This document shows positions 1-44,024 of a stretch of DNA of 44,024 bases, one piece after another. Numbering within the stretch: the stretch's first letter is position 1; every line of letters starts with the position of its first letter. The stretch is taken from positions 1-44,024 of the IMG/VR virus record IMGVR_UViG_3300049489_001181, one strand, 5' to 3'. The position numbers and the translations under genes are program-made. Below the pieces are notes generated by a model. That model made no database searches and was not told the origin of the DNA. It saw only the letters and a list, made by a program, of their open reading frames with translations. The DNA is from a virus.

Positions 1-249
1 GCCAGGCAGCACCTTCTTGATGGAGTCCATCCCGCCGCCACCGCCCAGGATTCCCGCCAGTCCCTCCCCCGCGGATTTCCCCAGGCCGCCAATGGCCTCC
101 TGGTTTTTCGGGTCATCCATGAACTTGTCGAACATGGGCATGAGGGCCGGCGCCAGGTTGGATAGCGTCCGCCCGGCTTGACGGGATGCCATGCCAAAGG
201 GGCGCGTGGGCGCGGTGAGGGCTGCGTACATCCGACTGGCGCGTGCCAT
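1..249 (-). CDS. Virion-associated protein, N-terminal part (gene continues at 44024)
   Basis: First 83 codons of a leftward gene whose frame leaves the window at base 1 and resumes in frame at 44024, giving a 449-residue protein. The start ATG at 249 follows a GAGGTGA ribosome site that contains the stop of the preceding gene. The segment is helical and contains a glycine-rich stretch (GILGGGGGMDS). No family is recognised. Its place among Ala/Gly/Gln-rich late genes, after the tail genes and before the 1341-residue protein, suggests an internal virion or ejection-related protein. That role is inferred only from position and composition. Confidence 0.8.
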   Translation of the reverse strand, partial: MARASRMYAALTAPTRPFGMASRQAGRTLSNLAPALMPMFDKFMDDPKNQEAIGGLGKSAGEGLAGILGGGGGMDSIKKVLPG

Positions 250-257
250 GGTTCACC

Positions 258-1649
258 TCAGAGATTGATGCTGGCGGACGGGTCAAACAGTTCCTTGCCC
301 CCGCCAATGGCTTTCAGGAGCCAGGACATCAGCTCCTTGTTGCTGGTGAACCCGGACTGCTTCAGGTTCTCCAGCGCGCTGGCGCCGGCGCCGAGGCCGG
401 TCATGCCCAGCTGGGTGGCAGCCTGGCGGCGCCCGAAGGCGTCCTGGGTCAGCCCGCGCTCGCCGGCCTGGGCTGCTTGCATGGCGGCGTTGTAAATGCC
501 CGTCTGTGCGCCGCTGCTGGTGTATCCGCCACGTCCGCCCGCAGCCAGCATCTGACGCTGGGCGGCGTCGCGCTGGTTGTTGATGCCGGAGTAAAGGTCA
601 GCCCGCGCAGCGTCCTCCACGCGCTGCTGCTCCGCAGGGTCGGAGGCGCCACGGGCCATGTCCATGATGGCGCGGTAGGCCCCGGCGCTCTCACCGAAAT
701 GCTCGTCAATCTGGCCCATGTCGTTGGTGTTCATGAGGTCCGTGGCGGTGCTGAGTCCGGTGCCTGCCTGGCCCAGCATCTCCATGAGGGCGTCCATGAT
801 GGGGTTGCCGGTCTTGCTTCTGCTGCTTCCCGGAAGCCTGCCCGCGGCGACGTCGTCCGCCGCGCCACCCGCCGCGTCCGTGTACTGGTTCCGCGGGTCA
901 AGGCCGTTGTCACGCAGCACATCGGCATCTCTGTCGTTGGCCCTGTTCTGGCTGTCGATGTAGTCCTGGGCAACCTGACCCGGCGTGGGCGCACCACGCA
1001 CCATGTCAGCGGCGCGGTCAAGCATTGTCTGGCTCTGAATCTGTCCCTGCGCCGTGCCCGCCCCGCCCACCGCCATGTTGGACGGAGTGCCACCCAGCAC
1101 ACTGGCGTTGGTGTACCCACCATTCTGACCGTCAAGAACCTGGACGTTGTCCCTGTTGCGTGAGCCGCCCTCCCACCGGGTGAGCCCGCCGCCCTGGGCC
1201 AGCGCATTCGGGTCTGCCGCAATGTTGTTCAGCGTACTCTGGCTGGCCGGATTCAGGGCGCTGGCCAGCGTCTTGGTAGGCATGTTCGCGCCCATCATCC
1301 CCTTGTAGCCCGTGGTGTTGTCACTGGCGGCCATCCCGCCCCACTTGTTCTTGATGGTGACGGGGTTCTGGCGCGTGACCGGTCCCGTGGGCGCGGTGGC
1401 TCCCGGGGTCGGCTGCGGCGCGGCAGCTGGCGCCTGCTGACGGACGGGCGGAGTGGTCTGGTTCCCGCGTGCGAAGGCCCGGTCTGCAGGCTGGGCGGGC
1501 TGGTATCCGGCGCGGGTCCGCGTGCCGGAGAAGTTCACCGGGGTCTGGCGGACCTGGCGCCCTTGGCGGGCCAGACTGAGGCGCCCGGCATCACTCACCG
1601 TGCCGGCGGGGGTGTATCCAGAACGCGTGGAGCCAAAGTCTTGGGGCAT
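258..1649 (-). CDS. Low-complexity virion protein, possible internal/ejection protein (463 aa)
   Basis: The N-terminal 120 residues are rich in Pro, Gln, Ala and Gly and probably disordered. The C-terminal half is helical, with many Gln/Ala/Arg residues and a GGRGGYTSSGAQTGIYNAA stretch. Such helix-rich C-termini are common in internal virion proteins of podoviruses, but no domain can be named from the sequence. The ATG at 1649 is preceded by GGTAGGAGATG. The stop lies inside the ribosome site of the next gene, so the two are probably translationally coupled. The role is inferred from position downstream of the nozzle genes. Confidence 0.75.
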   Translation of the reverse strand: MPQDFGSTRSGYTPAGTVSDAGRLSLARQGRQVRQTPVNFSGTRTRAGYQPAQPADRAFARGNQTTPPVRQQAPAAAPQPTPGATAPTGPVTRQNPVTIKNKWGGMAASDNTTGYKGMMGANMPTKTLASALNPASQSTLNNIAADPNALAQGGGLTRWEGGSRNRDNVQVLDGQNGGYTNASVLGGTPSNMAVGGAGTAQGQIQSQTMLDRAADMVRGAPTPGQVAQDYIDSQNRANDRDADVLRDNGLDPRNQYTDAAGGAADDVAAGRLPGSSRSKTGNPIMDALMEMLGQAGTGLSTATDLMNTNDMGQIDEHFGESAGAYRAIMDMARGASDPAEQQRVEDAARADLYSGINNQRDAAQRQMLAAGGRGGYTSSGAQTGIYNAAMQAAQAGERGLTQDAFGRRQAATQLGMTGLGAGASALENLKQSGFTSNKELMSWLLKAIGGGKELFDPSASINL

Positions 1650-1682
1650 GGCATCTCCTACCGCGCCTGACGCGGTGTGTCA

Positions 1683-2219
1683 TCAGCCGGAGACATGCTC
1701 CAGCGTCCAATAATGCACCATGGTGATGAACGTGACGGTCCCCGTGGCCGGGGCGGTGTAGGATACGGAGATGGTGTCTCCGCTGCTGGCCGAGTTGGCC
1801 GTCACCAGGTTCTCCTGGTAGGCCACGCCCGCGGCGGTGACCTTGGTGCTGTCCACCGGCACTGAGTGAATGCTGGAACCGTTTTTGTTCACCACCAGCG
1901 CCGCACCTGCACCGAGGATGGTGCCTACCGCACCGAAGGACACGCTGCTGCCGATGTAGCGCCACGTGCTGCTGGACGCGCCGTCCACGTTGGGCAGCCT
2001 GTAGGAACCAAACACGAACGGGATGTTTGCCGTGGCGATGGCTGTATCCCGGCACAGGGTCACCGTGTGCAGTGCCTTGCCCTTGGCCAGCTTGCTGTTG
2101 CCCACGCTGCCGGCAATCAGGTTCGCGCCGTCCAGCGCGTCCAGCTCGCCCTGAACTTCAGCAAACGCGGCGTTCACCGCGTTCAGAAGGTTGTCACCGT
2201 CAATGATGGGCGCGACCAT
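1683..2219 (-). CDS. Small virion protein, probable tail/fibre accessory (178 aa)
   Basis: The N-terminus (VAPIIDGDNLLNAVNAAFAE) resembles a short helical attachment segment. It is followed by a Ser/Thr/Gly-rich beta-strand region with no transmembrane segment, ending in an alternating hydrophobic strand (TGTVTFITMVHYW). This arrangement is typical of small phage fibre or appendage proteins with an N-terminal helix and a beta-structured head. AAGAGGAG lies just upstream of the ATG at 2219. It sits between the nozzle group and the internal-protein group. No named family is recognised. Confidence 0.7.
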   Translation of the reverse strand: MVAPIIDGDNLLNAVNAAFAEVQGELDALDGANLIAGSVGNSKLAKGKALHTVTLCRDTAIATANIPFVFGSYRLPNVDGASSSTWRYIGSSVSFGAVGTILGAGAALVVNKNGSSIHSVPVDSTKVTAAGVAYQENLVTANSASSGDTISVSYTAPATGTVTFITMVHYWTLEHVSG

Positions 2220-2231
2220 GGGGCTCCTCTT

Positions 2232-2891
2232 TCAGTACCAAGTGCGGACAACGAAGTCTGGAATGTTCCCGCGGGCGTAAAACCCATAGGCAATGGGGTT
2301 GCTGGACCCAACATCTAGGCCGCCCGCGCTGCCCTGTGAGAGTTCCCAGTCAAACGACGGATTCGCCCCTGTGGCGTCCTCTTTCGTGATGACCGAAGCA
2401 GACTCATCTGACGCTTGGAACGACGACGTCGCCGGGCCGGAAGCGAAGAGGATGTGGTTTGCGATGGCGTAGTTTTTTTGTGGGTCTAGGGCGACCGGAC
2501 CAGGAAACCTGTACCCAGCGCCCATGCCGGACACCACTGCGGAACGGGCAACCTCGCGCATCCTCAAAAATGTCCCGTTAAGCTCGTACTCGCAGATGGC
2601 GCAAACAAGGCTACGGATGGCCGCGCCCGTGGTGGAATAACCATGTGTCGCCGTGTCAAACAGCAGACCATTGGAGACGCCCTTGATTTTCGTATACCGC
2701 CACTTCGGCACATCCGTGTCCGCCACAACCAGCGCGCCCGTGGTGGTGGGAACCACTGCGTCTACGGTGTAAAGCCGCTGAAACGCCGGCGGAGCATACC
2801 TCGCCTCCTGCTGCGCATTGTTCCTGTTCTGCAGTGTTCTCAGTTGGTTCTTGGACAGGAATACTGCGCCTGGTGCTCTGGGTGCCGGCAT
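2232..2891 (-). CDS. Unknown virion protein, tail region (219 aa)
   Basis: The protein is beta-rich after a basic, Asn/Gln-rich N-terminal 30 residues, and has no transmembrane segment. It follows the beta-propeller nozzle gene directly: the stop of that gene and this ATG share a base (TGATG), so the two are likely co-translated and may act together in the tail. It ends in an aromatic tail (FVVRTWY). It could be a tail appendage or fibre-anchor protein. The sequence gives no family assignment, so the call rests on position. Confidence 0.7.
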   Translation of the reverse strand: MPAPRAPGAVFLSKNQLRTLQNRNNAQQEARYAPPAFQRLYTVDAVVPTTTGALVVADTDVPKWRYTKIKGVSNGLLFDTATHGYSTTGAAIRSLVCAICEYELNGTFLRMREVARSAVVSGMGAGYRFPGPVALDPQKNYAIANHILFASGPATSSFQASDESASVITKEDATGANPSFDWELSQGSAGGLDVGSSNPIAYGFYARGNIPDFVVRTWY

Positions 2892-4978
2892 CAGCCCCTC
2901 CTGCCAATGGGCGTGAACTCAAACTCAATGGCTTCCATCTCAAACGGACAGGCCGCCTCAACACGAACACGGAAGAACCGGCCAACCACCTCCGCGCTTC
3001 CGGATGCCAGCGCCTGGACCTCGTACCACGGCTGGACGGTGTCCGCCGTGTCCACCGTGGCGCCGGTGACAAAGAATCCTGCGGCGGCGTTGGCGCCCGC
3101 CTGGTCAAAGGTCAGCGTGGCCTTCGCAGCCTCAATGTCATCCGGGAAGACCTCCACGGTCACATCCTGGGATGCCAGAGCATGGACGGTCGGTGTCACC
3201 CAGCGGGCCATGGCTTTGCTGGATGTGCCCACGTTTACCCGCGCGGAAACAATCTCTGCCGTGATGGCCTCTCCACCGTCCCGGCGCCCAAGGTCCATCT
3301 CCCACAGGACGCCGTACCGGTCACCCAGGTAGACCACCTCGTATGGCTGCGTCTGGTCCACAGCCACCGCCGTGGCTTGAAACCCGTACCCTTCCTCGTC
3401 CGCGGGGCCCTGCGGCCAGAACGCCGGAGAGTCACCACGCGTGGACATGTACAGTGCATGGCGGCACACGCCTGGCGCGTCACCGGCCGCGGGATAGAAC
3501 AGACGGAACTCGTCATTCGCCGTGGAGAACACGGCCATGCTGTTCTCCAACACGCCCACCTGCATGCCCTGGTAGAATGCGTCCACGCGCTCCGAGAGCT
3601 TGGTCAGCTCCGCGCCGTTGAACTGGTAGATGCCATCCTCCGAGGCAAAGTAGGCCGCGTTCTCTGTGCTCCACACCGCGCGCGGGGAGATGCAGCCCAC
3701 TGTGCTGGGCACCTGGAACGCGCCATAGGAATCCGCGTCACCAGACGCCTGCACCACAAAGATGCTGTTGCGCTTGAAAATGGCGAGCACGCCGCCCACT
3801 ACCGCCGCCGCAATGATGGGGCCGCCGCCATCACCAAGCGGAATCTCCCAGTCATTGGCCCAGATGTCCGCGTAGGGCCCAGGCGCGCTGTAGTAGAGGA
3901 CGCTGCCGCTCCATGTCCAAACGCGGTCGTCATAAATCACCAGGCCTGAGCCCGCCGGAACACTGCTGCGCAGGCCGCCAATGAGCCCCTGGTACGGCGT
4001 GTCTGTGCCCACGGAATCCGGGATGAGCGGGTAGACAATGGACTCGGTTGGGATGTTGTAGAACAGGCCGAACCGCTCAATGCACCCAATGATGCGGTCA
4101 CTGCTGCGGTGGTAGACCGTGGTCACCACCTGCGTTTTCTCGAATACCTCAGAGCTGGAGGCTGGCGCCAGGCCGTCCGAAGGCGTCAACTCCGTTCCGT
4201 CCATGATGAAGCGCATGCCATCCAAGCTGCTCTTCAGATTCACCTGAAAAAGGTGCCGCGCGCCGTTGAACTGCCGAAACGCGCAGATGCTTTGAACCCG
4301 CTCCTCAGCGAAGGTGGCGCGCGTCAGCGCCGGGTCCACAGACGGCGGGCTGTCATATGAGCCGCTGTATCCCGACCCGAGGTCAATCATCACGTAGTAA
4401 GCAAGGATGCTGTCAATGGTCTTTGCAGCCCACGTCACATCTTCACTGATGACGCCGCGGTACCCGTAGCCCGGATACAGCGGAATCGGGCTCCCGGTGC
4501 GCGGCGGCGCGAACAGTCCAACCACGCCGTTGTCCGGGTCCACGCCGCGCACGCCGCATCCCACCACGGTCCAGGCGGAGCCATCCCAGACGCGGATTGT
4601 TGACTGCTCCGGGAGCTGGAAGATGGTTGAGTAGTTCTCGTCAAACACCTCATACACGTCGCCCCACACGTCGAAGCACCGAGGGCGGCTGCGAAACCCG
4701 AGAACAATGTACCGGTTGTTGTTTACAAAGGTCAGGCCGGCATTCATGACGGCGGGGTCCGCGACGGAGTTGGTGAACCCAACGACGTTGAAAGAGCCGG
4801 CTGGGTCCGTCCCCGTGTACCAAGTGCCGAACGTTTGCACGTGGCGCATGCCAGGACGCACGCGGAGCCGGCCCTCTCTGTTCACGAAGTTCCGCGCATA
4901 GCTGCAGAACTCCGGAGACGCCTCCATTGGAGCGCCAGACAAACCGCCCAGCATTCTCAATGGAGGCGTTGAAACCAT
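2891..4978 (-). CDS. Beta-propeller tail nozzle / DNA stabilisation protein (695 aa)
   Basis: This long beta-rich protein has the layout of podovirus nozzle or DNA-stabilisation proteins (P22 gp10-like). The N-terminal segment (RNFVNREGRLRVRPGMRHV) is typical of these proteins, which open with an Arg-rich genome-plug region. Repeated blades follow, with motifs such as YDDRVWTWSGSVLYYS, AVVGGVLAIFKRNSIFVV and YFASEDGIYQFNG. In the family it closes the short tail channel below the adaptor and holds packaged DNA. It is preceded by the adaptor and a 172-residue protein and followed by small tail proteins, which fits. AAGGTGAAG precedes the ATG at 4978. The family call rests on motif memory. Confidence 0.75.
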   Translation of the reverse strand: MVSTPPLRMLGGLSGAPMEASPEFCSYARNFVNREGRLRVRPGMRHVQTFGTWYTGTDPAGSFNVVGFTNSVADPAVMNAGLTFVNNNRYIVLGFRSRPRCFDVWGDVYEVFDENYSTIFQLPEQSTIRVWDGSAWTVVGCGVRGVDPDNGVVGLFAPPRTGSPIPLYPGYGYRGVISEDVTWAAKTIDSILAYYVMIDLGSGYSGSYDSPPSVDPALTRATFAEERVQSICAFRQFNGARHLFQVNLKSSLDGMRFIMDGTELTPSDGLAPASSSEVFEKTQVVTTVYHRSSDRIIGCIERFGLFYNIPTESIVYPLIPDSVGTDTPYQGLIGGLRSSVPAGSGLVIYDDRVWTWSGSVLYYSAPGPYADIWANDWEIPLGDGGGPIIAAAVVGGVLAIFKRNSIFVVQASGDADSYGAFQVPSTVGCISPRAVWSTENAAYFASEDGIYQFNGAELTKLSERVDAFYQGMQVGVLENSMAVFSTANDEFRLFYPAAGDAPGVCRHALYMSTRGDSPAFWPQGPADEEGYGFQATAVAVDQTQPYEVVYLGDRYGVLWEMDLGRRDGGEAITAEIVSARVNVGTSSKAMARWVTPTVHALASQDVTVEVFPDDIEAAKATLTFDQAGANAAAGFFVTGATVDTADTVQPWYEVQALASGSAEVVGRFFRVRVEAACPFEMEAIEFEFTPIGRRG

Positions 4979-4979
4979 T

Positions 4980-5498
4980 TCACTTCACCTTGGATTTGAG
5001 TGCTTCGTATTCCGCCTTCAGTTTCAGGATGATGCTGTCCTTCTCTGACAGCTCGGCCTCTTTGGCCTTCACCACTTCAGCCAGACGCCCAGCTTGCATG
5101 GCCTTTTCCGGGTCAGAGATGAACCCCTCCGTGGCCGCGGAGACCTGGGACGTGACGTCCTCAAAGAACCCGTGCCAGCCGCGGAAGCGGCCTTCCACGG
5201 TGCCGTCGTCAGAGCGCGTCACCGCTTCGCATGAGTCCAGGTTCTTGCCAAACTTCTTCAGCTCCGCGGCCACGGCTTTTTCCGGTCCCTTGAACGCCAC
5301 GCCCATCTGGTTGCTGTTGCGTAGCATGAACTCCAGAAGGTTGCCGGGCCTGCGGATGGCCGCGCCGGGAGGGCACGCAATCACCTGGGAGTTCTCCTCC
5401 TGGGTGTCGGGTCCGCCCACGGATTTGCCAATCCAGCAGTACTTGGACGTGTTGCGGTAGACGAGAAAATCGGGGCCGGTTTGCTTGAACTTGTTCAC
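4980..5498 (-). CDS. Unknown head-tail region protein with C-terminal coiled coil (172 aa)
   Basis: The GTG at 5498 is the likely start because GAGGAGAAC lies at the right distance and no ATG competes. The first 110 residues are globular. The last 45 form a charged heptad-type helix (KAKEAELSEKDSIILKLKAE), a probable coiled coil. It lies between the adaptor and the nozzle genes, whose products meet at the portal vertex, so a role in the connector or in assembly is plausible. Function is not recognised. Confidence 0.75.
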   Translation of the reverse strand: MNKFKQTGPDFLVYRNTSKYCWIGKSVGGPDTQEENSQVIACPPGAAIRRPGNLLEFMLRNSNQMGVAFKGPEKAVAAELKKFGKNLDSCEAVTRSDDGTVEGRFRGWHGFFEDVTSQVSAATEGFISDPEKAMQAGRLAEVVKAKEAELSEKDSIILKLKAEYEALKSKVK

Positions 5499-5507
5499 GT
5501 GTTCTCC

Positions 5508-6179
5508 TCAGTAAATGTCAAAGGGTCCAGGTGGCGCGTTGATGACGTATCCATCATCCCCGACCATGGCGCGCATGGCATCGTGCAACTGGTTGATTCC
5601 ATCCTTCGCCAGCGCCTCCAGCCCATCCGCCGTGGCGTCCATGTTGCGGGCCGCAATCTTTGCAGCCGCCAGCGTGCCGATGAGCGCATGCTGGTCAACG
5701 GGGAACTCTGAAGGCGTGTCCGTCCCGGACGACAGCGCCGTCAGCGCCGGGACGTAGACGTAGCGCAGGTTCGTGTCCGCGGACGGGATGGGGCGCAGGT
5801 AGATGCGCGTCCCCTCCACAACATAGGCGCGCGGGGTGCCTGAAATGCCCAGCAGATTCGGAAGCTCTGCGATGTTTTTGCAGCTCATGGGCATGGCCGT
5901 TGAGATGTCCGTGATGTACCAGAACACGGAAAGAATCTGCCGCCCAAAAAGCGCAGTTGGCATGGTCACCTGCATGGCCGCGCCGGTGTAGACCCCGTCA
6001 ACATTCGCTGAGAACCTGGTGGGAAACTGCGCCGCCATGCGGTTGTACAGCTCGTTGCGCGCCACGTTGATGAACGCCTTGATGGTAGCGTTGCTGGGAT
6101 CACCCGTGTCGTCAGCCGCCGTTGCCGGCTTCTTGTTGATGAGCTGCTTGACCCATACAACCAAGGCGTCCAGGTCCAT
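5508..6179 (-). CDS. Head-tail adaptor (SU10-type adaptor family, 223 aa)
   Basis: The helical N-terminal part includes INVARNELYNRMAAQFP. A central segment reads RIYLRPIPSADTNLRYVYVP and is followed by a helical tail. The pattern of a beta hairpin ending in LRY-YVP, then FPxDQHALI and a helical bundle, matches the family of phage adaptor proteins that ring the base of the portal. The length is usual for that family. The ATG at 6179 shares a base with the stop of the previous gene. Position between coat and nozzle genes supports the call. The assignment is by remembered motif and not by a search. Confidence 0.65.
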   Translation of the reverse strand: MDLDALVVWVKQLINKKPATAADDTGDPSNATIKAFINVARNELYNRMAAQFPTRFSANVDGVYTGAAMQVTMPTALFGRQILSVFWYITDISTAMPMSCKNIAELPNLLGISGTPRAYVVEGTRIYLRPIPSADTNLRYVYVPALTALSSGTDTPSEFPVDQHALIGTLAAAKIAARNMDATADGLEALAKDGINQLHDAMRAMVGDDGYVINAPPGPFDIY

Positions 6180-6802
6180 CAGCGCCCCCCGAAAATCTGC
6201 GCATCCCGTGCGCTCTTCTCTGCCTTTTCCGCATAACGCGCGCGGCGCCCAGCCTCTTCCGCGGCGAACCGCTTGCGGTCATCCCCGCTCTTGGAGTGAT
6301 GTCCTAGGCGGTCATTCATGCTGCCCATGATGCGGCGCCAGATGCGGTCGTTGGCCACTTCATCCTGCTTGCGCTCTGCATCCACACTGCGCTTCATGGA
6401 CGTCTCATAGGCCAGTGCGTCCAGCTCTTCGCGGCGCCGCTGGTTCCCTCGCTTGGTCATGTCGCAGTGCTTCAGCGCATGGGTAATCCACGACCCCAGT
6501 TCCGTGTCTTCGCCGTGCGCGCCAGACACCATGAACACACAAACCCACCACTCCCGCGCAACCTTCATGGGAAGGCCAGCCAGCTGCTCGGCAATGACCA
6601 TGGGCTGCCACACGGACCAGCATCCGGGGATATTGTAGGGCTTGCCCTTCACGGTCACGGCTCGGTGACCGAAGGGGTTCCACCAGCATTCAAAGTTTGG
6701 GTACTGCTTCTTGAGGTGCGCGCGGAATGCCTCCGGCGCCAGGAGGTCCGGTGCGCCGAAAGCCAGAACAGGTGAAGCGGTTCTCATAAACTTCGCGCGC
6801 AC
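6179..6802 (-). CDS. Unknown protein downstream of the coat gene (about 207 aa)
   Basis: The start is uncertain. The frame opens with GTG at 6814 and has another GTG at 6802 that sits just after GGGAGG, and the second is chosen. An ATG follows at 6787. The N-terminal half is Trp/Phe-rich (ECWWNPFGHRAV, AREWWVCVFMVSGA). The C-terminal half is a long, strongly charged helix (RKRFAAEEAGRRARYAEKAE). No family is recognised. The coat gene lies upstream across an 11-bp stem-loop and the adaptor gene follows immediately, so a head-completion role is possible but unproven. Confidence 0.7.
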   Translation of the reverse strand: MRAKFMRTASPVLAFGAPDLLAPEAFRAHLKKQYPNFECWWNPFGHRAVTVKGKPYNIPGCWSVWQPMVIAEQLAGLPMKVAREWWVCVFMVSGAHGEDTELGSWITHALKHCDMTKRGNQRRREELDALAYETSMKRSVDAERKQDEVANDRIWRRIMGSMNDRLGHHSKSGDDRKRFAAEEAGRRARYAEKAEKSARDAQIFGGR

Positions 6803-6820
6803 GGTGCCTCCCACGGCTGA

Positions 6821-6855
6821 ATGCGGACGGGCGCTGTCATGCCACCCGTCCGCAT
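6821..6855 (-). promoter_or_regulatory. Perfect 11-bp stem-loop after the coat gene
   Basis: The inverted repeat ATGCGGACGGG / CCCGTCCGCAT has a 13-base loop and sits between the coat-protein stop and the next start. There is no T-run after it in the leftward direction, so it is not a classical intrinsic terminator. It could be an RNA-processing or 3'-end-stabilising structure, or a partial terminator that lowers expression of the adaptor genes relative to coat. Confidence 0.6.
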
Positions 6856-6874
6856 CCTGGTCAACCCTGGAAAA

Positions 6875-8314
6875 TCACGCGGTGTTCTGGTCGCCCGTCA
6901 GGCCGCAGATGTAGCCAGACGCATTCGGCTTCCGGTTGATGATGCCCGTGCAGTACCAGCCAAGGAACATGTTCCAGTCGTCCGTGGAGCCGGACGCCAT
7001 GCGCCACGTGAGGCCATCCAGGTCCAGAGGACCAAGCGGGCCTTCCTCGATCTGCATGAGGTACTTCTTGGCAATGGCGTAGAACCGGTACATCGGAGCC
7101 ATGGGAGAGGTGACCACTTCCACCTGGCCCGCGGAACCGATGCTGTTGATGCCGAGGCTTTCCACACCAACGGCAGGCTTGAATCCGGCGCCCGGGTTGT
7201 TGAAGCGCGCCGGGTTGTTGGACGTGAATGACACGACGTTGTTGCCGTCGATGAACTTACGCCACACGCTGGGGTGCGTGTAATACACGTCCGGGTCCGT
7301 GCCGGGCCCAAGCGGGTCCAGGCGGATTTTTTCCAGCAACTGGTTGATTTGCGCCACCGTCAGCGCAGTCAACGTGGTGTTCTTCTGGATGCGGGACTGC
7401 AACACGCGGTTGCCCGCGGCGGTGCGGTCCAGCTGGCCGTAGTACTGCACGGAATAGTGACTGTCCGTGCTGTTCTGCACCGCGTCCAGAATCCCCATGG
7501 CGGAGGTCCACTTGCTTTCCATGGTGGAGTTGGCCGTGATGGCCGCAACGGAGCCGCCGTCACGGGTATTGAACGGCACCACAATGTCACCCGCCGCAAT
7601 GGCCGAGCCCGCAAGGGACGCGTCCAGGGTGGCGGTGGCGGTGGTGGTGTCGTCAGACAGCGCGGTAATCTGACGGCCACGCTCGTTCTGAGCGGTGCCG
7701 TTGCGGATGGCGCCGAGCAAACCGGAGCCCGTGGTCACAAAGTCAACAACCATACCTTCGCGCAGGTACCGGTTGCCCAGCCACGGGAACGCGTCGGTTT
7801 CGTTGACGATGCTGGCCGCGGGGGTCAGCGTCAGGGTGGTGGTGGAGAAGCTGGTCACGCGCGCCAGCGGAACAGCCTGGCCCGTGGCCCACTGGCGACT
7901 CACGGATTCGGGCAGGCCTTCCATGGTCTGCTTGAGAATCAGTTTGCCCAGCTCCTCAAAACCGCCAGCGCCCATGCCGGCCCGGTACGCGGGTCCAGAC
8001 ACTTGGACAATGGAGTACATCTGCTTGCGGTAGAACTTCGCCTCAATGCCGTCCACGTCTGCCGGCACGTCGTTGGCGTTGGTGACGGAAGTGTTCTTGC
8101 CGGGCAGGGTGTCGCGTTCGCCGCGACCCTCAAACCGGAAGTTGCCCTTGGTGAGCATGCTGATGCGGAACCATTTACCTTCAATGGCGCCCTTCTGAAT
8201 GCCCGCAAAAAGCTTGCGCTCCACGGTGCGCAGATTGATTGCATCCATCAGTTCCGGGTAGACGTTTTCCTTCAGGAACTCGTCCATTGCCCCGCTGTTG
8301 ACGACGTTTGCCAT
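6875..8314 (-). CDS. Major capsid protein (479 aa)
   Basis: It follows portal and scaffold in the usual order and has the strongest ribosome site of the block (GAGAGGAGAAG before ATG 8314), as expected for the most abundant virion protein. The N-terminus (FLKENVYPELMDAINLRTVE) and the KNTSVTNANDVPADVDG, VQVSGPAYRAGMGAGGFEEL and YYTHPSVWRKFIDGN segments resemble HK97-fold coat proteins of podo- and siphoviruses that place a cross-sheet and an E-loop in this order. No N-terminal scaffold domain is fused; a separate scaffold gene exists. The protein fold is inferred. The coat assignment is strong from length and context. Confidence 0.85.
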   Translation of the reverse strand: MANVVNSGAMDEFLKENVYPELMDAINLRTVERKLFAGIQKGAIEGKWFRISMLTKGNFRFEGRGERDTLPGKNTSVTNANDVPADVDGIEAKFYRKQMYSIVQVSGPAYRAGMGAGGFEELGKLILKQTMEGLPESVSRQWATGQAVPLARVTSFSTTTLTLTPAASIVNETDAFPWLGNRYLREGMVVDFVTTGSGLLGAIRNGTAQNERGRQITALSDDTTTATATLDASLAGSAIAAGDIVVPFNTRDGGSVAAITANSTMESKWTSAMGILDAVQNSTDSHYSVQYYGQLDRTAAGNRVLQSRIQKNTTLTALTVAQINQLLEKIRLDPLGPGTDPDVYYTHPSVWRKFIDGNNVVSFTSNNPARFNNPGAGFKPAVGVESLGINSIGSAGQVEVVTSPMAPMYRFYAIAKKYLMQIEEGPLGPLDLDGLTWRMASGSTDDWNMFLGWYCTGIINRKPNASGYICGLTGDQNTA

Positions 8315-8331
8315 GTGCTTCTCCTCTCAAC

Positions 8332-8346
8332 GACGGGACACCCGTC
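8332..8346 (-). promoter_or_regulatory. 6-bp stem, 3-base loop between scaffold and coat genes
   Basis: GACGGG-ACA-CCCGTC (plus-strand reading) is a perfect hairpin in the 36-base gap between the scaffold stop and the coat start, immediately upstream of the coat ribosome site. Together with the stem-loop after the coat gene it brackets the coat message and may protect or separate it. This is an inference from position. Confidence 0.5.
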
Positions 8347-8350
8347 TGGG

Positions 8351-9361
8351 TTAAATGAGACCTTTTTGTTTGTCTTGGGACATCTTGTATTCCTTCAAGT
8401 CATCCGGCAGCGCGTCCCACATGCCGGAAGCCTTCGCCTTTGCAACCGCACCCATGGTGGCGCCCTTGGGCCCAGTGGAAGAACCTTTGCCTGGCAAAAC
8501 CTGACGCCCCGCCACGCGCGCGCGCGCCGCGCCCAGAGACTGGGTGGCCGCCTGGCGCACCGCGGAGGCCTGCGCCTGCTGGCTGGGCTTGGCGAGGCCA
8601 AACTCCTGGGCCAGCTCCTGGGCCACCTGCTGGAAGCTCACGCCCTGACCCTTCACCTGGTTGTACAGGGCGTGGACAATGGCGGCCTTCATGGGCTGGC
8701 GCAGGTATTCGTAACCCGGGCGCGCAGCCAAGGCCTCCGTGGCCTGGCGCAGGGCCGCCTGACGGCTCTCGGCCTGCTGCTGGGCTGCCTGCTGGCGCAG
8801 CTGGCCCAGAAGCGGCTCCAGCGTCTGCTGCATTTCCTGGCGCAGCTGCTGGGCAATGCCGGCCACGGACTGCTGCGTCTGTTGACCGTGGTATTGCATC
8901 AGCTTCTGCTGGTACGCGTGGTAGTCCGCCAGCGTTGCGCCTTCGCCCGGGGGCTGAGGGATGCGCGCCTGCATCTGGGCCTGCTGCTGCTGACGCGCGG
9001 CGGTGGCCAGAAGCTCGTTGACCGCGCGGGACTGGGCCACCAGCGGCTCCAGCGTTTTGGACTGGGCCTCCGCAACCAGGCGGGCCAGGCTGTTGGGGTC
9101 AAGGCCCTGGGGCTGCTGCGGGGCCTGCTGGCGGCTGATGCCGTCCATGGCCGCAAGAGCCTCCAGGACCTCGTCACCGTCCACCGGGGCCAGCTCTTCC
9201 TCCGCGGGCGCCTCTTCCGTGGGTGCAGCCGCCGCGGCATCAGGCGCTGCATTTTCTGCGGCTGGCTCAGACAGCGTGGTGTCCACAACGGTGGCAGACG
9301 CCGGTGCAGCAGCGTCGGGCGTATCAGTTGCTTCATTCATCAACGTGCGCTTGACAAACAT
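8351..9361 (-). CDS. Capsid scaffolding protein (336 aa)
   Basis: The first 70 residues are acidic and Ala/Pro-rich. A very Gln/Ala-rich helical middle follows (repeats such as QQQAQMQ and LRQQAAQQQAES), then a small basic C-terminus ending DDLKEYKMSQDKQKGLI. Acidic, helical, Gln-rich proteins encoded between portal and coat genes are the typical scaffolds of tailed phages, and the basic C-terminal helix is usually the coat-binding part. The ATG at 9361 overlaps the portal stop. There is no protease motif, so self-cleavage is not indicated. Confidence in function rests on composition and gene order. Confidence 0.75.
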   Translation of the reverse strand: MFVKRTLMNEATDTPDAAAPASATVVDTTLSEPAAENAAPDAAAAAPTEEAPAEEELAPVDGDEVLEALAAMDGISRQQAPQQPQGLDPNSLARLVAEAQSKTLEPLVAQSRAVNELLATAARQQQQAQMQARIPQPPGEGATLADYHAYQQKLMQYHGQQTQQSVAGIAQQLRQEMQQTLEPLLGQLRQQAAQQQAESRQAALRQATEALAARPGYEYLRQPMKAAIVHALYNQVKGQGVSFQQVAQELAQEFGLAKPSQQAQASAVRQAATQSLGAARARVAGRQVLPGKGSSTGPKGATMGAVAKAKASGMWDALPDDLKEYKMSQDKQKGLI

Positions 9362-11613
9362 CAGAACTCTCCAGCGCCGCCTCCCATGGCGGCTGTGTAG
9401 TTTGGTTGCTCCCCAGGTGCTCCCATTTCATTGGCGAAAGGCTCAGAGGGCGAAACGCCCTGGCCTGGGGAGGCGGATGCCGGCTGGACGTCCGCCCCCT
9501 GAGATTGCACTGCGTCCTGCGTAGCTGCGGGCTGAAAGTCCGGGTTGGCCGCGTTCGCCGCGCCAAAAGACTGCATGGCCTGCTGCTGGTAAATCTGCGC
9601 CTGAATGTCCTTCTTCGCCTGCAGCTGCTCGTGGATGTCCACATGCTGGAGCAGCACGCCGATGGCGGGGTCATTCGGGTCACGCATCTTGCGCGAGTTG
9701 ATTTCCTTGGTGTGCTCTTCGATGTGGACTTTGTGCTTCTCGGTCTGCAGCGGCATGGGCATGTCGCCCGTGCGGCGGAGCGTGTCATGCTCGTTGACCG
9801 CCATGTTGCGGTGCGGAGACAGCTCGTCAAACTGGGCTTGCATGTCACCGAACTGCGCCAAGCGCTGGTACTCGTCCGGGTTAATCATCTGCATGGCCGC
9901 GGCCTCATTGACCTCCGCCATTTGTGAGGCGCGCGAGCGGCCCACGTTCTTCACCGCGTGCAGGCGCACGTCCGCGCCGGTCCCGGCGTCTTCCACCCGG
10001 AACTCTTTGACCTGGATGGCACCGGACTCACCGCGCATGCGGATGAGGCGCCCGTCGTCATACTGCAGCTTCGCCATCTCGGTGCCGTACCGGATGACGT
10101 CGTCAAGAACCTTGGCGTGGTTCTGGATGATGGGCCGCAGCGGACCCACCGCGCGCTCCTCCAGGAAGCTCATGGCCACGCCGGTTTCAGCGCCACCGCT
10201 GTTGCCGCGCAGAATCTCCTGGGCGCCGCTGATGCGGTCAATCATCTCCAGGATGACCTGGCGCATCTCGGACGAGTCCGCGGGGATGGGGCCCAAGTTC
10301 ACGGTTTCAGGCTTCGCACCACCGGGCTTGTCACGGTAATGCACGTGCCCGGTGTCGTTGTTGCTGCGCAGACCGGATGAGTCCGGAATCATCCAGCGCA
10401 TCCGGGCGGATTCCTTGGCGCGGTGGTGGCCGGCGCTGAACTGGTCTGCGTAGGCCAGCACCATGGGCAGAATCAGGTCCACCGTGCTCTGCGCGTAGAA
10501 CTCGCCCTCGCTCTTGTACATCTCAAAGCGGAAGAGCGGGTTCCACTGCTTGTCATGCAGGTACGGCAGGCTGTCCGCGTAGATGACCCGGTCACCGCAG
10601 CTGACAACAAAGAGCCCTTCCGGGTGAGCCTCGGACGGGCGCGCGTAATACTCGCTGATGACCAGGTACCGTGAGTCTGCGGGGCGGCCCCACATCACGG
10701 TGTTCACGCTGCTGCGGTCATCAAAGATGTCCCGTGGCATTTCCTTGAACACCTTCTCAGGGATGCCGAGCTTCTCACCGTACCGGCTCCAGGCGCGTTC
10801 CGGAGACATGCGCACCCGGTGGATGACCTCTTCACACTCCTCCCATGACGTGGCGTCTGGGTCCGGGAAGACGTCATCAGGGTGGACCGCAACAAAGCCG
10901 ACGTTGCCGTCCGCGCGCGTGCCCACGTACCGGCCAATGTGGCCCAGCGGAACGCCCTGCTCGCCCTGGGGCGTGGCAATCATGCCCTGCGCTTCGCAGC
11001 TGGGGCAGGACTGCGGCCCAATGTCCGTCTGGATGATGCCGCTGCCAGGTCCGCCGCCAATGAAGCGCAGGCCGGAAGCCAGCTGCTGCACCTGCGTGTT
11101 GGAGCACACGGGGCACAGCTCAGCGTGGACAATGGGGCGGCGGGAGCCGAGGTCCGGGTCCCAGATGACCTTGATGTACCCGTCGCCGTACAGGTTCACC
11201 ATTTCGCCCACTGAACTCTGGGCGCGCCCAAGGCCGCCCTCTTGGATGATGGCGCGGGCCACGTGCTGGTCCATCTCCGCGCGGACAATGTCACCCGGGT
11301 CAGACGTCTGCGGGAACGCATCAACGTCCGGGTCATACGTCATGACGCTGGTGAGCGTGCGCACCACGTCGCGAATCAGATTCGGGAACAGGAACCCGCG
11401 GCGCCTCACCGGGTCCATGCCGACCACCTGCGTGGTGGTAGGCAGGCGGATGAAATACGGGTTTCCGCGGAACCACTTGTAGTTCACGCGGTTGTCAATG
11501 TTCCGCATGGAGCGACCGACGCTGGTGCGCGAACGCATCATCAGGTCGTCACGCAGCTTCGCGGGGTCAATGCCCCGGAGGTACTGCGTGTTCTGATGAC
11601 CGTAGCGGTCCAT
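9361..11613 (-). CDS. Portal protein with zinc-ribbon-like insertion (750 aa)
   Basis: The length and the segments VVRTLTSVMTYDPDVDAF, EMVNLYGDGYIKVIWDP, AVHPDDVFPDPDATSWEEC, ADQFSAGHHRAKESARMRW and ISGAQEILRGNSGGAETG match large P22-type portal proteins, which form the dodecameric DNA channel at one capsid vertex. The last 150 residues are Gln/Ala-rich and may form the barrel helix and a flexible tail. Unusual: residues 167-206 carry two CxxC pairs (CPVC and CPSC) spaced like a zinc ribbon. The stop of the small membrane-protein gene upstream almost touches the ATG at 11613. Confidence 0.8.
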   Translation of the reverse strand: MDRYGHQNTQYLRGIDPAKLRDDLMMRSRTSVGRSMRNIDNRVNYKWFRGNPYFIRLPTTTQVVGMDPVRRRGFLFPNLIRDVVRTLTSVMTYDPDVDAFPQTSDPGDIVRAEMDQHVARAIIQEGGLGRAQSSVGEMVNLYGDGYIKVIWDPDLGSRRPIVHAELCPVCSNTQVQQLASGLRFIGGGPGSGIIQTDIGPQSCPSCEAQGMIATPQGEQGVPLGHIGRYVGTRADGNVGFVAVHPDDVFPDPDATSWEECEEVIHRVRMSPERAWSRYGEKLGIPEKVFKEMPRDIFDDRSSVNTVMWGRPADSRYLVISEYYARPSEAHPEGLFVVSCGDRVIYADSLPYLHDKQWNPLFRFEMYKSEGEFYAQSTVDLILPMVLAYADQFSAGHHRAKESARMRWMIPDSSGLRSNNDTGHVHYRDKPGGAKPETVNLGPIPADSSEMRQVILEMIDRISGAQEILRGNSGGAETGVAMSFLEERAVGPLRPIIQNHAKVLDDVIRYGTEMAKLQYDDGRLIRMRGESGAIQVKEFRVEDAGTGADVRLHAVKNVGRSRASQMAEVNEAAAMQMINPDEYQRLAQFGDMQAQFDELSPHRNMAVNEHDTLRRTGDMPMPLQTEKHKVHIEEHTKEINSRKMRDPNDPAIGVLLQHVDIHEQLQAKKDIQAQIYQQQAMQSFGAANAANPDFQPAATQDAVQSQGADVQPASASPGQGVSPSEPFANEMGAPGEQPNYTAAMGGGAGEF

Positions 11614-11615
11614 GC

Positions 11616-11891
11616 TCAGTTCCCGTCGTCCTTGTCGAAGTCAGCGGCGTACCGGCGGTCCATGCCCAGCGGGAGCCCGAAATCCGTCGGCTTCAGTTCG
11701 TCAGGGCTGGGGGCGGGCTCGGCCTTCTTGGGGATGCTCACGCCGCGCAGGCGACCCAGGGACTCCGCGGATGCAGGAGACGCCAGGGCCACGAACCGGT
11801 CAGCCATCCGCCCGTGCGCACGCAGAAGCGCCGCCGTGCAGAAAGCCATGGACAAAAAAGCAACACCCAGAACGATGGCGAACGCTTCCAT
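11616..11891 (-). CDS. Small single-span membrane protein, first gene of late leftward block (91 aa)
   Basis: The start at 11891 gives an N-terminal hydrophobic helix at residues 2-24 (EAFAIVLGVAFLSMAFCTAA), followed by a polar Pro- and Asp-rich cytoplasmic or periplasmic tail. A longer frame upstream would run into the terL coding region and is rejected. It lies 3 bases before the portal gene, and its start faces the terL start across 58 bases. The function is unknown. A role in lysis or membrane attachment is possible. Confidence 0.65.
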   Translation of the reverse strand: MEAFAIVLGVAFLSMAFCTAALLRAHGRMADRFVALASPASAESLGRLRGVSIPKKAEPAPSPDELKPTDFGLPLGMDRRYAADFDKDDGN

Positions 11892-11949
11892 GACGCAACT
11901 GCTAACCTGTATGATGCGGCGCGTCAACAATGATGCCAAGATGGGTTGC
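11892..11949. promoter_or_regulatory. Divergent control gap between terL and late structural block
   Basis: This 58-base gap is the only non-coding DNA between the divergent late genes, so both promoters should lie in or near it. A rightward -10-like TATGAT occurs at 11910-11915, with a weak -35-like TTCCAT 18 bases upstream. On the other strand a TTGACG hexamer is present but lacks a good partner. A phage activator may be needed. Promoter strength cannot be judged by eye. Confidence 0.4.
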
Positions 11950-13905
11950 ATGACCGATTCCATTGCCGACTTTCTGGACGACCTGAAGGCAGACACCCAG
12001 CTGGACCCCGGCATTGACGTGTGGGGAAAGAACCCACCGAACAGCGTCTTTGAGCGCGGGTTCAACCTGGAGGGCGCCAAGAAACGCCTGGCGCGCGGCT
12101 ACATCATCAAGGACAAAAAGACGTCCGTGCCGCTGCCGTTTGGCGCGCTGCTGGTGCGCCGCAAGGTCCAGAGGGACCTGGCCAACTTCCTCATCAGTTT
12201 GTTGCGCAAGGGCGGGCCCGTCCGCGTCATTGTGCTGAAGAGCCGCAAACTGGGCGTTTCAACCATTGCGGACTGGCTGCTGGCGGAGCTGAGCATTCAG
12301 ATTCCGGGCTGGTACAGCGCCATCATTGCCCACTCCGAGGACAGCTCAAAGGAGCTGTTTGACGTGGCCCGGCGCAGCATTGAGCGCATGGAGTCCCTGG
12401 GCCTGGTGCCGGAACTCCGCGTCAACAACGACAAGGAAATGGAGTTTGGCGCCCGCGCCCGTGAGGCCCGCAAACAGCAGGCCCTGGCCGGCGAGATGGA
12501 GCACGGCGGGAAGATGAAATCCGGGTCCGCGGGTGATGCCTACGCCCTGTCCGGTCACTCGCCCAACGGACTGCACCTTTCCGAGTGCGCGAAATATGAC
12601 ATTGTGGGTGACATTGACCGCCAGGAGCGCGTCATCCTGTCCGTGCTGGGCTCCATGTCCAAGAGCGGCCCGTCCATTGTCATCGCGGAGAGCACCGCCA
12701 ACGGGCAGCAGGGCTGGTTCTACAAAACCTTCGTGGCCGCCATGAAGGCCCAGGCGGACGGCGACGGCGTGAACTGGGTCCCGGTGTTCATCCCCTGGTT
12801 CAAGGACCCGGACTGCTGGGCCGAGGTACCGAGCGGCTACGTGTGGGAGAAATGGGACGCGGATGACCGGGCCCGGGAAAAGCGCCTGGTGGAACAGTAC
12901 AAACTCAAGCCCCAGCAGCTCTACTTCCGCCGCCGCACGCTGGCCCAGGACCTGGGCATGAACCCGGACTACTGGGACCAGGAGTACCCGGACAGCTGGG
13001 AGACCGCGTTCATCAGCTCCGGCGCCGGCCTGCTTGGGCGGGCCCACCGGGAGCGCATGCGCACCCAGATTCAGGAGCCCATTGCCCACGGGGACGCGTT
13101 TGACACCCCGGAAGGCCTGGTCATCAAGGAGAACCACAACGGGTCCGTGCGCATCTTTGAGCGGCCCATCCCGGGCGCGCATTACGTGCTGGGGGCTGAC
13201 GTTGCGGACGGCGTGACGTTTGCCGTTGACCCCGCGGGGCGCCCGCGGACGGATTCCAGCACGTTCAGCATCATGCGGCGCACCGCCACGGAGCTCATCC
13301 AGGTGGCCGAGTGCGTTTCCTACGCTGACAACATGGAGTTTGGCCGCTCCATCGCCGCCTGGGGCAAGCACTACAACGACGCCGTCATCAACGTGGAACG
13401 CAACCGCGCCCACGGCGTCATCGCGGGACTCACCGTGGCCGAGTACCCAACAGACCGGTTCTTCCGGCCACCGGTAACCGCGTCCGTGTCCGGGTCCATG
13501 GCTGGGTCCTACTTCTTTGTGAAGACCCACGCGTCCGGGAAGCTCATGATTGACAGCCTGGTGTCATGGGCCAACGAGCGGCTGGTCATCCGCAGCGCGC
13601 GACTGCTGGAGGAGCTTGGCACCCTGCGCCGGGACAGCACTGGGCGCGTGGAAACCAACGGCAAAGACCTCACCATTGCGCTCTGCATGGGCATTGTGGT
13701 GGACCAGTTCGAAACCATCCCGCTGGAGGCCGTCCCGGGCGCGCTCGCCAAGGTGGAGTTCAGCCCCAACGAGGACCCGCGGTGGGCGTGGGAGGCCAAG
13801 CAGAAGGAGTTGAAGGAAAAGGCCCCAGACGGCTACGACAACGGCATAGACGGCTGGGGCGGTGGGTGGGATTCAGGCCTCGGTGGCGGGGGCTTTGACG
13901 CCTGA
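11950..13905 (+). CDS. terL: Terminase large subunit (about 651 aa)
   Basis: ATP-driven motor and nuclease that packages DNA through the portal. The ATPase part has a Walker A-like LKSRKLGVST at residues 96-105, a Walker B strand LHLSE at 208-212 and the coupling motif ESTANG at 247-252. The C-terminal RNase H-like nuclease shows the acidic triad candidates D417 (LGADVADG), E483 (NVERN) and D573 (GKDLTIAL). The start is uncertain: ATG 11941 is in frame three codons upstream, and neither has a good ribosome site. The gene is alone on the plus strand, divergent from portal and overlapping the erf stop by 33 bases. No small terminase was recognised. Confidence 0.9.
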   Translation: MTDSIADFLDDLKADTQLDPGIDVWGKNPPNSVFERGFNLEGAKKRLARGYIIKDKKTSVPLPFGALLVRRKVQRDLANFLISLLRKGGPVRVIVLKSRKLGVSTIADWLLAELSIQIPGWYSAIIAHSEDSSKELFDVARRSIERMESLGLVPELRVNNDKEMEFGARAREARKQQALAGEMEHGGKMKSGSAGDAYALSGHSPNGLHLSECAKYDIVGDIDRQERVILSVLGSMSKSGPSIVIAESTANGQQGWFYKTFVAAMKAQADGDGVNWVPVFIPWFKDPDCWAEVPSGYVWEKWDADDRAREKRLVEQYKLKPQQLYFRRRTLAQDLGMNPDYWDQEYPDSWETAFISSGAGLLGRAHRERMRTQIQEPIAHGDAFDTPEGLVIKENHNGSVRIFERPIPGAHYVLGADVADGVTFAVDPAGRPRTDSSTFSIMRRTATELIQVAECVSYADNMEFGRSIAAWGKHYNDAVINVERNRAHGVIAGLTVAEYPTDRFFRPPVTASVSGSMAGSYFFVKTHASGKLMIDSLVSWANERLVIRSARLLEELGTLRRDSTGRVETNGKDLTIALCMGIVVDQFETIPLEAVPGALAKVEFSPNEDPRWAWEAKQKELKEKAPDGYDNGIDGWGGGWDSGLGGGGFDA

Positions 13906-14586
13906 GCCCATCAGCGGAATGTCATCCGTGACCGACGCGTCAACGGGAGGCGTGAGTTCCTTGCGCTTCGCCTGAATGGCCGCCCGCAACTCTGCGCGCG
14001 CCGGGTGGGACGCGTCTGGAAAGTTCTCCACCACGCCTTTGCTGAGCGCCAGCGAGGCGTCATCCAACTCCTTGGGCGACTTCGCCGCGGAGATTTCTGC
14101 CAGCGCCTTCAACCGGAATGCGTCTGCGCCAGGAGGCGTGGGACGCGGCGCGGCTGGCTTCTGAACCGGCGGGGCGCTGGCGCCGTCATCATCATCATCC
14201 GGGGCCACACCACACAGCGCCATCATCAGGTAGCGGCGCATGTACGTGATGAGCACGCCCGCGGCCTGAATATGCGTCAGCCCCTTGGAATCACCCAGAG
14301 GGGCGGACATCTCGCTTTCAATGTGGGCACCGCCAGCGTGCGCAATGCGGACCGTCACGGACACGTCCCACCCTGCACCATCAATAGGCGCTGAACGCAC
14401 AAAGCTCATGTGGCTCAACCCGTTGTTCGCGAACGGCTCACGCACGGCGTCAATGACGCTGGCCAGCGTGGCGTAGGCGTACTTCATGTGCGGGTTGGTG
14501 CGGTCCTTTTTGGCCGCGGACATTTCGCCCTGGGCCTTGGACATCGCTTCATACAGCGCCTTCATCTGCTCAATGTTCTCGGTCAT
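13873..14586 (-). CDS. erf: ERF-type single-strand annealing recombinase (237 aa)
   Basis: The N-terminal half carries the ERF family signature: KALYEAMSKAQGEM, then TNPHMKYAYATLASVIDAV, then IQAAGVLITYMRRYLMMALC followed by an acidic Asp run (residues about 129-133). ERF proteins anneal complementary single strands for phage recombination and circularisation. The C-terminal half is Pro/Ala-rich and then helical. The ATG at 14586 overlaps the preceding stop (ATGA) after GGGAGACGG. The 3' end overlaps the terL end by 33 bases on the opposite strand. Neighbours are helicase and nuclease genes, giving a recombination module. Confidence 0.88.
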   Translation of the reverse strand: MTENIEQMKALYEAMSKAQGEMSAAKKDRTNPHMKYAYATLASVIDAVREPFANNGLSHMSFVRSAPIDGAGWDVSVTVRIAHAGGAHIESEMSAPLGDSKGLTHIQAAGVLITYMRRYLMMALCGVAPDDDDDGASAPPVQKPAAPRPTPPGADAFRLKALAEISAAKSPKELDDASLALSKGVVENFPDASHPARAELRAAIQAKRKELTPPVDASVTDDIPLMGSGVKAPATEA

Positions 14587-16505
14587 TCCGTCTCCCGTTG
14601 TTGCTGTGATGTCCATGAATGCTGGATGGACTGGTAGATTTCATCGTCGAAGATTCCCATGTCGGACGTGCAGGCCATGCGGAGCGCCCAGTCCGGAACT
14701 GCCTGCCCAACGCTGCGGTCCCGCACGTTGAACACGAAACACGTACGCGGTGCGGCGCCCAACTGCACCAGCCGGCGCCCTGTCCCAAGAAACGCATTGA
14801 CGCGGCGCAGCTCGTTTTTCACCAAGGAGATGGACTCCTCGGACGTGCGCGCCATGTCCTTGAGGTACCCGCTCACCCGGGCCACATCCAGGGACAGCTC
14901 CGCGGGGCCGGTCACGCGAATGAACCGCATGTTCCCCGTGCCGCTCACCCTGGTCTGCTGGACCAGCAGGGCCGCGGAGTCCCAGAACCCGCCGGTGATG
15001 GACGCCTCGTCTGCAGCAGAGGAGCTGGCCAACGCCCGTTTGATGCACTCATCCATGAACTCCTCCCCCAGCGTCTGGGCCGGATTCTCTTCCGTGGGCT
15101 CCCGAATCCAGGCGGCGGCGGCAATGACGCAGCTCCACCCGAACGCACGGCGGTCATCCAGCCCGCAGCCCGCCAGCATCACGCGAGCCTGCGCAATCAT
15201 GGCGTCAATGCGCGGGGCGGCCAGGTGCCAGTCACACAGCAGCGTGGTCCACGCGGCGCGCGCCTGCTTAGCCAACGCCATCACCTTGTCGCCCAGTTCC
15301 GGGCGCTTCACCTCGCGCGTCTCCAGCGTCACGTAGCGGCTCAGTTCAGCGCCGCCGCCCACCACGCGCTCGCCCACCAGCATGAAGCTGCGGTTCACGG
15401 GCCAGGACACGTCCTGCTGGTCCGTGTTGGTGATGGTGGAGCCCTGCCGGTCGTAACCAGCGCGGATGAACTTGGCCAGGTACTCCTCGTCCTTGAGCCC
15501 GCGCAGCTCGTTGACGTGCAGTGGCAGCAGGGATGAAGCCGCCAGCCGGTTGCGGATGCCCTTGGGCGTGGAGCCGCCGCCCGCGGATGTGGCCGCGCCA
15601 TCTTTCCCGCCCGCCACCGTCCACGCAATGCGCGCCAGCCAGTCTTTCCCGGTCTGGTAGGGGCCCGTCACATAGAGATGAGGGAAGCGGTGGTGGTGCT
15701 TGAACAGGTACGGGGAAACCGCGTGCGCAAACATGTACCCCAGCGCCACCTGGACGACGTGGTTCCCGTAGTTTTTGTGCGCCAGGTCCAGCAGTGAGCG
15801 GATGACACCACGGGCATCAAACTGCGCGGCGGCGCGGGCGTCCTTGGCGTCTTCCGCCCGCGGAATGGTCATGGCGGTGTCAACGGGAAAGCCCATCTGC
15901 GGCGCGTCAGGAGACGGGCTCTGGATGTTGACAAGGAGACGAGTAGCCGGGCCACGGGACCCTCCAATCCGGACGTTCGCCGGGACGCCTGGAGTGGCCA
16001 CATGCGAAACCCCGTCCGCCCCAATCCAACCGTTCTCAAACGCCAGGACATCCAGGTCATTGAGGTACCCCGTGCGCTCCACTCCAATGCTCTCCGGAAC
16101 CGCTTCAGCCTGCTCGAAGATGTAGTCCTTGAGCAACTGCCTGGTCTGCGGGTTGATGCGCCCGTTGACGCCCGCCTTCTGCCCCAGCCACTCGTTCCAG
16201 TGCTGCGCAAACTCCATGGTCTTGGGAATCAGGTCCGCAACGGCCACCTCGCCGTCCCAGGCGCGCCGGATGCGGCAACGGATGATGAGACCGCGCTCCG
16301 TGCGGGTCACGGATGCCACGTCAATGGTGCCATCCACCACCACCTGCGGGGCATCTGACGTGGTGATGATGCGCCCGTCCGCAATGGTAAGGCTCACCCT
16401 CTTCTTTTTCTTCTCTGGAATCTCCAGGTCCGCCCGTGGAGCCGGCGCTGGTTCTGGAGCAGCCTCAACGGGCCATGTGGATGGGTCATCAATGTCAATG
16501 GCCAT
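14583..16505 (-). CDS. P-loop helicase-like replication protein (640 aa)
   Basis: After a Pro/Ala-rich N-terminus and a beta-rich region (to about residue 270), a P-loop GPYQTGKD occurs at 281-288 in the context LYVTGPYQTGKDWLARIAW. A likely Walker B strand is LLPLHVNELRG near 326-336, and an arginine-containing sensor-like stretch NRSFMLVGER follows. The layout resembles DUF927/D5-type phage and plasmid helicases, which load or drive replication forks, but the Walker A is unusual in having Asp after GK. No primase zinc motif is seen. It is part of the recombination/replication run with ERF, VRR-NUC and an SF2 helicase. Confidence 0.7.
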   Translation of the reverse strand: MAIDIDDPSTWPVEAAPEPAPAPRADLEIPEKKKKRVSLTIADGRIITTSDAPQVVVDGTIDVASVTRTERGLIIRCRIRRAWDGEVAVADLIPKTMEFAQHWNEWLGQKAGVNGRINPQTRQLLKDYIFEQAEAVPESIGVERTGYLNDLDVLAFENGWIGADGVSHVATPGVPANVRIGGSRGPATRLLVNIQSPSPDAPQMGFPVDTAMTIPRAEDAKDARAAAQFDARGVIRSLLDLAHKNYGNHVVQVALGYMFAHAVSPYLFKHHHRFPHLYVTGPYQTGKDWLARIAWTVAGGKDGAATSAGGGSTPKGIRNRLAASSLLPLHVNELRGLKDEEYLAKFIRAGYDRQGSTITNTDQQDVSWPVNRSFMLVGERVVGGGAELSRYVTLETREVKRPELGDKVMALAKQARAAWTTLLCDWHLAAPRIDAMIAQARVMLAGCGLDDRRAFGWSCVIAAAAWIREPTEENPAQTLGEEFMDECIKRALASSSAADEASITGGFWDSAALLVQQTRVSGTGNMRFIRVTGPAELSLDVARVSGYLKDMARTSEESISLVKNELRRVNAFLGTGRRLVQLGAAPRTCFVFNVRDRSVGQAVPDWALRMACTSDMGIFDDEIYQSIQHSWTSQQQRETE

Positions 16506-16860
16506 CACGCACTCCCAGCAGCCACGCTGCGGTGGCCTGGGCCTCCACGGCCACGCCCGTTTTTTTGCACGCCGCCAGTCGGTACGCCACGCCGGTGGAC
16601 TCACACGCCGCGCGCCAAGCCTTCTGGGCCTCGGACAGTGTGTCCGGGTAGATCTTCAGCTCTATTTCCACGTGGCGCGCTCCGTGGCTGGTGTGAACCC
16701 AGCCGTACAGGTCAGCCATCCCGGTCTTCACTGCCATCACCGGGACGCCGTTGCGCGTGTACAGAAGCCCTGCGTGACGCTCAAACAGGCGGACTGTCTC
16801 ACCAAGCTGTTTCTGCGCTGCGTCACGAACAGCGTTGGCCAGCTCCTTGTGTGTCTGCAT
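16495..16860 (-). CDS. VRR-NUC domain nuclease (121 aa)
   Basis: This is a stand-alone nuclease of the PD-(D/E)XK superfamily. The order of motifs fits VRR-NUC: E21 in an early helix, GMADLYGW with D50, the beta strand VEIELKI giving E67-x-K69, then LSEAQKAWRAACESTGVAYRLA with Q79. Short VRR-NUC proteins are common in phages next to SF2 helicases, where they cut branched or flap DNA. The start ATG 16860 lies 4 bases after the helicase stop. The C-terminal end overlaps the next start by 11 bases. The probable partner is the upstream helicase. Confidence 0.82.
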   Translation of the reverse strand: MQTHKELANAVRDAAQKQLGETVRLFERHAGLLYTRNGVPVMAVKTGMADLYGWVHTSHGARHVEIELKIYPDTLSEAQKAWRAACESTGVAYRLAACKKTGVAVEAQATAAWLLGVRDGH

Positions 16861-16864
16861 GCGC

Positions 16865-18340
16865 TCACCACAACAGGTTGGGCATGGCCGGGATGGTGAC
16901 GTTGCTGCCAGCCACATTCACAAGCACACGCTCTGCCATCTTTTTTCGGACCCACTCCTGCACCTGCATCCGGGGCATGTGGCGGGGGGCGGTAGCGTAC
17001 AGTTTCACGCGCACACTGTGAAGCATGCTGCGCTCCAGCTCCTCGCCGTTCAGATGCGGCTTGGAATCATCCGCCTTCGGCGCCACCACCGGTGCCTGCA
17101 GCGCAGCGGATATTTCCACCATGTCCGCGGAGCCGGTCTTCACCGGGCGAACTGTAACCTCCGGGGTTACACCGCACAGCGGGCACGTCTTCCCGGAATA
17201 GAAGGAAAAGCACGCTCCGCATGTGCGGTACGGGGATGACGGGCTGCGCTTCTGCGCGCCGAACTCCAGGCTCCACTCCCGGTCAATGGCGGGAGAGCCG
17301 TGCAGCCACACGGACCCGGAGCAGTCAACGAACACATAGTGCGTTTTCCCAGGTGCTGCGCGTGACCCGCGGCCCGCGGCTTGGAGCAGCTTCGCCAGAC
17401 TCGCCGTGGGGGCCAACATCAGGACGCATTCAATGCACTTCGCGTCGTAACCCTCGACGAACACGCCCACGTTGATGACGACCGTGATGGTCCCGGATTC
17501 CAGCTCCGCCAGGTGCAGGTTCCGCGTTTCCTTGGGCGTGCTGCCCGTGATGACGCAGCACTTGATGCCCAGTTCCTTCATCTTCGCTTCGGTGTCCATC
17601 GCGTGCTTGATGTTCACGCAGAACGCCAGCGTCCGGAGCGTGCCGAACTTTTCTTTCCAGAACTCCACGCCAGACGACGTCACCAGACCCATGGCTGCCG
17701 CCGCGGGCTCCTGCTTGAAGTCTGATTCACCGTCCGTGCCCTTGACCACCTTCACACTGGACATGTCCGGCTTCACCGGCGCGTAGATTTGTGGCGGAAC
17801 CACGGACTTGATGTCCAGCGCCTGCGTGTACGTCAGCGCCAGATGCATGTGCTGGTAGAACCGGCCAAGCCCATTGCCGTACCCGCGGCATGGACTGGCG
17901 GTCTGGCCCAGCACCTCCTGCTCCGGGCGCTTCAGGGCAAAAATCTTGTCCATCTCGCCGCGGTGCGCCTCATCCACCACGATGCGGTCAAACCGGTGCA
18001 GGTACTCCGGGTTGCGCGCGTGACGCCGGGCAACGGTCTGGACGCTGGCCACCACCACCAGGCTGTCCAGGTTTCTTTTTGTGGGCCCAGTGAAGACACC
18101 GGGGTCCAATCCATCCGCCTTCAGACGGTCATAAGTCTGCACCGCAAGGATGTCCCGGTGGACCACAAACAACGTGGACAAGCCCGCCAGGCGGCGCATC
18201 TGCATCATGGCCGCGGAGACGTGCGTCTTCCCTGTCCCGGTAGGCTGAACATTGAGCACGTGCCGGTGGACCTTGAACAGCTCCTCCCAGGCCATGAGCG
18301 CTTGGAGCTGGTCCACGCGGCACGTCTCAATCAGGCCCAT
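16865..18340 (-). CDS. SF2 DEAH-box helicase with C-terminal zinc ribbon (491 aa)
   Basis: A clear helicase core: Walker A PTGTGKT (33-39), DEAH (123-126), motif III TASP (147-150) and motif VI QAAGRGSR (320-327). A CxxC...CxxC zinc ribbon follows at 374-389 (CGAC, CPLC), then a tail with no recognised domain. These proteins, related to RecG/UvsW/SSL2-like phage helicases, remodel forks and recombination intermediates. The gene shares its start region with the end of the GroES-like gene and is followed closely by VRR-NUC, a frequent pairing. Motif I residues are intact, so it should be active. Confidence 0.9.
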   Translation of the reverse strand: MGLIETCRVDQLQALMAWEELFKVHRHVLNVQPTGTGKTHVSAAMMQMRRLAGLSTLFVVHRDILAVQTYDRLKADGLDPGVFTGPTKRNLDSLVVVASVQTVARRHARNPEYLHRFDRIVVDEAHRGEMDKIFALKRPEQEVLGQTASPCRGYGNGLGRFYQHMHLALTYTQALDIKSVVPPQIYAPVKPDMSSVKVVKGTDGESDFKQEPAAAAMGLVTSSGVEFWKEKFGTLRTLAFCVNIKHAMDTEAKMKELGIKCCVITGSTPKETRNLHLAELESGTITVVINVGVFVEGYDAKCIECVLMLAPTASLAKLLQAAGRGSRAAPGKTHYVFVDCSGSVWLHGSPAIDREWSLEFGAQKRSPSSPYRTCGACFSFYSGKTCPLCGVTPEVTVRPVKTGSADMVEISAALQAPVVAPKADDSKPHLNGEELERSMLHSVRVKLYATAPRHMPRMQVQEWVRKKMAERVLVNVAGSNVTIPAMPNLLW

Positions 18341-18744
18341 CAGCCACGCGCCTGGATGAGGCTGCTGCGTTCCGCGGCCAGACGCTCAGCAGCGGCGGCT
18401 TCTGAAGCCTGATGCGCCGCCACGCGGGCGTTGTGAATCTCCTGACGCACGCGGATGATTTCGGCCAGGTCAATCTTCATGAGCAGAAGGTGCTCGCCCA
18501 GACAGAGGAACTCATCCTCGCTGACCGCGGGCGTCTCAATCCCCTCAAACTTGGAGAAGAGCACGTGCTCGCCCACTGTCACGGACTTCACCGCGGGACC
18601 CACTGCGACCACCTCGCCCACCTGCTTCGGCTCCTGGCTGGTGTCCCGCTGCGCCACAAAAAGACCACCCGCGGTCTGGTCAGACCCGGGGATTTCCACC
18701 AGTTTCACGATGACGTTTGCCCCGAAAGGCGTTGCCCACTTCAT
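18340..18744 (-). CDS. GroES-like co-chaperonin with helical tail (134 aa)
   Basis: Residues about 8-93 match the 10-kDa chaperonin pattern: ANVIVKLVEIPGSDQTAGGL (beta strand, then the mobile loop region), GEVVAVGPAV, VTVGEHVLFSKFEG and the final strand of the EDEFLCLGEHLLLMKI type. Co-chaperonins cap GroEL, and phage versions (T4 gp31 type) adapt host GroEL for coat-protein folding. The final 40 residues form an Ala/Glu/Arg-rich helix not found in bacterial GroES. No GroEL gene is present, so the host chaperonin is the expected partner. It lies in the early/middle block between an unknown gene and the SF2 helicase. Confidence 0.8.
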   Translation of the reverse strand: MKWATPFGANVIVKLVEIPGSDQTAGGLFVAQRDTSQEPKQVGEVVAVGPAVKSVTVGEHVLFSKFEGIETPAVSEDEFLCLGEHLLLMKIDLAEIIRVRQEIHNARVAAHQASEAAAAERLAAERSSLIQARG

Positions 18745-19082
18745 TGTTTGCTCCCGTTGTTGTCGGTTTGTTTTGCCGCTTTGACCATCTCTTCTGCCAT
18801 CACCTGCCCGTACCGCTGGCCCTTCTTCGCCAAAACCTCCGCAAGCGCAGGGATGCCGAAGTCATGGTCAAGCGCGCGCGTGGCGCACTCCACCAGGGCC
18901 GTCCCGATGACCAGCATGTCAGCCGCGGATGACTTGTGGACCTCCATGGTGCGAAGGGTGGCCTTCAGCATCTCCCCAAAGGACGAGCCTCGCTCCTCCA
19001 GCGTCAGGGTGCCTTTGTCTTCCCGGATCACCGCGTTGAACGCGGAGCCAAGTTTCAGTTGCACTGCGCGTCCTTCATTCAT
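18741..19082 (-). CDS. Unknown helical protein (113 aa)
   Basis: A mixed N-terminal region (VQLKLGSAFNAVIREDKGTL) is followed by Ala/Met/Lys-rich helices and a polar Asn/Gln tail. No membrane segment and no cysteine cluster. The ATG at 19082 overlaps the end of the preceding gene by 8 bases, and its own stop overlaps the GroES-like start (ATGA), so it is certainly part of the operon. Function not recognised. Confidence 0.75.
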   Translation of the reverse strand: MNEGRAVQLKLGSAFNAVIREDKGTLTLEERGSSFGEMLKATLRTMEVHKSSAADMLVIGTALVECATRALDHDFGIPALAEVLAKKGQRYGQVMAEEMVKAAKQTDNNGSKQ

Positions 19083-19434
19083 CGCCGGCCTCGAGTATCT
19101 GTTTGGGGGTCATGTCTGGTTTTCCTCTCTCCTGAATCTGCATGCCTTCGCCCTTCACCTGCTTGGAAAGGATGTGGTCAACGATGGGAATGTACCTGTC
19201 CTTGATGCGCTGTACGGGCATCCCAGGTTGAATGTCAAAAATCTTCAGGATGGCGTGCACCCTGGGCGCGATGCCCTGCAACACCAGCTGGTGGGAGAAC
19301 GCTCGCGCGTCAATCCCAAACCCGGCATCCGTGAAGAACCGCAGCCGCGTCATGCCGTCCGCCTCCCACTGGACCATGTATCCGGGGGCGGGCACATCGA
19401 AGACCTCTGCGGGGATGCGGATGGGCAGCTTCAC
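19075..19434 (-). CDS. Unknown protein (119 aa)
   Basis: A GTG start at 19434 is chosen because AGGTGAAG precedes it and because the longer frame (ATG at 19482) would overlap the previous gene by 40 bases. The protein is compact, with a beta-rich first half (PGYMVQWEADGMTRLRFFTD) and a helical second half. No cysteines and no membrane segment. Function not recognised. Confidence 0.7.
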   Translation of the reverse strand: MKLPIRIPAEVFDVPAPGYMVQWEADGMTRLRFFTDAGFGIDARAFSHQLVLQGIAPRVHAILKIFDIQPGMPVQRIKDRYIPIVDHILSKQVKGEGMQIQERGKPDMTPKQILEAGDE

Positions 19435-19442
19435 TTCTTCAC

Positions 19443-19694
19443 CTAGAGCCCGGCATCCTCGCGGGCGCGATTCAACATGCACTCCGCATGGGAGAGCGTC
19501 ATATACAAATCATCAAGCACAAGCTGCGTGGCCCAGGCGAAATGGTCCTGGCGCTGCTGCGGCCACATCACGCCAACGGATGGCTCACCGCACACCCACT
19601 GGTCGCCCTTCCTCTCAAGGACAAATCTTCTGCGCTGCAGCCCGTGGCGCACGTCCCATGTGTAGCGGTCACCCTTCTTCTTCCACGGTTTCAT
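19443..19694 (-). CDS. Small basic protein (83 aa)
   Basis: It starts MKPWKKKGDRYTWDVRHG, an aromatic, Lys/Arg-rich beta region, then DQWVCGEPSVGVMW and a helical C-terminus with two more cysteines' worth of polar context (HAECMLNRARED). It resembles small phage proteins of unknown role. The start overlaps the preceding stop by 4 bases. No function can be assigned. Confidence 0.72.
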   Translation of the reverse strand: MKPWKKKGDRYTWDVRHGLQRRRFVLERKGDQWVCGEPSVGVMWPQQRQDHFAWATQLVLDDLYMTLSHAECMLNRAREDAGL

Positions 19695-19915
19695 TTCTTC
19701 TTTCCCTTGGCCTTGATTTCCCGCTCAGCCCGCAGGCGGCAGCTCTGACAAAGCTGCACGCCGTTGAATGGCCCCACGCATGAGGGAGCTGACATGCTCC
19801 ATTCCGCCTCACCCAGCATGGGCCCATTGGCCGGGCGCCACGTTGGGATGTCCACCATGCTGCGCTGCTGCCAGATTCCATCTGGCACGCCGCACGCGGA
19901 ACACGGGTGCTTCAC
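19691..19915 (-). CDS. Small zinc-finger-like protein (74 aa)
   Basis: A GTG start at 19915 overlaps the previous stop (GTGA). Two CxxC pairs, HPCSACG near the N-terminus and QLCQSCRLRAERE near the C-terminus, can form one treble-clef or zinc-ribbon site. A Lys-rich tail ends the protein. A longer frame from 19978 would overlap the upstream membrane-protein gene and is rejected. Likely a nucleic-acid- or protein-binding accessory factor. The exact role is unknown. Confidence 0.7.
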   Translation of the reverse strand: MKHPCSACGVPDGIWQQRSMVDIPTWRPANGPMLGEAEWSMSAPSCVGPFNGVQLCQSCRLRAEREIKAKGKKK

Positions 19916-20085
19916 TGGTGGATGTTGTCCTGATGCGTGGTCCACACCGTGCGGTCTGCCCGGTCCACACGGCGCCACGCCATGGCCGCGGAGTCCCGCG
20001 TGGCGTCAAGCTCCTTCAGCGTCTTCTTCCGGTCCCACCACAGAAGACACACACAAAACGCCAGCACCACCGTCATGATGTCCAT
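19912..20085 (-). CDS. Short N-terminal-anchored membrane protein (57 aa)
   Basis: Below the usual ORF length limit. The ATG at 20085 shares a base with the preceding stop (TGATG) and its own stop overlaps the next GTG. A hydrophobic helix at residues 3-17 (IMTVVLAFCVCLLWW) is followed by a charged, helical, possibly coiled-coil tail (KKTLKELDATRDSAAMAWRR). Third codon positions are almost all G or C, unlike the competing frame. It is built like an Rz-type inner-membrane spanin subunit but is very short, so the role is open. Confidence 0.65.
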   Translation of the reverse strand: MDIMTVVLAFCVCLLWWDRKKTLKELDATRDSAAMAWRRVDRADRTVWTTHQDNIHQ

Positions 20086-20218
20086 CAACCGCCTCCATGC
20101 GTCCGCGGCAACATTCCCAGACGCCCGCTTTCAGCTGGGCAATCCTGTACCCGCATTCCTGGCCCGGCACACGCTTCCCCCGGGTGCTCTCTCTGCCACA
20201 CGTGCCGCAACGCGTCAT
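20006..20218 (-). CDS. Possible zinc-ribbon protein in a competing frame (70 aa)
   Basis: An alternative frame inside the 3' half of the preceding gene: MTRCGTCGRESTRGKRVPG, then ECGYRIAQLKAGVWECCRG. The CxxC...C...CC pattern and G+C-rich third positions up to about base 20087 look coding. Beyond that the frame overlaps the 57-residue membrane-protein gene and loses the signal. Either this is a real overlapping gene, or a frameshift has displaced its natural end. Listed as an alternative reading. Confidence 0.35.
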   Translation of the reverse strand: MTRCGTCGRESTRGKRVPGQECGYRIAQLKAGVWECCRGRMEAVDGHHDGGAGVLCVSSVVGPEEDAEGA

Positions 20219-20372
20219 CAACAGGCACCTCCATAATGTGCGCGTCCATGCCGCGCTTCACCAGCTGCTCCAGCAGCACGCCCGCACGGTACAACGAACC
20301 GGGCCTGGCGCTGAAGATTTCTTCACCCACCGCCACCACGTAGCGGGGGCCAAGGGGGAACCCGCGCTTCAC
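20085..20372 (-). CDS. Unknown protein, possibly frameshifted at its end (95 aa)
   Basis: The first 55 residues (VVAVGEEIFSARPGSLYRAG and on) have the G+C-rich third positions typical of this genome. After about base 20220 the signal becomes weak in this frame and strong in the neighbouring frame, which opens with ATG 20218. A single-base change near 20220-20240 would end this gene at a TGA that overlaps that ATG, as in the rest of the operon. So the C-terminal 40 residues may not be natural. Function not recognised. Confidence 0.6.
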   Translation of the reverse strand: MKRGFPLGPRYVVAVGEEIFSARPGSLYRAGVLLEQLVKRGMDAHIMEVPVDDALRHVWQREHPGEACAGPGMRVQDCPAESGRLGMLPRTHGGG

Positions 20373-20917
20373 CGATGCACCCAGAACTCAACCTCTTTGC
20401 GCTTCTTCCGCCCAAAGCATCCACCAAGGCTCAGCCCATACCCGCACGCGGCGCCCGCCTGGGCCAGCTTCACCGCGGCCAAAGAGATGGGCATCTCCTG
20501 TGGCATCACGAACGCGCCATGCCCCGGGCCATTCCCGCCGCTGTGCCACAGGACCAGCGATGGCATGCCTGCGTTTGCCACAGCCACTGCGTTTTCATAG
20601 GAGAACTGCTGCACCCAGTCCTCACTGTCACGCACGGTCTCAATGAGGTCATTCATGCGCTGCTCCTTCCCGTCAACCAGGTGCGGCAACTCGCAGCCCA
20701 GGGCCAATGTGGCGTCACTGATGAAGATGTTGCAGAACGTGAGGCCGTCCCGCGGCTGGTACCGCGGAGCCAGGTCCACGCGGAACTGGCGCAGGCATGC
20801 CTCGTAGATTCCCACTGTGACCGGAACGGGGACAGCAAGCATGAGGTCTTCTCGCCGGAAGCTCTTCCATTGCTTCTTGGAATCACTGAGCATGCGCTGG
20901 AATGCTGTGGTGGTCAT
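20369..20917 (-). CDS. NlpC/P60- or CHAP-like papain-fold hydrolase, possible endolysin (182 aa)
   Basis: The central segment GLTFCNIFISDATLALG provides a catalytic-type cysteine (C62) at the start of a helix. About 70 residues on, NANAGMPSLVLWHSGG-type context leads to GPGHGAFVMP with H133 in a strand. Cys then His with this spacing is the layout of NlpC/P60 and CHAP cell-wall peptidases or amidases. No signal peptide is present, so release would need a holin. The chosen ATG 20917 overlaps the stop of an adjacent single-span membrane protein gene. It lies in the early/middle block, away from the holin-like gene. Fold assignment is by motif only. Confidence 0.55.
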   Translation of the reverse strand: MTTTAFQRMLSDSKKQWKSFRREDLMLAVPVPVTVGIYEACLRQFRVDLAPRYQPRDGLTFCNIFISDATLALGCELPHLVDGKEQRMNDLIETVRDSEDWVQQFSYENAVAVANAGMPSLVLWHSGGNGPGHGAFVMPQEMPISLAAVKLAQAGAACGYGLSLGGCFGRKKRKEVEFWVHR

Positions 20918-21177
20918 GGGTAGGGCCTGCACACTTTCTCGTCGCACATCATGATTGCACCGCCGGCGGGTCCGATGACGCGCGCGGCGCACGGCAACAC
21001 AACACCACGCTCCATCATCATTCTGTCAACCTCGCGCATAGCCTGGTGCGTGGCCCACGCGGACATGCAGGTGAGCACGACGCACAGTGACATCACCACC
21101 AGGAACACGTGAACGAGCACCGCGTGGCGGGGGAACAACAAGGAGCGCGGGCGCGGGATAGATGCGGTGGTGGTCAT
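20914..21177 (-). CDS. Single-span membrane protein next to the hydrolase gene (87 aa)
   Basis: A transmembrane helix at about residues 19-42 (VLVHVFLVVMSLCVVLTCMS) follows a short Arg-containing N-terminus, giving an N-in topology. The outer part contains four cysteines (CAAR, MMCDEKVC). Its first five residues (MTTTA) equal those of the hydrolase that follows. It overlaps both neighbours by 4 bases. Next to a putative wall hydrolase it could be a holin- or spanin-like factor, but the sequence does not prove this. The coding strand contains one copy of a 29-base repeat. Confidence 0.7.
   Translation of the reverse strand: MTTTASIPRPRSLLFPRHAVLVHVFLVVMSLCVVLTCMSAWATHQAMREVDRMMMERGVVLPCAARVIGPAGGAIMMCDEKVCRPYP
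20960..20988. repeat. 29-base exact direct repeat, copy A
   Basis: Identical over 29 bases to 28681-28709 (core GGGTCCGATGACGCGCGC). It lies inside the leftward membrane-protein gene; copy B lies inside a rightward gene, so the shared DNA does not reflect shared coding. A GCCG start and CGGC end give slight symmetry. Confidence 0.85.
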
Positions 21178-21398
21178 GTGGCGTCCGATGCAATGACGGC
21201 GACGAGCGTACGACGTGACGCCAGCGTCTCTTTCCGCGCGTCATGGGCCACGCACGCATGCCACGCTTTGCCCGCGCGGCAGTCCCATGCCGTCTCACCC
21301 ACGGGACACACCTGCCCTTCGCATTCCCCGTAGAACTTCCCGAAGTCACTGGACCCAGCGTCAAAGGCGCAGTCTGCACCGCAGTTCATGCATGTCAT
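21174..21398 (-). CDS. Small cysteine-rich protein (74 aa)
   Basis: N-terminal MTCMNCGADCAFDAG, then ECEGQVCPVGETAWDC and HACVAHD: eight cysteines and two histidines in about 50 residues, with spacing that could hold one or two zinc ions. The C-terminal 20 residues are hydrophobic and Ser/Ala-rich without a clear membrane helix. ATGA overlaps with both neighbours. Role unknown; one of several small metal-binding-type proteins of this phage. Confidence 0.7.
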   Translation of the reverse strand: MTCMNCGADCAFDAGSSDFGKFYGECEGQVCPVGETAWDCRAGKAWHACVAHDARKETLASRRTLVAVIASDAT

Positions 21399-21658
21399 GC
21401 CGCAACAACTCCTTTCTTCTTCTCCGGCACATGGTGCCAGCAGTCATCGCTGCACGTCTTCCGCATGCGCGGCTTCTTCTCCTGCGTGAAGGCATCACCA
21501 CACCATGAGCACGGTGTCTCAACCTGCTGAGACAGCAGCATCACGCGGGAGCAGTGGATGCACACGTCCGCAAAGTGTGTCCCGCCGATGGTGTAGAGCG
21601 GGTCGGTCCACGCGTGGAGACATCCCTTGAAGATGGAAACAACGGGTTCACGGGTCAT
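21395..21658 (-). CDS. Small zinc-finger-like protein (87 aa)
   Basis: The start ATG 21658 overlaps the previous stop; a start 12 bases earlier (21670) would be an unusually long overlap. The C-terminal half holds CIHC, CSWCG and CSDDCWHHVPEKKK, a pattern like the small FCS/MYM-type or HNH-associated zinc knuckles (CxxC...TCSxxC). The N-terminal half is globular. It could bind nucleic acid or a host protein. Not recognised beyond the metal-binding pattern. Confidence 0.7.
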   Translation of the reverse strand: MTREPVVSIFKGCLHAWTDPLYTIGGTHFADVCIHCSRVMLLSQQVETPCSWCGDAFTQEKKPRMRKTCSDDCWHHVPEKKKGVVAA

Positions 21659-21882
21659 GGGGATACCCACTTCAACATGCGCTCAAAACCGGACGGCTCC
21701 TTGGGGAAGGCCAGCCTGCAGAGTTCGCGGCGGGCGGCGTCCACCTTCTCACTGTGCGGCCAGTTCATCACCGCAAGTTCGAAGCGGCACAGGGCATCAC
21801 GGAACGCCTCGCGCTGCGGCGCGTCCTGCTGCCACCGGTCCCTGGATGGGTCCTGGTTGTTCAGCATCCGGTATTCAATCAT
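21655..21882 (-). CDS. Small helical protein (75 aa)
   Basis: A charged, Trp/Arg-rich helical protein: residues 17-50 are amphipathic helix (QREAFRDALCRFELAVMNW), followed by KVDAARRELCRLAF. No membrane segment and no metal motif. It overlaps both neighbours by 4 bases. Function not recognised. Confidence 0.72.
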   Translation of the reverse strand: MIEYRMLNNQDPSRDRWQQDAPQREAFRDALCRFELAVMNWPHSEKVDAARRELCRLAFPKEPSGFERMLKWVSP

Positions 21883-22556
21883 GGCACGTCCTCCTCATTC
21901 TGGCACAGCACCACAATGGGCGCGGGCTGGTCCCAGCCCAGCGTGCTGATGAGCGTTCCCTTGGGCTCCGGGTTGTGTTCGCACGCCGCGTAGTGGCGCG
22001 TGCCCGGGTGGCCGCAGAGCGTGCAGCGACTGGATACCACCCGCGTGATTGTTTTTGTGGGTGAGGACAGCGCCGGCGCGTCTTCCGACACCCATCCTTC
22101 GCGCGCCAGCCATTCATCTGCGTACTTCTTCGCCGCCGCCTCAATCCAGAAAAAGGTTTCCGTCCCGTCAAAGCATGAAAGCCACCCTTTTCCCTCGGGC
22201 TTGACGGTGGCCAGACACTCGGGCACCGGGCCGTCCAGGGCCCACCGGTCCACCGCCATTCCCGCGTTGTTCGTCCACACGCTCATGATGAGCGGCTTCT
22301 TCTCGGCGGCGCGGGAGACCAGGGCATATCTGTCAGGGCTTGCTCCATTCCCTGCCCATGGGGCGGGGAACCATCCAGGACGCCCCCTCACCCGCACCTT
22401 GTCCCCCACACGGAACTCCGGGTTACGGAGGTCTGACTTCCTGAACCACAGGTCATCGCCGGCATGCACGTTGCCGCCAGAGCATTGCTCAATCATCCGC
22501 TCCACACCGGGCGGGCACAGCATGATGTCCCCAACGCGGATGTCTTCGAGTGTCAT
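21879..22556 (-). CDS. Unknown protein with KOW/SH3-like and zinc segments (225 aa)
   Basis: The ATG at 22556 (MTLEDIRVGDIML) overlaps the previous stop; an upstream frame extension would overlap it more. VGDIMLCPPG and VGDKVRVRGRPGWF are typical of small beta-barrel (KOW/SH3-like) folds. The middle part is aromatic and beta-rich. Near the C-terminus CTLCGHPGTRHYAACEH gives CxxC...H...CxH, a likely zinc site. The combination suggests a protein- or nucleic-acid-binding accessory factor. No named family. Confidence 0.7.
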   Translation of the reverse strand: MTLEDIRVGDIMLCPPGVERMIEQCSGGNVHAGDDLWFRKSDLRNPEFRVGDKVRVRGRPGWFPAPWAGNGASPDRYALVSRAAEKKPLIMSVWTNNAGMAVDRWALDGPVPECLATVKPEGKGWLSCFDGTETFFWIEAAAKKYADEWLAREGWVSEDAPALSSPTKTITRVVSSRCTLCGHPGTRHYAACEHNPEPKGTLISTLGWDQPAPIVVLCQNEEDVP

Positions 22557-22759
22557 GGCTTCTCCAGGTGAACCAGCACAGGTGCTTTTCGCAGCGGACA
22601 ATCCGGTGGAGCGGCGCTGTCTGCCATACCAACTTCATCAGGGCCGCCAGGGAGCGTGCAGGCGCCGTCTGATGTGACGGGGACATCTGCGCCCAGGTTC
22701 CACCGCACAAACGGACACCACCGACAGCACGTCACCGCGCCAGGGTCACGCGTACTCAT
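22553..22759 (-). CDS. Cysteine-rich CPLR-motif protein, paralogue 1 (68 aa)
   Basis: CCRWCPFVRW near residue 11, a further Cys at about 33, and DCPLRKAPVLVHLEKP at the end. A rightward-block protein (32414-32647) has the same order: CRDCPLSR, GWCSLDGGP, then TCPLRTGSVRVSIKP. The two share Cys spacing, the PP-x-CPLR element and a terminal beta strand, so they look like diverged paralogues on opposite arms. Probably binds one zinc. Role unknown. Confidence 0.7.
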   Translation of the reverse strand: MSTRDPGAVTCCRWCPFVRWNLGADVPVTSDGACTLPGGPDEVGMADSAAPPDCPLRKAPVLVHLEKP

Positions 22760-23055
22760 GGCTTCTCCAAGAGGCGGTTCATTGAGTTGACGATTTCAAT
22801 GCATATCTGCTTGACCGCAATGATGTACGCGCGAACATTGGCGTCATCTGTTGGGTCCCCCCCGCGGGCACCGTCACATGTTACGGCCAGACTCAGGAAC
22901 TGAGCAGCGTCCTGTGCGATGTCGTGGCTTTTCTTCAGGATACCCAGCACACGCGTGCGCTCTGCCCACATATCCTTCGTGGCCGCGTTCAGCCTGTCCT
23001 CGCGCCGCTCCTCGCGCACTTCAGGTGACCCGGCGTCGTCATCGTTGCGGTTCAT
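22756..23055 (-). CDS. Unknown helical protein (99 aa)
   Basis: Highly charged first 40 residues (NRNDDDAGSPEVREERREDR), then two hydrophobic-faced helices (AQDAAQFLSLAVTCDG and VRAYIIAVKQICIEIVNSMN). The pattern suggests a small helical bundle; no membrane helix is long enough. ATG at 23055 overlaps the preceding stop. No function recognised. Confidence 0.72.
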   Translation of the reverse strand: MNRNDDDAGSPEVREERREDRLNAATKDMWAERTRVLGILKKSHDIAQDAAQFLSLAVTCDGARGGDPTDDANVRAYIIAVKQICIEIVNSMNRLLEKP

Positions 23056-23279
23056 TTTGCCTCCTGGAGGCGCACCAGGCGCCCGGCATCATCAACGCAT
23101 GCAAACATTTTCGGGTTCCCGTTCAGGTCCAGCGTGGCCGCCACCCACCAGCCACCTGCAGCGTGGCAGGCAAGGGACCCGGTGGTGTCAGCAACGTGTG
23201 GTGTCTGGCACATGGCCATCAGCGCGAACGGCAGCATCATTGCCACAGCAATGCCGAACGTCGATGCATGCTCACTCAT
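23052..23279 (-). CDS. Small exported or membrane-anchored protein (75 aa)
   Basis: An N-terminal hydrophobic helix (FGIAVAMMLPFALMAMCQ) ends in a Cys, so it could be a signal anchor or a weak lipoprotein-like signal. It is followed by about 50 residues with two further cysteines (LACHAAGGWW, KMFACVDDAG) that may form a disulfide outside the cytoplasm. Overlaps its neighbours by 4 bases. A superinfection-exclusion or envelope role is possible but unsupported. Confidence 0.65.
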   Translation of the reverse strand: MSEHASTFGIAVAMMLPFALMAMCQTPHVADTTGSLACHAAGGWWVAATLDLNGNPKMFACVDDAGRLVRLQEAK

Positions 23280-23455
23280 CCATTCACCGCTTTCTTCGGC
23301 CTGTTCGGCAACTCATCCCCGCTGCACCATGAACACACCAGCCCCTGACACGGGGCACAGAACCCGCGTTTCCGCGCGCCCGGCTCATCCACGCACGCAC
23401 ACGTGATGCCGCACTGGATGCAATGCGGTGATGGTTTCCACAGAGGCTCCCTCAT
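23276..23455 (-). CDS. Double zinc-knuckle small protein (59 aa)
   Basis: Too short for usual ORF limits. The ATG at 23455 overlaps the stop of the 163-residue gene and its own stop overlaps the next ATG, closing what would otherwise be a 170-base gap. Cysteines: HCIQCGITCAC, GFCAPCQGLVCSWCSG, eight or more in 32 residues, a pattern for two zinc ions. It ends with basic residues (RPKKAV). Probably a nucleic-acid- or protein-binding adaptor. Confidence 0.75.
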   Translation of the reverse strand: MREPLWKPSPHCIQCGITCACVDEPGARKRGFCAPCQGLVCSWCSGDELPNRPKKAVNG

Positions 23456-23943
23456 TCTTTCACCTTCGCTTCCATGCGCCGCACCGCCTCTTGCAGCACC
23501 AGCAGGTTGAACAGCGTCAACGGACGGGGCTTCTTGATCATGAGGCGCTCATAGAAACGCCACACGTGCCCCACGCCGATGGCGTGCATGGCCTCCAGAT
23601 ACACGCGGGGCCGGGCGGGCTCCAGCGCGCGAAGGCGTTCGCGCCAGATTTCATCTTCACGACGCGCTGCGGCATCTTCTTCACCTTCCGGCATGGCCGT
23701 CCTGGTGTCCAGGTAGTGCTCGATGCGCATCATGGTGGGGCGCGCCATCTCTTTTCCTCGGCGTGCGTGGACCAGTGCGTGCAGCGGTTGCACCGTCTGG
23801 TAGCCCATGGCTTTGGCCATCAGGGTGAAGTTCGGGTGGTTCCGCAGCTCCTCCTTCACCCGCGCGCGGATTTCCTCTGACCGGCGGATGCTTTCGTTGT
23901 CCGCGTCCACCAGGACGCTGTTGCCTCCGTGACGTGCTCTCAT
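23452..23943 (-). CDS. Unknown protein with a possible HTH segment (163 aa)
   Basis: Residues 35-75 (HPNFTLMAKAMGYQTVQPLH, then a basic stretch and PTMMRIEHYLD) resemble an XRE-like helix-turn-helix in helix order: a short sterile-sense helix, a turn, then a basic recognition-like helix followed by MRIEHYL. The C-terminal part is helical and basic. In an early leftward block it could be a regulator. The HTH call is weak because the turn lacks a clear Gly. Confidence 0.6.
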   Translation of the reverse strand: MRARHGGNSVLVDADNESIRRSEEIRARVKEELRNHPNFTLMAKAMGYQTVQPLHALVHARRGKEMARPTMMRIEHYLDTRTAMPEGEEDAAARREDEIWRERLRALEPARPRVYLEAMHAIGVGHVWRFYERLMIKKPRPLTLFNLLVLQEAVRRMEAKVKE

Positions 23944-24218
23944 GGCTTCTCCTTGGTGTGCCCGTTGGTGGTGGCTTCCACTGCGGCCATGGCGGCCTGG
24001 GGGGTGATGTGTGCCGTCAAGCGCGCGAGACTGGTCACGAAGACCACCACGGCGCTCTCATGGGAGAGACCTCGCTCCGCTACCACGTAGGCGTCCGTGG
24101 CCCGCAGCACAGCCTGCTGGGCTGGGCCATCCCATAGCCACTTCGGGTTCACGTGCGTGGCCTGTTCCAGGCGGGCGATGGCATCGCGCATGAGGGCATC
24201 TTCAACGCTGATGGGCAT
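23940..24218 (-). CDS. Small helical protein (92 aa)
   Basis: The start ATG 24218 is preceded by GGAGGAAG; the frame extends upstream to 24251 but into the previous gene. A soluble, Ala-rich helical protein (RDAIARLEQATHV, ESAVVVFVTSLARLTAHITP) with a polar Lys-rich end. It overlaps the 3' end of the preceding gene by 17 bases. Not recognised. Confidence 0.7.
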   Translation of the reverse strand: MPISVEDALMRDAIARLEQATHVNPKWLWDGPAQQAVLRATDAYVVAERGLSHESAVVVFVTSLARLTAHITPQAAMAAVEATTNGHTKEKP

Positions 24219-24906
24219 GGTCTTCCTCCAGTGTGGGTTCTTGAACAACAACGGTGTCCATATGGGCCACCAGGCGCGCCTTCAGCGCCTCCGTGATTTC
24301 CGGGCCATCTTCGGTCAGGTACTTCATGGCCAGCTGGGTAGCGCGCCACGCGGCACCGGGGTCCTGGCGGTAGGCGTCCATGGCCTTCTCCAGCAGGAAG
24401 CTCCGGGAGCCCAGGCGGATGGGCTCCACCGTGGAGGCCGCGGTGGCGTAGGCGTTCCCCGCGCGCTCCAGCTCTTTGTCAAAGGCCAGGTTCTCCGCCT
24501 CTTGAAACACAGGCCAGAACCGGAACACGCGGTGGTGGACCTCGCGGTACATCACTGGGCGTCTGTGACGGTCAAGGCACTGCTCGCGCTCCCTGGTGTG
24601 CTCATCAAACACATCCAGGTCGGGCCTGGTGCCCACCATGGGCCGCAGGGTGTTCAGCCAGGCCAGGCCGTCCAGGGACGCCCCACAGCCCCGTGGACAC
24701 GCGCAGTGGTGGATGGTGCTCTTGGGGTCCGGGCAGCCTACCGCGGCGCCCCACGCGGGTCTCAGGAGCGGCGGTAGCCATACCCCCTGCTCCCAGGCCA
24801 CCACGTCCTTCTCCTGGACGCGCATCCGGGCCGCCACCATTTTGGTGCTGCACCCCGCACGCATCCGCCCGTACACCAGCATCTGTCTCAACCGCAGCAT
24901 TGCCAT
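24202..24906 (-). CDS. Unknown protein with N-terminal HTH-like and zinc-like segments (234 aa)
   Basis: The first 45 residues (RMRAGCSTKMVAARMRVQEK, then DVVAWEQGVWLPP) follow the XRE helix-turn-helix pattern: helix, then V-AA-M-V as turn region, then a helix ending in W-x-x-G-x-x-x-P. HHCACPRGCG near residue 66 gives a Cys/His cluster. The rest is helical. A role as an early regulator is possible. The start ATG 24906 lies 4 bases after the previous stop. No named family. Confidence 0.6.
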   Translation of the reverse strand: MAMLRLRQMLVYGRMRAGCSTKMVAARMRVQEKDVVAWEQGVWLPPLLRPAWGAAVGCPDPKSTIHHCACPRGCGASLDGLAWLNTLRPMVGTRPDLDVFDEHTREREQCLDRHRRPVMYREVHHRVFRFWPVFQEAENLAFDKELERAGNAYATAASTVEPIRLGSRSFLLEKAMDAYRQDPGAAWRATQLAMKYLTEDGPEITEALKARLVAHMDTVVVQEPTLEEDHAHQR

Positions 24907-24909
24907 GCC

Positions 24910-25302
24910 TCAGCTCCTGTTGTAGCGCTGTCCTGCGTGAACGTCGTTGCGCGGCAGCGGAATCCCTCGTCCGGGTGGCGCCTGCAGTGTCAGCTTCCTG
25001 GCGTTATCAAGGCTCCACCGGGCGTCTCTTTTGTTCCCCCGGGCGCGGTGCCAGCCAGCCTGTTCCAGCGTCCTCACCGCGCTTATGTGGTCTGCCCATT
25101 CATCCGTCACCCAGGCGCTGGGAGCCACGCGCCAGGTCCGCACCATCCTGCGGTCTGGTGACGCCTTCCACCTCCGCAGTGCCTCCTTCCTCCGCAGCTT
25201 CTCCAGCTTCCGCTCAGCCCGCAGGGCGCGACGCTGCCAGCGGATGCGCAGCTTCGTTTCCTCTGCCACAGCGGACGCCAGTGCCAACGTCATATCCTCC
25301 AT
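24910..25302 (-). CDS. Basic coiled-coil-like protein (130 aa)
   Basis: Start ATG 25302 is chosen because AAAGGAGG lies upstream and because it overlaps the stop of a short leader ORF (TGATG); the frame runs upstream to 25482 but without a good start. Residues 10-50 are a very basic helix (RWQRRALRAERKLEKLRRKE), likely a coiled coil or nucleic-acid-binding arm. The remainder is Arg/Trp-rich. Second gene of the early leftward block. Function unknown. Confidence 0.65.
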   Translation of the reverse strand: MEDMTLALASAVAEETKLRIRWQRRALRAERKLEKLRRKEALRRWKASPDRRMVRTWRVAPSAWVTDEWADHISAVRTLEQAGWHRARGNKRDARWSLDNARKLTLQAPPGRGIPLPRNDVHAGQRYNRS

Positions 25303-25391
25303 CACTCGCCTCCTTTCCACGTCGAACGGACCCGCAGCCCAGGACCAGCCACAACAGGACCAGAGAACACCAGGACCATCAACGTGAGCAT
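25302..25391 (-). CDS. Short hydrophobic leader-like peptide, first leftward early ORF (29 aa)
   Basis: A 29-codon frame with a strong ribosome site (ACGGAGGTGG, then ATG at 25391), a hydrophobic N-terminal half (MLTLMVLVFSGPVVAG) and a basic end. Its TGA overlaps the ATG of the 130-residue gene. It is either a tiny membrane peptide or a leader that couples translation of the next gene. Length argues against a stable protein, but the ribosome site and overlap are exact. Confidence 0.5.
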   Translation of the reverse strand: MLTLMVLVFSGPVVAGPGLRVRSTWKGGE

Positions 25392-25452
25392 GCACCACCT
25401 CCGTTCCGCGGCGCATCCTCCTCCCCCCGCTCCCCCCTCCGCAAGAGCAGCT

Positions 25453-25545
25453 CAGTAGCGCGATAACGCAGCGCGTCGGCATGACCGCGCCGCCCGGCTA
25501 CAGAGACCTCTGCCCCGCCAGTAGCGCGATAACGCAGCGCGTCGG
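25453..25545. repeat. 27-bp exact direct repeat pair, 39-bp spacing
   Basis: Copies at 25453-25479 and 25519-25545 (core GCGCGATAACGCAGCGCG) with a 39-base intervening sequence. The motif is rich in GCGC and partly self-complementary. Two copies 66 bases apart just upstream of the leftward block suggest a protein-binding or recombination site. There are too few copies and no cas genes for a CRISPR call. Confidence 0.85.
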
Positions 25546-25596
25546 GAGGGTCTCCGCAACCATGGTGGTCAACGGCTGTTTCGCAGTCACATTTGA

Positions 25597-25608
25597 CAAC
25601 CGCGGTTT
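25597..25608. promoter_or_regulatory. AACCGCGGTT palindrome, operator-like
   Basis: CAACCGCGGTTT contains a perfect 10-base palindrome, and a near-copy, CAACCGTGGTTT, occurs at 26281-26292. The pair brackets most of the control region and could be bound by the same dimeric regulator. Which one is unknown. Confidence 0.4.
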
Positions 25609-25748
25609 GCCACTGTTTTGAGGCCAATGAAATCAGCCATGTAGCGTTTTTACTTGCCATTTGCCTACAGTAGGCCTTCCGGGCAGCATGGAAAAAGACC
25701 ATTGATTTCAGCCGTCTGCAAAATGACACCGGGAAATCCAAAACAACT

Positions 25749-25777
25749 AACCCCTATAGAAGGAGACCATAGGGGTT
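25749..25777. promoter_or_regulatory. 9-bp stem-loop with SD-like loop
   Basis: AACCCCTAT / ATAGGGGTT with an 11-base loop that contains AAGGAG. There is no T-run on either side, so a terminator is unlikely. It lies 13 bases before the tandem CATATG repeats. Confidence 0.6.
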
Positions 25778-25787
25778 CATAGGTGGT

Positions 25788-25817
25788 CATATGGCAACAT
25801 ATGTCAACATATGGTCA
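25788..25817. repeat. Three 10-bp tandem repeats (CATATG units)
   Basis: CATATGGCAA, CATATGTCAA and CATATGGTCA follow each other with a period of 10, close to one helical turn, so the units face the same side of the DNA. Short AT-rich phased repeats occur at origins and regulator arrays. This is an inference. Confidence 0.65.
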
Positions 25818-26004
25818 TATATTCAAGATACAAGCATAAGCAGAACACAAGCAAAGAAGAAACCCCTGCGCGAGACTTTTAAGAAAAATGTACAGGTATT
25901 TGAAGACAGGCTGAATCACTTGTCTTTTTCCATGTACGTCGCTGATTTCCAGTACTTTGTAAGCCGAAAGGTAGTCACCGGTGGGATACGTGACTACCAT
26001 TATT

Positions 26005-26042
26005 GACATGTAGCCTCATCACCTTGACCGATGCTACATGTC
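26005..26042. promoter_or_regulatory. 10-bp inverted repeat overlapping a rightward promoter-like sequence
   Basis: GACATGTAGC (26005-26014) is exactly inverted at 26033-26042. A TTGACC at 26024-26029 and TATGTG at 26047-26052 are 17 bases apart, so the right arm lies in the spacer of a candidate sigma-70-like promoter. A regulator bound to the inverted repeat could control it. The -10 match is only partial. Confidence 0.4.
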
Positions 26043-26428
26043 GGTTTATGTGCGTTTTTCGTTAAGAAGTGTTAAGAAATCAACTTTTGGCACGGGAAAA
26101 AGTTATGCCAACTTTTACCCCCTATACTGTACGGGTGTTCAGTGTAATCCGCCGTTCACGTCGGGAAAAACCGACACTGTGAACACCGGTTCACGTGGCA
26201 TTTTGACCCATAGGGCAAAAAGGGGCGCAAAAGTTGCGCAACTAGGGCCTTGGCTAAGCATGGGTGGGGGGTGTTTTTGTCAACCGTGGTTTATGTCGAG
26301 CGTGGTTGCTAGTAAACTGGCGTTTCCTTTAGCGCGCTACTCCGGGCTCCCGGGGACATTTTTCTCCCGGGGGGGAAAACCATATGGGCAACGCGCGTTG
26401 ACAAATATCCGACCCCCTCCCCCCGGCG

Positions 26429-26477
26429 CCATACACTGCATGGCATGGCTTGTTTGTTTGTGACCATACACCGCATG
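26429..26477. repeat. Two CCATACAC(T/C)GCATG direct repeats, iteron-like
   Basis: Copies at 26429-26442 and 26464-26477, 35 bases apart. Further CCATAC elements occur at 26599-26604 and 26767-26772. An 11-base inverted repeat GTATCGTATGG / CCATACGATAC connects 26477-26487 and 26599-26609. The family of related short repeats over 350 bases is typical of an initiator- or regulator-binding region. Confidence 0.55.
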
Positions 26478-26685
26478 TATCGTATGGCTTTTCCTGGCGC
26501 CGTATCGCGTCCCGATACGCCCCGCCTCACCGCGCCGTAGCAGGCCCCCTGTTTTTCGGGCGGGACATGCCGGCTTATATGGTCATGATGCTACGCTGCC
26601 ATACGATACGCCGCATTGCGGTTGGACCATTCTCCACCCTGCCCTTCGGGCGAAAAAACACACACCACGCCCCGCGCCGCCAAGA

Positions 26686-26739
26686 TGACAAACTTTGTCA
26701 ATGACAAATATTGTCAGCAAAAAGTGACAAACTTTGTCA
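26686..26739. promoter_or_regulatory. Three operator-like 15-bp palindromes upstream of rightward early block
   Basis: TGACAAACTTTGTCA at 26686-26700 and 26725-26739, and TGACAAATATTGTCA at 26702-26716. The first and third are perfect palindromes around one central base. Three sites, two identical, in front of an operon that encodes an XRE-type regulator look like a phage operator set. A half-site TGACAAATAT occurs at 26399-26408. Confidence 0.75.
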
Positions 26740-26750
26740 CCAACGCCCGA

Positions 26751-26768
26751 TGGCAACATGCGTTGCCA
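26751..26768. promoter_or_regulatory. TGGCAAC/GTTGCCA inverted repeat
   Basis: A 7-bp stem with a 4-base loop, 12 bases after the third operator and about 105 bases before the first rightward gene. It could be a further regulator site or part of the early mRNA leader. Confidence 0.45.
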
Positions 26769-26872
26769 TACATAAAAGACAAGTGTTTTCAACGCTACGC
26801 TCTTTTGCTACGCGCTGGCACGCACTTAGCAATGACCAATATTACAATCGCAGGACCACACAGGAGCCGCAC

Positions 26873-27103
26873 ATGCAGACCGTTGACATCACCGTAGCCG
26901 CCCGCCAGCGCGCCGCCTATCAGGCGCCCATCCATATCGCCATCCCCACCCGCGCGGAATACCTGCGCCGTCTGGCCCACGTGGCCGCCCAATGGCCCGA
27001 CCGGCGCCCCGCGCCCGTTGCCGCGCCCGCTTGGGCTCCGGCGCTGGTGAGCGTGATGCAGGCGGCGCTGCAGCGTCCGGTCATTGTCCGGGGGATGCCA
27101 TGA
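26873..27103 (+). CDS. First rightward early protein, unknown (76 aa)
   Basis: The ATG at 26873 follows CAGGAG at the right distance; the longer open frame from 26711 would start inside the operator array. The protein is Ala/Pro/Arg-rich, with a helical start (VDITVAARQRAAYQAPI) and a hydrophobic helix near the end (ALVSVMQAALQRPVIVRG). No family. First gene after the operators, so expressed early. Confidence 0.65.
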   Translation: MQTVDITVAARQRAAYQAPIHIAIPTRAEYLRRLAHVAAQWPDRRPAPVAAPAWAPALVSVMQAALQRPVIVRGMP

Positions 27104-27345
27104 CGCGCCCCAGCTGCGAGGAATGTGCGGGACATCGGTCCCGCCTGTGCGGGCCTACCAGTGTGACCGAGGTGCGCCTAGACCGTGGCGGGTATGACCG
27201 CACGGGGCGCTACTGGGGCGTGGGTGCGCGCCTGTATGTGGCCGTGGATGAGAGCGGGACGGAGCGGCACCAGCGTGCCCTTTCACGGGCCAGTGCGGTG
27301 CGCGTTTTTAGGGAGTCAAACCCACACATGAAAGCGAGGGCGTGA
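27100..27345 (+). CDS. Small protein with N-terminal cysteines (81 aa)
   Basis: The start ATG 27100 overlaps the previous stop (ATGA). CEECAGHRSRLCG near the N-terminus gives a CxxC...H...C cluster. The second half is beta-rich and charged (GRYWGVGARLYVAVDES), then basic helical. Similar small zinc-binding-type proteins fill this block. No function recognised. Confidence 0.65.
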   Translation: MTRPSCEECAGHRSRLCGPTSVTEVRLDRGGYDRTGRYWGVGARLYVAVDESGTERHQRALSRASAVRVFRESNPHMKARA

Positions 27346-27608
27346 TGGGGGACCCAGAGTGCGTTCCGGTGTGCGTGACGTGTTTTCAGGCGGCCGCTGG
27401 TGGACCCATTCGGGTCACCATGGGCCGCCTCACCAGAGGTTCCGTGAACCTCCGGTGTGCCAAGGGCCTGCTGGAGAGAGGTCTGCTGGAGGGCCGGATT
27501 CCTCTGGATAGGCGCCAGACCGAACTATTTGCCACCACCGCCGGTACCCTAGCTCTCGTGGCCTACCAGACCGCGCGGGGGATGCGCGCCATGGCAGGTG
27601 ACAAATGA
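27345..27608 (+). CDS. Unknown small protein (87 aa)
   Basis: Starts at ATG 27345 (or the GTG three bases before) and overlaps the preceding stop. VPVCVTCFQAAAGG gives one CxxC; a basic middle and a helical, Ala/Leu-rich end follow (TAGTLALVAYQTARGMRAMA). Coupled to both neighbours by short overlaps. No family recognised. Confidence 0.62.
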   Translation: MGDPECVPVCVTCFQAAAGGPIRVTMGRLTRGSVNLRCAKGLLERGLLEGRIPLDRRQTELFATTAGTLALVAYQTARGMRAMAGDK

Positions 27609-27847
27609 GCCGCTTCCCCTACACGCAGAGCCGCTTCCCCTACACGCACACCACACCCGCCGGCCACGCCTTCACACAGGGGACGTGTGACCGGTGTGCG
27701 CGCCCCACGCTGGTGGCAGACCATGGCCACGTGCTGACGGGCGGGATGCCGGCCAGCGTGACCGTGGTGCCGCGCCTCCCGGAGGCACTGGCGTGGGTGG
27801 CTGGCGGCTGCACTGAGTGCACCCTCGCGGACGGGGCCGCGCCATGA
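27605..27847 (+). CDS. Small zinc-finger-like protein with internal duplication (80 aa)
   Basis: The N-terminus contains a direct repeat SRFPYTQ / SRFPYTH; at DNA level two 20-base copies with a period of 21 begin at 27608 and 27629. TCDRCARP and GGCTECTLA give two CxxC pairs, likely one zinc site, around a beta-rich core (PASVTVVPRLPEALAW). ATGA overlaps on both sides. The duplication is recent because the copies are identical. Role unknown. Confidence 0.65.
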   Translation: MSRFPYTQSRFPYTHTTPAGHAFTQGTCDRCARPTLVADHGHVLTGGMPASVTVVPRLPEALAWVAGGCTECTLADGAAP

Positions 27848-28401
27848 GGGTGCTCATCGGCTGTGAGTATTCAGGACGTATGCGCCGCGCTTTTGCGGCA
27901 CGGGGTCACGACGCGTGGTCCTGTGACCTGCTGCCCGCTGAGGACGAGGAGACGGCGCGGCACCACGTGGGGGATGTGGTGGCGTTCGCGCGGGCCAGCC
28001 ATTGGGACCTGTGCGTGTTCCACCCACCATGCACGGACCTTGCGGCCAGCGGGGCGCGCTGGTGGGCGGCCAAGGGTGCGGCCAGACGTGACGCGGCGGT
28101 GGCCTTTGTCCGCGCGCTATGGGCCGTGGATTGCCCACGGGTGGCTGTTGAGAATCCCGTGGGGCGCCTGTCCACGCTGTGGGTGCGTCCGACGCAGATT
28201 GTGCAGCCATGGTGGTTCGGGGACCCAGAGTGCAAAGCCACGTGTTGGTGGCTACGTGGGCTGCCGCTGCTTGTGGCTGACAACGTGGTGGCGGGGCGGG
28301 GCCAGAGCGTGCACCGCGCACCGCCGGGTCCTGACAGGTGGAAAGAGCGGTCCCGGACATTTGAGGGGATGGCGCGCGCGTGTGCGGAGCAATGGGGTTG
28401 A
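27844..28401 (+). CDS. Short C5-cytosine methyltransferase-like protein (185 aa)
   Basis: Rossmann-type start RVLIGCEYSGRMRRAF (motif I), CDLLPAED (motif II region), then HPPCTDLAASG with the motif IV PPC (C63) and AVENPVGRL (motif VI ENP). QPWWFGDPECKATCWWL follows. Family members of this size are frequent in phages and lack the large target-recognition domain of full C5 methyltransferases. They may modify DNA or host nucleic acid, or be catalytic with another specificity. No restriction gene is nearby, so anti-restriction is the usual guess. ATG at 27844 overlaps the previous stop. Confidence 0.72.
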   Translation: MRVLIGCEYSGRMRRAFAARGHDAWSCDLLPAEDEETARHHVGDVVAFARASHWDLCVFHPPCTDLAASGARWWAAKGAARRDAAVAFVRALWAVDCPRVAVENPVGRLSTLWVRPTQIVQPWWFGDPECKATCWWLRGLPLLVADNVVAGRGQSVHRAPPGPDRWKERSRTFEGMARACAEQWG

Positions 28402-28472
28402 CCACAGCAACCACCCCGTCACCTCGGTGGCGGTGTGTGTGGTGCGGTCAAGCACCAACAGGGAGGCAACAC

Positions 28473-28733
28473 ATGGCATACATCGCAATCCAGACACGGT
28501 TCATTGGGCCCACCAACCACAAGGGGTCACGCTATGCGGCGTGGGTTATTGGGCGCGCAAAGAAGCGCGTTGTGTTGAGCGCGGACTATGCGCTTGGCTT
28601 GGATGATAACCATTACCGCGCGGCCATGGCCTTGGCTGACCTTTGGCACAAGGAAACCGGCTCCATGGGGAAGATACATTCCGCCGGCGGGTCCGATGAC
28701 GCGCGCGGCAACGTGTACGTGGTGAAAGTATGA
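28473..28733 (+). CDS. Unknown small protein (86 aa)
   Basis: The ATG at 28473 follows GGGAGG; an alternative start at 28392 would add a CxxC segment but lacks a ribosome site. A beta-rich N-terminus (YIAIQTRFIG, then YAAWVIGRAKKRVV) is followed by a helical region. The Gly/Asp-rich AGGSDDARG segment near the end is encoded by the second 29-base repeat copy. Function unknown. Confidence 0.65.
   Translation: MAYIAIQTRFIGPTNHKGSRYAAWVIGRAKKRVVLSADYALGLDDNHYRAAMALADLWHKETGSMGKIHSAGGSDDARGNVYVVKV
28681..28709. repeat. 29-base exact direct repeat, copy B
   Basis: Identical to 20960-20988. It lies in a rightward gene and encodes AGGSDDARG; copy A is read as AARVIGPAGG on the other strand. The 7.7-kb interval between copies covers the whole control region and the starts of both early blocks. 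Confidence 0.85.
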
Positions 28734-28915
28734 ACGACGCCCAGAAACTTAGACTGTGGACGGCGGCCGTTGAGGCCGCGCCCGTCAACACACCCATCAG
28801 CCAGGCGGTGTGGATTCTTTGCTCCAACATGACGCCGTGTGATTGGGAGGTGGAAGGCATCCGGGAAGTGGACGCCAAGGCGTGGGCTGATGAGCTGCGC
28901 GCGAGCGGCCTGTGA
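28730..28915 (+). CDS. Small acidic protein (61 aa)
   Basis: Starts with ATGA overlap. MNDAQKLRLWTAAVEAAPVN is a helical start, CSNMTPCDWEVEGIREVDAK the middle, and a helical acidic end follows. The two cysteines are six apart; no metal site is obvious. Function unknown. Confidence 0.6.
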   Translation: MNDAQKLRLWTAAVEAAPVNTPISQAVWILCSNMTPCDWEVEGIREVDAKAWADELRASGL

Positions 28916-29091
28916 AGTGGTACCCGCGCGCACGTGACGCCCCCATTGTGCGCCGCGTCATGGAGCACATGGCGAAGCATGGCGTGGGTGCAGCGGATGC
29001 GTGTAGGTCATTGGGCCTGGACCGGTGGTTCATCAAGGGCGTGGCGAACCACCGGTCCCTCTTTCTGTGGGTACGCTTGGGAGGTGAGTGA
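28912..29091 (+). CDS. Short HTH-like protein (59 aa)
   Basis: Below usual ORF limits. GTG 28912 overlaps the previous stop (GTGA) and its TGA overlaps the next ATG, so it closes the operon. Residues 15-43 (RVMEHMAKHGVGAADACRSL, then GLDRWFIKGVANHR) have the spacing of a helix-turn-helix: helix, GVGAA turn, recognition helix. It may be a DNA-binding partner of the XRE protein that follows. The HTH call is weak but the coding call is firm. Confidence 0.65.
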   Translation: MKWYPRARDAPIVRRVMEHMAKHGVGAADACRSLGLDRWFIKGVANHRSLFLWVRLGGE

Positions 29092-29405
29092 TGGGGGCGT
29101 TTGCAGAACTTCACCGCATGGCGCGCCAGCGCGCAGGCATCGGGTTGCGCGAGTGGTCCCGTGACTACGTGGGATTCTCACCCACCTATGTCTCAAGGAT
29201 AGAGAGCGGCGGAGTGGAGCCGTCAAGGCGGTACGTGTACGCGTGCCAGTCTACCTTGGCGGACGTGAAGGCCGCCGAGTGGTGGTGCGCGACCTGCATG
29301 GTGCCGGATGAACTGACGGACGCCATACTGAAGTCACCTGAGACCCTGGATGCAGCAATGAAGGCAGCGGGTGTGCAGTGGTGGCGCGTGGGGTTGGGCA
29401 AATGA
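29091..29405 (+). CDS. XRE-family HTH transcription regulator (104 aa)
   Basis: Residues 6-40 (LHRMARQRAGIGLREWSRDY, then VGFSPTYVSRIESG) form a classical XRE helix-turn-helix: LREWSR, turn GFSP, recognition helix TYVSRIE. The C-terminal part (WWCATCMVPDELTDAIL) may dimerise and has a CxxC. In phages this type represses or tunes early promoters. The three palindromes upstream of this operon are a natural target. ATG at 29091 overlaps the previous stop. It is a small Cro-like candidate; a full CI-type repressor is not seen. Confidence 0.8.
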   Translation: MGAFAELHRMARQRAGIGLREWSRDYVGFSPTYVSRIESGGVEPSRRYVYACQSTLADVKAAEWWCATCMVPDELTDAILKSPETLDAAMKAAGVQWWRVGLGK

Positions 29406-30106
29406 GCGCCATACTCTACGCGCGGGTCAGCACGGACCGCCAGGAAACGGACGGCACCAGCCTGGACGCCCAGGTTGCGGAGCTTGAAAGGGTGGCCGCC
29501 CTTGAGGGCGTGCCCGTACGCGGGGTGTTCAAGGGCGCGGAAAGCGGAAAGCTGGAAATGGCCGCCCGGCCCACCCTCATGGCCGCCATGGGTGCAGTAG
29601 AGCCTGGGGACGTGTTCTATGTGACCAAGGTTGACCGCCTGAGCCGCTCCGTCTTTGTCGGGGAAGGTATCATCCGCGCGCTCAAGGGCCTGGGCGCCAC
29701 CGTCCGCATCCTTGAGGTGTCCGGTGACGACGCGGACCCCCAGGTCATCTTCCTGCGCCAGGTCCTGGCGGCAGCGGCGGAGCTTGAGCGGGCCAACATC
29801 GTTGCGCGCACCATGGCGGGGAAGATGCGTGCAGTAGCGCGCGGTGGGCGGTGGGGCGGCGCCGGCTTTGGCGTGCGCGGCGCGGCGGGCGGGGGCCTGG
29901 AGCCCTGCCCGGAGGAACAGGATACCCTGCGTGCAGTACGCGCCGCGCTGGAAGCGGGTAGTACCTGGCGCCACATCAGGGAGACGGTACCGGGGCGCAC
30001 GCGTGTGGACAAAGACGGCAAGGCGGTGCGCGGGCAGGTGTCCTTTCAGGTTATTTCACGGGTACAAAAACAGATGGATGAGGAGGCGGAACATGAAAAC
30101 TTTTAA
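29402..30106 (+). CDS. Serine recombinase (resolvase/invertase type, 234 aa)
   Basis: The catalytic domain has YARVSTDRQ with the nucleophile S10 and R8, SLDAQVAELE, and KVDRLSRS (78-82, the conserved arginines). After the long E-type helix (residues about 105-140) a small DNA-binding domain follows (GRWGGAGFGV, QDTLRAVRAALEAGSTWRHI). The size is between resolvases (about 185) and large integrases (over 400), so it is not a large serine integrase. It may resolve multimers, invert a segment or integrate. ATGA overlap with the XRE gene. No paired core site was found next to it. Confidence 0.85.
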   Translation: MSAILYARVSTDRQETDGTSLDAQVAELERVAALEGVPVRGVFKGAESGKLEMAARPTLMAAMGAVEPGDVFYVTKVDRLSRSVFVGEGIIRALKGLGATVRILEVSGDDADPQVIFLRQVLAAAAELERANIVARTMAGKMRAVARGGRWGGAGFGVRGAAGGGLEPCPEEQDTLRAVRAALEAGSTWRHIRETVPGRTRVDKDGKAVRGQVSFQVISRVQKQMDEEAEHENF

Positions 30107-30920
30107 TCTTGAAAACATTTCACTGAAGAGCGGTTCACACGAAAAGCGTGCAGCCGGAATGTGCGCCCTGGAAGCGGTGGCCTGGCTTGCCGGCGAAGCG
30201 CACAGTGACCGACCGGCATGCGCCTGCCCGGTCGTCAGCCAGCTTATGCGCTCCTGGAATGACGCGCTTCCGGATGACGCCACGCGGGACCGGCTGCTGA
30301 AGCCGTTGCTGCCCGCGTTGGTCGGCAGTCGCAGCACGTCGGAGGTCGAGACGCGCCGCTCTCGTATGGCGGTGGACTGGATGGTCCGCGTCCACGCCCC
30401 GGCGTGGCTAGCCATGGCGCCGGCACTGTTGCCCCTCGCGGAGCGCCTGAAGGCGTTGCCGGAAATCACCACCACGCATGCGCTGAAGGACGCCCTGCCG
30501 CTCTTGTGTGAGGCGGCAGATGAAGCGGCCGCTGCGGGGGCTGCTGCGCGGGCTGCTGCGTGGGACGCTGCGGGGGCTGCTGCGCGGGCTGCTGCGGGGG
30601 ACGCTGCGTGGGACGCTGCGTGGGTCGCTGCGTGGGCTGCTGCGTGGGACGCTGCGCGGGACGCTGCGCGGGCTGCTGCGTGGGACGCTGCGTGGGTCGC
30701 TGCGTGGGTCGCTGCGCGGGCTGCTGCGTGGGACGCTGCGGGGGCCGCTGCGGGGGCTGCTGCGGGGGCTGCTGCGTGGGACGCTGCGCGGGCTGCTGCG
30801 GGGGCTGCTGCGGGGGCTGCTGCGTGGGACGCTGCGTGGGCGAAACTCCGACCCACCGTGGAGGCGCTGCAGTTGTCCGCCCAGGGGCTCGTTCGCCGGA
30901 TGTGCGAGGTGAAGCCATGA
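30093..30920 (+). CDS. Alanine-repeat protein (275 aa)
   Basis: The start ATG 30093 follows AGGAGG; its 5' end overlaps the recombinase stop. Residues 1-140 are globular (GMCALEAVAWLAGEAHSDRP, a recurring opening in phage proteins of this type). Residues 147-249 consist of about 20 near-copies of a five-residue unit (AAWDA, AARAA, AAGAA) from 15-base DNA units. A short conserved end follows. The repeats probably form long amphipathic helices or a solenoid. The family is known in phages of high-GC hosts, but its function is unknown to me. Confidence 0.75.
   Translation: MKTFNLENISLKSGSHEKRAAGMCALEAVAWLAGEAHSDRPACACPVVSQLMRSWNDALPDDATRDRLLKPLLPALVGSRSTSEVETRRSRMAVDWMVRVHAPAWLAMAPALLPLAERLKALPEITTTHALKDALPLLCEAADEAAAAGAAARAAAWDAAGAAARAAAGDAAWDAAWVAAWAAAWDAARDAARAAAWDAAWVAAWVAARAAAWDAAGAAAGAAAGAAAWDAARAAAGAAAGAAAWDAAWAKLRPTVEALQLSAQGLVRRMCEVKP
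30531..30840 (+). repeat. 15-bp tandem repeats encoding Ala-rich pentapeptides
   Basis: About 310 bases made of variants of GCTGCGTGGGACGCT. Codon-level variation (TGG, CGG, GGG; GAC, GCT, GTC) points to expansion by unequal crossing-over or slippage. Such arrays differ in copy number between close relatives and open long spurious frames on all strands. Confidence 0.85.
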
Positions 30921-32074
30921 ACCGAGACCACCTGAGCGCAAGCAACCTTGACCGCGTGATGGCATGCCCCGCCAGCGCCATCCTCCCCCAGTGGAAAAAG
31001 CCAGGGGGTAGTGGCGCCACGCGGGGCACGGTGATTCACGCATACATGGAGCGCGTGGGCAGTGGGATGTACCCCGGTGACGCGCTGGCTCTGGTGCCGG
31101 AGGAGTTTCGGGAGGAGTGCGCCCGCATTGACGTGCTGGCTGCGCGGGAGCTGGACCACGTGGAGGTGGCCTTCGCCTTGGGTCTCCATAATGACTGGTT
31201 TGACGTGCGCCTGCTGGATGGCCCGCCCGAACCCGGGTCCAGGTATCCAGCCATGCGCGACACGCTGCTGGAGATCCCCGGGCGTCTGGATGGGTACAAC
31301 GCCACCACGGTGGACGACTACAAGACCGGGCATGGTGACACATCGCACTACTGGCAGATGCGCTTCGCCCAGCTGGCCCTGTTTGCCCATGACGGCCGCC
31401 GGGTGCGAGCCCGCACGCTCCACCTGCAGCCGGACGGGACGTGGGCCCCACACGTGGTGGCGGAGCCGTTCAAGGATGCGGCAGAGGCCAAGTCCATTGC
31501 CTGGCTGCTGCATGCCACGCTGGAGCGGGTGGAGCGGTACCGCCGGGAGGGCAGAGCGCCGGACAAAGAGGACGTGAAGCCCGGGGAACACTGCAGATAT
31601 TGCCCGGCCAAGCAGACTTGCCCCGCCTACACCAACCTGGTGCAGGTGGCCGCCGGCATTGGCCCTGACGGCGTGGTCAAGGCGGCATGGGGAAAGAACA
31701 AGGCAGACGCGTGGGACTTGGCCCAGCAGATGAAGGACGCCGCAGCCCAGCTGGAGGAGGACCTCAAGGCGCTGGCCGTCCTGGAGGATATCCCGCTGAA
31801 CAACGGGAAGGTTCTGCGCTATGCCTTCAAAGAGGGCAACGAGTATTTCACGGACATCAGCCGCGTGCTGGTGGCAGTGAACGCGGTGGTCCCATCTGGT
31901 GACGCCGCTCGCATTGTCAAGGAGAGCCTCACCAAGACCGCCATCCGGGCGTACCTGGACGGGCGCGTGGAAGATTCGGCCAAGGTGAACGCCAGCCTGC
32001 TGCAGCAACTCCGGGACACGGGCCTGCTGGTGAAGGGCAAGGGGGAGTGGAAAGTGGGGGTGGAGAAACCATGA
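30917..32074 (+). CDS. Cas4/RecB-type PD-(D/E)XK nuclease with Fe-S cysteines (385 aa)
   Basis: Motifs in order: SASNLDRVMACPAS with C17; ATRGTVIHAYME with H41 (GxxxH); IPGRLDGY with D125; VDDYKTG giving the D134-x-K136 pair; a Q-containing helix YWQMRFAQLALF; and C226, C229, C235 in CRYCPAKQTCPAY. One Cys near the N-terminus plus CxxC and C at the end is the arrangement of a 4Fe-4S cluster in Cas4 and AddB nucleases. The C-terminal 150 residues are a helical extension unrelated to Cas4. There is no CRISPR locus, so end processing for recombination is more likely. ATGA overlap with the repeat gene. Confidence 0.85.
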   Translation: MNRDHLSASNLDRVMACPASAILPQWKKPGGSGATRGTVIHAYMERVGSGMYPGDALALVPEEFREECARIDVLAARELDHVEVAFALGLHNDWFDVRLLDGPPEPGSRYPAMRDTLLEIPGRLDGYNATTVDDYKTGHGDTSHYWQMRFAQLALFAHDGRRVRARTLHLQPDGTWAPHVVAEPFKDAAEAKSIAWLLHATLERVERYRREGRAPDKEDVKPGEHCRYCPAKQTCPAYTNLVQVAAGIGPDGVVKAAWGKNKADAWDLAQQMKDAAAQLEEDLKALAVLEDIPLNNGKVLRYAFKEGNEYFTDISRVLVAVNAVVPSGDAARIVKESLTKTAIRAYLDGRVEDSAKVNASLLQQLRDTGLLVKGKGEWKVGVEKP

Positions 32075-32253
32075 GCCACTGTGCAGCGGTGAAGGCGCGG
32101 CGTCGGGCGGAGCGGCGCAACGCGAAGCGCGCGTGGCGTTTTCGGTGGAGACGCATCAGCATGTACTCGTCGTCAACGTGGGTGCCAGGCGATGACCCTG
32201 TGAAGGAGCTGGTGGAGTCCATGAAGAAAGCATTGAGAGGTCTGGTTTCATGA
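32071..32253 (+). CDS. Small basic protein (60 aa)
   Basis: Starts MSHCAAVKARRRAERRNAKR, an extremely basic helix, then aromatic/basic and a helical end (DPVKELVESMKKALRG). The first four residues equal those of the 32644 gene. The high positive charge suggests nucleic-acid binding. No family. Confidence 0.62.
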   Translation: MSHCAAVKARRRAERRNAKRAWRFRWRRISMYSSSTWVPGDDPVKELVESMKKALRGLVS

Positions 32254-32417
32254 AGCGCCATCAATGGAAGCTACTGCTGGCCCGCGCGGACCAGAGCATC
32301 ATCAGGGTGTGCAAGCGGTGCCACATGGAGGGCACCGTGGCGCCGCCCGAATGCGAGGGCATCCCGCCACTGGATGAGACCAAGCGGTGGAGCCCGGCGC
32401 AGGTGGAGGCACTGTGA
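32250..32417 (+). CDS. Tiny zinc-finger-like protein (55 aa)
   Basis: Below usual ORF limits, but with ATGA overlap at both ends. MKRHQWKLLLARADQSIIRV precedes CKRCHMEG and later CEG; a single CxxC plus C/H may bind zinc. Pro/Trp-rich C-terminus. Role unknown. Confidence 0.6.
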   Translation: MKRHQWKLLLARADQSIIRVCKRCHMEGTVAPPECEGIPPLDETKRWSPAQVEAL

Positions 32418-32647
32418 GCGACAACGTTCAGCGTCGAAACGTCCTCGTGACAGACTGTCGTGATTGTCCGCTCTCAAGGCAGGCTGCGCCGCATTGCTGT
32501 GGCCCGTACCCAGAGGGGCCGGATGGATGGTGCAGTCTTGATGGTGGACCCGTGATTGACGACTGGGACAATCCACCGCGCCTGACATGCCCATTGCGAA
32601 CCGGGTCCGTGCGCGTGTCCATCAAACCTGATGGCAGTGAGCCATGA
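32414..32647 (+). CDS. Cysteine-rich CPLR-motif protein, paralogue 2 (77 aa)
   Basis: A GTG start at 32414 overlaps the previous stop (GTGA). CRDCPLSR, PHCCGPYPEGP, GWCSLDGGP and TCPLRTGSVRVSIKP: six cysteines. Cysteine order and the final CPLR strand match the 22553-22759 protein, so the two are probable paralogues. It likely holds one zinc. Function unknown. Confidence 0.68.
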   Translation: MSDNVQRRNVLVTDCRDCPLSRQAAPHCCGPYPEGPDGWCSLDGGPVIDDWDNPPRLTCPLRTGSVRVSIKPDGSEP

Positions 32648-32859
32648 GCCACTGCAAGAAGGTGCGGGACATGAAGGCGGACATCAAACGTTCGCTCCGA
32701 TGGATTCGCAGCACCGGATGGGGGCGCGGCGAGCAACCGAAGGTCATTGCCTACACGCTGCCCGATGGACAGCGGGCCACCGCCTTCAGGTGGGAGCACT
32801 ACACTGGCCTGAACCTGGAGGACGGCAAGCTGACGGCGTGGCTCGGTGGTGAGCCATGA
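32644..32859 (+). CDS. Unknown small protein (71 aa)
   Basis: MSHCKKVRDMKADIKRSLRW is a basic helical start; ATAFRWEHYTGLNLEDGKLT is beta-like. Four-base overlaps with both neighbours. Possibly a small nucleic-acid-binding or structural adaptor. Not recognised. Confidence 0.6.
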   Translation: MSHCKKVRDMKADIKRSLRWIRSTGWGRGEQPKVIAYTLPDGQRATAFRWEHYTGLNLEDGKLTAWLGGEP

Positions 32860-33494
32860 AACCAGCGCGCATGATGGACCGCGGCGGCCAGCACGGGGCC
32901 AACGTCACCAAGGCCGCCCGGTACAGCGCGTCCGTCAGCCTGGCGCTGGCCAACAGGCTGCAGCGCGCGGAGGATGAGGTGGAGTCCCTGGTGGGCCCGG
33001 CCAAAGCCGCGGAGCGCGTGAGCTATGCGGCGTGGGCCAACACCATTGAGCGCATGATGATGGCCGCGGAGAAGGCGGAAGGCCGCCCGCATGCCACCTA
33101 CCTGGCGCTGATGGAGGACCAGGGGGTGCGTGCGTTCCTGCGCCACGCGCTGGGCCCGGAGACGGGGATGTCCCCGGAGACGGTGGCCGCGGGGTTCAGC
33201 ACGCCGGAGTTCTGCGCCTACCTGCGGGACTTCGAGACGGTGAGCGTGGCGGCGGCGGCCAAGGAGGGGATGCGCAAGCTGTCCATGGTGGCGGCGGACA
33301 TCATCCTGCGGGACCGGCGGCTGGGGAACAACTTGACGCTGCGCGCCATCCTCCAGAAGCAGGTGGTTGACGGAACACCTGAAGACAAGAGACTGGAGAA
33401 AGCACTGTTGGCCCTGGACGGCGAGATGCCGGACCCGGGTCCCGACGAGGAGGAAGACCATGGCCGGTTTGGCGAAGATGACTTTGGTGGGTAA
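32856..33494 (+). CDS. Unknown helical protein with acidic tail (212 aa)
   Basis: Mostly Ala/Glu/Arg helices (ANRLQRAEDEVESLVGPAKA, then ERMMMAAEKAEGRPH), with a conserved-looking core MSPETVAAGFSTPEFCAYLRD and an acidic end (PDPGPDEEEDHGRFGEDDFG). Acidic tails occur in proteins that mimic DNA or bind SSB partners. The ssb gene begins inside its last 35 bases in another frame. A small terminase role was considered but no HTH is visible. Function not recognised. Confidence 0.68.
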   Translation: MKPARMMDRGGQHGANVTKAARYSASVSLALANRLQRAEDEVESLVGPAKAAERVSYAAWANTIERMMMAAEKAEGRPHATYLALMEDQGVRAFLRHALGPETGMSPETVAAGFSTPEFCAYLRDFETVSVAAAAKEGMRKLSMVAADIILRDRRLGNNLTLRAILQKQVVDGTPEDKRLEKALLALDGEMPDPGPDEEEDHGRFGEDDFGG

Positions 33495-33846
33495 CCTGGG
33501 TGCAGACCCGGAGATGAAGACCACCGCGGGTGGCACGCAGATTTGCAACATGCGCGTGGCGGTCAGTGAAAAGCGCAAGGGCGAAGACGTCACCCAGTGG
33601 TTTGGCGTGGCCGCCTTCGGAAAAACCGGCGAGCTGGCCATGCAGTACCTGAAGAAGGGCTCCAAGGCCTACTTTGAAGGCCCGTTCACCACGCGCGAGT
33701 GGACCACCAAGGAAGGTGAAAAGCGCGTGCAGATGGAGGTGGTGGCCAACACCATCCTGTTCCTGGATGGGAAGAAGGATGGCGCGCCTGCCATGGCGAA
33801 GGACGCACCGTCAGTGCTGGGTGATGACTCGCAAATCCCCTTCTAG
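33460..33846 (+). CDS. ssb: Single-stranded DNA-binding protein (128 aa)
   Basis: OB-fold SSB: MTLVGNLGADPEM, MRVAVSEKRKGEDVTQWFGV, KKGSKAYFEGPFTTREW and VVANTILFLDGKKD follow the bacterial SSB pattern closely. The acidic C-terminal tip DDSQIPF is the partner-docking peptide of SSBs. Length is short for a full-length SSB but normal for phage versions. It starts at ATG 33460 after GAGGAGGAAG, inside the upstream gene. Last gene of the rightward block; works with ERF and the Cas4-like nuclease. Confidence 0.92.
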   Translation: MAGLAKMTLVGNLGADPEMKTTAGGTQICNMRVAVSEKRKGEDVTQWFGVAAFGKTGELAMQYLKKGSKAYFEGPFTTREWTTKEGEKRVQMEVVANTILFLDGKKDGAPAMAKDAPSVLGDDSQIPF

Positions 33847-34034
33847 CCGAGCGCGTTGACCAACTGCATCATGGCTCTGGTCCGGGCGCTCTCTGGCGTC
33901 TGGCCCAGAGCTTCAACGCGCACGCCGGCCCACTCCAGGACGGCCAGGTATTCGCCGCCCCCCATGGCAATGACCCCAAGGACGCTGGGGTGGATGGCGG
34001 GTGATGCGGACTGCGTGGTGTGTGTGGTGCTCAT
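33843..34034 (-). CDS. Small protein, end of late leftward block (63 aa)
   Basis: Convergent with ssb; the two stops overlap by 4 bases. GVIAMGGGEYLAVLEWAGVR is a compact beta-hairpin-like stretch, and SARTRAMMQLVNALG is a terminal helix. The layout resembles small HicB-like or double-stranded RNA-binding-type folds, but the match is too weak to name. ATGA-type overlap with the previous gene. Confidence 0.55.
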   Translation of the reverse strand: MSTTHTTQSASPAIHPSVLGVIAMGGGEYLAVLEWAGVRVEALGQTPESARTRAMMQLVNALG

Positions 34035-34246
34035 TTGGTGACCTCTGTGAAGTCCAGCGTTTTAAGGTAGGCTCGTGCGCTGCGGATGAGAGCAAGGCGC
34101 CTTTCCAGCTGCTCCTCACTGAAGAAAAGAGCACCGTCCACCTCGGTGATGGTGTGGTGCTGATGGGGCCATGACCAGGTCCCATCGTCATACATGACGA
34201 GGTTCATCCCGAACCGGACATCAAGCATGACCTTCTGCTTGACCAT
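34031..34246 (-). CDS. Small protein next to holin-like gene (71 aa)
   Basis: The start ATG 34246 lies just after the stop of the holin-like gene; the frame extends upstream only in overlap. The beta-rich first half (MLDVRFGMNLVMYDDGTWSW) and a helical, Arg-rich second half suggest a small soluble factor. No family recognised. Confidence 0.6.
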   Translation of the reverse strand: MVKQKVMLDVRFGMNLVMYDDGTWSWPHQHHTITEVDGALFFSEEQLERRLALIRSARAYLKTLDFTEVTK

Positions 34247-34247
34247 T

Positions 34248-34721
34248 TCAGCCCCCGGGTTTTTGGATGCCGTGCTTGCTGGCCAGGTCTCGCTCCAGCA
34301 TCTTGATGAGGCTGGCCTTGACCGCGGCCTCACCACCGTAGCTCTTCACCACGTCCGCCAGCAGGCCCTGTCCGTCCAGGCTCTTCCAGGCGGCGTCCAC
34401 CGCAATGGCCAGCACCTTCTTGTACTCGTCCGTGGTGATGACCCCGCCACCCGTGCTGGATGGAAGCCGGGCTTCTTCCAGGCCCTTCTCCAGCTCAACC
34501 ACGGCAACGGACAGGGCCGGCTTGATGGCGCGCTCCAGCGCGTCCACCACGCCAACCGCGGCCTCCCCCTTCCAGCGCCCGGCAAACGTGCGCACCAGGG
34601 GGAACAGCAGGGGCACCGCCACCGGAATCACCACGGGAAGCAGGCCAATGGCGGCGCCCAACACGGTGCCGGTGGTGGTGATGGCAACTTTCAACAGCTC
34701 AGCAACGATGGGGTCCATCAC
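34248..34721 (-). CDS. Holin-like membrane protein (157 aa)
   Basis: A hydrophobic region at residues about 10-45 (TGTVLGAAIGLLPVVIPVAV, then PLLFPLVRTFAG) can form one or two membrane spans. A soluble, charged, helical C-terminal domain follows, with TTDEYKKVLAIAVDAAWKSL. This layout is like LLH-type phage holins, which have a short membrane part and an Ala/Lys/Glu-rich soluble part. No wall hydrolase lies next to it. A role in host lysis is the leading guess. Confidence 0.5.
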   Translation of the reverse strand: MMDPIVAELLKVAITTTGTVLGAAIGLLPVVIPVAVPLLFPLVRTFAGRWKGEAAVGVVDALERAIKPALSVAVVELEKGLEEARLPSSTGGGVITTDEYKKVLAIAVDAAWKSLDGQGLLADVVKSYGGEAAVKASLIKMLERDLASKHGIQKPGG

Positions 34722-35011
34722 TTCCTCCTGTTGGGTGGCATCCTGTCCACCGGGGTAACCTCTTCATCCACATGCCTCGGACCGCCCTCAGCTTCAATGA
34801 GCGCGGCCACCACGGACGGGGCCGGCGGGGGCGTGTCCTTCCCGCGCAGCGCACCACGCAGCCCCACCACCACCTCCAGGCGGCCCACCCGCTCCGTCAG
34901 ACCCGTGACCTTGGCGCTCAGGGTGTCCACGCCCTTGCGGGACCCCGCCCAGGCACTCACCGCTGTTGCCACCTGGCCTGCCACCGCAACCCACACCGTG
35001 CCGTCATCCAT
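34718..35011 (-). CDS. Small coiled-coil protein, possible lysis accessory (97 aa)
   Basis: ATG 35011 is chosen because AAGGGGG lies upstream and the open frame to 35137 overlaps the exported-protein gene. The N-terminus (DGTVWVAVAGQVATAVSAWA) is moderately hydrophobic, then a short coiled coil (LSAKVTGLTERVGRLEVVV) and a Pro-rich tail. The build resembles spanin-like or lysis accessory proteins, but the hydrophobic stretch is marginal. Neighbour of the holin-like gene, with stop/start overlap. Confidence 0.55.
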   Translation of the reverse strand: MDDGTVWVAVAGQVATAVSAWAGSRKGVDTLSAKVTGLTERVGRLEVVVGLRGALRGKDTPPPAPSVVAALIEAEGGPRHVDEEVTPVDRMPPNRRK

Positions 35012-35033
35012 GGGACCCCCTTTCAGTGCGCCC

Positions 35034-35657
35034 TTACCGCAGGCCGGTTTCCTCTTTGACCGCAGGAATGACCCGTGAATCCACCATGCCCGCCACCAGT
35101 GCCATGGCCTCCGCGGGTGCCGGCGTGCGCACATCACACGTCACCGGCGGCAGACCCGCCAGCAGACTGGGCACCACCAGGCGAGCCACCGCTTTCTTGT
35201 CCGCCTCCACGCCGCTGTATTCCACGTGCCCATCTTCCAGTGCAGGGTAGGCCTCGGCGTCTGCCAGGTCTGGGCACTGGGCTTTGGCGGCGGGGAAAAT
35301 GACGGCGCGGTTCAGACCCAGCAGACTCTCCAGCGTCTCCCCGTTGGTGTAACTGAAGTGTTCACCCACGTAGGGCGCGCCGCCCTTGGCGCTGGCCACC
35401 TTGTACCGGGCATGGGTGAGCGGGGCGTAGGCGGACCCGCCATCCACGTCCGTGCGGGCGCCGCGCCAGATGACGTGGACGTACTCAAACGCCGACTGCG
35501 TGAGCGGCTCAAAGCGCGCGGAGGCCTTGGTTTCCAGCGGCTGGGCAACGGTCACCGGCGCGGCAGGGAACGTCAGCGGCGTGGCGTCAATGAGGGATGC
35601 GGTGCCGCCGCCCACGCCAAGCCCTGCCAGGAAAACGATTGCGAGTGTTGGTTTCAT
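35034..35657 (-). CDS. Exported protein, unknown (207 aa)
   Basis: MKPTLAIVFLAGLGVGGGTA is a signal peptide or signal anchor. The mature part is soluble, with two cysteines (KAQCPDLAD and VTCDVRTP) that may pair outside the cytoplasm, and the strand SAFEYVHVIWRG. No transmembrane helix follows. Third of three consecutive exported proteins. An envelope or virion-surface role is inferred, for example receptor masking or superinfection exclusion. GAGGGGCC precedes the ATG. Confidence 0.65.
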   Translation of the reverse strand: MKPTLAIVFLAGLGVGGGTASLIDATPLTFPAAPVTVAQPLETKASARFEPLTQSAFEYVHVIWRGARTDVDGGSAYAPLTHARYKVASAKGGAPYVGEHFSYTNGETLESLLGLNRAVIFPAAKAQCPDLADAEAYPALEDGHVEYSGVEADKKAVARLVVPSLLAGLPPVTCDVRTPAPAEAMALVAGMVDSRVIPAVKEETGLR

Positions 35658-35663
35658 GGCCCC

Positions 35664-36461
35664 TCAGAAGCAAAGGTAGTTGACGACATCCGTGCCGGTC
35701 CCGGTGATTGTCAGCGTGGTGCCGGACAAGGACACGCGGCAGGCGTTTGCTGCAGTGGTATCCGCACACGTGCAGACGGATGCGGCAACAACAGTTGCGG
35801 TGCCGGTCCCCGCAGCCAGCGTGATGCTCCCCTTGCTGCGGGTTGCGGATGCGTTCAGAAAGACGTTTCCGGAGCCATCCACGCTGAAGAGTTGGTTCCC
35901 AGAACCAGTGACGTTGTCGCGCACCTCAATGATTGCGGTGCCCGCGGCCACGTCGTCACTGCGACCGATGGTGACCATCTTCGAGACGCCGGAAATGACA
36001 AACTTGTCGGCGTAATCCGCATCGGAGAACGCAGAGCCATAGTAGCGCGCCACAGTCACCAGCGCGTCCGCCGAGTTGTAGAGGTCCATGCCGGACACAA
36101 GCGCGGTGGTCCCAGCCTTGGCGATGAACTGAGAACTTCCGCCGGTATTGATTGCGATGTTGTCCGTGGAGCAAACGACTCCGGTGACGCCAGTGAAGCA
36201 CGTGGCGGACCCGCCGTTAGAGATGGATGATCGCGTGTCCACCGCTCCGGCGAACTGGACCGTGCCGCTCAGGATGGTGGTGCCCGCACCAGCCATGCAC
36301 GCGCCGCTGGTGCAGTCACCCACCGCGGTGATGTCACCGCCTCCACCGCCGCCGCCCACGCCATACACGGGCTCAAAGCCACCGTTGCCGAGCTTCTGGG
36401 CCGAGGCCCATGTGCCCAGCGCCAAAACAAAGGCCGCCGCCAGAGCAATGCGCATCTTCAT
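35664..36461 (-). CDS. Exported fibre-like beta protein (265 aa)
   Basis: A signal peptide (MKMRIALAAAFVLALGTWAS then AQ, a signal-peptidase-like site) is followed by a Gly-run linker at about residues 35-43, then a Ser/Thr/Gly-rich beta region (LSGTVQFAGAVDTRSS) of the kind found in phage fibre shafts. The last 60 residues include TTLTITGTGTDVVNYLCF, a typical knob or tip-like end. Six or more cysteines are spread through it. Such exported fibre-like proteins could be assembled outside the cytoplasm. It overlaps the previous gene by 4 bases. The role in adsorption is an inference. Confidence 0.65.
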   Translation of the reverse strand: MKMRIALAAAFVLALGTWASAQKLGNGGFEPVYGVGGGGGGGDITAVGDCTSGACMAGAGTTILSGTVQFAGAVDTRSSISNGGSATCFTGVTGVVCSTDNIAINTGGSSQFIAKAGTTALVSGMDLYNSADALVTVARYYGSAFSDADYADKFVISGVSKMVTIGRSDDVAAGTAIIEVRDNVTGSGNQLFSVDGSGNVFLNASATRSKGSITLAAGTGTATVVAASVCTCADTTAANACRVSLSGTTLTITGTGTDVVNYLCF

Positions 36462-36868
36462 TGGCCATTCCCCGTCATCACGCTGACCGTAAGCGAGCCA
36501 GAGGTGGAGCGCAGGTAGACCAGGTTACTGCCGAACGGGAAGCTGCGTTCCGTCAGCGTCAGGATGGGCCAGCACTCGCGGTCCACGTCATTGACGCCCG
36601 CCACGCTGGTGGTGAACCCGGCGCACAGGGTGGCCGCGCCCTGGTTGTAGACGGTCATCCAGCCAGCGCCGTTGATGGCGGCCTTGGAGGCGTCACTGCA
36701 CCCAGACGCCGCCACCAGTCCGGACACCGGCGTGGTGGGTGCGGTGGCGGGCACACTGATGGTGCAGGTCCCAGGCCCGGTCAGCGGCGCCGCGGTGACG
36801 CTGGACGCAATCACGGACAAGGCCATTGCAAAAACTGCACTGGCGGCAATGATGGTCATCTTTCGCAT
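36458..36868 (-). CDS. Small exported protein (136 aa)
   Basis: MRKMTIIAASAVFAMALSVI, then ASSVTAA-P, a clear Sec signal peptide with an Ala-x-Ala site. The mature part of about 110 residues has four cysteines (GTCTISVP, ASGCSDAS, ATLCAGFT, DRECWP), likely two disulfides, and a beta-rich composition. It begins after GAGGTGAGCC. First of three exported proteins behind the 1341-residue gene. Confidence 0.68.
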   Translation of the reverse strand: MRKMTIIAASAVFAMALSVIASSVTAAPLTGPGTCTISVPATAPTTPVSGLVAASGCSDASKAAINGAGWMTVYNQGAATLCAGFTTSVAGVNDVDRECWPILTLTERSFPFGSNLVYLRSTSGSLTVSVMTGNGQ

Positions 36869-36871
36869 GGC

Positions 36872-36881
36872 TCACCTCAGA
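36872..36881 (-). promoter_or_regulatory. Conserved TCTGAGGTGA translation-start module (three copies)
   Basis: TCTGAGGTGA precedes three late genes: here, at 40906-40915 and at 253-262. In two of the three the TGA of the module is the stop of the upstream gene. It joins stop, Shine-Dalgarno and start in one small block, suggesting coupled translation of these virion genes. Confidence 0.6.
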
Positions 36882-39800
36882 ATGCGGTTCCGGCTTTCTG
36901 GTTGCTCTCCGCCGTGGACGGCGTCCGGCGGCGGTCAAGTTCGCTACCCTTCTTGCCCATCATCTCTTGGATATCAAGGCCTTCCGAGCGCGGGCCAAGC
37001 ATCCGCAGCAGCATGCGCAGGGCGCCGATTTCCCGGGCCTCCGACGTGCGCCCGCGGACATTCCCGGACCTGGTGGCGAGACGCATGGCGGTGTCCATCA
37101 TGACCGGCGTGATGGGTCCAACGCCAGGGATGCGGCGCAGTGCCTCGTAGAGCACCGCGGTCTTGGGGCTGTCCGCAATGCGCATGGCCTGGCCGGCGCG
37201 CGCGCGGTTGGCCTCCTCCAGCTGGGCCCGCTCTGTCGGTGTGGCATCAGGTGGGATGTCCAGTGGCGTGGTGTCATTCCACACCTGCTTGGCCTTGCCA
37301 GGCACGCCCCACCCATCCAGTCCGCTCCACACCTCATTCGGCACGGGCAACGGGGCGTACCCGGTGGTCGTCTTGGTGAACTCATCCACCACCGGGAAGT
37401 CCGCAAACAAGCTCTGGGCCCCGGACAGGCCCGGGTGCAGCAGGCTGGCGGGGCGGGCGCCCATGGCCGCGGAGGCGCCGGGAGCCAGCTCGCCCAGGGC
37501 GGCGTCAAACACGGCCTTGGTTTCTGACAGCGGGTTCTCCAGCCGCAGGGCCAGCGCGGAATCCCCCATGCCGAGGTGGTCCAGGCCCACCATGGGCGTG
37601 CCCACCAGGGCGTCCACCGCGGACCCGGCCTTGGCGTTGACGGCTTTGCCGCCGCGCGCATCGGAGTCCGCCTGCTGCATGGCCTGGCTCAGGCGCCAGA
37701 TGCGGCTGAACCGGTACGGCTCCTTGAGCGCCAGGAGCACCGCGCCCTGGGCTGCGCCGGTGTAAAACCGGATGAATGGGAAGAAGGTCTTGGCCAGCGC
37801 CTCCGCGCCGCTCTTGTCCGCGTAGTTGATGAGCAGGCGGTTGGTGTTCTGCGCCGCCACCTTGGGATGCACGCCGCGCTGCATCTGGGTGCGCCAGTGG
37901 TGAAACCGCAGCATGTCATCCGCGGAGTAGTGTGCCGGCGCGCCCCTGAAGAAGCTGTTCTTCAGCGTGTCATCCACCTGCTTGTTGATGGCGCCGCCGA
38001 ACCCCTCCTGAAGGGCGTTGAACGCCTTCTCCTGTCCCTTGCGAATCTGGAACGGGCCGATGCGCGCGGGCAGCAGTCCCGGGGCGGAAGGCTTGGTCCC
38101 GTAGGCCGCGGCGTTCTCGCCCAGGTCCTTGCCAATGCCCAGCAGCTTCTCTGCCTCCAACCGCAGGGCCGGGTCCGCCAGGTCCCGCACGCTCTGCGCC
38201 CGGTTGGCCCCGGATAGGAAGTCTGGACCCTCGTCAATGAGCGCGCGGGTTGCGTTGGACTGGAAGTTGCGGGCGTCAAAGCCCGGGTTCCCGCGCGTCA
38301 CCGCATAGGCCGCCTGGCTCAGGCCCAGCGCGTGGTCAATGGCCTTGGCGAGCTCAACCCCGCGCTTGGCGTTGGGGTTGGACAGCTGGTCCAGCGCGCT
38401 GGCCACCCGGCGCGGGACCACCATGGCCTCACGCCGCGCGCCAAACGCGCCCTCCGGCAGGTCCATGACGAGCACGCGCCCGTTGGCGCTGTTGAAGTCG
38501 CGCCAGGATTCCCCCTGCTTGTAGGCCGGGCCGCGGGGGACGATGATGACCTCATCGTTGCGCAAGAGGCGGTTCCGGATGTCATTCGGAACCACAAGCT
38601 CCTTGACCCGCTTGCCATCCAATCCCTGGATGGTCCGCACGTCACCATGCGCGTTCAGGAATGGCACGGTGTCCACGGACATGGGCCCACGCCCAGACGC
38701 CACCCGCTCCTGGTTGACCATGTCGGACCACTCGCTGAGCGGACGCATGGTGGCATCGCCGAAGTCCTCGCGTGCGGCCTTCACCATGTAGTCACTGGCC
38801 AGCAGCTCTTCACGGGCGAGCGCCAGACGCTGCGGGCCCTTCTCCATCAGCTTGCGGTGCGTGCCCGCCATGCCAGTGATGGCGTCCCCGCTCCACGCGT
38901 CAGAGACCATCTTCTCCAGGTCGTAATCATCCTTCAGGGCGCCCGATGCCTTCTGTCTCCACACGGAGAAGCCGGGCAGCCTGGATGCGTCACGCGCGTC
39001 GTCGATTTTGGTCAGCTCGCCCGCCACGCGGTTGGCCAGGCGCTGCGCGTATGAGTCCGAGGTGCGCGCGCCAGGGAGGAACTTTACACCATCCTCCGTG
39101 GGTGGCTTGCTCCACAGCTCTTCCTTGTCACGCAGGGAGCGCAGGCCCGGGACATCTATGTTTGTCACGTCAACGGGCAGCTCCGCCGCATTGACGCGCG
39201 CGCTGCCGACCTCCACGCCCGCGGTGTCCACGCCGGCGTTGCGCAGCGTCTTCATGGTGGGGTCACGGAACTCGTCAAGCTGTGAAGCGGTGCGGCCTTC
39301 GCGTGCCGCCTGGCTGGCGTCCTGTCCGCCGTAGATGTGGAACGGACTGTAGTCCTGCGGCTTGATGCCCGCCTCAAGGGCGATGCGGCTGTGCAGCGGC
39401 TGCAGTGTTTCGAACACGTTGGCCATGGCCGGGTCAGCCTGCACCGCTGCCGTGCGGGCTTCTGGCGTGTGCCAGCTGCGGATGGCTTTCTTGGCCTGCT
39501 CCGGCGTGACCAGCTGCTGGTACTGCTCCAGAATCTTGCGCTCCTCCATGGCCGGGAACTCGCGCATCAGGGACTGCGCGCTCTCCAGTCCCGCGCGGGT
39601 GGCCTCCGGGGCTCCGACCTTCGCCGGGAAGTTGCTGAGCGGCAGCGCGCTCTTGGATGACCACTCCGCCAGTGCCTCCGCGGCGTTGCCCATCTCGCGC
39701 CCCACAGCCTTGCCGGTCTTGGTGGCCAGCAGCGCCTTGCCGCCCAGGCCGATGCCCTTGAGCGCCAGGTTCACGTCCTGCAGCGGGTTCACCAGCCCGG

Positions 39801-40902
39801 CAATGTCCGCCAGCCGTTTACCCAGCACGTTGCGGCCAATGTCCGCGCCCTCTTCCGGCGTGCGGTCACCGGGCTTGAAGGGGAGCTGCGTCTCCGCCAG
39901 CGCCACGTCCAGCGCCTTGTCCTCCTTGGCCAGGTCCTGCTTCTGGGTGGCAAGGTCCTGCTGCGCGCGCTCCATGTTGTACGGTCCAGCGGGTGCGGCG
40001 CCCTGCTTGGCCAGGTATTCTTGGCGGCGGACCTCACGCTCTGCCAGGGCTTGCTCCGCTTTGTTCTTCCCCACCATCAGCGTGTTCCAGCCCACCGCGG
40101 GGAGCGCCGCCACGGCACCGCCCACTGCAGCCACCTGTGGGAACGCCTTGCCGAACTTGCCGGATTCGTTTTGGAGCAGCTCGCTGAATCCTTCGTTTTC
40201 GTTCTCGCCTTCTTTGGGGCGCGCTTCGTGAGGAAGCCACGGGTATTGCATCCCACGGTACACCTTTGCCGCCGCCTTCCCGGTGACATCCGTGACGTTA
40301 CCCAGCACGCCCAGCGCGGGCTCGTACCACTTGGAGTCCTTGTAAATACTCAGGGGCGCCGAGCGCCCGGGGCGCAACTGCCCCAGCGCCTGCCCGGTTT
40401 CCGGGTTCTGCGCCTGCACCTCGCCGTAGATGCTGCGCGCCACAGCCCCCGGGTTCGCCTTCATCATCTCATCGAAGTCAATGTACTCCTTGACAAACGC
40501 TTCTTCTTCTGGGGCGCGCCCGTAGGCCAGCACCTGCTGCGCATCCTTCTTGGCGGCGGCGTCCGTGCTGGTCTGGGCGGTGGCGCGCGCCATGGTCTCC
40601 TGCGATGAGCCCACGCGCTGGCCAGACTGGGCGTTGCGGATACCGACCTTGCGCTCTTGGATGCCGCGCTTGATTTCATCCTCGGGGGTGGATGGAGTGG
40701 CAGGTTGTCCCATGCCCTCACGGGCCCACGCCTCCAGCTTGTCATCCGGCGTGTTAGCCCACTGCGGCACGTTCTTTTTCAGCGCCCGGACCAGGCCTCC
40801 ATTCTGAAGACCCTCCTGCGCCCACGCCTCCAGCTTCTCGTCTGGAACGTCAGCCCATTGCGGCGCCTTTTTCTTCATTGCCTTGATGAGTGGGCTGGAC
40901 AC
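36877..40902 (-). CDS. Giant virion/ejection protein (1341 aa)
   Basis: A GTG start at 40902 is preceded by GAGGTGAAGC. The N-terminus has a tandem motif: KKKAPQWADVPDEKLEAWAQ, then KKNVPQWANTPDDKLEAWAR, about 30 residues apart; such repeated P-D-L helices open many large phage polyvalent proteins. A hydrophobic segment occurs near residue 255 (VAAVGGAVAALPAVGWNTLM). A later segment NPGFDARNFQSNATRAL resembles the N-P-F-RN element of large polyvalent protein domains. The C-terminal half is long helices. It is probably an internal protein ejected into the host. Enzymatic activity could not be identified. Confidence 0.72.
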   Translation of the reverse strand: MSSPLIKAMKKKAPQWADVPDEKLEAWAQEGLQNGGLVRALKKNVPQWANTPDDKLEAWAREGMGQPATPSTPEDEIKRGIQERKVGIRNAQSGQRVGSSQETMARATAQTSTDAAAKKDAQQVLAYGRAPEEEAFVKEYIDFDEMMKANPGAVARSIYGEVQAQNPETGQALGQLRPGRSAPLSIYKDSKWYEPALGVLGNVTDVTGKAAAKVYRGMQYPWLPHEARPKEGENENEGFSELLQNESGKFGKAFPQVAAVGGAVAALPAVGWNTLMVGKNKAEQALAEREVRRQEYLAKQGAAPAGPYNMERAQQDLATQKQDLAKEDKALDVALAETQLPFKPGDRTPEEGADIGRNVLGKRLADIAGLVNPLQDVNLALKGIGLGGKALLATKTGKAVGREMGNAAEALAEWSSKSALPLSNFPAKVGAPEATRAGLESAQSLMREFPAMEERKILEQYQQLVTPEQAKKAIRSWHTPEARTAAVQADPAMANVFETLQPLHSRIALEAGIKPQDYSPFHIYGGQDASQAAREGRTASQLDEFRDPTMKTLRNAGVDTAGVEVGSARVNAAELPVDVTNIDVPGLRSLRDKEELWSKPPTEDGVKFLPGARTSDSYAQRLANRVAGELTKIDDARDASRLPGFSVWRQKASGALKDDYDLEKMVSDAWSGDAITGMAGTHRKLMEKGPQRLALAREELLASDYMVKAAREDFGDATMRPLSEWSDMVNQERVASGRGPMSVDTVPFLNAHGDVRTIQGLDGKRVKELVVPNDIRNRLLRNDEVIIVPRGPAYKQGESWRDFNSANGRVLVMDLPEGAFGARREAMVVPRRVASALDQLSNPNAKRGVELAKAIDHALGLSQAAYAVTRGNPGFDARNFQSNATRALIDEGPDFLSGANRAQSVRDLADPALRLEAEKLLGIGKDLGENAAAYGTKPSAPGLLPARIGPFQIRKGQEKAFNALQEGFGGAINKQVDDTLKNSFFRGAPAHYSADDMLRFHHWRTQMQRGVHPKVAAQNTNRLLINYADKSGAEALAKTFFPFIRFYTGAAQGAVLLALKEPYRFSRIWRLSQAMQQADSDARGGKAVNAKAGSAVDALVGTPMVGLDHLGMGDSALALRLENPLSETKAVFDAALGELAPGASAAMGARPASLLHPGLSGAQSLFADFPVVDEFTKTTTGYAPLPVPNEVWSGLDGWGVPGKAKQVWNDTTPLDIPPDATPTERAQLEEANRARAGQAMRIADSPKTAVLYEALRRIPGVGPITPVMMDTAMRLATRSGNVRGRTSEAREIGALRMLLRMLGPRSEGLDIQEMMGKKGSELDRRRTPSTAESNQKAGTAF

Positions 40903-40916
40903 GCTTCACCTCAGAA

Positions 40917-41753
40917 CTATGGGCCATCCTCATTCCATGCCGGTTTCGGTGCTTGGCCCTGCTGTCCAGCGCCGGGAGCCCCAGCCTTCGGGGCGGACGC
41001 ACTCATGCGGTTGCCCACGGCTGCGAGCGTTGCGGCCTCTTCGGATGCCTGCGCCCACAACTGCATAGCCTCTTCCTGTCGTCCGGCGAAGAACATCACC
41101 TTGGCTTGCTCCAGCTTCGCCTTGGTGGCGTTCATGGCGCTCGAAAGCTCGGTGGCCGCCTGTGCCATCTGCCGCCCTTCGGTGGACGCGTTCCACGTCA
41201 GCGCATTCTGCGTCAGGTCCGTGGACTGCTTGATGAGCCCGTTGATGGAGCTCTCAATACTCTTGATGGGGTTGACTCCACCACCGCCGCCAGCTGCCCT
41301 AGCCGCGGGCGGGTAGGTTCGGTGCGTCTTGGCAATGTCCAGCTTGTTCGCCCTGTCCTTGGCGGCCTCGCCGAGAGAGTCCCTGTGCCGTGCGTCATCA
41401 CGGGCATCCAGGGCGGTCTGACGCTGCATCTGCTGCAGTGCCATCTTCCACTTCATGTCGCGGTCTGCCGCGTTGTCCCCGGCAACCATCCCCTGGCGCG
41501 CGCGTTCCAGCTCCGCCTGCATCTGGGCGCGGGCCAGCGCGTTGGCCAGCGTCTCCCGGGTGGAGCCCCGGTCATTGGCCATGCGGGCCCGGCCTTCGCG
41601 CGCGCCCACCACCGTCTTCCATGCGTCCAGCGCGCCCTCGTCGGCGGCCTTCGCAGCGTAGGTGCCGGACTGGTCCATGCCTTGGCGCTGCGGGGCGCGG
41701 AGTGCCTCGTCCAGGGAGTTGTAAAACATCTGGCTGTCATAGGGGCGCTGCAT
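40917..41753 (-). CDS. Helical virion protein, possible internal protein (278 aa)
   Basis: Very helix-rich: LARAQMQAELERARQGMVAG, MKWKMALQQMQRQTALDARD, and a long Ala/Glu/Lys/Gln C-terminal part with heptad spacing (MNATKAKLEQAKVMFFAGRQ). A Gly-rich hinge sits near residue 145 and a Pro/Gly-rich tail ends the protein. It resembles ejected helical-bundle proteins of podoviruses. Start ATG 41753 follows GGTGACCC. No transmembrane helix. Family not recognised. Confidence 0.65.
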   Translation of the reverse strand: MQRPYDSQMFYNSLDEALRAPQRQGMDQSGTYAAKAADEGALDAWKTVVGAREGRARMANDRGSTRETLANALARAQMQAELERARQGMVAGDNAADRDMKWKMALQQMQRQTALDARDDARHRDSLGEAAKDRANKLDIAKTHRTYPPAARAAGGGGGVNPIKSIESSINGLIKQSTDLTQNALTWNASTEGRQMAQAATELSSAMNATKAKLEQAKVMFFAGRQEEAMQLWAQASEEAATLAAVGNRMSASAPKAGAPGAGQQGQAPKPAWNEDGP

Positions 41754-41756
41754 GGG

Positions 41757-42920
41757 TCACCACTTCAGCCTTGATGGCGTGGGAGGATAGTCGGAATACA
41801 TCCGGTCCATGGATGCGCCCGGGCCATAGTAGTCGTCCAGGTTTCTCTTGTCCGGGAACGGGTACGGCGGCGGCTCCGGAGCCGGCTTCCATGGCGGCAG
41901 CGGCGGAGATGGGGCCGCCGAAGGACTGCGCTCCACGAACGGGTTGGGGTAATAGTCCCATGGCGAGCCGTAGTATTCACTGGGGGCGTTCTGCTGTGCC
42001 CTGCCACGCTCCAGCCAGTCTCTGCGCTGACTGTAGCCGGTGTCCCATCTGTAGGTGTTAAAGGTGTCGTCCGCATACTGGACAGGCGTCTTCGGCCAGA
42101 GACCAGCAGTGTCACTGTGCTGCGCAGGCATGGCGAACGGAGCGCCTTCGGGCGCCGCGCCCGCTGGACCCTCCAGCGCGGAGGACAGGCGAGCCTCCTG
42201 GGATTGCGCTGCCGGGAGCATTTTCTGTCCCTGTGTCCGAACAGCGTGGGTAACATCTCTTCCGGCTTGGCCGGGAATCTTCTCAAACGCCACGTTAGGC
42301 CCCCACATCTTCTGCGCGAAGTCGGTGTCATTGAACGTGGGGCGCCCTTCCAGCATGCGCTCCATCTGCGGCGTGTAGCCAAACTCATTCTGCGGGGTCC
42401 AGAACTGGTTCTTCATGGACGTGTCGCCCAGACGGGACTCCAACGTGACGCGCGGGTCCGCCATGGTCCGGTTGCGAATCATGGCGTTCAGCTTCTGGGC
42501 GGCACTGGGCTCTTCGCCGGACAGTGCCTTCCACAGAGCGTTCTTTTGATAGTCCGTGGATGCGCGCAACGGCAGGCTCTTCGCCTGCTGGGCCACCTTC
42601 ACCATGGCGCCGGGGGCTGCACGCAGCGCGCCGCCCACCATGGCCCGGCCAGGTGCGCTGGCCAGCGTGCTCAGTGCGGACTGCAGTCCAGGAACCGCAA
42701 GGTCGGTCGGCTGGAACTCGGACGGCTCAACAGGGCGCGTCTGATTGACGGCGTCCTGCTCCGACAACATGCGCACCGTCCGCATGTCTCCGCGGCCCAG
42801 CGCCTCCTTGATGCGCTGCTGGAGAAACACGTGATGAAGGTCAGCGCGCGACGGCTCCGGAGCAGGCTGGCGCTGCGTCCATGCCGGGTCAGCCTTCTCT
42901 TGGAGGTAGTCATCACGCAT
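41757..42920 (-). CDS. Unknown virion-associated protein (387 aa)
   Basis: The N-terminal half has helical stretches (RADLHHVFLQQRIKEALGRG) and a segment with a hydrophobic pattern near residues 80-110 that is not a clear membrane helix. The C-terminal 90 residues are Pro/Tyr/Trp-rich and disordered-looking, with repeated PYPF- and YYPNP-like groups. Between the wrap-around gene and the helical 278-residue protein. Possibly internal or tail-associated; not recognised. Confidence 0.62.
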   Translation of the reverse strand: MRDDYLQEKADPAWTQRQPAPEPSRADLHHVFLQQRIKEALGRGDMRTVRMLSEQDAVNQTRPVEPSEFQPTDLAVPGLQSALSTLASAPGRAMVGGALRAAPGAMVKVAQQAKSLPLRASTDYQKNALWKALSGEEPSAAQKLNAMIRNRTMADPRVTLESRLGDTSMKNQFWTPQNEFGYTPQMERMLEGRPTFNDTDFAQKMWGPNVAFEKIPGQAGRDVTHAVRTQGQKMLPAAQSQEARLSSALEGPAGAAPEGAPFAMPAQHSDTAGLWPKTPVQYADDTFNTYRWDTGYSQRRDWLERGRAQQNAPSEYYGSPWDYYPNPFVERSPSAAPSPPLPPWKPAPEPPPYPFPDKRNLDDYYGPGASMDRMYSDYPPTPSRLKW

Positions 42921-42923
42921 GGG

Positions 42924-44024
42924 TCACATCCACGTGCGCTGCAGCGCACCGCTCAGGCCACGTTTTTGTCCTCTGTTGAACTGCAAATCCTGCCGCCGAA
43001 GCTGCGGAGGCGGAGCATCGGCTGCGGGGATGTCACCCATCCGCGGAGACGAGGAGGACAGGATGTCCGGCTCGCGGAGCTTCATGGAATCATCAATGAG
43101 GCTCGGGCGGCGCGGGGCCTCACCGCCGCCACGCTGCGGGTAAACGCGCGCCTCGGGAAGCAGGTAGTGGTTGAACGACCGGCTGGCCTGCTCCGCGGCA
43201 GCAGCGTCCTCCGCATCCGCGGCGGCACGGTCAGCCATGAGCGCCTGCAACATCCGGTCGGGCTTCGGGGGCTCCGGCTGGCGGCGCTCAGGCACGGTGG
43301 CGCTCAGTGCTTGGGCCAGCTTCGGTGCGGGGGCTGTGGCCGCGGGAATGTTTCCCATCCGCGGGGAGAAGGACGGAGCCGTGTTCCCCATGGGCCGCGC
43401 CTCTTCCAGCGCCTTGCCCAGGCCGCCCAGCGCGCCAAGGCCCGCGGTTCCCTTGTTAGCCAGGTTCACCGCGTGGCCCACCGGGTTCACCGCATCACCC
43501 ACCTTGCCATACATCGCGCCGAACTTCTGAGCGAACGGGGACACAATGGGCCCCACAATGGGAATCTGCCCCACGCCACCCGCGGCGGCATCACCCATCA
43601 TGCCAGAGAACTGGGGCGGGGCTCCGAATGAAGGACCTCCCGGGGCGTTGCCCTTCTCACCCAGCAGCGCGCTGGACAGGCGCAGCCCGTCATTGGCTGG
43701 GGCGTTCGCCTTGGGGGACCACATGGACACAGAGGAACCGGGTCCCTCATGCTCTCCGGCGCCAAGCCGCGGGTCGGACGGGTCCGGCGGCCCCACAAAA
43801 TCATCACCCTTGGCGGTCCACCCGCCATCAGCGTCCATCATGCCACCGGCCTGTCCCGCGCCCGGAACATCCATCTCCGGGGGGAGCTGCATGGCCATCA
43901 TCATGTTCTGGCGGCGGATGGACGGGTCCCATTCCTCCTGGGGCGCGCCCAGCATGTCACCACCTTGGGCCAGGATGTCCGAACCCACCGCGGAGCCGAT
44001 GCGCGGAGCCATGCGGGCCAGCAT
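42924..44024 (-). CDS. Virion-associated protein, C-terminal part (continues from base 1)
   Basis: The last 366 codons of the gene that starts at 249. The frame from 249 to 1 has exactly 83 codons and continues at 44024 without a stop. The ATG at the window edge is therefore not a start. This part is Pro/Gly/Ala/Met-rich with low-complexity regions (PPEMDVPGAGQAGGMMDADG), a short hydrophobic region (GVGQIPIVGPIVSPFAQKFG) and a basic end (GLSGALQRTW). The likely role is internal virion protein, inferred from neighbours. Confidence 0.8.
   Translation of the reverse strand: MLARMAPRIGSAVGSDILAQGGDMLGAPQEEWDPSIRRQNMMMAMQLPPEMDVPGAGQAGGMMDADGGWTAKGDDFVGPPDPSDPRLGAGEHEGPGSSVSMWSPKANAPANDGLRLSSALLGEKGNAPGGPSFGAPPQFSGMMGDAAAGGVGQIPIVGPIVSPFAQKFGAMYGKVGDAVNPVGHAVNLANKGTAGLGALGGLGKALEEARPMGNTAPSFSPRMGNIPAATAPAPKLAQALSATVPERRQPEPPKPDRMLQALMADRAAADAEDAAAAEQASRSFNHYLLPEARVYPQRGGGEAPRRPSLIDDSMKLREPDILSSSSPRMGDIPAADAPPPQLRRQDLQFNRGQKRGLSGALQRTWM

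What the first reader, a model, noticed from the sequence alone, without database searches (positions are those of the whole stretch)
20960..28709. 29-base exact direct repeat 7.7 kb apart in genes of opposite direction
20960-20988 and 28681-28709 are identical, although the first lies in a leftward gene and the second in a rightward gene. Chance identity over 29 bases in 44 kb is very unlikely even with GC bias. The interval spans the control region and the starts of both early blocks, so the repeat could be a cis-acting site (recombination, replication, packaging) or a scar of gene exchange.
Basis: seen in the sequence. Interest (0 to 1): 0.72.

Follow-up and report, generated by a model that had tools for sequence, protein, structure and literature searches.

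The report
Stray 29-base copy between phage genes
Two unrelated genes of an uncharacterised bacterial virus share an identical 29-letter stretch that chance cannot explain, most likely because a scrap of one gene was copied into the other; nothing found shows that it is a working control or recombination site.

Summary
CCGCCGGCGGGTCCGATGACGCGCGCGGC occurs exactly twice, at 20960-20988 and 28681-28709, in direct orientation, with flanks no more alike than chance. It is the only interspersed exact match over 17 nt in the window; codon-preserving shuffles never exceeded 19. The window is a whole IMG/VR virus record (44,024 bases, linear). Both copies lie inside small, translationally coupled genes on opposite strands, read as AARVIGPAGG in an orphan membrane-protein gene and as SAGGSDDARG near the C-terminus of a phrog_3199 gene. 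The copy-2 peptide fits its family's C-terminal motif, modestly (top 4.6% of replacements); the copy-1 gene has no known relatives. Best reading: a recent, frame-preserving ectopic copy from the right-hand gene into the left-hand one; the mechanism is only inferred. The cis-site reading gains no support: no degenerate third copies, symmetry typical of random windows, hairpin not significant against shuffles, absent from IMG/VR and GTDB, and an orientation that would make recombination delete the control region. An assembly fault is unlikely but cannot be excluded without reads. Low to moderate interest.

The parts
20960..20988 (+). copy 1 of the 29-mer; the gene's sense strand is -, read AARVIGPAGG; probably the derived copy
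28681..28709 (+). copy 2 of the 29-mer; sense strand +, read (S)AGGSDDARG; probably the ancestral copy
20914..21177 (-). 87-aa orphan gene with one hydrophobic (membrane-like) stretch that carries copy 1; 4-nt (ATGA) overlaps with both neighbours
28473..28733 (+). 86-aa phrog_3199 gene (unknown function) that carries copy 2 in its C-terminal part; ATGA overlap with the next gene
20369..20917 (-). 182-aa orphan gene directly downstream of the copy-1 gene; without the 29 bases the copy-1 gene would read in frame into it
29402..30106 (+). serine recombinase (Resolvase domain, 234 aa), about 700 bp from copy 2; candidate actor in a rival explanation
13873..14586 (-). ERF-type single-strand annealing protein; possible actor in ectopic copying or in recombination at the repeat

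Best explanation
The 29 bases are a short ectopic duplication. The stretch that codes for the C-terminal turn of the phrog_3199 gene (copy 2) was copied, probably recently, into the orphan membrane-protein gene of the leftward block (copy 1), in frame but on the other coding strand. Shown: exact identity, sharp edges, two unrelated genes, both reading frames intact. Inferred with modest support: the direction from copy 2 to copy 1. Inferred only: the mechanism, most plausibly replication-coupled template switching or ERF-type strand annealing that patched a stretch rather than a plain insertion, because the reading frame after copy 1 looks native. No function of the repeat is needed.
For: It is non-chance by a wide margin. 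Edges are sharp and flanks unrelated. Copy 2 sits where the family has GG, a D/N-G turn and then a YVFV-like strand (G72 in 76% of 51 relatives). The real ten residues beat 95.4% of random ten-residue replacements under a family profile built without this protein. Codon fit is better for copy 2 (2.35) than for copy 1 (0.50), and removing copy 2 truncates its gene. The 14 codons after copy 1 fit the present frame (+2.15) far better than the frame a 29-base removal would give (-6.8), which suits a frame-preserving patch. The genome shows other short duplications: an exact 21-bp tandem copy at 27607-27648 and a 12-nt array at 30527-30841. An ERF annealing gene is present; [quoted passage not shown]
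Against: Direction rests on modest statistics (p about 0.05) and a loosely conserved C-terminus. No relative shows the state before the event. The copy-1 gene has no homologs, so its segment cannot be shown to be foreign. Without the 29 bases the copy-1 gene reads in frame into the next gene, which a plain insertion could also explain. None of the comparison repeats was a clean precedent: those found lay at gene starts or leaders, inside related sequence, or were not fully resolved. Zero mismatches also fit selection for identity.
Confidence: 0.52

Rival explanations
1. The 29-mer is a shared cis-acting element (a protein-binding DNA site or an RNA hairpin) kept identical by selection in both divergent transcription units.
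For: Exact identity; one copy in each divergent block; the 29-mer can form a 10-bp interrupted hairpin spanning positions 3-29, at -16.7 kcal/mol, more stable than 99.8% of sampled 29-mers in the window.
Against: Hairpin is p about 0.09 against dinucleotide shuffles, and 3-5% of equally GC-rich windows are as stable; with flanks the copy-1 strand folds otherwise. Only two copies, no degenerate ones. Both lie within coding sequence, oppositely placed relative to transcription. Absent from IMG/VR and GTDB.
Confidence: 0.13
2. The repeats are crossover sites of the phage's own serine recombinase.
For: A Resolvase-domain gene lies about 700 bp from copy 2; length is near that of 26-28 bp resolvase or invertase sites (own knowledge).
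Against: Best dyad symmetry 8 of 14, matched by 24% of random windows. Direct orientation would delete the control region and parts of both blocks, and the joined flanks give no intact gene. No inverted copy exists.
Confidence: 0.06
3. Assembly artefact: one copy was introduced or misplaced during metagenome assembly.
For: The window is a metagenomic virus record (IMG/VR) with no second assembly found.
Against: A false join passes through a shared word once and does not make two copies with intact, different flanks. Both copies sit in open, ATGA-coupled genes, and removing copy 2 breaks its gene.
Confidence: 0.1
4. The 7.7 kb between the copies is an integrated element bounded by attachment cores.
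For: Direct repeats of this length flank integrated elements of tyrosine recombinases (own knowledge).
Against: No tyrosine integrase was detected among the genes profiled inside the interval; it holds parts of both operons and the central control region; the reconstructed empty site yields no continuous gene.
Confidence: 0.04
5. Both copies came separately from a third replicon, host or another phage.
For: Phage genomes are mosaics (own knowledge).
Against: Not in IMG/VR or GTDB; only chance-level matches in phages and plasmids; copy 2 fits its own family.
Confidence: 0.05

Closest known systems
Short ectopic (templated) duplications made by replication template switching or microhomology-mediated repair
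   Same: Short, sharp-edged exact copy at a distant site with unrelated flanks.
   Different: Best described in eukaryotes (e.g. PMC7954356, PMC5120786, seen as abstracts); no pre-event sequence or junction microhomology can be shown here.
Relaxed recombination by phage Rad52-like annealing proteins (Red-beta, Erf; PMC3945230)
   Same: This phage encodes an ERF-family annealing protein; such proteins act on short or diverged homology.
   Different: The described events are exchanges between homologous phage regions, not a 29-nt copy between unrelated genes of one genome.
Resolvase or invertase crossover sites (res, hix, gix)
   Same: Similar length and a nearby serine recombinase gene.
   Different: No significant dyad symmetry; coding location; direct orientation across the control region.
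Attachment core repeats (attL and attR)
   Same: Direct repeats flanking several kilobases.
   Different: No tyrosine integrase found inside; the interval is core phage sequence; the empty site restores no gene.

Membership tests
Short ectopic duplication | two identical copies, non-chance, unrelated flanks | tested here: met
Short ectopic duplication | one copy is ancestral in its context | tested here: inconclusive
   copy 2 fits the phrog_3199 C-terminus, p about 0.05
Short ectopic duplication | relative lacking the derived copy | not testable with these tools
   no relatives found
Serine recombinase crossover site | imperfect dyad of half-sites around a 2-bp core | tested here: not met
   8 of 14 symmetric; 24% of random windows do as well
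Serine recombinase crossover site | recombination by the cognate enzyme | not testable with these tools
   needs protein and substrate
Attachment core pair | integrase inside the element and a coherent empty site | tested here: not met
   empty-site reading gives no intact gene; no integrase detected inside among the genes profiled
Dispersed regulatory repeat (operator, promoter or iteron) | several copies, mostly intergenic | tested here: not met
   two copies, both coding, no degenerate copies above background
Known structured RNA | Rfam match | tested here: not met
   none in the window at gathering thresholds
phrog_3199 (copy-2 gene) | profile match over the protein | tested here: met
   E 4e-9, residues 5-85

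The most novel reading that the evidence does not exclude
Because the copies are direct but lie in oppositely transcribed genes, the leftward and rightward messages carry perfectly complementary 29-nt stretches, each shortly upstream of a coupled start codon (about 43 nt in the left transcript, about 21 nt in the right). They could pair in trans, so that the two divergent blocks regulate each other's translation or decay through matching coding sequence.
Probability: 0.04. Interest if true: 0.75.

Novelty: new member of a known kind. Interest (0 to 1): 0.2.

Why it matters
If it is an ectopic copy, it is a small, clean example of how phages without close kin create new coding sequence from scraps of their own genes, read on the opposite strand. 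If selection kept the copies identical, it would be a rare coding-embedded signal linking the two divergent blocks. As it stands it is a mutational scar of limited consequence, plus a possible weak spot for deletion of the control region by an annealing recombinase.

Tried and rejected
Chance (rejected). Third or degenerate copies (none). Palindromic crossover site (not above background). Hairpin element: stable for the genome as a whole but not against dinucleotide shuffles; Rfam none. Widespread motif: 22- and 23-mer cores absent from IMG/VR and GTDB; weak matches in phages and plasmids are chance level. Relatives by DNA and by the portal, TerL, copy-1 and copy-2 proteins: none close. Relatives of the neighbouring methyltransferase abound but share almost nothing else. 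Plain 29-bp insertion in copy 1: predicts that the frame fused to the next gene is native, but codon usage favours the present frame. Integrated element: empty site not coherent.

Full report
OBSERVATION. The two 29-mers are present, identical, maximal and unique in the window. Among matches more than 1 kb apart the next longest is 17 nt, and codon-preserving shuffles of all predicted genes give maxima of 15-19 nt. The repeat is therefore not chance, although the window as a whole has about twice the expected number of 13-14-mers.

CONTEXT. The window is a whole IMG/VR virus record, classed linear, 44,024 bases, 64% G+C. It encodes a tailed phage with a distant portal and TerL, a helicase, a primase-like protein, an ERF annealing protein, SSB, a PD-(D/E)XK nuclease, a serine recombinase and a GroES-like protein. 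Copy 1 lies in a leftward 87-aa orphan gene with a single hydrophobic stretch. Copy 2 lies in a rightward 86-aa gene of phrog_3199, a family of unknown function. Both genes overlap their downstream neighbours by the 4 nt ATGA, as do many pairs in this genome. The copies are in direct orientation on the + strand, so relative to transcription they are inverted.

WHICH COPY IS OLDER. In 51 distinct relatives of the copy-2 gene the C-terminus follows a loose pattern of GG, a D/N-G turn and a YVFV-like strand. The repeat encodes the GG-to-G part, and the NVYVV that follows it lies outside the repeat. Under a profile built without the window protein, the real ten residues score better than 95.4% of random ten-residue replacements. 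Codon fit also favours copy 2. No relative of the copy-1 gene was found in the collections searched. The direction copy 2 to copy 1 is therefore favoured but not proved.

HOW COPY 1 AROSE. Without the 29 bases the copy-1 gene would run in frame into the next gene, as if an insertion had split a longer gene. But the codons after copy 1 fit the present frame much better (LLR +2.15 against -6.8), so I prefer a frame-preserving patch. Template switching during replication or strand annealing by the ERF protein are reasonable agents; neither is shown. Phage Rad52-like recombinases, an Erf among them, recombine regions with only short homology (PMC3945230). Other short duplications in the window show that such events are not foreign to this genome.

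IS IT A SITE? Tests for a cis-acting role were negative or weak: no extra copies, dyad symmetry at background, hairpin p about 0.09 against dinucleotide shuffles, no Rfam match, no occurrence in IMG/VR or GTDB, and only chance-level matches in phage and plasmid records. The serine recombinase is near, but direct repeats would lead to loss of the control region, and the joined flanks make no coherent gene.

BASELINE. In 12 other phage records (some cut to 44 kb) and 160 viral loci, interspersed exact repeats of 20-47 nt do occur. Most are terminal repeats, lie at gene starts or leaders, or sit in related flanking sequence. The set is small, mixed in G+C and not fully classified; a 29-mer well inside two unrelated genes is uncommon in it but not outlandish.

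LIMITS. Reads were not available, so an assembly fault is unlikely rather than excluded.

Noticed in passing
25453-25479 and 25519-25545: Exact 27-bp direct repeat CAGTAGCGCGATAACGCAGCGCGTCGG, 66 bp apart, just upstream of the leftward block in the noncoding control region; a better candidate for an operator or iteron pair than the 29-mer.
   Followed up: no
30467-30901: Array of about 26 twelve-nt units (consensus GGCCGCTGCGTG) inside gene 30093-30920, encoding a four-residue protein repeat.
   Followed up: no
27607-27648: Exact 21-bp tandem duplication near the start of gene 27605-27847, giving SRFPYTQSRFPYT.
   Followed up: partly
25687-25722 and 25899-25934: Imperfect 36-nt inverted repeat (78%) and several terminator-like hairpins in the AT-rich control region; terminator-like sites number 15 against 6.8 expected in 20300-29500.
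   Followed up: no
18340-18744: Phage gene for a GroES/Cpn10-like co-chaperonin (Pfam E 3e-11).
   Followed up: no
29402-30106: Serine recombinase of 234 aa with only the Resolvase domain matched in Pfam; its sites in this genome are unknown and no long inverted repeat pair stands out.
   Followed up: partly
11836-13905: Terminase large subunit on the + strand amid leftward genes, very distant from known ones (best 26% identity).
   Followed up: partly
20915-20917 and 21175-21177: Two consecutive orphan genes start with nearly the same codons (ATGACCACCAC, MTTTA).
   Followed up: no
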